Below, piece after piece: positions 1-64,000 of a DNA stretch of 64,000 bases. Both the position numbers and the translations under genes were made by a program. The stretch spans positions 4,402,001 to 4,466,000 of the forward strand of contig OZ004588.1 of assembly GCA_963924555.1 (NCBI GenBank), in the 5' to 3' direction. The DNA is from Crambe crambe. Its lineage: Eukaryota > Porifera > Demospongiae > Poecilosclerida > Crambeidae. A model generated the notes under the pieces. The model did no database searches. It was not told the DNA's origin and worked only from the letters and a program-made list of their open reading frames with translations. Within the stretch, counting starts at the first letter, position 1; each line of letters opens with the position of its first letter.

Positions 1-12
1 AGAGAGAGAGAG
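1..12. repeat. (AG)n microsatellite end
   Basis: The window opens in a short run of AG dinucleotides whose true length lies outside the window. Confidence 0.8.
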
Positions 13-455
13 CTCACTATAAAACCTTGTAGGTCATATTGAATCTCATGACCATTATCAAGCTTCAAATTCATTTGTCTTCAAATTCACAGTCACAGCC
101 AAAATCCGTAAGATAATTCCAACTGGCAAACCCACACCCTCAGCAAAGGTAGCCCCGCCTAACCTTATCACAGCAAAAAGTTGCAAAGGTAATTTCCATT
201 GGCAAACCCCCACCACCGGCAGAGACATCAAAACTCTTAAAATCTAGCCCATTTCCCCCATCCTCAAGATCAGTCCCTCTATCTAACTCTAAGTCACTGC
301 AAAGTTTGCAACCACCATCCTCAAAACCATTAACACTCCCACCAACCTGCAACATGAATGAATCTTCAGTCCTACCATTCCTATTCAAACAGGTTTTTTG
401 TTTGTTTTTGTTTTTTTGGCCTTTTTTACTATTATCCTTTCTTCCAGCCCATGCA

Positions 456-1213
456 ACGATGATTCTAATGATTTATGGGTTCCTGATTTGAAATTATCTT
501 TTGAGGACAAAGCAATTCTTCAATCTTCCAAGCGGTTGACAGAGAGTATAATCTGTGGAGCACAGACCTTACTGAAAAGGCAGAGTAAAGAAGTTCTAGG
601 ATGGCAGTGTACTCAGTGTGGCAAAGAGAGCGTCTGCACAGCCCACTTCCACCTTTAATCCGAAATATTGCACGTACCCACAAGAAGTCATTGGATTCTG
701 GTATCAAATGTCCACCAAGGGGCCCACTATAACGATAATGTGTCAGTGTATGATAGTGCATCGGCATCTTCGTTATAGTTTTACACCAAAAAGGAAATAT
801 GCTCCTTTATGAAGCCGGACGTGCAGTCTCTTCGATTTGACTTCATGAACATCCAACAACAGACTAACGCTTATGATTGTGGTATTTATGCAATAGCATG
901 TGCTACAGAATTGGCTTTAGGGTTTGATCCAGTTTTGTGCTCATGGGATTGTGAACACATGAGGGAGCACTTGCTAAATTGTTTGGAGAGAGGAAAGATG
1001 GATTGATTTCCGACTGAAATAACTCAAAGGCTCTGTCACTTAGGGATGAGAGTGCGCAAGTCGATTTCTGAACCCATTTTTTGTTTATGCAGAATGCCAA
1101 ATGATAAGACTAAGGCAACGATTGAGTGTACTTCATGTTTACAGTGGTACAATGTAGAGTGTGCGAATCCACTTGAGAAAGAGAACTCGAAGTGGCTCCG
1201 CCCTGATTGTTAG
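456..1213 (+). pseudogene. Ulp1-type cysteine protease / PHD-finger relic
   Basis: Translated pieces in order on the + strand fit a C48 (Ulp1/SENP-like) protease. They are a leading segment with LTESIICGAQTLLKRQ (465-600), a VYDSASASSL strand (about 745-777) and the catalytic end QQQTNAYDCGIYAIACATEL (855-915) with the Gln and Cys of the active site. A Cys-rich PHD-like tail (about 1080-1213, spaced C..C..W..C...W..C) follows. Proteins joining this protease to a C-terminal zinc finger are common as repeated, often transposon-linked, genes in cnidarians, sponges and molluscs. The pieces lie in different frames with interruptions, so the copy is dead. I infer a fossil of a repeated gene or DNA transposon. 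No intact start is visible, and 1-455 holds nothing else I can support. Confidence 0.6.
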
Positions 1214-1284
1214 AACAATAGCCATATACGTACACTTTCATTATCCCATAATGTTTCAATTCCTTATATAATTCACCAGCACTT

Positions 1285-1372
1285 GTAGTGGATACGAGTT
1301 CCATAGTTCCAGTATTTGTATATAGTGGATACGAGTTCCATGGTTCCAGTGGATAGGAGTTCTATGTGTAGC
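1285..1372 (+). repeat. short direct repeats
   Basis: A unit reading about TAGTGGATACGAGTTCCAT is repeated two to three times in tandem with small changes. The flanks 1214-1284 and 1373-1734 show no coding signal. Confidence 0.6.
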
Positions 1373-1734
1373 CATCATTTGTATTACATCATCCGCACGC
1401 AATACATGTATCCGTTCTGCAGTTGGTAAAGGGTCTGGCCATACGAGACTAAAGACCCACCATCCTTTATCAGATTCCCTTCTCAAGAGGAATACAATTA
1501 TAATTAATTTTGCTTGGATAGAAATTACAATCATTCTAGTAGGTATGACATTGAATAATCAGTTTCATTGTAGTTCTAGAGAGTCATCACTGTCACAATC
1601 ATATGATGACATGTTTCCATCTCCTTTTTCATTGTTGAGCAAGTCTTTCACTTCATAGCCTTGCTTCAGCAGCATTTCATTGTTTGACAATAATCACAGC
1701 ACCTCTACTGAAAGAATCAATACGGTCAGATAAA

Positions 1735-2280
1735 CTAGCAATTTTTACTTCCAATAGTTTCATCCTCTAGATTCTTGGCTTCTTCTTTGAGCATACTTAT
1801 CTCTTCAATGGAGTGACAAACTTCCAAGTAGGCATCAAGAATTTGTCGCTTTCTTCCAGTGGACATCATCTTGTATCCAATTGTCCTGTATCCCGAGCCA
1901 AATTCACCAAGTCTTGTCTCAATTGATGACTGATCCAACGCTTCGGGTAGAGTGATAGTATCACTTGTCTCGAGATTATTGGCAGAGTCACATGCATTAG
2001 ATTTTAATGACTTTATCTCTTTTGAGATTTGTGCACAGAGGTTATTGGCTCTTTTCTGGCCATCTACATGGTAAAAAATCAGTAACAAGAGACAAGGAAG
2101 TAAGTGACAAAGTTCAGTGGCTGGGATTATGTGTGTAAAATGGATCTAAGGATAATGGCATGAAAAGAAAACCATTGTAGCACTGCAGAGACACTGTAAT
2201 AACCATTACCAGCATATTTCTTCAAGTTAAGCAGAAATGCCCTTCTGCGTCCATTTCCAAAAGCAGCTGCTCTTTTCCCC
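1735..2280 (-). CDS. unrecognised two-exon coding fragment, possibly transposase C-terminus
   Basis: Two exons read on the minus strand: 2280-2210 and 2063-1735, joined by an intron with GT (2209) and AG (2064) ends and a pyrimidine-rich 3' end. The phase is kept across the junction. The first exon gives a basic stretch (KRAAAFGNGRRRAFLLNLKK). The second gives about 109 residues with helical, charged segments (AQISKEIKSLK, AYLEVCHSIEEISMLKEEAK), then a stop. The style resembles the C-terminal helical part of KDZ-type transposases, but I do not truly recognise it. Upstream exons are not seen because a repeat fragment lies at 2288-2372. It is probably part of the same repeat-derived locus as the protease relic on the other strand. 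Confidence 0.4.
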
Positions 2281-2287
2281 CTAAAAT

Positions 2288-2372
2288 ATTCTGGAGTTAT
2301 GAAAGAAAATATCAAGTACTACTCCAATGGAGCATCCGTGCCATCCCTACTTAGATACTATTCTCGACTGTA
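2288..2372 (+). repeat. J-family element, end fragment
   Basis: This stretch matches the terminal 80 bp of the J elements at 39705-40722, 47166-48098 and 51194-52058. It has TTATGAAAGAAAATA, then CCATCCCTACTTAGA, and a decayed form of the terminal palindrome. Confidence 0.7.
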
Positions 2373-2394
2373 CTGATGAGTTTCCGGGTATGAA

Positions 2395-2961
2395 GTAGGG
2401 TAGGTGTGGGTATTATGAGTCAGTCCCTATTATGGGTTCACCACTTGATAAGAATCTACAAGAGTTGATGCTTTAGATATGAAAACTTAATCATTTTTTT
2501 TGGTCTTTTGATCAAATAAAATCATCCAGAAAATGCCTTATTCATGCATAAACATAATCTTAAATGAGAAGTTTAAAAATGGGTACAATCGTAACCAATC
2601 TGAATAAAAAAAGCGCAGGGAAGCAATGATGCCACAAGATGGAGTAAAAAATGAATTTTAAAGTAATCTAAGGTTATTATTTTTATTTTGTAGAAATCTT
2701 AGCTACATTATCAATTTTTAGAGACAAAAATCAAGCCAGCGACTCATAATTCATACTTATGACTCGTAATACCTTCCTGAGTATGTTATGTAAGATCATA
2801 ACTCCTATCTACAAGATGCAATATTTTTATTACTTTCTCCACACATTAGTTCTACATAATCTATTTTATATCTGGAGCAATTTTCAGGATTCTAAGATAG
2901 TCCATTTCCAAGAAAAGAGCAACAATACTTAGCTGACTCATAATACCCACACCTACCCTAC
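2395..2961. mobile_element. element G: 567-bp non-autonomous element with perfect 29-bp inverted ends
   Basis: Positions 2395-2423 (starting GTAGGGTAGGTGTGGG) are the exact reverse complement of 2933-2961. The interior is AT-rich, has no coding capacity and repeats the GACTCATAAT motif near 2740-2775. I see no clear target duplication. It looks like a MITE of unknown superfamily. Confidence 0.65.
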
Positions 2962-4407
2962 GCATGCGTAATGACCTTTGGCCTGGCCGGCCCTCCCCAA
3001 TGGGCGGGGCTATTCTCCGATGAGTGGGTGTGTTAGCTTGCGTAGTAAACACAGCTAGAAGACTGTAGGTGATTTCACTACTGGATCACTAGGCTACCGT
3101 TGTAAATACGAACATCGTTGAAAGTAAGTTATAGCTAGCTGGCTAGTCTGTCTCGACTCTGGGTGTAGGAAAAAATATTTAGTGTAGCTAGTGCATTTAG
3201 ATAGCTAAAGAAGCTAACAGACTCTGTGTATACATGTTAAAATAGCTAGCCATAAATACTGGATTTATTATAATTCTGATCAATACACACACTGAAAATC
3301 ATAACTAATGATATCCCAGATCTTACTGCACATTAGCTACTAGTCTAACAGCTAGCTATACTTGACAGGCTATGTAATTTTTAATCGGCATTGTTATAGA
3401 TATCTTAGCAGTTAATAATAATTAGCTACTATAGCTAACTACACGATGATACTTCATGTACCTCTTTTTATAGTGAAGTGGAAGTTGGTGTATTGGATAT
3501 CTCTCACCCTAATTATTAAAATCGAAGATGCTACAAGTAACTTCAATCCAAGATATCCAGAAAGTTACAAAATAGGTAAAGATGTGGTTACAGCTTAATA
3601 TAACCTACAGATATTAAACCTTAAAATAGAGTTAGGCAATTTCAACACAGATCTAGAAAACTTGTACTTCAAAACTCTTGATGCTGCAGGTCCCAGTTCT
3701 TCCAATAATGCTTATTCCAAATTGTTTCTGCTTGGTGTAGATAAAACCATACTGGTGGGGTAATTTCTATTTGCTTGCACATTCCTGGAATTGTATTATA
3801 CTTAACTAACTTCATCCATTACTTTTAACAAGGAGAACTCAATATGAAATGCATACATCTAGTTCAAAGTGATTGTAGAGATAACTAATTATAGTTGAAG
3901 TAGTTATTTTGAGAAGAAACCATGGTTACAAATCGATATGAAAGTGTTTCTCCCTGAACCAGCTGATAAATCCACTGTTGCAGCAGAGCAGAAAGGGAAT
4001 TACCACCATTGGAATTGCCCCACCCTACCTTGTCTGATAAGCCAAAGCCTAATTTAAGTCCCTAATCTGTGGGAATGAGGCTACCACTTAGTCTGGTGTA
4101 GCCAGCCATTCATGAGGGTAAATTATCTTCTGCACTGTTTCACTTCAAACCACTTATGGTAGAGATGAGACCTACTGTAACTGTCTGGAAGTTGTCAGAT
4201 TATTTGGTATGGTAGAGATATAGCACCACTACAAAATGATGAATACTAATTGAACATCCACAAGAGCAAGAAAAGCAAGGCCAGATCCCTGTGCAGAACA
4301 TTGATTAGGATTAATTTCTGAGTTTCAATGTCCAGTCAATCTAAGGCATAGCCACTGCCTAACCACAATCAGTATCTAGCCTTTCTTTTCAGCCTCTTTT
4401 TTTTTTC

Positions 4408-4439
<32 letters not shown>

Positions 4440-5057
4440 GGGTGAAGGAAGAAGAGTGCCTGGTAACAACTGCTTGCACATGTACCAAATTATATAAAAA
4501 TGCGCATGCAACAACAAGTTTTGACAAGAAGAGCTAAGTGCAGTCTCATGCATGATGAATTTCTTAGAGCATCAGAAGTAACAAGGGCTTCAGGGGCACA
4601 GAAGAAAAGGCTATCTGATCTAAGACTGGCAGATGTAGCGAGGCATCATTGGTCGATCATCAGAGCAACGAGTGCATGGGACTTTGAGTGCCCAAGCCAC
4701 TTGCTGAGAAGATATAGTCAGTCCTCCTGCAAGTTCCTAGCCCAGGCTCCTGGTAAAAAGGATGGATAAACACCATATGGAAGTGTTATGCACACGTGGC
4801 TGCAAAATCATTAGTTGTGCTCAAACTAAAGTTATAACTGTGTGTAATTGTCGAGGGTTAGCATTAGCTTAAAGTGCTTTTGTGTCCTTCCAGTGTTAGT
4901 TGGAACTTATAATTGTGATATCAATAGAGTCTACACAATAAACCAAAGGACAAGTCGAGATTTCTACATGTGATCGGTAGTTGAGGGTAGTTAATGTACA
5001 CCACATAACCTGGTGGGATAGTTTACAGATTTAACCATTTGGAATTATTTTGTGTAG
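2962..5057. other. upstream region of the semaphorin gene
   Basis: No convincing coding exon is visible. A GC-richer patch at 2965-3045 contains a CCAAT and a GGGCGGGGC box. It is followed at 3122 by a good splice donor (GAAA|GTAAGT), so a non-coding first exon near 3040-3122 is possible but unproven. An open stretch at 4500-4769 has no recognisable domain. The missing signal-peptide exon of the semaphorin should lie somewhere here. Confidence 0.3.
4398..4439 (+). repeat. poly-T / poly-G tract
   Basis: A T-rich run is followed directly by about 20 consecutive G. It could form a G-quadruplex on the + strand and is prone to length error. Confidence 0.85.
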
Positions 5058-8000
5058 GTGAACTAGGAAGGAATTCAAAAACTTTCCCAGAGAGTGATGG
5101 AAACACAGGACGCTGCCCTCTTCCCACACGTCTTATTGGGAAATTTAACTTTTTAACAACTCCTAATTTAGGAAATTTCATCATTGGATCTGCGTAAGAA
5201 TAGTCTTTTATAAATATCAGACAGTCCATTATCACAGTGGTTGGAACCTGATCACTGTTTTATTTTTACAGGGATGTACTGTACATGCTTAACGAATCCT
5301 CACTGGAGTGCCAGTCACACTACTTTTGGCCAACTAATGAAAATTTTACAAGATGTCTTGGTGGTGAGGTAATATGTTATTATGTTACATCAAATCTCTA
5401 TTGTGGCAATGGCACATTTCGATATTGTACTGATCGTCCACGTTAGTATTTTAAGTGACACTTCTGCCACTTTTTTTCCCCTAGGACAATGGATGTCGGA
5501 ACTACCTCAGGGTTTATCAGACATTACCATCCGAGAATAGAAGACTATTCCTTTGTGGAACACAATCTGGTATTTCTCCCCAATGTCGAATCCTTGAGGT
5601 ATGTACACCCTGTACCCACAATATTAGCTATGCACCCTGCATCTTAAAGTTGGGAAGGACCTTGAGGAAATAGAAAGCACATTATTCCAATGCTGAAGCA
5701 GTTTATAGTTATTGAGTCTAATTCTTGCTGGGTTTGTCCAACAAAGAATAATCTAGATACCGTACAGCAGGTTTTTTTCGGAGATAAAATATTTCGTTAA
5801 TCATCAAAGGACAATACAGATGAAAAAGTACGGTAGTCTTTTATTCGGTACGGTATGGTTATTTCAGCGCATGTGCAACAATATCTACGGACTTGGCTTC
5901 ACAGCTGCTGAATCTTCATTTTCACCTGCTTGCATATAGCAATCGTGGCGACTTCTTAATTGATGGAATCTAGCTAGTTAAGTAGCTAGCTAAGAAGAAA
6001 GTGGACCAGGAACGGTGGCTTTATTTGGAAAAAAAATTCAATAGAAAAATTTTCGATAGATAGACTGATTACTGAAATTACCGAATTTTTATACCCACCG
6101 AAATTATTCTCCTGTACGGTAATACTGCTGATCACTGATAGAAGGCCTTGCTACAAAGAGCGATGAGAATTAAGAAGATGAGATAGTGTCTGTTTGGTAC
6201 AGAGAGATCTATTAAACTGCTATGGAAGAGAACCTCACTACAACCAGTGCCTATGGTGGTCTTTGAAAGTCAGAAAAAGTTACAAGAAAAATCACAAATC
6301 CCCTCAATGTGAAATTTTAATAAAACACTAGCTGTTTCCACATCATGATGCTACAGGTCCTCCACCCCAGGTATCTTTGCAACCACTTATCAAGTCAGTA
6401 AAAATTAATACCATATGCTCTTACAATTATAACTGCTCCAATAACTAGTAGCCATCTGATATGAACATACTGGTGGCAGCAAAAGCTGCTCTCAATGCAT
6501 GTAGTACCATGCATAAACATCACCAGCAAAATGGTAACTGGATTCTAATTGAGCAGAATACAGTACATACTCACCAGCTACATTTTTTTTTTCATTTCAT
6601 GGAAATGTTTGTCCCTTACTTCCTGGTCTTTTTTCTCTCATTATGGTATGTGTATGCATAAATGCAAGAGTCCATTCTTCTATGTGTATCCAGGGACACA
6701 AGTTTCTTGAGATGTATAGTTCTCCAATGGCATAGCCCAATGATTATCAGCGAGTTGAAATAAAGTGTTGAGCTATACTTGGAGGTCAATGATGAAATAG
6801 AGTCTACCAGTAGATGGATTGGTGAATCTAAAATCCCCGCGTTGACAGAGTAGTCTATGATCTAGCATGCACATGGTACCTAGTACTACTAGAGCTAGAG
6901 CTTAGCTAGCCGAGTAATATTATAATTTCCAATAATTAGATATCAAATACATGCGCATGCATAAGCTTATTATCGAAAAAATGGCTTCCAATAATTAAGT
7001 TAGTCAAGTACTGTCTTCTGTAGTGTCTCCTTTTACATTGGTTCTTTCGAGGATTTACGAGTACAAAAGATCATAGCTGATAGAATTTGGAGTGGGTTTA
7101 TCAAGAAATCATAGCTGTAGCTTGAGTGGTTCGAGAGATATGGTTGTCTAAGAAGAAGAATAATAATAGAGAAGCGATTTACCTGCTTGCCATATTTCTG
7201 AAACAGTAAGCTCCTGGTCCTGAAACTTGGTCTGCACTTTGTAGTGGGCTCTAGTAGGCTGGATAATCATTCACAGTAGCTTTTGTTAAGACTTTCTAAG
7301 TGGGAGAACTCAGAATTTCACTTTTCTATTGGTCTATATGTGGCGGCGCGTGCAGGCATCCGGGTTATCCCTACATCTGATAAAAGTTGGTATGAAGTGA
7401 TTGTATAAATCATTCTTAGATTTCAAATCGTGGTTTTGTACCCGATTCAGCTACCACTCCTGTCAATATTACCAGCAGTATTATATCTGATTTTCCCGGA
7501 TGGAATGGAATTGGAGAATTTAGGTTGGATGGTACTAATCCGTCTAATGGTACGCAAGTTTCATCAGAATTATGTGCCAGTTTGTTTATGTATCTTTTCC
7601 TGTGCATCAGATATCACTTACTTCTCAGCTGGTGTGTATGACTTTGATCGCTCCAGGACGAGCTTTGGTAGAAACTTTAATATTTCATTTCATGACATCG
7701 TTTATAATAATCACACTTTGTCTACAATGGAACGTTTGACTGTAAAAAATGACCATAACTGGCTTCAAAGTAAGTAACAATTGTTTACAGATGAGATACT
7801 GATTATAGTAATTTGGTGATTCTCATAGTAAATAGTTATTGTCTAGGGATGGCTGTGAGTAAAATTTAAAAAAAATCATCTACAGTTACCCTTATCTCTC
7901 CTAATTCAGTAACCACACCCATACCTGACTGCTTATCCCCACCTCACTCCCCATGAGAGAGGCTGAATAATTACACAGGCCAGGAAATATATTGGCTATG

Positions 8001-11000
8001 CGCATATCACTCAAGAGGCAAAGGGAATGAAGTAGGAATTTGGTGTGATTATTGATTTAGGAGAAAAATACAGCAAGTGGTTTTGCAAACCAACCCATTC
8101 TGCTGAATGAGCATAGTTATCATTGCTGCTACTCTTATTCTGATACGCTTATACGTATGTCTGTCAAGGTTCAAAGCATGTCGACTCATTGCATATGGCA
8201 GCAAGGCTGTGGTAAGGATGAACATATGTAAGCCTAGCTAACCCAGTAAAGATACAAATAAGGAAAGCACCAGAGACGGTAGTAAGCCTAGGCTGGCAAT
8301 GAGAGAAACAACCAGACTACACAGGAAAAGCCTCACTATAGAAGAAGAAAGGAACAGCTTAGCTAGAAGAAACCAGACCAATAGCATGCAATTTAAAATG
8401 TGGAAATACAATTGTCACAGGTCATCTGCAGGTGCAAAATAATATAATTATACAAAGTAGAAAATTAATACGACTAGCTAAATGAGGTAATGTAACATAA
8501 TATTAATGATCTTACAGGCACTCTAGAGCTTTAATCAGTACTTCATTGTACTACAATAGTTCTCAGCCAATGCTAAGAAATTAGATAGCTAGCAGGACGT
8601 CATTTTCTCTAGCTATGTAGCTACGTAGATTGACAGTGCATGTTTGATCGTAGCAATTCCTTAATTAAGGACAGAATTAACATCTTCAGTGTGCTAGGAC
8701 TCAGGTATGAGTAAAATAGTGTCCTTTCATGGTCATTTCTAAATCACCATTTTCATCTGGTCATTCGTCATCATCATTTTTCACAAATTTATTTCAGAGA
8801 TGTTCATTAAATGCTATAACTATTTTTTATACCACGCTATTCGAAAAAAATAGCTACGCTATAATCCTTTATTGACATATTCAAAAATAGCACATCATTT
8901 TCCGATCTGCTAGCTTTCAACCTAACATGGCAGACATTTTTGCAATGCAATCATGCTCTGCATCCCTTGGACTTTGATTTCGTTTAATCATCATTCCTGT
9001 GGTATCAATTGATTAGTCAAAGAGGAGCTAGTTTGCTTTCTCTCTTGAGGCTGGACTCTCTATGTTCGGAGTGTTGTGAGTGATTTTGCTAAAACGCTAG
9101 GCACTGGGACTTACAAAAGTAAAAGCCCTATTATAAAACATTCTGGATCCGGGAGATCCATAAACACCATTTTGATCCGTCTAGCTTTTAAGCTACATTA
9201 TGTATAATGGATTTTAACATTATTTTGGTTCTGCACTTGGACAGGCACATATTTAGCAACTGCACACCAAAAATCGGTATCAGCTACACTGTTCTAGACT
9301 GTTAGTGCTAGCTATGAAAAATTTATAAACAATATGGTATACCTTATTCAGCTATCGAGACTAATTCACTTATCCAGCACCCTGGAAAAAAGTTTTGATA
9401 AGGTGTCCAGATGAGGTTTGATTGTGCAATGATTTGGCTCAAAGTTTCTTCCAGATAAAGTTATGCAAAAATCTGGCTATATTATGTGCTGCAGCATAAG
9501 CATAAAATTCTAGCCATATGGTATAGTGTTGGCATTCAAATGGTAGTATCAAAATCAAGAATCAGATACCCTAGCATCTTCAGGGCCTTTTTATATTTAA
9601 TTCCTGTCTAAAGAATTTCAAATTTCATTAAAACTTGGTATACAGGTCCTTCAGTGGTTGTGGATTACTATAGAGGAGATTATGGTACAAACTTCCAACT
9701 CTACTTCGTGTTTTTAAGAGAAAGATTTGTTGGACCAGTTGAGGTTATTATCAATTTTAAGAACAGAATAGGGTTTTATATGCATCTATTTTCTACGCTA
9801 AGTCTTATTTTTGGTAATTATAATGGGGTGGAAAAAAGGCATTCTCACATTTATATCCCATGTGTGCATGTATGAACATGGTGGTTGGATATGAGAACAT
9901 TTTAGAACCACTTAATTCCATGTATGTGAGGTATATATTGAGGGGCTACTCAATTAGCCTTGACAAGATCATTTATGTGTTCTTATAAGCCAAACCCACT
10001 ACAATACATTCCCCCCATAAACCAGTCGTTGTATAATCTCACAGTTATGTTTCATTATGTGTGTTGGCAATAGTAATCAGTAAGCATTAGTGAAGTCACT
10101 TAATGTTAGTGAAAGGATGTAATTACACTTGTCTAGTCATGGTATGGCTTATAAAAATAAATCACTTATAACGCTCCTTAGCAGTCCACAGACTCATGTA
10201 ATAGAATACGAAGATATAATCGATGTTATATTGATTTTTCTAGAATCTCTACAGTCGTGTTGTGAGACTCTGCAGGGTTAGTGTATATTATTCAAAGTTT
10301 TTAGTATAGTGAAAACTAGGATTCGATGAGCGATAATAAAGATAATAATTATAGATGATATGTAGATGTTCCTATATATTTTTGTCGGAGATAATTATAC
10401 ACACAATGATAACTATTATGATTGCTATTATTCAGAACGATCCAGGAGTGAATGGTGTATTTAGTACATTCATTAAATCAAGAATTTATTGCACTCGTCG
10501 GACAGAAATCACTCGAGAATTTCGAGGATCTCTAGATTATGAATACAATGAAATCAGTAAGTAAAATATGCTGCTATTAGTTTTATCTTCTTCCATTCTA
10601 CCAGTAGTTTTGCACATGATTGTAATTTCATTTTCATATAACTCTCTGATAACCTGCCATAGGAGTATTAAATAGTAATACAAATACCCTGTTTTAATGT
10701 GGATGCATCCTATGCAGCAAGCATGGTCTTCAATAATAATGGACGTATTAATGAAGATTCTGACTGGGTGAAAATGATGTATGGAGCATTCAGTGGTCCA
10801 CGGTGAGTAATTGATGAACTTCATAATTATGCAAACTGCTCGATAATTCTGCGTAAATTAACTAATTAGCTGCATTTTTATATGTATTCTACTACATTTC
10901 TCAAGTGCCCCAAAATTGGTAATGTGTGTCCCTAGTTGGTTGACTACCATGATCTAAAAATATCAAGAAGTGTGCTTAGTATCTGGAACTATTTCCTGTG

Positions 11001-14000
11001 ACATAAAATCAAGAATCAGAGATAGTAAACAATCATAATATTAGAGTCCTGGGTGACTTACTGTAGCAGTTTGGTGTAAGATTAAGATAGCTGTGTATTA
11101 TGTGGGATTAAAATATCAATATTAGAGCTGGGCCTAAGGGATCAGCATTATGTGTGTATCCTGCCAATTCCATGGGACGAAATCTGGGAGTATTTGAAGT
11201 GTTCCGTGAAGACGTACTTAGACGTAATCCTGATGGTAGTACTACAGAATTGGAAAATAATTATCCTGAGGTAACATAACATTAAGTAAGATAAATTACA
11301 TTTTAGGTGGCTAGGCTAGCATGAAAACTTTAAAAAGTTGTTACGGCTGCCTATGGCTATCCAGCACTATGTCAATTACTATGTCAATTGTAAAATTGTG
11401 TGGGAGCCTCCTAGGTTCATCTAGTCTGTTAAAACAACAACAACAAAAATAAGTGATACTGAAACAAAATAAATTGGGTCATTCTTACAAGGAAGCTATC
11501 AATTTGATTTGACTGACTGTTAATTTATGGTTTTCGTATTAAAAATGTCAATGACGATGACAACGATGACAACAACAACCAACAGTGTTTGCCTGATGGA
11601 CGTCCTTCACCTGATTTTGAGGATGTTTCAATTTTCCAAGATGTCCTTCAGCATGGTGAAGATCCATTATTGGTCCTTGACGGAATAATGTACGTTATAT
11701 TTCCATCAATATTAAATAGAATGAGTACTAATAAATCACAGTGTTACTCGAATGGTTGTGGAAGAAGTCTGTATTGTGAGAAGGAACCTGGCATCCCAGT
11801 GTCTTAATCAAGATGTTCTATTCTTGGGTACAGGTAAACAAAATGTGGCTGTAATTAATATGCATTTATAGTGCCACTTCTTTCCCTTAGATACTGGAAA
11901 GATATTAAAGGTTGTTTTTGCCACCATTAATGAATTTGAAATTGAACCCGTTATTGCAGAAGAAATATCTGTGAGTAAATTAAAGAAACAACTTATATTA
12001 AAATTAAGAATTGGACGTGATGTGAATATTATTATATTCATCACTGTATCATTTTCTCATTTAAAAGCTTGGTGATAACACATCTGAAGTAACTAACATG
12101 GTTATAAAACTGATCAATGAGGTGAAGACATTATTTGTAAGCACACCTGATAAAATATACACTTTATCACTGGAGAGGTGCTCTCGCTTCCAAGGATGCA
12201 GGTAAATTATTATTGTTGTTATTACTATTATTATTATTATTATCACTAGGGCAATATGCAACATTTAAGTCACAGCAAGTGAGCAAGTATTACTATAGGC
12301 TTTTATGCTGATATTCTGTGCTTCAACTCCTTAGAAGATTTTGCTGTGAGGCTGTGAGGCAGCTGCATACATAGAAAGCTGTAATGCTTACCTCAGAGCT
12401 TACAATCTGCTTAGCCTTGTGCCTGCTGCCCCAAAGGCTCAATCTCGCAATTACAATGCATTATGCACGTGCAGCTACTATTGCACGACACTGACACTAC
12501 TCATATGCCTGGAGCATTTTGAAGAGTAGACCTAGATATTATATAGAGCAATTTCACTCGCTTGCTGAATCATCATCAACATCATAATCATCATTATTAT
12601 TGTTGTTATAATCATTCTTTACAAATAGAGATTGTATTGCTTCTCGTGATCCTTATTGTGTCTGGAACAATAATAGTGGCACATGTGAAAATGCTTTAGG
12701 ACATCTCTTGGCAAATAATAGCGATATTGGAAGTGTACCACAAGAGTGAGTTACTTGTTATGATTTGCTATCTGGTTATTCATGTTATTTTGGTTTGGGG
12801 GGGTACTGCATTGCAAGATGATCTGACAAAAAATGTTTGAAATAATTGTTACCTCACTAAGGTGAGTGGGTTAACTATTGCAGGTTTGATAAATTTTCTT
12901 GTTCCCATGATCTTCAACAGTTTACTGCTGACTTATTGTACTTGAATCTGTATTAGGCTGACAGAGTAGGATAATGCATTATGATGTCACTCCTCTGGAT
13001 ATAATTACTCAAGCTGGCCTGGATCATAAGCCTTTATTCTTTGCTTAATTCTTGTTTTGGTGTGTAGAGATAGTTCAGATGAAGTTCAGCCCTAGTACCT
13101 GTAACACCCTGCACTTGTATAATGCTCATGCTCCATAGTAATTGCAAAGTAATATTTCTGCAGTGTTATAGCATGCATTCTTTGTGCTCTTCGTGGCAAA
13201 TGTTACAGCTTGCAGCTGCCTGGCTCTGAGAGTCAGCTTCACTCGCCATGATCTGAGAGTCAGTTCGCTCACACATTTTCAGTGAGTCTTGATCTGATCT
13301 GAGTATCGGCTTCACTCACATATCTTCTATGAGTCCTGAATATCAGCTTTGCTCACACACTTCATGATCTGAGTTGCTGCACTTACTGAAAAATAATTTA
13401 TTTGTCTTGTATGTGCACTGGAGTTTTTGTGAATGAATAGCTACATGCACACACATCCTGCACTGAGCACAGGTAGAAATGATTAATATCACACAAAAAT
13501 AATAACCGGCATATCATATTTTTCTTCTCAAACCTCAGATGGAACCATTTCCTTCAGACACAAGGTGACAGTCCAGTTTAGCTTTGCACATGCACACTAT
13601 GTATACAAACATTAATCATTAGGCTCATCCCACATTGCCCTTCATTTCTCTAGTATTCTTTCTGCATGTTGCTTCCATACTCTCAGTAAGGGATGCTTGT
13701 TGCTCTAGTTGACTATAATATTGCATTATCTATTGTGGACCACACACAAAGTATGATCATTTACGTTCCTGGGGAATATAACAAAACTGGTGTATCACAC
13801 TCATTAAAAATTGCATGTGTATATGCTCCATTCCCATTATATCCATGCACGTCCGTTACACAAAGTGTAGTAAACTTTATTTATAATTATTCTGAGCAGC
13901 ATGCAAGATGGCTGACAGACCATTCTAAGATTCTGTTATATTTGCTCTTCCAGTGCTAGATTTGACTAACCTCACTCTTAAGAAGTGTTCTGTGCAACCA

Positions 14001-17000
14001 TTTATGAAGGAAGTGGGGTATTCGTATGTCTACCAACACTACTGGGAAGAGTCTTTGCTTACCTTTTGTTTGACCATAAGCTTGGCTTGATCGAAGTATA
14101 GCACTGTTTTATATGTGTCTCCATTGGTTTTCACTGATGGGCCAGGTAGGTCAGCCGGAGCTGCTAACTTGTCTAGTTAGCTATCAGAATGCACATGCTA
14201 TTTTAACCCTGTGGCTATTGGTCTGGCAGCCAAATACTATTTTTAGAGCTATAGATCTGGCAGCATCGATCCTTGGATTCAAACCCATGACTGGACATTC
14301 CAAAGTGCACGGCACTAACTGATACACTACAGAGGCAACGCTGACCGTTTGAAAGTTATACTTGCTACTGCCTTATGGAACCCTTTGGGCCACACTGCAA
14401 GCTGTGTGAGTGTTGGAGTCACAACAGTGGGCGAATAATACATCTCACACACCTAACGCTCGGAGCCTTTAATAATACATAGGCCAGACTGCCGGACCTA
14501 TAGTCCTGCTAATAGCATCCAGCTGCCAGACATGTAGCCACTTATAATTACAATTTCATACAAAATTGATACTATGTACCAGTGCATGTGCATACAATAT
14601 TTATATTACTAGGTCAATGTGCAACATTTGAGTGAGCAAGCTAGTATTCTTATAGGCTGTTTGAGCTGATATTCATTTGTGCTTCAACTCCTTGTGGTAC
14701 TTAGAATAATGATTTTGCTGTTTGAGTTATGTAAGTGGTAGGCAGCTGCATACATAACAAGTTAGTCTTTTAAAAAGACTAGGAATGCCTCGGCACGACT
14801 TCAGTGCAACCTTTATTATTATTAAACTTTGTAAATAATGTGCACTGAGGAACATGGCTTATTGTAGTAAGGTTGGTAGCTGTTCAATGCTTTCAAACTG
14901 CCGTTTTGAATGATTCTCACACATGCTTGATTGAAGTATGTGTACTGAATTCTTTCATTAAATTCTCCTTCAACATGGCTCTCTCTTTGGCACGTCAAAC
15001 GATCACCTAGTAACATTGCAATCTCTGTTGTTTTTCATTGGTATCTTTTAGTCAGTTCTCTGCATGGGCTTGATTTGTTGGCAAAGACGGCCAAGAAGCA
15101 TCAGCACTCTCTTCACGGTGTAGCATTACTGCGTACCTGAGTCTGTCTGTTTGTCTTTAGTAGAGCTTGAATAGTCTCGTGAACCAGAGCATAGAGCTAG
15201 CTTGAAGCTAGCTGTGTTGGCTTAGCTAATAATGCACGTGCTCGATACACATCACCGCCGCGCATCATTGCGCGCGCTATTAATACGTACATACCATGTA
15301 CGTCATATACATAGAGATATATAGATAGATACATAGTCGCCTTTGGCACTGTGCCTCGGCACTCTGGTGTCGAGGCAAAAAGCTGTAGTGCCTACAATTC
15401 ACTTAGTGCCAATTCACCTAGGCCTAAGACTGTAGAAATCAATCAAGGCAATTACAGCATGCTCATTATGCTACTACTCACAACAGTACCACACATAACC
15501 ATACTATACTAGTCTGCTTGAGTGGAACAGTGGTAAATTTATATAAGGTCAGGGACCGTAAATTAGGTTCTATGCTGCATATATGTTTATGAATAATATT
15601 ATTATAATTTGTAGAATCATGCCATGAAACTCTAGCCAGCTAGCATAAGTTAAGATTATGGGGCAGTGCCATGATGGTACAAACCATGCCCCACATCATT
15701 TGTGATTTTAGTGTCAAGACGGGGATGACGTGCTCTGTAAGGCATCCAGGATTTTTCCCAGCTATTGTGGACCCCAGTAAAATAAGCCCAAGGGAATTTT
15801 GTTGATGGGTTCTTGAAATAATGAACCATACTGACATTTACCTGCAGAATTGTGTACCATAGTTCAAGGTTTTCTGAAGCCCCTGCCTTCTCTGTGTCTA
15901 TATACCCCTCCAGTAAAATTTATACTGTCAAGCTAGTCTGGTGTCACCTGTCCAGCTCTGGCGACACCAGACTAGTGTCAAGCCAGGATCCAATCACAAT
16001 AATGCTGGAACTTTGGATTTATGTTTAGGGAGTGTGGAGTGTACGTTTCTTGTAAACTAAGCTGACAAACACTGCTCACTCAATGATAATGTATATACCA
16101 AATGATCCTGATCATCAGGGATCTGTAGCTGCAAACACAGTTACTATAAACGTCATCAGCAGACATTGTATGCGTTGAGTGTTAGCACTTCAGTGCTTTT
16201 TATTTTAGCTGATTATGTTGTATGTACATTCACTTTCAGTAAGTATAGGATTGATTAATCACAGGTATAGTGGTGTACATGGTGAAACCATGTTGAAGGC
16301 TCTGCTGGTATAGCTATTGCTGTAACGAATCTGCATGTTCTTCCACTTTGCAGTCAACAAAAAATAATTAGGAAATTGCATAGTCTTGTTTTATCATTCT
16401 TACATGACAAAAAATTTTTTTTTTCTTTTGCTTAGAATTCTCCAAAACATACATACTGGAGAGGTTTACCAATGTAATGGTGAGTTGAAAAAGGAAAGAA
16501 AGAAAAAAAAAAAAAAAGAAAAAAAAAAAGAAGTTGATTCATAGTTTGTACGCACGACTTTCTAACTGGTCATGCAACATTGTTTTGTCAGGAACCACTC
16601 CAGTGTTACTATACTAGAGCAAGTTCCTTGAATGAGCCAAAAAAAAATTTTTTTTTATTTATCTTTTTTAAACAGGAACTAACCCTTCCAGAAGTAAACA
16701 ATTCATTAGGGTAAGTATTGACACTGTCAAAACAATGGTACTGATAAACACAGATTTTTCTGAATAATAGGTTCCTTCTGCTCCACAAAATATAACTATC
16801 AGTGATGTGACAAATACAACAGCACTGATTACCTGGACGAATGCTGAAAGTCGAAACTTCACACATATAATTTCTCTCACCAGTTCTTGCCCCACTGCTA
16901 ATAAGCAAATTTACAACATTTCTGTGTCTAGTTATGTCCTACGAAACCTCTGTCCATTTCATAATTATTATATAGCAATACGCAGCACTGATACAGATTT

Positions 17001-17502
17001 TAACCTAACCAGTCTCTACAGTGATATTTTGGAATTAGAGACTCTACCTGGAATTCCTACACCACCTCGCAACATACAAACTGTGATTAATAATTCAACT
17101 AAAAAATTGCTTATCACTTGGAGTATTCCAATCTCTCAAAACAGTGTTATTACTGGTTATGAAGTAAGATGGTCGTTTAAAGACACATCATGTACTACGA
17201 ACGTTCCAGAAGTTGGGTCTACTACCACTACAGGTCCCAATACATTTATGTTAACTGTGGATATACCTGATTCCAATATTATGAGTGCATATACCTGCAT
17301 CCGAGCAAGAACGTCAGTTGGAGAGTTCAGTCCATGGGAACAAAACATTATGCCAAATGGTTTGTATGTTCCCTTGTCAAGACAGAATGACTGTAGCACT
17401 TTAATTATAGTTGCCTGTGTAGCAGGAATAGCTGTGGCAGCATCTTTACTAATGAGTATCATACTTTCAGTAACAATTTGCCAAAATAGTTGGTTTTCTT
17501 AA
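5058..17502 (+). CDS. transmembrane semaphorin: Sema-PSI-FN3-FN3-TM (5' end incomplete)
   Basis: A cell-surface or secreted guidance-type ligand or receptor; Sema domains bind plexins. I rebuilt it from 18 exons with GT-AG junctions: 5058-5193, 5272-5369, 5485-5598, 7420-7549, 7611-7769, 9646-9743, 10244-10276, 10436-10556, 10718-10802, 11126-11270, 11586-11689, 11742-11833, 11891-11970, 12068-12201, 12629-12745, 16436-16479, 16676-16710, 16771-17502 (about 815 residues). Phases fit at every junction except the 3' side of 5272-5369. Sema marks are GSADVLYMLNESSL, NGCRNYLRVY, CGTQSGISPQC, a blade ending NHNWLQ-like before SPSV, YFVFLRE, LYSRVVRLC, GVFSTFIKSRIYC, GSALCVYP and QDVLFLGT. The PSI domain starts CSRFQGCRDCIASRDPYCVW. 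Two FN3 domains fill about 16771-17350. A hydrophobic segment (IIVACVAGIAVAASLLMSII) is followed by a tail of about ten residues. Two points are odd: A5 instead of A4 near 5340 shifts the frame in exon 5272-5369, probably an assembly error, and the donor at 9743 is weak (9737 also fits). The signal peptide was not found. Confidence 0.88.
6690..7330 (-). mobile_element. K-family element body, inverted copy in semaphorin intron
   Basis: Sequence at 6700-6860 (for example GGTGAATCTAAAATCCCCG) and 7200-7290 is the reverse complement of parts of 21550-21810, in the same order once inverted. It is therefore a diverged copy of the K element, in the intron 5599-7419. The rest of that intron is AT-rich and shows nothing further. 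Confidence 0.5.
7845..8060. repeat. K-type foldback hairpin, decayed
   Basis: It starts GGGATGGCTGTGAGTAAA and runs into a region with partial self-complementarity: AGTAACCACACCCATA pairs with the later TGGTGTGATTATTGATT. It matches the better preserved hairpins at 21030-21245 and 21866-22085. Confidence 0.5.
8640..8990 (-). repeat. J-family fragment, inverted
   Basis: It shares the ordered motifs GTGCTAGGACTCA, CATCTGGTCATTC, TTTTTTATACCAC, AGCTTTCAACCTA and GGCAGACATTTTTG with the reverse complement of the J elements. Most of the remaining intron 7770-9645 is AT-rich without other recognisable content, except a TTATCCAGCACCCTGG motif near 9370 that resembles the pogo-like piece at 53404. 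Confidence 0.55.
12247..12570 (-). mobile_element. A-family element (copy 1) filling a semaphorin intron
   Basis: It starts CTAGGGCAATATGCAAC and ends near GCTTGCTGAAT. The internal marks GGCAGCTGCATACATAGAAAG and GGAGCATTTTGAAGAGTAGACC are shared with all other A copies. It occupies about 320 of the 427 bp of intron 12202-12628, leaving about 105 bp, a normal short intron for this gene. No coding capacity. Confidence 0.75.
13210..13385 (+). repeat. imperfect tandem repeat (GATCTGAGAGTCAG type)
   Basis: About four diverged units share GATCTGAGAGTCAG, then CTCACACATTTT and GAGTC, in the large intron 12746-16435. A reading frame at 13693-13959 in the same intron has no recognisable domain and is not called. 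Confidence 0.5.
14262..14342 (-). repeat. tRNA-derived SINE-like head
   Basis: On the minus strand, GTTGCCTCTGTAGTGTATCA and GTTAGTGCC look like a decayed RNA polymerase III A box. They are followed about 45 bases later by GGGTTTGAATCC, a near-perfect B box. No full cloverleaf forms, so this is a SINE or tRNA relic rather than a tRNA gene. Confidence 0.45.
14614..15505 (-). mobile_element. A-family element (copy 2), split by element H
   Basis: The left part 14614-14760 runs to GGCAGCTGCATACATA. The right part resumes at 15378 with AAAGCTGTAGTGCCTAC, exactly where unbroken copies continue. Element H lies between, so A was inserted before H. Confidence 0.75.
14761..15377 (+). mobile_element. 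element H, copy 1, nested in an A element
   Basis: It is shared in inverted orientation with 33990-34700. Common motifs are AAGACTAGGAATGCCTC, TTGATTGAAGTATGTGTAC, CTCTCTTTGGCAC, GGGCTTGATTTGTTGGCA and AAGACGGCC. The right end is a hairpin, TGCCTCGGCACTC against GTGTCGAGGCA. No coding capacity. Confidence 0.7.
16592..16618 (+). other. candidate alternative terminal exon of the semaphorin
   Basis: A TTTTGTCAG acceptor at 16583-16591 would join in phase to the exon ending at 16479. It would add eight residues (GTTPVLLY with the split Gly) before a TAG. Its first bases resemble the true next exon at 16676. If used, the product would stop after PSI and lack FN3 and membrane helix. It could equally be a decoy acceptor. 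Confidence 0.25.
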
Positions 17503-17802
17503 TTTTGTACATAATAAAGTGTAAAACTCATAATTATTTTGATATTGTATTATTATTATTACTGATGATGATAATGACAACGACATCAACAATAATAACA
17601 CAAAGAACAAACAAGATAATAATATAAGTGCCAACCACATACCAAGTAAAAATAATGAAACACCTTATAGAAAAAATGATCTATCATGTGTGCATCTATG
17701 CAATCACTGAACTTTACAAACAATGGCTGAGTAATAGAAAACAGCATAAAATTTGGATAGTAGGTACAGAGAGTGCCTGTAAGAACTAAGAGTAACTATG
17801 AA
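17503..17802. other. convergent intergenic spacer with semaphorin poly(A) signal
   Basis: About 300 bp separate the stop codons of the two convergent genes. AATAAA at 17513-17518, eleven bases past the semaphorin stop, is a good poly(A) signal. No clear AATAAA is seen for CFAP206 on the minus strand, so its 3' end may run into the semaphorin transcript. Confidence 0.6.
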
Positions 17803-20800
17803 TTAAGTAGTGATGTTACTATGTGTATCATTAGAAAGTGTCAAATCAACTGTTTGTGCAATGCTTGTTCCCCTAAGTCCTGCTATGTATATTGATGGTT
17901 TTGGCACACTACTATTTCCATCTTTCCTAGTCTGAGTAGTTAGATCCCTAAAATTAATAGAAATCACATGATATTAAAAATTATATTGCAGCAGGCTGCC
18001 CATAGAGGAATCAAAGATCACTTTATATAGGGCTTGGCGAATTATTTTAGAATTAGGTGTTATCAAGAAGATAACCACCTGATTGGTCAGTAGCAAGTTT
18101 CTTCATTATTCATTTAGACATCAAACCACAGGTGCATTTTACTACTATGACAATAACACCAAGACAACATTGATCCTCTGTGATAATGCTAATTCTACAT
18201 GTGCATGTACACTGCCCTAGTTATAGTCTAAACTCCCAGCCAATAAATTCTACAGTTTTAACATTGGGCCCTGCAAAATGTGATTGAATGTAAGACCACC
18301 AAACTGTGTATCTGCAAAATAGTGCCCTCTTAATATTTTATGTGATTGTTACCTAACACATGAATGTGCAACAAGTTAAGCAATCAGGTCCATGATTGTA
18401 CTAAAACTAAAATACTTTACTACTAAATTGCTTCCATTTTCTATGAGCACTTGAATATCTGTAAAAAAAGTTATGATAGCATTTTTTTGTGTCAGAATAT
18501 ATTTGTACAAAACAATTTTTGTATCAATTTATTATTTTACACACAAGTGCACATATAGTGCTTCAGTGTCTCTACTGGCTTGGTAGCACTGGGGAAGAAG
18601 ACTACACTGTCTCTATGTTGAATGAGCAATCATAGCAGGAGAAGGTACATGGATAACCATGTACTGTGGTCATAGTTATTATGGTATGACTATTGCACAG
18701 AGTAGTGTCAAGAGTCTCCAATACTCCAGAAAGTCTGAATATAATTATTTCTAGATAGTCCTATAAACCAGTTATTGCAAGCTACTCTTCATATGAAGTC
18801 ATATTTTGGATAGTAGCTTTAATTGCAATAGCAACGCCCGTGCTTCTATTTCTAGAGTTTGAAAAGGTTGTCCTGCACTCATACTGCAGCTAGTTGGATA
18901 ATTTTATAGTCTTATCTTCAGATAGGATCAATCTACACACTATGTAATAATTATAAAGAGGGGGTGGGGCATGGTGTGGCTAAAATACCTTAAACCATAA
19001 AATTTTGATTACTTCGTATATCTCAGGAACAACTGGTTCGAATCAGCTCATTTTTTGCATGTAGCTTTCATAAGTTAAGGTGATAAACATAACAGTTAGT
19101 TTTTTTCTATATCTAGCTTAGACTTCTCAAATCACAAGGTCGGGCATGAAAAAATAAGAATAAACTAAAAATTTATATTGAAATTCAGAAAAACTCAATG
19201 TTATGTTGTAGTATACAAATAGAAGGTGTCTGAGAGAAAAAAATTATCCAAGTAAGTCCAACAGTTCCTGAGAATCACAGGCATTAGCAAAGTCGTTCAT
19301 AGCACCCACGAAAATTAGGCAATATTTAAAATTTTTGGTGTGCGTGGTAGTGATATGGTACTGTATAGCTAGGATATTTTGCTTATTGCTGCTGTAAACA
19401 GCTCTGGAGTTATACTCCCATAGCAACCATGTGTGGGCGGAGGGTTGCAAGCACCCTTAAGGGATAGGTAATGGTGATGGAGGAATTACTGTAATATGAC
19501 ACTAAATTGCCTGGCCTCAGTTCTTAGCTGTTTGCTTATTGGATCTTCAGCATGTCTCTGAGCTTTCTCACATGTGGGCATTGCTAGACTGATACTCATA
19601 GCTATTTTTAGAGCTATTTTTTTTACATTATTGAAGGTAAGAGTATACTTTTTCTTTTCACTTGAAAGATAGACTTTAACAGTGCAAAATGTGTTTCACA
19701 CTGTCAACTCTAGTTTTTCATCCACTTCTTGTGTCTTTGTTCAAGTTCTAGTATAAAACAAAGGATGTTATTATATACTGTCTACTAGCGGTTCAGCAAT
19801 TTGGAGGCAATGAAATCTTGTAGGGAAAAAGAAAGATACAAGGCACGATGATAATTCACACTGGTACACACAGATTAGAGTATGATAAGTAGGAATGGCA
19901 TGGTGGACTTACATTTTCTCTAGAATACTTTGCTCCCAAGTACTGTCAGTAACTCCTAACTAGAAGGCAATGTGTTAGAACTCAAGCATGAAGAGTAGAA
20001 GACAAAGCAGTATCATTTTACAGTGACTTCTAGAACTGCTGTTTTCGCATCATCATCAAACATCAATAATTTTTTATACCACACTACTCAAAATTGACTG
20101 CAGTTAGCTTGACATGTTAAAAAATAGTGTCAGCTTTCAACCTACAAGGCAGACATTTCTGCAGTGCATTATATAGAATATGGAATAGCCTCGTCCCCAG
20201 GCCCTCTTTTTAATTATGATTGTGGAGGGTGTGGTATGCGAAGTCACGTGGGGATAGAACTGGGGTAGAACCATCTTAATTGGGCATGGAGAGTGCATGA
20301 GAGCATTATGACCCTGCCCATGCATTTGGGCTACTTAGACTGGAGTCTACTGGATCGACTCAGATGTTCAGAAAAACTTCTGGTGTTTCGCTACAACTTA
20401 ATGATTTAATTTGCTACGACCATACAATCAAGGATTTACTAACACTCGTGAAGAATTCTGATGCTGATCTATTTATGATCCAGCTAAGCCTAAAGGGACG
20501 TAGCTCACTAGCTAACGATTAGCAGCTCCAATACTATCTGCTGCATGGGTAGTAAAGCATAGCAACACTGGAATTCAGTGGCAGCTCAACACCCCTTCTT
20601 TTTTTCTCAGGCCTGGCCGTGTGCTCGTGCATGGTCGTAGCACCAATTTGTAATAGTGACATATGTGATAGTCCCAAATGCATCTCCTTGTGATATTTAC
20701 ACGTAACAGGCCCTCCACAATCATAATTTAGGAAGGCCTGGGATGAGGCTATGCCCTGCCCTTTGAGCTTGACCTCTTATTTGACTAAATTTTGTATTGT

Positions 20801-23800
20801 AGCATCGAAGGTTTGTACAAGCTGAAATCTCATATCTGTAGAGTTTACAGATTGTCATTGACATTACTAGTATATATATATTTTTTAAGGTTAGATTTGA
20901 TCCATAACTAGATCAGTGCCTGCAATCACTCACAACGCTCTCTAGTGAGCATCCAGTTGTTTAGAGTTATCTCTGACTGTATAATTATTTTGGATACATG
21001 CACCATACTTTCATCTCTTATTAAACAGGCAAGTAGAGATGGCTGTGTAAAGTTTAAAAAAAAAAAAAATTCATGAATGAGACTCCTAATTTCAATCTTA
21101 CTTTACTCCCCACAAGTGCTCTTGAAGTACAGAGTAATGCTCTCATGGAAGTAGTATGGGCGTGGTTATTGAAATTAGTAGGAGGGGTAAGCTCTGCACT
21201 TATTTTGAACTTGCCATCCTTACACACCTGTTTTATTTAGAATAAACAATTTTCCTTTATTTGTTCATCACCTTTTTGAGATTACAGATGAAAATATGGT
21301 GCATATATCCAGAATAATTATAGAGCCAGAGATAGTAATGAGATTGCAGAAGAAGTTATGGTGCATGTATCTATAAGAGTCAGAGATATTAAGTAACTAC
21401 ATTATTTTTGTTATAGGTTGTCAATTCATCAGAGGTTTCTTGTATGCATGAGCTGAAATGAATCTGATCTGGAAGGACAAGTTGCTGATGGAGCTCTTAT
21501 CTATACAGTTTATCAGAGAGGGGTAGCTCTCTCTATGTAGGGATGACGTGGACTCCGGATATAGACGTGAAATTAACGAAAGCTACTGTGAATGCTTACT
21601 ACAAGGTGCAGAACGAAATTAATCAGTAATACAGCAAACACTGGATTCTTCTTCATTGATTCTTCTTCTTCTTAGACAACCATGTCTTGCGACCTATTTG
21701 GCTTAACTCGGGGATTTTAGATTCACCAATCCGTCTACTCTGCATCCTCAATCTCAAAGTGTAGTTGGGGTACTAATTTATTGCTATGCCATTGAACTAT
21801 TGTCCCTGAAGAATGAACTCCTGCATATACGTATACATAAAGGAACTACATAAAATAGGCCAGTAGGGGAAAAGTTCATGAAAAAGAGAGCCTACTCCAA
21901 TAACCACACCCACATTACCTAACTACTTATACCCACTATAGGGAGCAAAGTAGGTGCTCTCATGGAAAGTGAAACAGGGATAGAGTAGTTGGAGTGGTTA
22001 TCGAAATTGTGAGGAGTAGGCTTTCTTGTTCATGAACTTTTTTTGAACTTTACATGCCTATTTTTTAGAATAATACTTGCTTGTTGTTGATAATACGGTG
22101 CATATGATTAAAAGAGTCATAGATACTTGATATTCTTTATAACCATTATTAAACTAGATGCTGTGATCCGCTCATCCAAGTTATTCATGTATTGTAGCTT
22201 ATCCGAGGTCTGCATGAGACTGCATGGAACAGCAAACAGAAGTCATTACAGTGAGCTAGCTAGCTAACTAATCCTTGCTGCAAGCTTTATTTGAATGTGC
22301 TCTGTTGGACTCTGTCGCTTTGTTGGACTGAATGTGGTAACTTCTGACTGTGATGCCTATCAGCAGGTGAGCCAATTTAGAAACTGCAATGTCTCACTCT
22401 GAGTACTAAAGCCAACAGAAACTGGCTAGGAAATAGTGTGTATGCGCTCCACCCCCATACTTGGGATTTTTGTGCATGTCTGTTGCATGAAAACGTAAAC
22501 ATTATCTGCCAGCTCAGTTCTAACTGATTTGTGAAAAGATTCTATTACATATACAAATATAAATGCAAAGAGGACAGTGCAGTCTTAAGCGAATAGTATG
22601 GTACATACATGTACACATCATTATTATGATGATAAACAACCAAATGAAGATGGTGATTTGAAAAAGCACATGAAAGATGACACTATGGGTGTTAAGAAGA
22701 TATATCCCAGCATCTGTGCTACCACTACTTAGACCATACTCCCTGACAGCTGCATGCAAGCAACTAACTTTTCTTCCTGAGAAAAATGGTTAGTTGCTTG
22801 TGTGCATGGTTAGTTTCATTAAGTGCACACAATAGCTACAAATCTAGCTAGATGGGGGAGCTACATAGATGCTCAGGACTGCTAGTATTTCTATGAAGCA
22901 GTAATAATAGCAAGCTACATATCAGAATTATTACTAAACTATAGTGAATAATAATTACAAGTAAAATTTACCTTGGTGGATAAACTTGTGTCTGATTTTC
23001 ACGTTTGTAATGACTCAAATCAGTTTGAACAGAGTGTGTAACTTTATATCTCAGGTTAGCCTATAATAAAAAATAATGGGAAATATGGTTTTTTTGCCTT
23101 TTTTTTTTTTTGAGGCTTTTGAATAAGAATTATATACAGTACAAAATTAATGGTTCCTTATTTTCAGCCTTTTCTCTAAATGCAATATCATTTTTCTACT
23201 TTGTCCTTGAAAAAAACAACAAAAAAAAAAACAAAACAAAATAAACAAACAAAAAAACAAGAAAAGAAAAAATAAATAGCAAGGACCAAAATTCACAATT
23301 AGCTACGTAAATAATCCATTCATGAAAAGAGCAGCAACAGCACCCATAAGTGAGTAATTCTGATCATATTCTATCAGAATTTTTAAACCTGAAAAATAAA
23401 TGATTCATGAACATTTTGGGCCTCAAACTTCTAGCTACACCAGGGGTGTGCATTTCATTCCAAGATTTGTTGAGTATATTAAGGGGCACATATGGAGGTA
23501 TTCATGTGGGAAGTGCTTTCCAATGACAAATGGACAGTTTTCTTATCTAGCTCTAAATATTTTAATGTGCCTGCATGAGCATTAGAGCATTCACCATGCA
23601 CACGGAGCTAGATCAGAGTGATCTAAACAATCAAGTGCTCCAGTTGGAACATTCTTATGACTCACCATAGTACCTAGTAAGTTCTGAACTTCTGATAAAC
23701 GTTAAAGAACACAATATTCAAAAAAATAATAAAATTGGCAAATTCCTGAGATTTTCCTGCTTGAAACTAGGTGAAATGCTAGTCTATAAAAGAAGACTTA

Positions 23801-26800
23801 GCTCCTCACCACTAGGCTCCCGTGTACTTTTAGCACAGTTCCTCAAGTGTGCACTGAATATAAAAATGTGGTTTAAAGCACACTTTTCAGAGGATCTGAT
23901 TGGTCACAAGTCTGACTAGCACTACTTATAGCTTACTAATTTTATAGCCTTTCTCCTCAGTTCCCATTCATTCCAATCATAAGAACAACAAATATTAGAC
24001 TCCATAAAATGTGTGTCAGTTTGAGTTCCAATATCACATTTAGTAACTGGTAAGTGGAGCATCTGCTTCTTACCTCCCTAAATTTTGATTATTAAGAAAG
24101 AGTTATGCATTATCATGTCAAAATTAATTCAGGGAGCGAGCACAGCGAGCGAGCTGACTGACTCATTAAAATTGTAAATATATTATATATATCTAGGTCT
24201 ACGCCCCAGGCTTATGTATGTATGTGTGCATGCATAATGCACATGCTCCAATTGTAATCAAGCTAGATCGTTTTCTACAGCCTTTTATCATAAGAGGCAC
24301 TAGGCTTATCATGCTTGCTTGGTTATCTTAAGTGATTGTGGTAAGTATTTTTATGTATGGTTGGAACCACCACTCTTGTCCCTGACAGCAATATCAAGCA
24401 CTGGAGCCTATCAGCTACTTTGCTTGCTTACTGTCTAACTCTTGCACATTGTAGTTGTAGAGGCTGGGTTATTTAAGTACTTTATTACATATAAACTCAA
24501 CAGCAAAATCTAAAGAGTTGTAGCACTAAAGAATACTTGCTTGCTCGCTCGCTTGCTCGCTGTTAAATGTTGCACATTGTCCTAGTAGTACATACTCTAG
24601 TGCCAGGAGTAGCTGCAGAAAAATGTGTGTGCATATCGAGTAGCTGGATAACTTCTGGTGATTTCTTACTGCTCCAAACAGCCATGGCCAAATACCTGAA
24701 TAAATAAATAACAATAAGTAAATACTACAGCAGGACTCTATATTTTAGCCATACTGCTATGAACACTGGTATACTTTCAATACAGCAACCAGAGCTAGAG
24801 AATGTCATATTTTGACAATCCTTACCACAGAGAAAGTGGATACAGGTGTATGCACTACATGTCTGTCTGTTTAGTTATCTGATATCATAATTATCGAGTT
24901 TTTATTTTGAATTATGGTGTGAAATTTACTTATTCATCTCAGGTTTATAATTCAGAGAGCGAGCGAGCTGACTCTAAGGTCATGACTTATTGAAATTGTT
25001 CTATATATCAGAGAGCGTAGTAGCACTCTCTATGTAGGGTTAGTCCGGAACGGGCGTGGCTTCTCTCATTTGAATTTTACAAACTAGACTCTCTTTATCT
25101 CTTTTATTTGCTTATATCTGGAAAACAATGCAGAAAATGATATGTCCGCTCAAACTCCTGTGTCAACAATCGGCACCAGCCGCCGTCTTAATAAATTTTT
25201 ATGATTCATTCATCATCATCAGATTCAATATAACTTCATGATCTTTTCACTTACGACAATCAAATTTATATCCAGTTATAACCATACAATGTGCTTTTAC
25301 CATTCTTATCCACACAGTTTTCCTCAAATAATATCAAAAGACTTTTTCTATAAACGATACAATGTCAGCCATTTTAAAACTAAATCATTCGTCATGTGTG
25401 GCGAAGATATAGAAAAAGTCATGAGTTGCATATAAAAAGTAAGAAGGGGAAAAATTTTATGCTAAATAAAAAGGCCATGTAGGGTTAGTTTGTACTTTTA
25501 CCTGTAGCAATTTCTGTGAACAAATGTCAAAACTATGCTGCCTTCAATAATAATCCCTACATCACTGCCTAAACCAAGCAGAACACTTTTACACTGACAT
25601 GAATTAAAGCAGCTTGGTGGGAGGCAGATTATTATTGAAGGCAGCATAATTTTGACGTTTGTTCACAGAAACTGATACAGGTAAAAATACAGACTAACCC
25701 TACATGGCCTTTTTATTTAGCATAAAATTTTCCCCCTTCATATATATATAGGTCTACACTCCAAAATGCCCCAGGCAGGTACAAGCATATGTAGCACAAT
25801 AGAAGCACCCAGTATGAAATTATGAGCATGCCCCAATTACTTGATTGATTTCTATATCACTTTGTTATAGCAAGGTGGATTGTACTATAGGTTCTAGGCT
25901 TATCTAAGTGGATTGTAAGCACTAAACTTACGTAAAAGTGCTTTGTGGTAAGTACTACAGCTTTCTATGCATGCAGCTGCCTGCCACTTACATCACTCAA
26001 CAACAAAGATTTGAAGCACAAATGACTATCAGCTCTAAGCCATAGGAATACTATACATTATTCTTGCTCGCTTGCTGTCAAATGTTTCACACTGCCCTAC
26101 TACTATACTCACTATCAATAGAAATGTTTGCATCTATACTGCTAAAATATAACAATCACAATAGCATAATGTGGACAGAACAAACCAAAGGGCCATGGCT
26201 TTCTAAATAAGTAAAGGGAAACTTTACACATACCATACTTATGCTTGGGGCATTTTGGAGTGTAGACCTTGCCTGGGTTATAAACAACCCGAGTCCTGAG
26301 GGCACAGCCCGAGTGCAAGGGTTGTTTATAATCCATAAAACCCATGGCATCCATGTTATAACTATTTTATATCTAGCTAAGGTGAGTATAGACTAGGCTA
26401 GCTACAGTAAAGTAACTTTACCTTGATGCTTTAGCGGCCGCGCTGTCTCCATGGAGATTAAATGTTTCCATGGACTACGGACATTATGGCTTATAAACCA
26501 CACCGCGGGCCTTTGATCTCACCCACGCATGGGATATAAATATAATAAATTTTAATGAGTCATGACCTGAGAGTCAGCTCGCTCCCTGAATAATAATGTG
26601 GATGCATGTCACTAATTGCATGGCAGGCAAGTAGGATCAAGTTGTATACTTTCTACCAACAATCAATTATTTAATGCTAAATTATCAATTGCTATGTAGA
26701 GAGCAACAAGCAAGACTCATTATATCGAATTTCATTTGTGCCCTCCCTCCCTCTCCCTCTCCTCTTTGTTGGACTCCTAAGAGTGTCAAGCTTCATTATT

Positions 26801-29800
26801 GAGTTGAGCCCATAGCGAGTACTTATGGCTCCATCTGCCCTTCCAAGAAATGTATGCTGTTAGTAATATGACTTAGACTTACTCATCAGGGTTTGTAGCG
26901 AATTTCAAAGCAGCATCAATACTAGAGAAAGCATAATATTTTCCTTTATGATGAAGGATTCCAATGCTGGGATTAGCAGGAAGTAAGAACCTATCATACA
27001 CAGTGAATGCATATCCACAATATCCCTAGGGAAAAAATTTTTTTGCAGCATATAACATAGATATTAATAATACAATTGTATGAAAACTGACAGTGGATGA
27101 CCTCTATCGACTTCGTCTTCCCGAAGTGTGAGGAGGTGGCGGCTGTAGACTAAGTGTAAATTGGGGTTAGCTCAGATGGGGCAAAATTATTACTTATCAA
27201 GGGTGATGGATATCTGGAAAAGGCTGCGTAAACATTATTTCATTATTTCCCAGAAACTAGAGTCAAGTCATAGTTAGAGAGAAAGCTGCAAGTTTCTTGC
27301 TCTAATGCCTAGAAAGAGCAACAAGGTACCAAAGGTAGCATAGTTAACTTAGCTATATAGCCAAGCTGGAAAGTCTACCTAAGTTTTAGTGATTTCCTAT
27401 GTGACTCTCTCCTGCTGTGTACAGAGCTTTCATGGCTGACTAAGCTCTAAACTTGGATCTAGGATCTAGAACCATAGGCTCAAATTGTGCTACAATTTCA
27501 CTGAATTATCTGTGCTTTTGCTGAGTATTTGAAGATGGCATGGCTCTAGTATGATAGTAAAGATGGGAAACAACCTCACTCAAATTTGAAAAGTTGTGCC
27601 ATCTGGACTCAGATCAGGTTGTTAATAATAATATGAAACCCTGGCATCCACATTCTAACTATTTATATCCTGCTATAACTAGTATAGACAAGGTTAGTAA
27701 AGTAACTTTTATCATGACACTTTAATAGCAGCCATGCGATCTTGTCTTAAATGTTTCATGGATGACAGGCAATATGACTTTTATGGTTGCCCATGCATGG
27801 GATATTAATATAGCTTTAAAGGTAGGAATTCTCTGACACAATAACAGCCTGATATTAGTTAGACACACAGAAGTTTGGAAGGTAAAGTTTCTTACTGGAA
27901 TAGAGAGTATAATAACTGTTTTTGGTGTAGGATATGTTGCTAAAAAGTTTATAGGCTTATCAATTTGTGGGATTAGAACAGGACCAAAATAAATTTAGAA
28001 GTCAAGTGTTTGGTATCTTTTAGTAGTATAATAGTTTGTTTATTGGATAATATATGCTATAATATTATTGATTCATAGCTTTCTTTTAAACTATGGGTTG
28101 AAATTATATTAATTGTTTGATATCAAAGCTCTCTGCACAAGAACGGGCATCTATAGATGGATGGAGAGGAAGACTAAACTCTTCATCTCTCAAAACTTGA
28201 ACCTCACATTAATTTGTTGTAGTCTATACATAAATTTTTATAAAACCAAAACATGGAAACACTCTAGCCCAGCTAATATTAAGCTACTAATATCTTTTGT
28301 AGAACTTGACCTTGAAGAAGCCATTCGGTAACTAGGCATTCATATCTCATGTGAAAATTTCCCAGCAAACATGGATAGCACATGCATGGTAGTATCAAGT
28401 TTCTGATCCTGTTCTGTGTCTGATAAAATCATGTTAAACTACAATATTACTATCTCCACAGAGGGAGAATAAAAAGTGATAATTCTCATTATCACTTTCA
28501 ATGGCCTATAAAATCTCTTTGTCAATCGAATAGACTGCTTCTCTAACATCTTATTATAATTTTCATCCATGCAGTCTTTACAATATGCATTGTAGTGTCA
28601 TCATAAATGCACAATCTACGTATGATACACAAAAATTAAGATGTGGACTAGCAATCAATTACCTTTCAGCACTGTTAGAATGTCAGAGAAAAAAATTGCA
28701 GAAAAACAGATGGCATGATGGCACCATTATTCTTAATACCAGGACAATGATCCTTTCCACTATGATCCTATCTATAATTACCTTGAATTCAAGAGGGAGA
28801 GTATAAAAATTTTTGGTGGTTTCTGGAAAAAGAAAACTAGCCTTTCGAAGTTTGTCAGGATTAACCCGACCCTCAGAACCAAGCACCTATAAAATACCAC
28901 ATATGTGATTGAGGCAAACATGAATTATCCAACACTAGCTGGAAAATTATGTATCTTATACATGGTCTACAGCTCTGCTTATGGGCCTGGCACTAATAAA
29001 GGAAGGCTGCACATACTCTATAAATGTACAATCGTATGTTTGTTATCTAAATTATTATCAACCACTGCTAGCTCAACATCATGTGCTGAGGGTTTACACT
29101 TCAGTGCTTTAAATAGTGCAGTAAATAATTTACAATTGCTCAAAATAAAAGAGCAGGTAAGATGAACAGAATGGTGAATTGATATTGTAAGTTAGGTTTC
29201 AGTTATAGGTATGTAGAAACTACATGTCCTTTTTTGGCCGACTTTACATAAAATATGACTACTTTTAGAAGTATGACACGTGCTACTTTATGATTTACTT
29301 TATAAAGTATGGCAGTACTTATTCTACTTTTACATTACAATGTAATGTTAATTATGGTGAAGTTCTTAAAAGGATCAAGATAATCATAAAGTTGACCACA
29401 ATACTTAATTAGGCCTTTCACATAAGCTGTTTTGGTTGCCCAAGCTCCACTGGAGGTAATACTGTATAGCAGGAAATATTGACAGGAAATATATTATACA
29501 ATTTCCTCATAAAAATATGATATTTAATGCACGTGCATTGCTCATGCGTGCTGTGTACAGCTAGCTAGCTTTAGCATGGATACTCTCCAGTTGTGTGAGA
29601 GGCCATTACGTCTACAAAAGTGTATTGACTCCAGTTCTTGGGGGAAGAATTAGAGTGTAGAAGAGAGACTGAAAGCAACCCTTATGCTGTTGCTGTTCTT
29701 AAGATGGCTGCAATCATTACGCTCTCAATTCTTTGTGCTATCACGGGTTCAAGGTGCTACTCCTCTGATTTACCCCATAGGCCTATCAATATTCTTTTGG

Positions 29801-32800
29801 CTTTCTCTCCAGCAAGATTTAAATCTTCACTGGATAAAGAGCTACACACACCTTTATCAGAGGATTGGATTATCCTTCTTTGGTAGAAAAGACATAGTAT
29901 GGCAGCGTGACTTTTCGACGGTTGGCGATATGATGCTTAAACCATCAAAGCATCAAATTAAAATCATTGTCAATATTTCCAACTATACAGTAGTGAGCCT
30001 AGGTCAAGTTGGCGGTTTAAGCATATTTCAAAAAATAAAACTGTCAAAAAGTCGCGCTGCCATACTATGTCTCTTCTACTGAAGAAGGAGAATCCAGTTC
30101 TGGCTGATAAAGATGTGTGCAGCTCTTTATCCTGTGAAGATTATAAAGCTTGCTGGAGAGAAAGCCAAATTCGAAACTGATACTCCCTGGGGTAAATCAG
30201 AGGAGTAGTGCTTTGAACCTGTGATAGAACAAAGAATTGATGAGCCATCCATCACTGTAGTGATTGCAGCCGTCTCAAGAACAGCAACAGCATAAGGGTA
30301 GCTTTCAGTCTCTCTTCTACACATAATTGTATTTCAATTCAGACAGCCCAACAAGGTGGTAGGTTAGAGATAGTTTTAAATCTTCTGGATCCAGACTGTC
30401 GATACCAATTTTGCCTTAAAACTAAGAGGTCTAAACTATAAATGCACTTCTATTTTAGGAGTTTCTGGGACTGTATCCAGGCCCCCCTTTTAACCTCATG
30501 CCCAGGCCCCCTTAACCTCGAAGATGCAGGCATTTCAACAGATGACTGTACTCCACTTCAAGAACAAGAATTGGATGAAGGGATTTATTCTATAAAACAG
30601 GACAATCCTAATGATAGCTTATTAGGTGGTGCTTAATAATACATGATGCTTACATGAAGTGCTCCAGTACTTACATGAAGTGCTCCAGTACTTTCACCAA
30701 GTGCTCCGACAATAATTGTGCAGAAATCTATTTAGAGAAGAAGTGTCCAGATTTTGTTTACCAGATTGTGTAAAATCAGATCATGGGGGAGAAAACATTA
30801 CATGATTGGCAATCACAATTTTAATTATTCTTGAATAGTTACTGGAAGTTCTGTTCATAATAAAAGAGTTGAACGTCTCTGGTGTGATGTATAGAGTAAT
30901 TTCACTGATAGTGAAGTTTAGAAAGATCCTCTGAATGAGGTTGACTTGTATTGTTCATATTTGCATCAATAAATGTAGTAGCTGAGTTCAAAGAAAGTAG
31001 GAACCATGCTTTCTTGAGCAAAGGGAATATAACTCCTTGAAGGATTAAATCATGTGCTAAGTAATGGCAAGGCACTTAAAGTTTGGGATTATAAGACAGT
31101 GCTGTAGGAGTTGAATCATTGGGGAACAGGTATTCAAAATGCGACACTCCAACAACTTTCTATTACTACTAGCTCGGAAAGTGGTACTGTATTGTACTGA
31201 AATGCTGTGATTTGGCAATCACACTTAGTACTGTGTTGTTGTGGTTGTTGTGTTTTGTTCATTAATTTGATTTTGGATATGACTTAGGTGCACATAGCTA
31301 TTAACAGTGTAATGTCTGGGCATGCTACTTTATAAATGACACTACTTTAAGTTAACCAAGTGGTCAACTTAAAGTAGTGTCATACTTTATCACTTTATGT
31401 ACTTTATAAAGCAGTGTCATACTTTATAAAGAAGCATCATACTTTGTCAAACTTGATAAAGTTTTGTCATACGAAAGTAGAGTCATAATATGAAGTTTCG
31501 ACCAAAAAAAAAACCACATAAGTTTCAGCTGTACTCTGTTTAACTTGTCATAACTATTAATCACTTATTACTATACATGGATTGATGCATGATAACATGC
31601 ATAAATATAAGGATTGTACTTGCTAGTTAGTAATACCGACAAACTAGCTATTGATATTACAGTTTAGATCTGATACCTCAGACTGTCTTTGTTCATCAGT
31701 TAAAATATCAGATGAAATTACCAAAGATTTGAACTCAGAGCTATCTGATATATCCAGAGCATTCTAAAAAGCAATATAAAATGCAGCATACAATAATGTA
31801 TTCATAAATACAATAGCCTGTACATTCAAAACCGGGGCAAAATGAAAATACTACCTTATAATTCACCATCCAATACAGTCCCTCATAAGTAATTTGAAAG
31901 ATTGGTAAAGACATCACAGTGAGTGGATGAAAATTACCTTTGTAAAAGGTGACAGACTTGTAAGAATATTATTCAGAACACTTAGCAGTACCACTTCATC
32001 TTGAAATTCTGACCAAATTTGAGATAAAGAAACGAAGAAAGGCTGCATAATTACAACAAAGTAATTTTAAATTCTGTAAAGATAATGTTAACTAACATAA
32101 ACTTGTGATGTTGGAACAGCTGACTTAGACTGAACAGTATCCTTCAAAGTATCCATTTTAACTCTGAAATCCTGCTCCAACTGATCCAAATGTTGGGCAC
32201 AAATCAATATATCACGCTGCAAGATAATGCACACAACAGTTGATACAATCTTAGTCATGTAGCTAAATACCCAATGATCTCTTGAAGTTAACATAGTACA
32301 ATACTTGGTTTCAATTACATCTTACTACTAAAGAGTTTACAGTGAATGAACAAAGAGACTATCAGGGCAGGCAAAAGTTACCGACTTTGGGATGTCCAAG
32401 TTCATGGACATGAACCCCACTAACACAGTGTCCAGGAACCTCAGCCTACATGCCTCCAGAGGCAACGACAACACCACCTCGCTTAGCCCAGGCTCTAAAA
32501 TTATGCAGAGGCAGGAAATAGAGCCTGGTACCCACTATTTGTGCATGCGCCAAAAATTTCACGCGAAATTCCCACCTATTACACTTGATGACGGTGTGTA
32601 ATGTCACAATATGTAACTACGTGTATGAGCATGCACTATAAGATACCAAGAAATGAAATTCTCTGGAGAAGAGAAGACAAGACTGGCACTTTAAGAACTA
32701 TTCATAGTGACAAGAATTTCTTTATCCATAAGCCGCTCTCCCTTAAATCCAGAGGAGATGATCACAGCCTCAGCTCTGCACTATTCCCCAACAAATAAAC

Positions 32801-35800
32801 GAACGGAGAGAATTGCTTGCTGCTCCTTGTTCAGTACTAGGCAGCCGAGATAGGGCGTAAAACAAACACACCATCCGTGAAGAAGAACTGGTGAACTAGA
32901 GCTAGTCTGCTGCAGTGCTGATTCAGCAGTATTGCGTCATGCATCACGGAAGATTACTGAGAGATTACAATTCCCCCCAATCATGGGGGAAAATTGACGC
33001 ATGCGCAAACAGTGGGTACCAGGCTCTTTTGTCTGCCTCCGCAAAATTAGAGCCTGGGGACGAGGCTACACCTCGCCATTCCAGGGCCCCTTTTGGGAGT
33101 GTGGCATTAGGCCCCACTCCCTCCTTTGTGAGTCATGAAGGATGTCTGTGTAGAGACACACTCCCCCCATACTCTAGCACACACACTCCCCCCATACTCT
33201 AGCACGAGGTCACCCTCTAGCCTTAGCGCCCCTATCCACAAGGGGGAGGGAGGTTGGGCAACCTTGCCCAGATGTTAGGCTGACGATAGCACTCGAGGTG
33301 GGCGATGGGGGTGACTGGGCCTGGGAACCATGGCCATGCAGCTATTTAGCAAACTAGGGGAGTGGCCCCTGTAAACTACTAATCATTGTAAGGTGAATAG
33401 TCTAGCTATGTGACCCTGGACAGATGTCAAAATGTTGCATATAGAATGTACTTAATGCACATAGACATAGATAATGTAATTGCACTGATTGATTTCTAGA
33501 GTCAGGGTATATCAATTGCTGTTTTGTGCATGTAGTAAATAACATATGCAGCTGCATGGCTGAACAGCCACTAGTTGGAGATTGAAAAGTACTACTTGCT
33601 CACTAGTACTGCTGTGAATTGACTGGAAAGCCGAAGTACATGTACATTAAAGTGAATGGAAGACAAAACACTGGCACATCATCAGCAATAGGTAAATCCA
33701 TAGAGTACAAATTCCTTGAAATGGAGATGACCCAAGAAGAACAATTTACTGAATGCAAATGTTGCTACATACCAAGTAGAAAAATTAATATTAAAAATGT
33801 CCTAATAATGTTTCTGCTCTTACATGCACTCTAGAGCTTCATTCTTCCCATCTGAGAACTTACTACTGTCATAAAAGAGCAGGAAATCATCTTTTTCTCA
33901 GCCAAACACTGGTTTTTTCCCCCTAGCTACGTAATTCGATGTCATGTACTAACACATTGACTATGCATGGTGGTACGTTTCACGCGCACGCGCAATGATG
34001 CACAATGATGTGTATCAAGCACGTGCATATTAGCTATAGCTATACCTAGCTAGCTAGCTAGCTAGACATGCTCTACTAACAGTACTCACAAAGGACAAAA
34101 AGACTGCAAGCTCAGGCTCGCAGTCACTATGCGGTAACTCTACACCGTGAAATGCTTCTGGGCCGTCTTTGCCAACAAATCAAGCCCATTATGACATGAA
34201 GAGAACTGACTAAAAGACAGCAATGAACAAAAATAGAGATTCCAGTGTACACGAATTAGTGATCGTTTGAAGTGCCAAAGAGAGAGCCACAGTGAAGGAG
34301 AATATCAGAACTAAGACTTTGAGGCTTCCAAACAATGAGAGAATCCAGTACACATACTTCAATCAAGCCATGTGTGACAATAACCATTCAAAACGGCAGT
34401 TCTAAGTGTTGAACAGCAAGAATATTAGCTAATTAGGCGAGCGAGCCACACACTTGTGATGCAAATTGAGATTCGTGTGCACTTTTATGCCCATGCAGCA
34501 GTGTTCAGCAATTCCTTCAAACATTATAATCGTTCTTGTAGGACTCTGGCTTCAAGCTGGTGATCCCTCAGTGTATCTTTACTTGTCTCTTATATACTCA
34601 CTATAAAGCATTTAAATAAATAGAAATAAAATTTAAAAAGTCAAAGGTTGCACTTAAGTCCAGAGGCATTCCTAGTCTTTTAAAAGACTAACTTGTTAAA
34701 GGAGAGGGGAGGGATTGAAGGAAATCACCACCCTCAATCACAAATAGACAGCATTGTGCTCAACTGAAAAGAACAACCATGTATTCTGTATGGGGAAATT
34801 GAAATAATTTGGGGAGGACTTTAGTGAACTACTGAAGGACAGCAAGAATGAGAAAAATAACTCATCTGAGAGGAACATAGATAATGTGCTCTGAGGGATA
34901 GCTTTGTAACTAACCATTAGTACTTTAATAAATGCTTCTAGCTGTCTGCAATTAATTAAACATTGCTTCATAACCAAAACAGACAGTTTAGTTGGAACAG
35001 AATGTGGAGATTCCATGACATGAAGCAATACCCCTAATAAAATAAGAAAAAGAAAATGACAATATATCTAGAGCAATTATGAATTGCATACTTATTATAA
35101 TTATGCACAAGTATAGCAGCTATAAGAAGGTCGACAGAAATCAGAATGGACAGGATTGAGTCTAAGATGTTGTAGTTGTAATTAAGCTAGGATGAAGAAA
35201 CTGCTTTACAGTAAAGGCAAAAGTTTTGGTAAGTGCTGCTGCAAAATATCAATGGAGTGGAAATTAAGCTAGACTTTAATCATTTTGCACATTTGCTTAG
35301 TGATATATATGAAAAGCTGCTGTGGAGTAAATTCTAACCTGTTAATTCAAATGCCAGCTTTAATATCTTGGCCATTTCTTGATCAGCAGTTTGACTTGTC
35401 ACTTGAAGAGCATCACGAAGTATTAGTGGCACTATATAAATTTAGAATACAGCTAAATAATTTTCACCGTATACTTCTCAATAATTATAACAGTAGTGAT
35501 GGGCACAATTACTAGAGGAATATTTATAGGTTCCTAAGTCAGAAAAATTTATATCACCTCTGAGCACTGAGAGGCAAAGATGGTTGGCAGAGTTTCAACT
35601 TTAAGTTAGAGAGAAGTTCCCTCTGGTGCTAGGAAGCTCTAACCAAAGCTGAAAGAAGAGCAACAAGGTACCAGGGCACAGATAACTTAATAAGTTCCAT
35701 ATTTCCAAGCGTGTAAGAAGAAAAACTTGTCTGAGTTTCAATCTTTGTGCATGAAGCTTTCTAGCTAACTTTCATTTGAAGCCTATATATTCTGGTTACT

Positions 35801-38800
35801 ATTATAAGATACATTGACAAATGGGATCTATAAACCCAGTAGCACCCTCGTTGTGCTTGGATCGCTACAGACCATGGTTCTCAGATTTCTAGATCCCTCT
35901 GTCATGGTATCTAATTATTAGAACGTAGCTAGTTTGAATACAGTAATCAGATTGGTGCCACTGAGGTCTTCATAGTCACCTGGTAGATGGAGCTGGGTAG
36001 ATATAGACTACATTTAGACTACCGGCATAGTCTTTAAAGGGCCTCATGTACAATAATTATGTTAACTAGCTAGGTAGATGACTGATTTGGATCTTGTAAA
36101 TGCTGTAGATCCTTCGTGTCTAGGATTCTCTGCTCTACATTTATTATTGGAGTTTCTTTTGTACATAGGCTAAGAATTTGAGTGGCTTTCTGGGAGTCCA
36201 GTTACACTTTGGAGAAAAGTTTATGTAAGGCAACATTAGTGCACTCTTGCACGAGTAGTTGTAGTTAATAGATATTGTGGCCAATTGATAATTTGTAGCA
36301 GTATCATATAATACACACCATTTATTCTCTCACTGCTCTTACTATTGTCATGCAAACTTCAATTTATACATTCAACTTACGTACATTCATCAATTCCTTC
36401 GCCACCCTTGGCACATTCCCTGTTAAAAAGTCGAATTCCAGTAACAATGCTAGTCAATTCTTTCAATTGTTTCTCTTTATCTTGCTTGTTGAGTGCCATA
36501 AATGTTCCCAATTCAGTTTGTGGAAATATGCTTTGCAAGGCAGCTGCAATTCATTTTAACATTAGAGTGATAGATAAAATGATTACAAGGATAATTTCAA
36601 ATTTAATTATGTGTGTGGTGTGATGTGTACATCATAATAATAAGGCTGCTATTTTTAGCAGCATCTTATTTTAGCAAATTTAGTGAATTGGGCTAAACAT
36701 TCTTCCCAATTATTACTTATTCACATAATTACAAAAAAGAAATTGTAGTCCAAGAAATCTATTGTTTAGGTAGCCTCAGCGTCGGAAATTCCCTCCTTCG
36801 TCTCAAACCCAGGATCTTTCTTACATAATTGCTATTATATCATCCCCAGGTTTAATTTTTGTCCATAAACCAGTTCATTTTTGAGATCTTCTTTTAATAT
36901 AACTCCATTTTTGTATGTGCTCCCGACATATTTGGTGGCAGCAGGTGGTTCTGGACTATCACTAGCTGAGTCCTAGGAGAGAAGACTGAGATAGTGCCAG
37001 AATTTCGTGTTTAAGGGAAGCCACAGGAGTGGATGACTGAAGCAAAAGATCCCACTTACTACTGAGAAGCTAAATGAGAAGCAAGGAGAATGACTTCGAG
37101 GACAAAGAAAGGAAGCAGCCATGCAGAGGCACACATAGAAGACCACAATAGTACGGAAGCAACAACAATGGATGAAGCAAACTTTAGGAGAGAGAATAGG
37201 GAAGAGAGAGAAAGGATTTGATGGGAAGAATTGAATAGGCAAGAATGAAAGGAGGAGCGGCACTGGGGAAAAGAAAGAGAAGTAATGAAGCATAATTTTA
37301 CACAGCTATATATGAAGGTGGAAAGGAGAGCATGACGTGAAAGAAAGGAAGACAAAAAGAAAGAAGCAAATCCTAATTATTACCAATGATGGATCATACA
37401 TACTTGATCGAGTACTTGGAGATGTTTGAGTGGAACATGGGAATAAAGGAGATACCAAAATAGGATGCTGTGCACATCTAACACCTCTATTAAACGACAA
37501 GTGCAGGACAGTGGCATGGAACAAAAGACTATGACACACTGAAGGAGGAGCTCATCACCACAAGTTCAGAGAGCGCAAGGAGGCCTGGAGAAGCTTTCTG
37601 GATGCTTCAATGGAAGAAAGGACAAACATTCCCATAATTTGCCAGGATATTGTCGAGACTCGCTAACTGATTTTGCAACAGGAGATAAAATTTGAGAAGT
37701 GGTAGACAAAGTGGTCTTGGAGAAATTCCTTCAAACGTTACCAAGGCAAGCAGCTACTAGGACTACCAACTGTGGACAAGCCATGGATGAGGATATAGTC
37801 GGACCCTTACAGAGGACCAAGAAAGGAAACTGATACCTTCTCACAGTTATTGACTTCGCGACACGCTTTCCAGAAGGACTACCCCTATGGACGAATTGAT
37901 GCCCTGATAGTATGCAAAGAGGTAATTACTTGTGCTTTTCTCCAGGTACGGACTAACTCGAGAAATACTTTCTGACAGAGGAACCAATTTCACAGAAACT
38001 GAACATATAACATCTCAAAACAAGCCCCTATCACCCTTAAAGCAATGGCATGCTCAAATAATTACACGGAATTTTGAAAACAGATGTTGAGAAAGACCAT
38101 AGACTAGGATGCATAATGGGAAATGTGGCTTCCATTCGTGTTATTTGCTTACAGAGAAACACCCCATAGTTCAACGGGCTTTGACTATGAGGACCCCTGT
38201 CAATTGTGAATGCTGGAGAAGAAATTACATTAATTAGTTGTGGAATTTATACTCCATTTGCCAGAGGAAATGAAAAGTGAAGAAAACAAGCAACCAAAAG
38301 ATGAAGAGGAGAGATGACCTGATCAATGTTGGAGAACAAGTAATGGCATGCAGGGTTGTTGGTTGCATCATTAGTCCTGATAAGATGTTCCTACTTCCTC
38401 AAGAGTACATCTTTGAATTCATTCAGTAGTTTCGTCAAGTGTTCCTGTTTGCTCTGGTTGAGGTGTGACTTGTAAATTTCCGTGACAGATTTTGTCGTGG
38501 TTGCTTGCTCTCCAGTTATAGCCGTGCTTGCAGCTGCATATCTTCCTTCTAGTTTGGTCTTTCGTCCTCCCTGCAGTGTCAAAATGACATAAGTGAGGGG
38601 TGTGGGTCCATGTCACTGTACTGTCAGTCCACCCTAGATTGAGAAATACAACAGCTGTTGCAGCGAGACATCATCAGACCGCCTACCAGCCCTTGGACAG
38701 CACCAGTGGTGTGTCAGGAAGAAGGATGGAAACATCAAAATGTCCATTGACAACTTAATGGGATGACTTGTACCCTCTCCCTCGTATAGAGGAGATGATC

Positions 38801-40760
38801 AAAAAAGTGAGTGAAGCAACCACATCACTTACATTGGATTTAGTGAAAGGGTACTACCAAATCTCAGTAGCTCTGCGATATCAAGAGAAGACAACCCCCA
38901 CGGGAAAATAAGAATACCATTTGGGCTCAAATGAGCCCCAGCTACTTTTCAGTGAACTATGGATGACCTACTATCCCATCGTACATTGACGGATCATAGA
39001 AGGGTTCTACACTAAAATACCGTCAAACTTGAAAAGTGTTCCTTTGCCGAGACCCAAGTGGAGTTTCTAGGAAGGAGGAGAAATAGTCTGACCACAAGCA
39101 GCAAAGATTTAGGCTATAAGAAACTTTAAACATCCAAAGATAAAAAATTAAAAAAAGACTTAAAAGACCTTAAAGCCACCCTATCAGATCTAAACAGAAA
39201 AGGGGGGCTAACCGACTACCATGAACAGAGAGATTCACAGATCAAGGCTCAACTGTCATCAGACACAGTTCTGACATGCCCCAATTGGGACCGACCATTT
39301 ATCATAGATGGTTCAGGATTGGCTCAGTTCTCAGTCAAAGGAATGAAGATGGAGAAGAAGGCCATGAGAAAGGAAATATACCGTAACAGAACTGGAATGC
39401 TTGGCAGTAGTGGACTCAGTACGACACTTCAAGGTCTACCTACTAGGCACAGACTTCACCATTGTTACAGATCATGGTGCCCTGCAGCATCTACAATTCA
39501 GCATGGAGGACCAAGAGTCACACGTTGGGCAACCATTCTCATACACATAGCAGGAAGCTGTCACAACCATGCGGATGGTACTTCAAGACAGGCCTGGTGC
39601 ACACCCCAGGCTCCGACCCTCAAAGGGGGGGGGGAGATTTCAGAAACTCCCTCTATTCATCTCACGAGTCCCTGACCCCCAGGATCTTTCTTATATAACA
39701 TTACACAAGTAAAGGGAAAAAAAATTTAAAGAAAAGTAGTGCAGTTCATAAAAGACAGTGAGCTTCAGTCAAGTAACTCCTTACCCATCACCAATATTAC
39801 CAAACTACAAGCTAACTATTCCTACTTCACTCCCATGACAGGCCAAGATGAGATATAAAGGGAGTGAAGTAGGAATAGTTAGCTCGTTGTTTGGTAATAT
39901 TGGTGATGGGTAAGGGGTTACTTGACTAATGTGCACTCTCTTGTTGCTGAACTTTTTTGTACCGCACACAGCCATCCCTACTTTCCTTTTTTATTTAGAA
40001 TCCTTTACTCATTCATCACCACCTTTTTTGATGTAATGCTCTATAGGTAACTGGATCCTGTGATCCTGCTATCCAAGTTAAAGTTCATGTATTGTAGCGA
40101 TGTAGTTCATTGGACAATTCATCATAATATTGTATGAGCTGAAATGAATCTGATCTGGTGCTACCTATACAGTTTTAATACTTAAAGATTGCCATTGGCC
40201 TGAATTTTGTTTTAAGGCCTTTACTGATATATACCTGATATACTGTTGCATCAAGGCTTGATTCATAACCAGACTAGTCCCTCCTACTAGTGCCTAATGG
40301 GAAGCTAATGAGAGATTTGTTAGTCAGTTGTGATGTCAAGGTCCAAGAATTATGTGTAACGGGCATAAAAATGTCTGCCACGTTGTAGGTTGAAACTAGC
40401 AAGTTAGAAAATGACGTGCTATTTTTTAACATGTCAAGTTAGAGGTAAAGGATTATAGCACAGTCAATTCTGAGTAGATTGGTATAAGAATTATAGCATT
40501 TGAATGATGATGATGATGAACGACCAGATGAAAACGGCAATTTTAGAAGTCGCTGTAAAATGATACTGCTTTGTCTTCTGCTCTTCATACTTGAGTCTCA
40601 AGGTGTTCTGTCTTCAAGTTAGGAGTTGCTGACTGTGTAGTATTCTGGAGTTATGAAAGAAAATACTAAGTCGATGGGGCAATTTGTGCCATCCCTACTT
40701 AAAGAGTACTATCATACTCTCCATTATCATTCCACGTGAGTCCCAGAAAAGTAGAAGAAG

Positions 40761-40793
<33 letters not shown>

Positions 40794-43700
40794 CATTTGG
40801 TTCAGGTCATAACAATATTGAATTGTATTATATAAAATGGAACCAATGTACTGGTTTTATGAACCCATTTTCATATTCTTTTAATCTTATTTCTTCAAGG
40901 TTCCTTCCTCAACACCCGATTATCATAGTGAAAAGAGAACTACCAGGTTGCTCTCTCTGAGCATTCAGTAAATCTCAGATTCAACATATGATTCATACTT
41001 GAACATTGTTACTTGCCCAATTATTAGTACATATACCTATATCAGCTGGCCATGTTGCTAAACTTCTAGTAACATGGCATACTGCATTAACTAATGCATA
41101 CCGGTAGCTTCTCGAACAACAGCAATATCTGTGGGTGATCCAAGACCAGAACTTAATAAAACGTATGAAACAATCTTTCGATACAAACCTACAGCAATAT
41201 CATATGAAATTGACATGCAGATAATATTGGATACTATATTATAGTTAGACACTGAGACCTAGGTGTTCAGACTCTTCTACCATCTAAGGGCCTGAAGGTT
41301 TCTAAAATTATGGCTAGAGGTGCCTAACTTATTTAGACTGCAGTGTATGTGCACATGTAAAATTCATGTTACTGAGAATTAACATTTTCCTGGTATCCTA
41401 CATCATGTCTAATTCAGCAAGCGGAGAGCAAGCTGACTCTCAGGTCATGACATAAGTGTGTGTGCAATAGTAGCGCCCTGCCCTGCATTGCATTTATAAA
41501 TGCATGTGCTCTGATTGTAATTTCACTCTTTGTTATAGCATGGTGGATTGTAGGCACTACCCCCACTATACTAAATGCAGGGCAACCTGTTTGGATATAG
41601 AACTTTAAAGGAAGTGGGCTGGGTCTATGGCACTAATTGAATTATATTCTCATGAATATACTTAGGCACCCTGTTTGAAAGTACAACTAGGGGAGACTCT
41701 TCTGATCGGACCATCAAACAGATCAGACCATCCTTGCAATCGTTCAGTTTGTCCTACGCCTACTGGAGCAATCTGTAACATCTAGGATGGTAAAGATCAG
41801 GAGTAAACCCAAGAGTATTGGAGCCAATTATCTAGCTACTACTAGAGAGTTAGCTACGTAACAAAAAGCTAGCTAGCTACATTGCATGCTAGACTGCTTA
41901 AATCAGCTTTTGTGTAGAAGTCTGAAGTCTGCTCATTCTAATTCTCTTCAGATCAGTCCTTCCAGGGTAAAGTGCAGCAGAAATTCGCATGGGTGCTTAT
42001 TTTCTGACATCATGAGTTACCGTGGTGAGGTAAGCATATCGCCAATGCTCATTAAAAAAAAGGATGGAAACAAGTAAGCACAAAAAATTTCTTCTAAATA
42101 AAAAGGTTAAGTAGGGATAGCCTAAAATCTAGCTGGGCTATATAATGTACTGCAGCCTAGCTCGTATGAAAACAATCCCTACATTTACATCCACTACCTA
42201 TAGCTAGCTACGGCAGTTGTAAAAGTAGGGATTGTTTTCATACGAGCTAGGCTGCAGTACATTATATAGCCCAGCTAGATTTTAGGCTATCCCTACTTAA
42301 CCTTTTTATTTAGAAGAAATTTTTTGTGCTTACTTGTTTCCATCCTTTTTCTTAGTGCTTGCATCGACCGTCACTTCAACTGAGAGTATGCAGTGATGAA
42401 GCTACAGTACAGTACAAAGCCAACTCTACATAAACCTTATCTTTTTCTTCACTGGTTAAAGAATTTGTTTAGCTATTCAGTTTTGTCTATTAACTATTTA
42501 ATATCAGCAATAGCAATGTAACTGAGCATGGTGACTACACTACAGCCAAGTACTGGCCTACTACTATAGGATGAGCATCTGTACTGTAATTCACTAAGGA
42601 GTGACTGGAACATCATCAGATAAGAATAAATAGCTAGCTAAACGATTAAACTGAAGACTTAAGCCTAGCTAGCAGAGCTACTGAAGTTTTCGTGGCTCCG
42701 CCCATAGGCCCCGCCCCCTACCGACGTGCGCTTCAAAATGGCGTAGAAAGATTAGCTAGTGCCGAGTGCTATCGAATAGTGAGTAGAGCCTTAGTCAAAA
42801 CTAATAGCAAAAGATCAGCCTCTAGGTGCCGCTCTAATAGATGGCCAAAGCAGAATTTTGATGACTATAGCCAGTAAGTCGGGGCGTTGATCTTATATTT
42901 ATTATCCTTATTATTATTATTATAAAGATAAAGAAAATGAACAAAAGTCAATTTTAGAACTCGTTTTTTTTTTTATGTTAGCGAATGAATTTTTGATTTT
43001 TGAACACTCTCCTCTCTTCTTCGTAGAAGTAGTATCTCACTGTAGCCTTCTGAGAACCTGTAGAGCAAGGGTAGAAGAGAAAGAAGAGTTTTAGTTTATA
43101 CAGTCCTATGACCTTTGACCTGCCATCCCTACTTAGAGAGTGCTAGCGCACTCTCTGATATCACGCTGTTTGTGACGTCACTCACGTGATAAGTTTTACC
43201 AGGCCTTTCTCTCACTTAGTTTTCTTCTTCTTCCTCCCACGCAGTTTAGTGAGTAACTACAAGTGAGAGAGGAAGGCCTGGGAATGAGGCCAAGTAGATT
43301 GTAGGCACTAGACTTATCTAAGTGCTTTTTGGTAAGTACTACAGCTTTCTATGCAGGCAGCTGCCTGCCACTTACATCACTCAACAGCAAAGATTTGAAT
43401 CACAAATGAATTAGAGCAAGCCATAGTTATACTAATATTGCTTCTTGCTCATTTGTTACACATTGCCCTAGTAATACACTTATTTAGATGTCTAAGTAAA
43501 TATGTAGAAACTTGCTACAGATCAATCAGATTGTTCCATTCTACCATCTATACTCTAAGTGATAATTCAGCGAGTGAGCAGAGTGACTGAGCTGACTCTC
43601 AGCTTGGATCCTGGACTCAGGAGAGTCTGGCTCTCTCTCTCAACGCTACACTTCGGACTCGTCTGGATCTCAACACACTTTTTGTACTGGAGGTCTGTTA

Positions 43701-46700
43701 GCCCAGACTAGCTGTGGAGTTAGTCTCGCTCAGGCCAGACTCTTCCGGTGACACTGGCTCTGGAATAGGCTCTGAATCTGGCGCTGGAAATAATTATAGA
43801 TTGCCTACATTATTTTTCTTCAGGAATGCTACCTATACTAGCTATTATAGCTACATGCAATTGAATGACTTTCCTGCTTGTATGGTTCATGTGCCACCTG
43901 CACAAAGTTACATTCCTAACCTTCTTGTGATTTTTCAGCTCGTTTTCCACAATAATGATTCTGTTATTAGTGCTTAGACTTAGTTGCAGGTGTGTAGTCA
44001 TGTTGGAACCCCCTTAAGTAGGGATGTTATAAATTTAGCTGGGCTATATAATGTACTGCAGCCTTGTATGAAAACTATTTACATCCACTGCCTATAGGTA
44101 GCTAATGGCAGTTGTAAATGTAGGGATTGTTTTCATACAAGGCTGCAGTACATTATACAGCCCAGCTAGATTTAGGCCATCCCTACTTAACCTTTTTATT
44201 TAGAAGAAATTTTTTGCGCTCACTCGTTTCCATCCTTTTTCTCTGTAGCTAGCTAAGACGTGCTTTAACTTTGACCGTGAAGTTGAAAGTAATGAGGCTA
44301 CAGTACTATACAAAGCCAGCATCCCTACATAACCTTTTTAATAACTTATCTTGTAGGTACGTAGCTGTACTGGTGATTGAAATTCATAAGATTTATTTTT
44401 CTTTATTATTATCAGCAACAGCAATATAAATGACTATATAAAATTTCTCTAGATACTAGCTAGTATCTAGAGAAGTTTTACATAGCATATGCTAGCTGAG
44501 AGTAGTAACAACAACGTTAATGACATATGCATGGCATGGTGAAGAGAGAGCAGTTTAGCTGCAGCTCATAGGCTGCAGCCAAGTACTGGCTGAGCTAATA
44601 GCCAGCTGCTAATATTTTGTTGTCTTGAGCATGTTGTCTTGAGGGAAGAAAGTAGATAGCTAACTTAGATGAGCAGCTGTACTGTAATGCAGTAAGGAGT
44701 GAGAACCTTAGTCAAAACTAATAGCAAAAGATCAGACTCTATGTGCAGCTCTAACAGACCCCCATAACAGAATTGTGACAACTATAGCCAGCAAGTCAGT
44801 ACGTCAATCTTTGATATACATTATTATATTAACATTTACATCCACTGCCTATAGCTAGCTATGGCAATTGTAAATATAGGGATTATTTTCTTACAAGATT
44901 ATATAGCCCAACTAGATTTTAGGCAATCCCTACTAAACCTTTTATAAATTTTTTTGTGAACTCCAGATAATTATAGGTGCTACATTAGTAAATGAGTACA
45001 ATCTTTTGCTTGATTTGAACTGCAAAGATTCATTTCTAGCTTAGCTACGTATGTATTTCTTCTCTATTACCTTCTAGTTCATCCCTGCTTCTTGCTCTTG
45101 TATCTGCAATCTCTCTAACAATTGGAAGGAGTCTGGTTACCAACACCTGATGGTGCTCCTGTAGGAATTCCACTACATGAAAGAGAAATTGATAATCTTA
45201 ACAGAATTTATTACATTATGTAACTTATTTTTGCTCAATTGTTGCACATTACACTAGTTGCCAACAAGAATTTTGTTTGCATTATCTAAGTTGCTCAGTT
45301 TTTTTGTTGTGTTGTTTTTGTTGTTTTTTTTCAAGCTTAACCGACATGCCAAGTGGAGCAGCATGCAGCGCATGTTATTTGTGCTTATTACTATACCTGT
45401 AATATTTATACACTATTCATTACAATAATAAGTTATAGGATAGGGTGTGAAAGTATCTTTGGTCTTGGGTGCTAGTGGGGGAAGGGTGCTAGTGGGGGAA
45501 GGGGGCAGTGGTGGAGGTGGAGTGGAATGATAATGTGTTGTGGTGGAGGAAGTGGTGGCAGGGGGGAGTCAAGTGGTATGGCCATAGATTGTATAGACTA
45601 CATAACCGGGATTGGAAACGCCACATAGCAACAATACTATCTGCTTGCGGTGCATGGCAGAGCTGAAAAGCTTAACGTGGAGGAATTGACCTCTCGAAGT
45701 TCAGAAGTAAGTCCATAGCATAGCTAGTAATTTCACTACCTTACTCATATAAAAAGCAAATTTTTCACTGCTAAGATATCCATACCAGCCTGTTTTAGTC
45801 TGTTTTGGCTTTACCTGTATCCCTTACAGTTTCAGAGTTTAGTATACACTCTACTTCATGTCCTCATACCTAAAATTTAGTGAACTTTGCATGCATTTCA
45901 GAGTTTCAGCAAAAGTTCACATTAGCTGGGTGTGTCTGCGTACCTTTTGTTAAGTTGTTTCTAGTGATCCCAATTTATATTCATAATAAGTAGTTATTCC
46001 TTCATGCCCTGCACCTATACTTTCCAAATGTATGCATTCCCTTGCCAAGAAAAAGCTGTGTACATTAATATTTAATTATATTCCTCAGGGATGATCGACT
46101 GATAGGGAGGCTTCAATATCTTCACTCATAATTTGGGCAGAGAACAAGAAGGTGCAGAGGTGAAGAAGAACCTGAAAGAAATCACCAGGATCAATGGCTG
46201 CACACTTATACCCAAATTTGATAATTATTGTAAATTAATGCAGGCGTGCACAATAAGAAGTGGCCAGGTGAGTTTATATTAATCCTGGTTACATAGTCTA
46301 TACAATCTATGGTATGGCATGATTCGACCTGCACAAAACTGATAAGGCTGGTCTGCAAGAAGAGGTAAGCTATTTTATCACAGTAACAATTTATTACTCT
46401 CAGAGATCCCAGTGCCCTCCAGAACAGCCTATGGAGTAACCTTCACTGGCACCAGTGCCCTTGGGCCTACATCCAGAACTGCCTACTGGCACCAGTACAC
46501 CTCCAGAATGGCCCACAGAGTAACTATCACTGGCACCAGTGCCCTTGAGCCATAGCTAGTATCTCCAGGACAGTGCCCTTGGGCTATCTCCAGAACTGCC
46601 TACTGATGGCCTCACACTGGCACCAGTACCCTTGGGCCTACCTCCAGACACACAGTAACAATCACGCTCTTGGGACTACCTCCAGAACAGCCTACATTGT

Positions 46701-49700
46701 ATTCTTTAGTACATACAGATTTCTTCTGAAGGGGAGAGGTACATTTTTTGCAACCTTACAATTGAAGTGACTGTGATGGCCACAAGATTTACACGTACAC
46801 ACTGGTTAGTAGAGTCTCATCTCTGTCTGCAATCAAGCCTTGCTGCTACAGATGAGAAAGCTAAAGAACTCTGAATGTGTTCTTAGATTGTATAGTGAAG
46901 ATCGTCAACATGGAAACAGTAGTATAATTTCTAACCTGATGCACAGTCCAAAACGAAGTAGAATTAGGCGCTCTAAGTTAAAGGCATGGAGGAGGACGAA
47001 AGTATTTTAGAGATCCGTGATGGCAGTGAAGCTCTGTGGTACACAGGGAAGAAACACGCTTTGATTACTTTCATTACATTACATTACATTACATTATATT
47101 CCTTTTTTTTCCTACTTGGTATGTAATTTTTTTTTATGGGGGGATCTATAACATGGAACCTAATAAAGGAAAAAATATTTATTCTAAATAAAAAAGGAAA
47201 GTAGGAATGGCTAATGTGTATGGTTAAAAAAAGTTCAGCAACAAGAGAGAGAACTTCAGTCAAGTAACCTCTTACCACGAGCTACTTCACTCCCATGATA
47301 GGCCAAGATGAGATATGAAGGGAGTGAAGTAGGAATAGTTAGCTCGTGGTAAGAGGTTACTTGACTGAAGTTCACTCTCTTGTTGCTGAACATTTTTGAA
47401 CCATACACATTAGCCATTCCTACTTGCCTTTTTTTATTTATAATAAATATTTTTTCCTTTACTTGTTCATCTACTTTTTTGATGTAATGCAGGTAGACTG
47501 GAAACATGGACTCCACCAACATACATCTCTACTAGAGATGAAAGTATCATATTTCCAGTTGGCATAAGAATAGAGGCCTGCAGCTAGCTATCATCATTGA
47601 TGATTGATCTGACTGACAAGAAGAAACTGTTAACCAAGATCACTATTTGCTCTGTCCAACACACATGGTTCAAAGAATCAAGGGGCGGGGCTATTTCTAT
47701 ACAGCATACTGGGTCAACAATGTCACGTGTACGGGGCGGGGCATAAATGTCTGCCTCGTTGTAGGTTGAAAGCTAACAAGTTGGAGTAGATTGGTATAAG
47801 AATTATAGCATTTGAATAATACCATTTCTGAAATAAGTTGTTTAATGATGATGATGATGACGACGACAATGAATGACCAGATGAAAACGCTAATTTTAGA
47901 AATCGCTGTAAAAATGATACTGCTTTGTCTTCTGCTCTTCATACTTGAGTCCTAGCACATTGAAGGTGTTCTGTCTTCAAGTAAGGAGTTGCTGACTGTA
48001 GGAGGGAAGTATTCTGGAATTTATGAAAGAAGTACTACAGTACTCCAATGGAGCATCCGTGCCATCCCTACTTAGAGAGTACTATTGTACTCTCTGATAG
48101 AAGAGCCAATTCTATCTTGTATTTCTCAGTTATTGCTAGTGTGATCCCAACTTCTTTTTCTTATATAGCTTACATAACATAATATTGATGACCTTTACCT
48201 AATACACTGACAACCTTAAAATTAATGTATCTTCAACTACAGGTTAGCTGCTTCCTTTTCATAATTATGGTGTGATAAATTGTTCACATGTTCATCTCTT
48301 ATGACCTGTCTTCACTTTATATTAGTAACGTGAAGATTTTAAAAACGCAGTATGTGGTTTTCCTTAGATTCCAAAACTTGTACTTCTTTTCAGGATAAAT
48401 AAATACTAAAAGTAAAGAAAAACATTCATTTATTCAAGGTAAGATGTAGGGATGACTAGTTGGAACAAGAGCTGATATGCAAGGATGAAATTGAATGTGG
48501 GCACATCACACCTAGTGACTGCACCTGGAATCGACTCCATCTTTGCATAATCTCATCTATTCAGCTCGTGTTCTTATTTGACAAGTTAACTATAGGCATC
48601 CATACATCAACTTGAATAAATACTGTTGCTTGTTTCTTTCAATTTAAAAAATTTGCAGATCATTACCTATATCCATCTCATTCAGCGAGCGAGCTGACTC
48701 TCAGGTCATGACTCATTGAAATTGTAAATATATTATATCACTCCAAAATGCCCCAGGCATACCTGGGTCCTGAATTAGTAGCGCTGTGGTGTCCCCGAAT
48801 TAGGCTTGTGGTAAGCATTTACAACTTTCTAGTATGGAGCTTCCTGGTTAGAACCACCACTAACAGAACTCTTGCACTGGAGCCTATCAGTTACTTTGCT
48901 GTCACATATACTTAACAACATAGAATACTTGCTTGCTCACTCGCTGTCAAATGTTGCACATTGCCCTAGTTATAGTTACTTGTTATGCCAGGCCTATTAT
49001 TTTTGTGATTTCATTTTGCAGGAGGTGGTTAGTGCTGTACATCCATAGCTTCCTTTTTTCCCTACACATACCAGTTATCAGAGTGCAGTAGCACTCTCTA
49101 TGTAGGGTTAGTACGGAATGGACGTGGCTTCTCTCATTAGAATAATATAAACTGGACTCTCTGTATCTCTTCTATTCTTGCTACAGGCTCAACTAAACTA
49201 CTTACATCTGGAAAATAATGCAGAAGATGATATGTTCGCTCAAACTCCTCCAGAACGTCAACAATCGGCACCAGCCGCCGTCTAAATCTAAAATTTTTAT
49301 GATTTGTTCATCAGATTCATCTTCTTTGACGGCTGTAACTCCATGATCCTTTCACATACGATAATCAAATTCATATCAACTTGTGCAGTTATATTCACAC
49401 AATGTGCTTTTACCATCGTTATCCACAGTTCTCCTCATAATCAGTCATGTCGAACGACTTTTCATTACAAACGCCATTTTGAAATTAATGATGTCATTTG
49501 TAATGCGCGAGCATCTGTCACATGTATGTACGTGCATACCAACCAGTACCTACCTAGCTAGCTAGCCTCTCTAAACAGTAACATATTCAATGGTGAGAGT
49601 CATTTGTACTTGACTTATTAGGTTAAGAAATTGCAGCAGTTGTGGCAGCTACATACACAGGAGGCTGTATAATGCTTACCACAAGCACTTAAAAAGCCAA

Positions 49701-52700
49701 CAATCCCTCATGACTAAATGCAATAAGCCTGTGTTCTAATAGCTTCGCACCTCGCACCAGGGTCTCAGGAAGGGGGAGGGGGAAGGAAAAGAGAGCCTGG
49801 TTGCCACTGTCTGTGCATGCGCTGATTTTTTAAGCCGTGAATCACCACGCGCGTGCTATGTTAGTCATAAAATGTCATTTAAGCATGGTTTCGACCACGA
49901 GACAATCCTTGTTTCGAGGGCGAAAAGGACAACTGAGCAGAATACTAGTAGTAGTAGACAATATACTTTGACCTATGATGTTTAGTGTTGCAGACATATA
50001 CAGGCAAGTATCCGGATTCTGCAAAATCGCGGAAAAATCAGCGCATGCGCAGACAGTGGCAACCAGGCTCTATTTTCCTTCCCCCTCCCCCTTCCTGAGA
50101 GCCTTGCGCGAGGCTAGTGTTCTAAGTGCTATGGGCATTCATTTGTGGGGTCAAAGGTCGAACATATGCACATAACTATTGGAGCATGCCTGCTAGCTAT
50201 TGATGTACCAAATATATAAATAAACATACATATATCACGAATCTCAATTTGCATCACAAGTGTGTGGCTCCCTCGCTTCACTCAAAAAATGAAAAGGTCA
50301 TATAAAAAGTAAATAAACAAGTGAATTTATGCTAAATAAAAAGGGCATGTAGGGTTAGTCTGTACTTTTACCTATAGCAGTTTCTGTGAACTAACATCAA
50401 AATTATGCTGCCTTCAATAATAATCCCCATATCACTGCCCAACCAAGACGTGAACAATTAAAGCAGCTTGCAGTGATGTAGGGATTATTATTGAAGGCAG
50501 CAGATGTTAGTTCACAGAAACTGCTATAGGTAAAAGTACAGACTAACCCTACATGGCCTTTTACTTAGCATAAATTTTCATACCATTGGTGGATTCTACT
50601 GCGCATGCGCTTTAGTGATACTAACTCTTCAGTTCTAGATACAGCTGAGCTACTCAGCCGGCTGGTTTTCATTTCTAAATAATGCACACCACAGGCACTT
50701 GAGTGTTACTAAGTTTAAACGTCTAGGATACAATGACTGTAGAGAGATGCTGCAAAAAAACAATCTAGCTCGATCACAATTGGAGCATGAACATTATGCA
50801 TGCACAGTGCTACTAATTTGGGACATGTACCATAGGGCATTTTGGAGTGCAGACCTAGCTAATAAGCTGAATCTTTTTTCTGATTAGACTTTGCCAGCAA
50901 TATTTGTGGGAATACTGGCCAAAAGACTCTGTGATATTTCCAGGTATGTACAGCACTTGGAACCTCATTTATCCAGGGTTGGAAATTAATACATGCACTA
51001 TAAGCATGTGTAATGGAATTTAACATGTTTTCGAGAGTGCTTTGCACAGACACAACTGTACAATAATACACCATGGCAGGTTAAAGGTGTATAACAAAAA
51101 ACTCTTCTGTCTTTCTCTTACTCCACAGGTTCTCAGAAGGCTACAGTGAATTACTACATCTGATTTAAAATTGACTTTTGATTATACAGATAACAAGTAA
51201 GGAAAAAATATTTATTCTAAATAAAAAAGAGAAGTAGGAATGGCTGTGTGCGGTTCAAAAAAGTTTAGCAACAAGAGAGTGAACTTCAGTCAAGTAACCC
51301 CTTACCATTCACCAACTACGAGCCACTTCACTCCCATGATGAGATAGAGTGAAGTAGGAATAGTTACCTCGTAGTTGGTGATTGGGTAAGGGGTTACTTG
51401 ACTGAAATTCACTCTCTTGTTGCTGAACTTTTTTGAACCTCACACAGCCATCCCTACTTCTCTTTTTCATTTAGAATAAATATTTTTTCCTTTACTTGTT
51501 CATCATCTTAATGCTCTACATCAAGGGTTGATTCATGACCAGACTTACTAGTGCCTAGGGTTTACGCTCTGAGTATCGAGACCAAGAAGGCTAATGACAG
51601 ATTCACCACTCAGTTAGTTGCAAGGTCAAGGTCCAAGAATCACGTGTACGAGGCGGGGCATAAAAATGTCTGCCTCGTTGTAGGTTGAAAGCTAACAAGT
51701 TGGAAAATGACGTGTGCTATTTTTGAACATGTTGATTTAAAGGTAAAGGATTATAGCACAGTCATTTCTGAGTAGATTGGTATAAGAATTATAGCATTTG
51801 AATGAACCATTTCTGAAATAAGTTATTTGATGATGATGATGATGATGAACGACCAGATGAAAATAGCAATTTTTGAAGTCGCTGTAAAATGATACTGCTT
51901 TGTTCTCTGCTCTTCATATTTGAGTCCTAGCACATTGAAGGTGTTCTGTCTTCAAGTTAGGAGTTGCTGATTGCAGGAGGTAAGTTATGAAAGAAAATAT
52001 TAAGTACTACTCCAATGGAGCTTCCGTGCCATTAGAGAGTACTATCGTACTCTCTGATTGAAGCGAGCGAGCAGACTCTCAAGGTCATGACTCATTGAAA
52101 TTGTAAATATATATATTTCCAAAATGCCCCAGACTTACGCTGTGTGCCTGTGGGTGCATAATGCACATGCCTTTTGTCATAGAGGCTCTAGGCTTATCTA
52201 AATAGATTGTAGGTGCTTGGCTTATCTAAATGCTTGTGGTAAGTATTTACAGCTTTCTATGTATAGAGCTTCCCTGTTGGAACCACCACTTACATGACTA
52301 TTGTCTCTGACAGCAATATCAAGCACTGAAGCCTTTCAGCTGCTCACTTGCTCACTGTCAAATGCTACACATTACTATAGTAGTAGTTGTAGAGGCTCTA
52401 GGTACTTTGTTACATATAAACTCAACTGCAAAATCTTCTAAAGAGTTGTAGCACTAACTTGCTTGTTCGCTCGCTGTCAAAATTGATGTTGCAATTGCCC
52501 TAGTTAGCTCAACTATACTGACTCATTGGCTATATTCCATCTGACACCTACAGACTGATCTTTTGCTATTAGTTTTTATTAAGGATCTACTTCACAATTC
52601 AGTGATATCGATAGCACAGTAACACTAAAGTCTTTCTCTTCCATTATGAAGCCAGCACATGTGCACTGGAGGGGCGGGGCATGCATATGGGCGGGACCAC

Positions 52701-55700
52701 GTAAGATAGGCATGCACACCTGCTTGCACATGTACTTGGCTAAAGAGCTAAATTAGGCTAAAGCTAACTCTTCACATCTTATAAAGAAAAAGGGAGTGAG
52801 CGCAAAAATTTACAACTGCCATTAGCTAGTTATAAACAGTGTACATGTGATTGATTTCCTATGAGGCTGCAGTACATTTATACAGCCCAACTAGATTTTA
52901 GGCCATCCTTATTTATTCAAAAGAAATTTTTGCGCTCATTTTAATATACTTCAGTTATCTGCAGCCTGGAAAAAAAAGGTGTCCAGATAACAGAGGCTCT
53001 ATTATATAAATAACATACTTCTTGACGAGTAGTTCATATCAAAATGGACTTGCATCTTCACTGTGTCCAAAGCAGGTGATGATGAATCAAGCAGATGGTC
53101 CACACAAGTCTAGAGCACATAAATAATAACATCATTACCCCACTGAAGTTTAGTATAAGGGTATGAAGTCAAGTTTACATGGATTTTATGAAGATCAATG
53201 GAGTCTAACAGTAAACAATAACAACCAAACAACATAATCAGGATAGCCATTATAAGTCTGTAGAACTCTTATTACAAAGAATTAATGGTCAAGCGAAGTA
53301 CTTAGCTAAATTAATACAAGAACACCATTTATATTCAGTACCCACGAAAAAAGTCTCTAATGTCATGTAGTGGGAACTCGATCCTCCACAAACAAATCTT
53401 GTACAGTGTAACCGGTTATCTGCACCTCGTTTATCCAAAACACACTATTATCTGGACCAATTCACTTATCCGGCAGCCTGGAAAAAAGTTTAGACAAATA
53501 TGTCCTTACCAAAATTGTTCAAAAGGTGACCTATCACTTCAAGATGTATTAACAGGAGGCTCTCTCAGATGATGACCATCTTAGAATACTTATGGTGTAA
53601 GTAGGGCTGACATCTTAGATAAACTTAGCGGAGTCATGTATGAAGCTATACTGCACAGTCAATGGTTATCAAGCTAGCTTAGTCAGTTTGTATGCTTAGA
53701 TTGACAGCCAGTAGGCGTGATATCTTTGCTGCATAGTTCACACATGCTCCAGTAATACTACCTGAGGGCCCTACTAGACCTAAAAGCTTATCTTGTAATA
53801 CATAATTATTATGAAGCAAGTTTTTGGCTTTAGTCAGAGGAAAAATTCGTTACTATCTTTACCATACCCTAGCATTTGCTAGTGCGAATTTTGGAGTGAA
53901 AAAACGTCACGAAATACAGATTGACAAGCATCACTAGTAAGCCCTGTTATAAATGAAATGGACAACTTGAGACTGTTGAAAAGTAATCAGCCAGGTTTAC
54001 AATCTAGATTATAACTGCTAATATGCTCTTTTTTTGGCCTATTATTCTATTCCCCCAGAAGACCCATTATTCTTTTTATAGTAGCCTATTATTCTCAATA
54101 AAATGTCATGAAAGAGTACTTTTTGAACTGTGCATAGCATTAATATTGTATAAGTTTCTTGCTGATCCCTAAAAGGATGTTTTAAAATAAAAAAAATCTC
54201 ACTCAGAATGCACATACCAGTATCAATTTTGTGCCAAGTCAAGATGCCAGCACTTGACAATCAGATAAAGGCTAGGGAGGAGTGAGAAGCAAGCTATAAT
54301 AATGACTACAGCCTATTATTCTGTTTTTTTTAAAGCCTATTATGCTGCCCTTATTATTCCCATTTTTATGCTAGCATATTAGCTCCATGCCTAATTATAA
54401 CTGTACAAACATGCTATGTCAAATCAAACCACATTTGCTTAGTCATGCCATGCACTCATAATTCTGGAAGTTTTGTCATTCTCATTTATACATGTGACTT
54501 GTATCATTACTAGTTGATAAAGTTTGATTCTTGAGACTAGCTCTGTTAACAGGTTATGGGCCCAGTGTAGGTTGACTAGGCTAGCTAGTGTGTACGGAGA
54601 ATGGCTATTTCGACTACTGATGAGAAGCGGTCTATTGATAGACTGGATTCGCACAACTGGATGACGTGGAAGTTTCAGATGCGTCACCTTCAAGGAACTC
54701 TGGGGCTTTGTGGATGGCTCGGAGACCCTGACTGAGGAGATGTCCCCACAGCAACAAGCTGATCACAGGAAAAAATCGCAGAGCTGTCAACGATTGTGAT
54801 GGCTGTGAGCACCGCTCAGCTGTATCTCATTACTTCATGTGAGGGCCCTCAGCAAGCCTGGGAAGCCTTGAGAAATCACTTCGAGCGCGACACACTCGCC
54901 AACAAGTTACTCCTGAAAAAAAGATATTTCCGTATGGAGAAGGAGACAACATCTGCTGAGGTTCATCTAAAGGAGATGAAAGAACTCGTTGATAAGTTGG
55001 CTGCAGTGGGAGCACCCATCTCAGAAGAAGATCAGGTGGTGACTCTACTTGGGAGTCTACCAAAAAGGTACTGCACTCTTGTGACTGCTCTGGAAGCTCG
55101 GGGAGATGCTCTTTCGCTAAGCTATGTGGAACAAGCTCTAATTCATGAAGAGCAGAAGATGAGTGGGAGTTCCAGTCCAATTAATGAGACCCAGGCAGAC
55201 CAGAAAGCCCTGGTGGTTGGACGACAGCAGAGACAAGTGAAATGCTTTGAATGTGGTGAACTGCTTTGAATGTGGTGAACTTGGCCACATCCGTCGATAC
55301 TGTCCTCAGAAGAAGGTGAAGCACAATGCCACTCCAGCAAAGGAAGATGAAGTAGTTGGAGCATTCACAGCATCTGTCAAACTTCTTGGAAGGTCAGAAT
55401 GGTTGGTGGACTCTGGAGCATCCAGCCATATGACCCAGGAAAGAAAGTTACTTAGCAATTATAAGGCATTTGATGTTCCCCAGAAAGTCAACCTGGGAGA
55501 TGGTCGTGTTGTTGACGCTATTGGAGCTGGAAATGTGCATCTGAAAATGTTGTTCCACGTGAGTCAGCCCAAGAGAAATGTTATATACAGTGTGTTGTAT
55601 GTGCCTGAGCTTACATGTAATTTATTTTCGGTACGGGCAGCAACTGCAAAAGGAAATACTGTGAACTTTGGGCTTATCAAATGTTGGATTAGAGATAGAC

Positions 55701-58700
55701 AGGGAGGTTTGCGAGGCATGGGTGTACTCAAAGGAAAAGTGTATGAGTTGGAATGTGAGAGTGTGGTTCAAGACCATGAGTGTGCATCCCTAGTGTCTGA
55801 AACTTGTTGCATCAGCGTCTGGGACATATGGGTGAACAGCAATTAAGGGAAATGGTGTCACAAGAGGTAGTGAAGGGAATAAAAATACCCAAATCCTCTC
55901 AGTTGTACTTTTGTGAGGGATGCATTGAAGGTAAAATGAAGCGCAAGCCCTTTCAGTCAAGGGGAGGTGTTCGTTCCACCAGACGACTAGAGCGTATTCA
56001 CAGTGATGTCTGTGGACCTATGGCTGTTGAATCAATTGGCCGAAACAAGTATTTCGTTATGTTTATTGACGATTACTCCAGATGTGCCACTGTTTATTTC
56101 ATGAAGCACAAGAATGAAGTTTTTGAGAAATTTAAAGAATTTGAGATGCTAGTCACGAATGAAACGAATAGTACAATTGGTGCACTCCGTTCTGACAACG
56201 GCGGTGAGTATATCTCTAGTGAATTTGAAAGCTATCTAAAGTCTGAGGGTATTCGTCATGAACTTACTGTTCCTCACTCCCCCAAGCAGAATGAAATCGC
56301 AGAGAGAATGAATCGTACTCTTATGGAGTCTGCACGTTCAATGATTGTCCATGCTCGTTTGCCTAATTGTTATTGGGCTGAGGCTGTATCCACAGCTGTA
56401 TTTTTGAAGAACCGTACAGTTACATCAGCATTCGGACAAGTGGTGACTCCGTATGAGCGGTGGTATGGAGTGAAGACAATCTTAGAGTGTTCGGCGGCTG
56501 TGTGGCGTATGCACACATCCCAGACAGTCAACGTACAAAGTTGGACAAGAAAGCAGTAAAGATGAGATTCGTTGGCTATAGCACTCAGTCTAAAGATACC
56601 GGCTGCTGGATGAGAAGACACGAAATGTAGTGGTGCGTCATGATGTTGTATTCAATGAAACAGACTTTGGCCGACCCTCTCCAGAAACACAGAGTGAGCC
56701 ACTCATTTTTGAGATGAATTAAGATTCAGTACAGGAAACTCCAGCACCACATGAAGATCCAGTACCACCTAGTCATTCTCATCGGACCAGGCGACCACCA
56801 GTCCGATTTGGCATAGATGAGTATGTGAGTGTAGCCACAGCTGAAGATCAACTCAACGATGAAAACCCCACTGAGCCAGGCTCTCTAAAGGAGGCTCTGT
56901 CAGGCAACTATGCCAAAGAGTGGAAAGCAGCAGCTGATGCAGAGTATCAGTCTCTCATGGAAAACAATACCTGGGAGGTTGTTGAACTGCCTGCTGATCG
57001 AACAGCCATCAAATGCAAGTGGGTATTCAAGAAAAAGTTTAAAGCCAATGGTTCAATAGATTGTTACAAAGGACGACTAGTGGCCAAGGGATATGCTCAA
57101 CAGTACGGAGTAGATTATGATGAGACATACTCTCCAGTGGTTCGGTTTGCTTCCATCCGGGCGTTACTTGCATTTGCTATTGACAATGATATGATGATAC
57201 ATCAAATGGATGTAGTCACGGCATTCCTGAATGGAATTCTCGAAGAAGAGATCTATATGGAGCAACCAGAAGGCTATGTGCGACCTGAATGTGAGCATCT
57301 TGTGTGCAAGCTGAATAAGTCCCTCTATGGCCTAAAACAGTCACCAAGGTGCTGGAATACCACTCTGACTCAGTTCCTTGAGTCTATTCACTTCAACAGG
57401 AATGCAGCTGACCCATGTGTATTTGTTCACCTGGATGATGGTGTACCAATGATTATTGCAGTGTTTGTAGATGATCTTATCATTGTGACAAAAAACATCA
57501 GGCAAGATGGATGTGATAAAGAAAGCATTGTCTGACAGGTTTAAGATGAAAGATTTTGGTGAAATCCACTATTGCCTAGGTATCACCATTGAACAAGATG
57601 CTGACTGAAAGTGGCTCTTGATGCATCAGAAGCAGTATGTGCTTGCATTGCTGGAAAAGTATAGGTTATCCGAGGCCAACATCGCAGTCACTCCAGCAGA
57701 TATCAATGTTCAACTGAAGAAAGATGATGGTTTTAGCAAGCCAGTTGATGCCACCAACTATCAATCAATGGTTGGAAGCCTGTTGTATACTGCAGTAGCA
57801 ACACGTCCTGACATTGCACAAGCAGTGGGAGTGGTGGCAAAATTCTGTTCTAAACCACATGAGGCTCATCTAACAGCAGTGAAACAGATCTTACGCTATC
57901 TGAAAGGAACCTCAGATCTAGGTCTGAAGTTTGTGAAGTCTGATTGTGCAGAACCCGTGGGATATTCTGACGCAGATTGGGCTGGGGACACAGATGATCG
58001 TCATTCAACAACTGGAAATCTGTTTCTCATGTCGGGAAGCCCAATGAGTTGGCTCAGCAAAAAACAGCCCATTGTAGCCTTATCTACCTCAGAGGCTGAG
58101 TATGTGGCACTCAGTATGGCAACACAGGAAGCTGTCTGGCTTAGGTGTTTTCTATCTGGTCTTACAGCAACTGAGCTGGAGAAGCCAACTGCTATCATGG
58201 AGGACAATCAGGGAGCGATTGCTATTGCCCGGAATTCGATTTGTCAAGCTAGGATCAAACATATTGACATTCGCTTTCACTATGTGCGTGAAGCTGTCCA
58301 GCAGAAGTCTATCATCCTCCAGTACTGTCCAACTGAGAACATGATTGCCGATCTCCTTACAAAGAGTCTTTCCAGAAATCGTTTTGAAACTCTTCGCTCA
58401 GCAATGGGACTTTCAACCTGCTGATTAAGTGGGAGTGTCGGAAAGTAATCAGCCAGGTTTACAATCTAGATTATAACTGTACAAACATGCTATGTCAAAT
58501 CAAACCACATTTGCTTAGTCATGCCATGCACTCATAATTCTGGAACATTCTAGAAGTTTTGTCATTCTCATGTGACTTGAGTTGATTCTGTAATTAAAAG
58601 TTTGATTCTTGAGACTAGCTCTGCTAACAGAGACTTCTACCAATGATTCATACATATGTAGGCATAAAAGACCCATTACAGATGATTCAAAATGAAAGTG

Positions 58701-60023
58701 TAGACTGTGTATTTTGCTCCTCTGATGAAAACCTGTCCAAGCTTCACCTATTTTTCTTCGAGCTAATCACAGAGTTGCATTCTAGAGAGCTCCAAGCATC
58801 AGTTGCTATCACAGTGCAGGGCTTGGTACAGAGGCAGCTACATGAAGATCTGTGCCAGTACTCTGAAAACTATCACAGCATACATGCCGGATATTAAGAC
58901 TGGTATATATGAATGGGTTCTCATTTTAGCAAAATTGTAATCTGATAGAGAATGACACTATAAAAAAGGTGAACTACATAATATATGTTGCAGTAATGTT
59001 TGTTTTCTACCTTTAAAAAACGCTAAAATTAGTACCCACCAAATCCTTTGGTCAACAAAATTAATTACATGGAAATTAATTACCTTGTACAAAATAGCTA
59101 CAAGTAAGCTTAGTCCAGTCATTTTATGGTTTAACTTCGAAACAAATCGCAAGAAAAGCTTTTCTTACATAAAAAATGTAGCTCTATAACATCTTAAGGA
59201 ATCCAACAAGGAGAAGACCCTAAATCCATATCTTACTTTGGAAATGCTAAAAAGAATAGTATGGGTATCTAGTTGACAAGTATTAGGCCTAATGTCCAGC
59301 TAACATTACACATACAATAGACAAAGTCTTCAGTGAGATATTCATGATCAGTGAATGTAACTAGACTGTATGTCATATTGATGGATATCTGAACTTTACT
59401 GATCCGGTAAAAAAATAATGACTCAATTAATTTGTCAATATGCTTGAAGTACTAGCTACAACATGATAATCTACAGATGCTGGGCTTGCTTATTGTTTAA
59501 AAAATAATAGTAAAACATGATTTAATTTGGAGAGTCTGAGACTCACAGCAATTGTGTATAAATTGTGTTACACTGGAAGACAATGGTGGGGGTATGATAA
59601 GTAGCAACCTTTTCCATTCCCATTTGTATGTTGTTTGTATGTTGCGTAGAATATAAAATTGGAAAGAAACCTTTTCTGGACTAGCTATGATAATTATTAT
59701 TTCCCAATTTATGGTACAACAGTCATTCCACACAGAAGGAATCATTTGCTCTATGCAGGATGACTTGGGGGGAGGGGGGGGGGGTCATGACACACTAACT
59801 AAATGACCAGGGGTCATTCTACACTCCCACCATCACCATAATGTATATGATTATATTATAGGAACATGTACTTTGAGAGAGGGGTACATTGTTTCTAATA
59901 GTTCATAGTATCTAAGTGAATATCCTCTGCATAATTTACCTGAATTAATCTCTGAACATCTGATTTAGTTAATGTTCTCTCAACATTAAAATCATTATCT
60001 GGATCCAAAACTGCAGCCTTTAC
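17803..60023 (-). CDS. CFAP206: CFAP206, cilia- and flagella-associated protein 206 (N-terminal exon missing)
   Basis: An axonemal protein of motile cilia, needed at the base of radial spoke 2 in studied species. Sixteen minus-strand exons join in phase with GT-AG ends: 60023-59940, 53109-53019, 45172-45071, 41188-41102, 36543-36385, 35431-35339, 35033-34915, 32216-32103, 32042-31938, 31763-31677, 28886-28782, 27025-26883, 24695-24596, 24077-23937, 23060-22972, 17947-17803. Together they give about 587 residues, against about 620 in the family. Family marks in order are DPDNDFNVERTLTKSD, VKMQVHFDMNYSSR, EFLQEHHQVL, GLGSPTDIAVVREAT, GIRLFNRECAKGGEGIDE, SAVPTSQ, SEFQDEVVLLS, FLFPETTKNF, LLPANPSIGIL, YDWNEWELRRKAIKL, KVTHSVQTD and SIYIAGLRGT near the C-terminus. 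No interruption is seen. About 35 N-terminal residues, including the start, were not found above 60023. Introns reach 7.8 kb and are full of transposons. Confidence 0.93.
19918..20163 (-). repeat. J-family fragment, inverted
   Basis: It matches the reverse complement of the J elements: AGAATACT, CAGTAACTCCTAACT, GAAGAGTAGAAGACAAAGCAG, TTTTTTATACCACACTACTC and TTTCAACCTACAAGGCAGAC. The flanking intron sequence 17948-19917 shows no other feature. Confidence 0.65.
20186..20751. mobile_element. C-like element with about 45-bp inverted ends
   Basis: The left end TAGCCTCGTCCCCAGGCC and the inner TTATGATTGTGGAGGG are mirrored at the right end (CCCTCCACAATCATAA, then GGCCTGGGATGAGGCTA). The terminal TAGCCTCG is shared with the C elements at 32484, 49740 and 61433. 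No target duplication is visible. No coding capacity. Confidence 0.65.
21030..21245. repeat. K-type foldback hairpin, degenerate
   Basis: The left arm GATGGCTGTGTAAAGTTT and the right arm, ending GAACTTGCCATCC, pair imperfectly. The arms continue with TCCTAATTTCAAT against TTGAAATTAGTAGGA. It lies beside the K element at 21505-22085. Confidence 0.6.
21505..22085 (-). mobile_element. K element: palindrome, body and hairpin
   Basis: It starts with the short palindrome CAGAGAGGGGTAGCTCTCTC followed by TATGTAGGGATGACG. About 330 bp of body follow, then a foldback hairpin at 21866-22085 (arms GAAAAGTTCATGAAAAAGA and TTCTTGTTCATGAACTT). It has the same architecture as the B, E and J elements. Non-coding. 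Confidence 0.6.
24130..24587 (+). mobile_element. A-family element (copy 3) filling a CFAP206 intron
   Basis: It runs from TTCAGGGAGCGAG to GTTGCACATTGTCCTAGTA. It takes about 455 of the 518 bp of intron 24595-24078 and begins within about eight bases of the splice donor GTATGT of the exon ending at 24596. Confidence 0.75.
24955..26110 (+). mobile_element. A-family element (copy 4), split by element B1
   Basis: The left part 24955-25006 holds GCGAGCGAGCTGACTCTAAG and GTCATGACTTATTGAAATTG. The right part from 25741 resumes with TATATAGGTCTACACTCC and continues through CTTGCTGTCAAATGTTTCAC. Element B1 sits between them at a TATATAT stretch. Confidence 0.75.
25007..25740 (-). mobile_element. 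element B1: palindrome, body and hairpin, nested in an A element
   Basis: It starts with CAGAGAGCGTAGTAGC and CACTCTCTATGTAGGGTTAG. The body shared with 49077-49510 includes CGGCACCAGCCGCCGTCT. A strong hairpin closes it at about 25446-25738 (arms GGCCATGTAGGGTTAGT and ACTAACCCTACATGGCC, each more than 100 bp). A reading frame at 25238-25435 lies inside the repeat and is not a gene. Confidence 0.75.
26235..26590 (-). mobile_element. A-family element (copy 5) interrupted by element I
   Basis: A-family ends are seen at 26240-26272 (GGGGCATTTTGGAGTGTAGACC) and 26550-26590 (GAGTCATGACCTGAGAGTCAG). The middle, about 26273-26535, is foreign. It includes an inverted repeat, TTATAAACAACCC against GGGTTGTTTATAA, and is related to 27635-27800. 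Confidence 0.6.
27635..27800 (+). repeat. element I, second copy
   Basis: It matches 26330-26535 in the same orientation: CCATGGCATCC against CCTGGCATCC, then TATATC, AGTAAAGTAACTTT, TTAAATGTTTC and CATGCATGGGATAT. It is diverged and non-coding. Confidence 0.5.
29228..31512 (+). mobile_element. IS3EU-like DNA transposon, decayed
   Basis: The left end (CCTTTTTTGGCCGACTTTAC, then ACTTTATAAAGTATGGCAG motifs) is mirrored at the right end (31320-31512), which has several copies of ACTTTATAAAG and TGTCATACTTTAT. Inside, around 30755-30900, translated pieces KSDHGGENIT and SVHNKRVERLWCDV match the conserved blocks of integrase-like (rve) transposases of the IS3EU type found in fish, cnidarians and sponges. 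Those pieces lie in different frames with stops, so the transposase is dead. A leading piece at 30442-30636 (LEDAGISTDD, LLGGA) may be an adjoining segment. It sits in the CFAP206 intron 31676-28887. Confidence 0.6.
29648..30326. repeat. large inverted repeat carrying a HIRAN-like coding fragment
   Basis: The arms 29648-29940 and 30040-30326 are reverse complements at roughly 80-85% by eye. Read outward-in, both encode the same piece: RRETES.PYAVAVL, then ILC.ITGS and YSSDLP. This matches a HIRAN-like domain pattern (CxREPxNxYAVAV...VTGxRxYSxDLP) that is widespread in repeated invertebrate proteins. It lies inside the IS3EU-like element and suggests a duplicated and inverted part of its own coding region. 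Confidence 0.6.
32484..33068 (-). mobile_element. C element, copy 1, with 9-bp target duplication
   Basis: The ends are TAGCC...CAGGCTCTAAAATT and TTAGAGCCTGGGGACGAGGCTA. The flanking 9-mers CACCTCGCT (32475-32483) and CACCTCGCC (33069-33077) match at 8 of 9. The whole length is a reverse-complement relative of 61433-62041. Subterminal GAGCCTGGTACCCACT and GTGGGTACCAGGCTC form a second inverted pair. No transposase. Confidence 0.8.
33069..33989. other. intron sequence, GC-richer patch with a short direct repeat
   Basis: The motif CACTCCCCCCATACTCTAGCA occurs twice in tandem at 33159-33203. A reading frame at 33619-33834 has no recognisable domain. Nothing else is supported. Confidence 0.4.
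33990..34700 (-). mobile_element. element H, copy 2
   Basis: It is the reverse complement of 14761-15377. Shared blocks include GGCCGTCTTTGCCAACAAAT, CAAGCCCATTATGACATGAA, AGTGCCAAAGAGAGAGCCA and GAGGCATTCCTAGTCTTTTA. It also has an AGCT run at 34048-34067. Non-coding. Confidence 0.65.
36786..39706 (+). mobile_element. Ty3/Gypsy LTR retrotransposon fossil, scrambled
   Basis: An old virus-like relic in the CFAP206 intron 41101-36544. A direct repeat (TCCCTCCTTCGTCTCA and CCCAGGATCTTTCTTA at 36790-36830; a diverged copy at 39645-39700) marks LTR remnants. TTTGGTGGCAGCAGG follows the left one, and a G-rich tract precedes the right one. Recognisable parts are an integrase core near 37790-37900, reverse transcriptase segments near 38640-39000 and an RNase H-like part near 39280-39550. 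Integrase precedes RT, the reverse of the family order, and a piece at 38391-38616 reads on the other strand. It is heavily broken, with many interruptions, and old. Confidence 0.65.
39705..40722 (+). mobile_element. J element, copy 1 (hairpin, body, terminal palindrome)
   Basis: The foldback hairpin at 39705-40012 has arms sharing CAAGTAAC.CCTTACCCATCA and its complement. About 600 bp of body follow, including GGCATAAAAATGTCTGCCA, TTGTAGGTTGAAA and a GATGATGATGATG run. It ends CCATCCCTACTTAAAGAGTA, then ATCATACTCTCC. It abuts the right LTR remnant of the Gypsy fossil. Non-coding. Confidence 0.75.
40762..40789. repeat. (AT)n microsatellite
   Basis: About fourteen consecutive AT dinucleotides just past the end of J copy 1. 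Confidence 0.9.
41415..41565 (+). repeat. A-family fragment
   Basis: CTGACTCTCAGGTCATGAC, AAATGCATGTGCTCTGATTG and GGTGGATTGTAGGCACTA match the first third of the A elements, with internal loss. Confidence 0.65.
42056..43160 (+). mobile_element. E element, copy 1, with near-perfect hairpin
   Basis: The hairpin at 42056-42352 has arms of about 130 bp: AGGATGGAAACAAGTAAGCA to AGCTAGGCTGCAGTACAT, complementary almost base for base. About 800 bp of body follow (TAGTCAAAACTAATAGCAAAA and CCAAGTACTGGC are shared with 44015-44825). It ends CCATCCCTACTTAGAGAGTG, then CTAGCGCACTCTCTGAT. The architecture is that of the J and B elements. Confidence 0.75.
43293..43600 (+). repeat. A-family fragments
   Basis: 43293-43475 matches the second half of A (GATTGTAGGCACTAGACTTA, GGCAGCTGCCTGCCACTTAC, ACACATTGCCCTAGTAA). 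43560-43600 matches its start (TTCAGCGAGTGAGC, GAGCTGACTCTCAG). Each is a partial copy. The stretch 43601-44014 holds an open frame (43714-43977) with no domain. Confidence 0.65.
44015..44958 (+). mobile_element. E element, copy 2, with an extra decayed hairpin
   Basis: The hairpin at 44015-44252 (GGGCTATATAATGTACTGCA against TGCAGTACATTATACAGCCC) lacks its outer left arm. The body repeats the copy-1 motifs, ending near 44825. A second, shorter hairpin at 44826-44958 carries the same CATCCACTGCCTATAGCTAG centre. Confidence 0.65.
45582..46312. mobile_element. element F: about 33-bp inverted ends, TATGG target duplication
   Basis: The left end CCATAGATTGTATAGACTAC is matched by the right end GTCTATACAATCTATGG. 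TATGG flanks both sides (45577-45581 and 46313-46317). The interior is non-coding. Confidence 0.7.
46396..46695 (+). repeat. minisatellite, units of about 50-65 bp
   Basis: About five variable units share CTCCAGAACAGCCTA, GAGTAAC, CACTGGCACCAGT and GCCCTTGGGCCTAC. There is no constant reading frame. It lies in a CFAP206 intron. Confidence 0.8.
47166..48098 (+). mobile_element. J element, copy 2
   Basis: The hairpin at 47166-47461 has arms starting AAGGAAAAAATATTTATTCT and, inside, CAAGTAACCTCTTACCACGA with its complement. The body includes GGGGCGGGGC, ACGTGTACGGGGCGGGGCAT and TTGTAGGTTGAAAGCTAACA. It ends with the TAGAGAGTACTATTGTACTC palindrome. Non-coding; frames inside are repeat sequence. 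Confidence 0.8.
48680..48967 (+). mobile_element. A-family element (copy 8), shortened
   Basis: It runs from TTCAGCGAGCGAGCTGACTC to GTCAAATGTTGCACATTGCC with internal loss compared with 24130-24587. Confidence 0.7.
49077..50585 (-). mobile_element. element B2, split by a C element
   Basis: The palindrome and body at 49077-49510 match 25007-25440. The hairpin at 50285-50585 matches 25440-25740. The 775 bp between them contain C copy 3 and an A-family fragment near 49632-49735, so B2 was inserted first. Confidence 0.7.
49740..50116. mobile_element. C element, copy 3, with perfect 9-bp target duplication
   Basis: It begins TAGCTTCGCACC and ends GCGCGAGGCTA. Long inverted ends include GGAAGGGGGAGGGGGAAGGA, GCCTGGTTGCCACTGTCTG and TGCATGCGC with their complements. 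GTGTTCTAA flanks both sides (49731-49739 and 50117-50125). No transposase. Confidence 0.85.
50775..50870 (-). repeat. A-family fragment
   Basis: CAATTGGAGCATGAACATTA and GGCATTTTGGAGTGCAGACC match the middle of the A elements on the minus strand. Confidence 0.6.
51194..52058 (+). mobile_element. J element, copy 3
   Basis: The hairpin at 51194-51500 has GTAGGAATGGCTGTGTG arms and an AACTACGAG centre. The body includes GTGCCTAGGGTTTACGCTCT, AAGGTCCAAGAATCACGTGT and a GATGATGATGATG run. The terminal palindrome AGAGAGTACTATCGTACTCT ends at 52058. An A element follows directly. Confidence 0.8.
52060..52507 (+). mobile_element. A-family element (copy 9)
   Basis: It runs from AAGCGAGCGAGCAGACTCTC to CAATTGCCCTAGTTAGC, containing a partial internal duplication of the GTTACATATAAACTCAAC region. 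It starts at the last base of J copy 3. Confidence 0.7.
52785..52945 (-). repeat. E-type hairpin remnant
   Basis: The left side is GGGAGTGAGCGCAAAAATTT and the right side AAATTTTTGCGCTCATT, with TACAGCCCAACTAGATTTTA inside. It matches the E hairpins at 42056 and 44015 but has lost most of its left arm. Confidence 0.6.
53404..53515 (+). repeat. pogo/Tigger-like terminal fragment
   Basis: It starts CAGTGTAACCGGTTATCTGC, then CTCGTTTATCC and TTATCCGGCAGCCTGGAAAA. This is the style of pogo-superfamily ends (CAGT..CC.GGTTATC..). Related pieces are near 9370 and 52958-52992. No transposase is seen. Confidence 0.45.
53974..58629 (+). mobile_element. Copia-type LTR retrotransposon, broken
   Basis: A virus-like fossil in the CFAP206 intron 59939-53110. 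The LTRs are 53974-54551 (enlarged by an insertion) and 58436-58629 (194 bp); both begin TGT and end ACA. GAGAC is duplicated at 53969-53973 and 58630-58634. A primer site, GGTTATGGGCCCAG (initiator Met tRNA type), follows the left LTR, and a purine tract precedes the right one. Parts in order are gag with a CCHC knuckle (54600-55310), protease with WLVDSGASSHMT (about 55400), integrase (55800-56560), reverse transcriptase with FVDDLI (56860-57540) and RNase H (57900-58425). It is broken, with roughly four to six interruptions. The LTRs remain very similar outside the insertion, so it is fairly young. Confidence 0.93.
54018..54393. mobile_element. small non-autonomous element inside the left Copia LTR
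   Basis: ATTATAACTG lies on both sides (54008-54017 and 54394-54403), and the right LTR lacks the segment. CTAATATGCT near the left end has its complement AGCATATTAG near the right end. The repeated phrase CCTATTATTCT is a marker. Non-coding. Confidence 0.8.
58643..58897 (+). CDS. unrecognised 84-residue reading frame
   Basis: It starts MIHTYVGIKDPLQ just past the right Copia LTR and ends ENYHSIHAGY. The composition is protein-like (DCVFCSSDENLSKLHLFFFE, QLHEDLCQYSE), but I recognise no family. It lies antisense inside a CFAP206 intron and could be a remnant of another element or a chance frame. Confidence 0.2.
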   Translation: MIHTYVGIKDPLQMIQNESVDCVFCSSDENLSKLHLFFFELITELHSRELQASVAITVQGLVQRQLHEDLCQYSENYHSIHAGY

Positions 60024-60392
60024 CTATATAGAAATAGAAACTCTGAGGGGGGACCAGCTATTCTCTGAATAGTACGTTTGGATTTATCAATACCTATTCT
60101 ATTTAGCAAGTCATATAATGTTGCCATAGGAATAAATTTGCACAAAAGTAGTAATAAGAAATGGCTAACCAAAATCAGCCACTGAACTAGAGTATTTGGT
60201 GAGAAATATTTTGAGAGTGATAAAGCTGGTAAGAATTGTCCTTTCCCCTTCATGTTTGGTATGTGTGGTAGTGTTACAGTGTGTCTTAGTCATGTGGAGT
60301 TTCAAGTTCTTAGCATTAGTAGCTTTGGAGATTGGCTTCCTTAGCAATGGGCGGTATGTCTCACAACCCTTCTTTAAATGAAAAGCACTGAA

Positions 60393-61150
60393 GTGCTAAC
60401 CCTCAGCGCACACTGAAAATGCTTAGTTATAGCAGGTATTGATAATATTACAGATATTGAGCAGATAATTGATGAGCAGGAGGTATTTATCATTCATTTC
60501 AAATCATTTATACAGCAGTTGAGCTAGCTAGCATGTTCTACTACAGAGTCCACATGCTGAAGTAACTAATGGCTACATAAAGCTAGTCTCGCGTGTGTGA
60601 GAGTCTGGCCAGCGCAAGACTAACATAACCGTCGTAGACTTGCACTCCAGCTATATTCATGCTGTTGCTCTACACCACTAAACAGATGTAGATCAGAAGC
60701 CTGAACATTTCAGATAAAGTAAGTAATGGTCGGCAGTCAGGAGTGTGCATTATATGAAGTATAGGTAGTCATAATAGTATAACGGAATGTTTTCAAAGAT
60801 GGCACGGAATTGAAGGATTTCGTTTTGAATAACTTTTCAGCTGCTGTGTGCTCGTAGCTGTTTGAACTGTGGTAAGTGCGCTAGCTCCTAGATCAAGGTG
60901 TGACAGACAGACAGACAGACAGACAGACAATGTGCATTATATGGAGTATAGGCCATATAGTATTACTATAATAGGAATGCACACTTTTTTCAAAGACAGC
61001 ACGGAATTGAAGGATTTCGCTCATATTATTTCAATAACTTTTCAGCTGCTGTTTGCTCATAGCTGTTTGAACTGTGGTAAGTGCGCTAGCTCCTAGATCA
61101 AGGCAGCAAAAACGATTACTATAACGCTTGCGCATGCGCGCTGAGGGTTA
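60393..61150. mobile_element. element D with TAACCCTCAGCGC inverted ends and an internal tandem duplication
   Basis: TAACCCTCAGCGC at the left is mirrored by GCGCTGAGGGTTA at the right. The inside holds two copies (about 60739-60898 and 60935-61103) of a unit with GCACGGAATTGAAGGATTTC and GTGCGCTAGCTCCTAGATCA. They are separated by a GACA microsatellite. A related end occurs at 16165-16205. Confidence 0.6.
60901..60930 (+). repeat. (GACA)n microsatellite
   Basis: About seven GACA units between the two duplicated units of element D. Confidence 0.9.
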
Positions 61151-61432
61151 ATAATAAAGGATTGGCTTGCGAGATTAAGTGTAACTCATCAGAGTACTCT
61201 CTAAGTAAGATGGCATGGATAGTCCCATTAGAGTATTTTCTTTCATAACTCCAGAATACTACAGTCAGCAACTCCTAACTTGAAGACAGAACTGTCAATG
61301 TGCTAGGACTCGATATGCCCCACCCCGGCCCCATACACATGATTCTTGGACCTTGACCTCACAACTGACTGGCGAATCTGTCATTAGCTTCTCCCTTGAT
61401 CAGTCAGCCCATATAGTCAGCTAGCTATCACT

Positions 61433-62041
61433 TAGCCTCGTCCCCAGGCTCTAAAGTTTTGTGGAGGCGGACAAAAAGGCCTGGTACCCACTGTTTGCAC
61501 ATGGGCCAATTTTCCCCCTGATTGGGGGGATTGTAATCTCTCAGTAAACTTCCGTGACGCATGATGCAATACTGCTGAATCAGCACTGCAGCAGACTAGC
61601 TCTAAGTTCACCAGTTCTTCTTTGCGGACGGTGTTTTTGTTTTACGCCCTGTCTTGGCTGGGACAACCCCATCTAGTACTGAACAAGGAGCAGCAGCAAG
61701 CAATTCTCTCCGTTTGTTTGGGAATAGTGCAGAGGTGAGGCTGTGATCATCTCCTCTGGATTTAAGGGAGAGTGGCTTATGGATAAAGAAATTCTTGCCA
61801 CTATGAATAGTTTTAGAAGTGCCAGTCTTGTCTTCTCTTCTCCAGAGAATTTCATTGCAAAAGCTTTCTCGGTATCTTATAGCGCATGCTCATACACGTA
61901 GTTACATACAGTGATATCACACACCGTCATAAAGTGTAATAGGTGGGAATTTAGCGTGAAATTTATGGCGCATGTGCAAAGAGTGGGTACCAGGCTCTAT
62001 TTCTTGCCTCCGCATAATTTTAGAGCCTGGGTACGAGGCCA
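61433..62041 (+). mobile_element. C element, copy 2, with perfect 9-bp target duplication
   Basis: It begins TAGCCTCGTCCCCAGGCTCT and ends TTTTAGAGCCTGGGTACGAG plus GCCA. GCTATCACT flanks both sides (61424-61432 and 62042-62050). It is collinear with the reverse complement of 32484-33068 over its whole length. Confidence 0.85.
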
Positions 62042-62227
62042 GCTATCACTATGACCCAAGAGTAGTTACATGTAAGATGTTATAGTTGTGTCATAGCAAC
62101 CTCCTTTGGGGGCCTAATTTGTTTATTTCTGTATCATTTAAATCATTCACACTGATGATGAATATTGTAAAGTAGTCAAAACATTTGTGAATCAAAGATA
62201 TTTGACTAGTGCAGTTTGAAAATATAA

Positions 62228-62905
62228 CTAGGGCAATCTGTAACATTAGACAGCGAGCAAGCAAGAAGCAAGTATGGCATAGCTAGTTCATTTGTACTTC
62301 AAATCTTGCTGTTGAGTTATGTAAGTGGCAGGCAGCTGCATGCATAGAAAGCTGTAGTACTCATCCAGTGCCTACAATCCACTTAGATAAGTCTAGTGCC
62401 TACAATCCACTTAATAAGCCTAGTACCTACAATCCACCATGCTACTGCAGTTTTAGGGAATCTTGGAACAAAGACGGCCAGCAATAAACATTAAACTGTA
62501 GTTAGCGCATCGCAATTGTGCATAGTTACCAAAATAATCAGACGATGGCTCAGTTAGGACGGATGTTAGTTATTCTCCAACGAATATCCTTACTATAAGG
62601 GCTTCTCTTACCTGGTTCACAGCTGTAAATACTGGCCGTTGTAAGCTGAGAAATGATCTGGAGCCTTAGTTACCAATGTGCTTGAGCATGCTGCGCACTT
62701 CTCGTGTTCCAGGATTTCCTAAAACCGCAGTATAAGAAAGTGATGAAATCAATCAAGCAATTACAATTGGAGCATGTGCATAAATGCTACAACATGTACC
62801 ACCATACATACGCCTGGGGCATTTTGGAGTGTAGACCTAGATATAAATAATATATAGAACAATTTCAATGAGTCATGACCTGAGAGTCAGCTCACTCACT
62901 GAATT
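62228..62905 (-). mobile_element. A-family element (copy 10), with an internal foreign piece
   Basis: It starts CTAGGGCAATCTGTAACATT and ends ATGACCTGAGAGTCAGCTCA, CTCACTGAAT. The GCCTACAATCCACTTA unit is repeated three times at 62375-62440. About 62455-62735, between the A-family parts, has no match to other A copies and is probably another insertion. Confidence 0.7.
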
Positions 62906-63741
62906 ATGACTAACAAAAATTGTATAATGAAATGGCTACATCTTTACCAGAATTCAAAAGACGCTCCAGGACATAGCCTAGTTTTTTTTGCAAGAGTGGA
63001 TAGTTACAATTTCACAACCAAACTACACCAACAACATTATTCTTCATGCACGAATCTAATAAATGGCCTAAGGTTGAAATACAATGTGCGAAAACTATTA
63101 TTGGAGGTATAATTTCGGACTAGAAAATGGTACAAATTCCAGGTTTGGACAAGCCTAAGTGGTTTTGTATGGTGAGTCTTCTAATTTCTTCTCAGTGAAT
63201 TGCAGTATACGGAACTCAGTATATTAAAGCTTCCTATCAATTTCTGTTGTAGCATGCATCTCCGGGGACACTGGCAGGCTGACTGTGATGTTGGTCTCTC
63301 AATGCTCAGAGCGTAAACCCCAGGCACTAGTCTGGTTCAATCCAAGTATATCAGGTATGGATAATACCAGCAAAGGCCTTAAAAATTATACAAAATTAGG
63401 TCAATGGCAATCTTACTGTATAGATACGAGCTCCATCAGCATTAGTCCTTCCAGATCAGATTCATTTCGTCTCACTCTATATTATGATGGAACCTCCAAT
63501 GAACTACATAGCTACAATATGTAAACTTTAACTAGGATAGCTGTTATTGGCGACCGAGCGAAGCCCCACACTAATTGGTTAAAATGGAAAATTGAGATAT
63601 TTATATGTACACGTACGTCAATTAAAATGCGCATGCGCTTACGCATGCACATGAAATAGCTACTAAGCAACGTTGGTCTAATAACTTTTATGCAATCATT
63701 TTCGTTAAACTTGAAGTTGAAACACTAAAGTAGCGAGTATC

Positions 63742-64000
63742 ATGGAACCCAGAAAACCAGAAAAGAAGCGAAGGAGGGCCCCAGAACACCCTCTAAAAAC
63801 TGATGAGCAAAGAAGAGCGAGACTTCATGAAAAAAATAAAAGAGACGGAGAACAGAGTCAAAGGAACAGAGAAAAACAAGACTAGCCAAAAGAAATGCGA
63901 GAGATAGAGCCAGGAGGAGGAAATGTACAGAGTCAGCAGAAGATAAGGAGAGCAAATGAGAGCCAGAAGGAGAGCAGAGTCAGCAGAACACAGAGCTGCC
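63742..64000 (+). CDS. basic, repetitive N-terminal reading frame at window edge
   Basis: It starts MEPRKPEKKRRRAPE and continues as Arg/Lys/Glu-rich sequence (QRRARLHEKNKR, RLAKRNARDRARRRK). The pieces are in more than one frame and run off the window. Such RRARxRE-type leaders occur in Helitron-like and other transposon proteins of invertebrates. I cannot name it. Confidence 0.25.

Follow-up and report, generated by a model that had tools for sequence, protein, structure and literature searches.

The closest described counterparts of the elements considered here are the Helitron2 transposons, in which one short subterminal inverted repeat (ATIR) lies inside a hairpin at one end and a second accompanies a short palindrome at the other (PMC3627910). 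According to the available part of that account, the ATIRs are 8–15 bp long, the 5′ ATIR is set 0–2 bp from the end of the element, and the 3′ ATIR immediately precedes a hairpin, at a distance of ∼20–30 bp from the 3′ end; compensatory change of the terminal features is reported there too. Some members, a minority form, carry Rep/helicase in reverse orientation (available parts of PMC3627910 and PMC5148889). The Helentron partners of the HINE elements carry an endonuclease and prefer TT (available part of PMC4067079). FoHeli1/2 of Fusarium have a hairpin at both ends and a 12-bp ATIR, and insert after TNAT and before A (T in the figure legend); self-insertion has been proposed as the source of their composites (available part of PMC5148889).

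Here, we analyzed a window (the whole stretch of 64,000 nucleotides from Crambe crambe, located in Table 1) for which a sequence-only reading had proposed elements of one asymmetric plan, with a long hairpin at one end and a short palindrome at the other, that matched no described class. The plan is found genome-wide, with 26 end-to-end copies of element J among the matches listed. J is a real element, but its usual start is at 42070 rather than at 42056 as first read. The view of J as one mobile element with two different ends, bearing a motif that resembles an asymmetric terminal inverted repeat and having a coding relative, was upheld, but the claim that no described class has this plan was not: in the parts of the two papers available, Helitron2 has it (PMC3627910) and Helentrons and HINEs come close to it (PMC4067079). 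The unusual part of the plan is the expanded stem.

The J hairpin folds at −139.9 kcal/mol, against a mean of −25.5 kcal/mol for its shuffled versions (z = −29.7, with 0 of 200 shuffles as good), and its arms (42050–42189 and 42218–42357) are 98% complementary. The stem of the window copy reaches ∼20 bases further outward than in the other J copies compared; this extension matches the far arm and is absent from the outer ends of those copies. Between the hairpin and the 13-bp motif lies a body of ∼780 bp that includes the (ATT)n tract.

Table 1. Location of the window and coordinates of the features within it (window positions)
Feature	Position	Strand	Remark
Window	C11:4402001-4466000		143-Mb assembly
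Element J, non-autonomous	42070..43157	+	Exact ends common to genome copies
J hairpin, long terminal foldback	42070..42337	+	268 nt; from folding energy
J stem extension outside usual start	42050..42069	+	Complementary to far arm
J subterminal inverted repeat (ATIR) AAGTAGGGATAGC	42109..42121	+	Outer stem
J internal (ATT)n tract	42907..42923	+	Target for insertions in other J copies, not here
J second ATIR, inverted (GCCATCCCTACTT)	43122..43134	+	Abuts palindrome; 12/13 bases as in first
J terminal palindrome AGAGAGTGCTAGCGCACTCTCT	43135..43156	+	22 bp, then terminal G
B1, same plan	47164..48096	+	Outermost hairpin-end bases unrecognizable
B2, same plan	51193..52056	+	3′ ATIR mostly deleted
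B3, same plan	39705..40723	+	Palindrome decayed
E1, ATIR variant ATGTAGGGTTAGT at both ends	25009..25748	-	Hairpin-end boundary approximate
E2, ATIR variant ATGTAGGGTTAGT at both ends	49079..50578	-	Hairpin-end boundary approximate
K, truncated J relative	44014..44943	+	No palindrome found
Truncated J relative	52545-52958	-	No palindrome found
Palindrome end with ATIR variant ATGTAGGGATGAC (the group 1 hairpin-end variant)	21514..21547	-	Known from palindrome end alone

The window had been credited with at least eight copies of the plan; six have both ends (J, B1, B2, B3, E1 and E2) and two are truncated. In E1 and E2 the stem ATIR is identical to the palindrome-side ATIR (13 of 13 bases, ATGTAGGGTTAGT), and 12 of 13 bases agree both in J (AAGTAGGGATAGC against AAGTAGGGATGGC) and in B1 (AAGTAGGAATGGC against AAGTAGGGATGGC). 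As the ATIR sequences differ between E and J/B yet match within elements, the ATIRs differ as a pair, with small departures. J and E also share an AT-rich spot in another repeat (window 24950–25006 and 25749–25790, together with L010, L014 and L019), a recurrent target that reads GTAGACCTA...TTTCAATGAGTCATGACC. Elsewhere, the window contains Copia-type retrotransposon ORFs (54796–58424, + strand), split over several frames, in which a gag zinc knuckle, integrase, reverse transcriptase and RNase H were recognized by eye, and two copies of a MITE-like element of ∼600 bp (32487–33068 and 61433–62039), in opposite orientation and 87.7% identical, with inverted ends of ∼70 bp.

A genome search with J returned at least 226 matches. 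Taking as end-to-end a match that covers the query from position 22 or lower through position 1099 or higher, the 26 such copies among the matches listed include the window copy and range from 77 to 100% identity. Of the palindrome-end words counted, one of 18 bases has 1,479 occurrences, one of 28 bases that is specific to J has 1,016, and that of a sister variant has 1,113; the same words reversed, as a control, have none. Across the sequences analyzed, 59 distinct 3′ ends were selected for an intact palindrome, and all of them read ...CTCTCTG followed by AT. On the other side, 37 outer J-type 5′ ends, 28 inner arms having been set aside, are preceded by T in 31 cases, by A in five and by C in one, and TA or TTA repeats host many copies. 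When the 14 distinct nested J copies (ACAAG...CTCTCTG) are excised in silico, the host sequence (ATT)nATAAAGAA is restored in phase every time, so insertion occurs at T|AT, with a boundary that is ambiguous by one base; the native tract ends TTATTATAAAGAA in 51 of 51 motif matches (overlapping loci included). The genome copies of J share exact ends, and the target duplications raised in the sequence-only reading are absent from all 14 nested sites: the target is T|AT, with no target site duplication.

Three further arrangements were recorded among the genome copies. Two loci (L070 and L073, at C1:3535634 and C1:3693823) have the palindrome-end word with identical flanks and no palindrome following, and may represent a duplicated stretch or another family. 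On C7, near 9.7, 49.6 and 89.6 kb, an identical trio of J hairpin-end words recurs at a spacing of ∼39.95 kb, which could reflect tandem repetition on a large scale or arise from the assembly. At L026:3817–3828, K-like and J 5′ ends stand head-to-head with TATTATT alone between them.

Many of the separated J pieces are halves of split copies. In L023, L027 and L028, 5′ parts that stop at (ATT)n are followed by a full copy and then by tails that start at (ATT)n, and the numbers of 5′ parts and tails are equal (four and four, two and two, and one and one, respectively, with one L027 5′ part incomplete). L059 and L061 each have one 5′ part and one tail around a full copy, and L024 would have four and four, provided that one unit with its start beyond the stretch is included and that a second is allowed an interruption of ∼2.2 kb. 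In L026, a 5′ part (99.7% identical to the window J) and a tail (100%) are separated by a copy of 80.5% identity, and an additional tail (91.5%) has no assignable 5′ part. L025 contains 5′ parts without matching tails within the stretch examined, as well as one direct end-to-end joint, CTCTCTGAT|ACAAGTG, without microsatellite. Four consecutive tails were found in L062–L064, where no full copy was read ahead and the 5′ parts were partly read. Finally, L018, L022 and L052 have 234-bp J tails without a preceding J-type 5′ part; these could have arisen by truncation, be left over from hosts that had a different body, or belong to a separate element, and nesting does not account for them. Serial same-orientation self-insertion of J into its own microsatellite is therefore demonstrated in several arrays but not for all pieces.

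A search of the genome for PF14214 (Helitron_like_N) gave 67 matches. A 527-aa query from one set of coding elements (group 1) recovered copies that are 99–100% identical, nine long matches at 63–64% (group 2), further matches near 29% and many degenerate pieces. The group 1 protein is an intact ORF of 2,371 aa with DUF6570, Helitron_like_N, PIF1 and two OTU stretches, and it can be aligned with Helraiser (7lcc) in its Rep and helicase regions. On the 3′ side of the ORF, two group 1 copies are 99.9% identical over 1,286 bp and diverge past ...CCCTTACTTGTA, the reverse complement of the hairpin end; the ATIR variant there is ATGTAGGGATGAC, and the hairpin arms in the two copies read are 160 bp long and 100% identical. 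We then compared 26 group 1 copies (query start ≤18, identity ≥96%, at least 298 aa aligned) for a 29-mer from the stem: its outer-arm occurrence lies 6,544–6,742 bp downstream of the Rep query start in 14, the inner arm alone is present in three, and nine have neither, with five of the 30 matches in total lying elsewhere. The chance expectation is ∼5e-5 per copy for a 500-bp window. Four shorter query-start pieces were left out (C10:4906504, C3:2082743, C1:4038777 and C15:2611545), of which C1:4038777 has the stem word 4.4 kb downstream and the other three have none near.

Exact words and coordinates served to place the palindrome end of the coding elements. In group 2, each of the two copies among those listed, both on C1, has the J 28-base palindrome-end word upstream of it, at distances of 3,856 and 3,949 bp, and one of the two has two more palindrome-end words further upstream in an array-like arrangement. 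The exact 25-base hairpin-end word of J is found ∼7.46 kb downstream of the group 2 copy at C8:5074057, where a second arm completes a 200-bp hairpin, and is absent near the other six of the seven group 2 copies among those listed; when two mismatches were allowed, the first 100 of 1,250 matches listed were exact matches alone. For group 1, whose copies within the listed ranges are all degenerate, the palindrome end was placed ∼2.8–3.4 kb upstream, on the correct strand, of those at C2:167514, C3:776481 and C3:490363. Overall, a palindrome-end word is present near five of 10 coding matches within the listed ranges, and none was found near the other five (C1:6137138, C1:4038777, which is disrupted, C3:522412, C3:1010721 and C3:419710). 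A scan for the palindrome end in L029–L048 and L079–L083 found none. The long transposase-coding relative with the same ends that had been suggested from the window thus exists, its hairpin end having been read in two group 1 copies and the other ends placed through exact words and coordinates.

A palindrome word at C1:4033939 was considered as a left end for the L078 Helitron fragment and rejected, as the intervening L078:1–620 is another abundant repeat and the arrangement occurs at a single place; lengthening the left-end word by AA left two matches and was uninformative. The repeat itself (C1:4034388–4035007) has 40 scored copies at 98–100% identity among 134 candidates. At L078:1537–1583 a J end coincides exactly with the start of the Helitron leader, a different repeat lies on the other side of J, and the upstream leader differs in two other copies. 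L025 shows a weak resemblance to a Helitron protein (38% over 85 aa), with no ORF of more than 100 aa there.

We consider it very probable that J, B and E, together with the truncated K, are non-autonomous Helitron-type elements whose ends are of the Helitron2/HINE type and which intact Rep/PIF1-helicase elements of the same genome mobilize in trans. The long hairpin, inverted motif at both ends and AT-rich targets would also suit foldback or MITE-like elements of the cut-and-paste kind, with terminal inverted repeats of unequal size and a DDE transposase as their mover; that origin is extremely unlikely, as the two ends are structurally unlike, they coincide with those of Rep/helicase elements, and at each of the 14 nested insertions the host tract is regained in phase with no target duplication. 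It is also very improbable, if marginally less so, that the hairpin with its body is one repeat and the palindrome tail another (a 234-bp satellite, for instance), brought together as neighbors. Both pieces do occur apart and in arrays, and the lone tails of L018, L022 and L052 are consistent with such independence, but these tails may be copies truncated at the 5′ end or what is left of hosts that had a different body. Against independence stand the 26 listed end-to-end copies, the equal 5′ parts and tails flanking a full copy in L023, L027, L028, L059 and L061, and the two halves of the split copy in L026, which fall in one identity class. The finding that might have undone the sequence-only reading, namely that hairpin and body are independent neighbors, is thus largely contradicted by the end-to-end copies, but for the lone tails at these three loci.

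The arrays themselves could instead be rolling-circle multimers or products of unequal crossing-over, rather than nested insertions. The head-to-tail order, the direct joint in L025 and the row of four tails in L062–L064 with no full copy read ahead are consistent with multimers, but we regard such an origin as unlikely because the order in L023, L027 and L028 is 5′ parts, full copy, tails, not a succession of full copies, and the joints, 14 of 14, keep the phase of the host (ATT)n.

As Helitron-type elements, these families can be compared with the described groups feature by feature. With respect to the Helitron superfamily as a whole, elements with the same ends encode a Rep (HUH) domain and a PIF1-type helicase in one protein, and insertion is at a fixed short target without duplication (59 of 59 3′ ends and 14 of 14 nested copies). 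Like Helitron2, as described in the available part of PMC3627910, they have short ATIRs, one in a hairpin and the other just inside a second hairpin: the ATIRs are 13 bp long, within the 8–15 bp range (deleted at one end in B2), the second J ATIR runs to 43134, directly before the palindrome and the end at 43157, and the first is contained in a hairpin, if one with a long stem. If the hairpin end is named 5′, Rep/helicase is likewise reversed, as in some Helitron2 members (PMC3627910, same part). The 5′ ATIR, however, lies 39 bp inside the end of J rather than 0–2 bp from it, the stems of J and group 1 measure 110–160 bp, long stems not being described in the part of PMC3627910 available, and the target is T|AT rather than the position after TTTT given there for Chlamydomonas families. 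Stem arms that change together and nested same-orientation self-insertion into the (ATT)n tract of J set these elements further apart from Helitron2 as described. Judged by the structure of their ends, with the 5′ ATIR placed as it is, these are best described as non-autonomous Helitron-type elements working in a Helitron2-like manner, not as strict Helitron2.

The elements also resemble HINE and DINE-1 elements, which, in the part of PMC4067079 available, are high-copy and non-coding, have subterminal inverted repeats and a 3′ palindrome, often contain internal simple repeats, and are mobilized by larger Rep/helicase partners; they differ in the target, T|AT, and in the long stem, which that part does not describe for HINEs. 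They do not fit the Helentrons, as no apurinic-type endonuclease domain was reported in the one group 1 protein scanned and the target is T|AT, not TT. In the coding direction they start TCAG, as do FoHeli1/2, the hairpins of which are short; microsatellite-guided nested arrays are not described for FoHeli1/2 in the available part of PMC5148889. No single direction fits all of the Helitron1 signature (5′-TC, 3′-CTRR and a hairpin 10–12 nt from the 3′ end): the coding direction reads TCAG...CTTG, with the ambiguous base so assigned, and the opposite direction ends CTGA. Neither a long-stem Helitron nor microsatellite-guided nested Helitron arrays were found in the literature searched, which is not proof of their absence from print.

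The sequence-only reading had also held that the hairpin arms stay alike while the bodies diverge, and this is confirmed for J. In a MAFFT alignment of 33 hairpins (35 sequences minus two, namely the window hairpin read in reverse and a partial copy at 71%), with pairs defined by the window copy, 4,010 of 4,069 cells at 127 pairs are Watson–Crick (98.6%), compared with a mean of 95.6% and a maximum of 96.1% when one side was shuffled 200 times; 20 of the 127 pairs occur in at least two Watson–Crick types. Arm-identity values from local alignment are flattered, as poor ends are trimmed. For a stem indel, mostly of 4 bp, the gap counts of the two sides match in 32 of 33 hairpins (none in 16, four in 13, five in two and one in one), and the single exception has the indel on one side. 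Changes common to both arms, the indel included, point to copying between the arms, probably by foldback-primed synthesis, as suggested by these symmetric changes and by the 20-base extension of the window copy.

In the mechanism that we propose for the Helitron-type elements, a Rep protein would nick at both element ends, with the palindrome end acting as terminator or initiator. The order of the ATIRs indicates the hairpin end as the rolling-circle 5′ end, and the direction of the ORF indicates the palindrome end. Pairing between the two ATIRs may help to mark the end of the copied strand, following the model of Bao and Jurka (available part of PMC3627910). With one ATIR inside a long foldback stem, the arms could be copied from one another while the strand is single. 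Because J carries a good target in its own (ATT)n tract, newly inserted copies would come to lie within existing ones, oriented alike, and nested arrays would result. We regard it as possible, though a little short of probable, that a Helitron end has grown into a foldback stem of 110–160 bp that is rewritten by foldback-primed copying and, combined with the (ATT)n self-target, has given rise to nested satellite-like arrays. If so, foldback-primed rewriting at transposition would keep both arms alike and permit their lengthening, and the built-in (ATT)n landing site would make the element its own preferred target.

For the sponge genome, a very abundant class of repeats is linked to intact, nearly identical Helitrons, which, being so alike, have probably been active recently. 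For the family, the elements provide evidence from nature that the two ATIRs of Helitron2-type ends belong together as a pair, and they show one concrete way in which a transposon can turn into satellite-like arrays, through same-orientation self-insertion into a microsatellite that the element itself carries.
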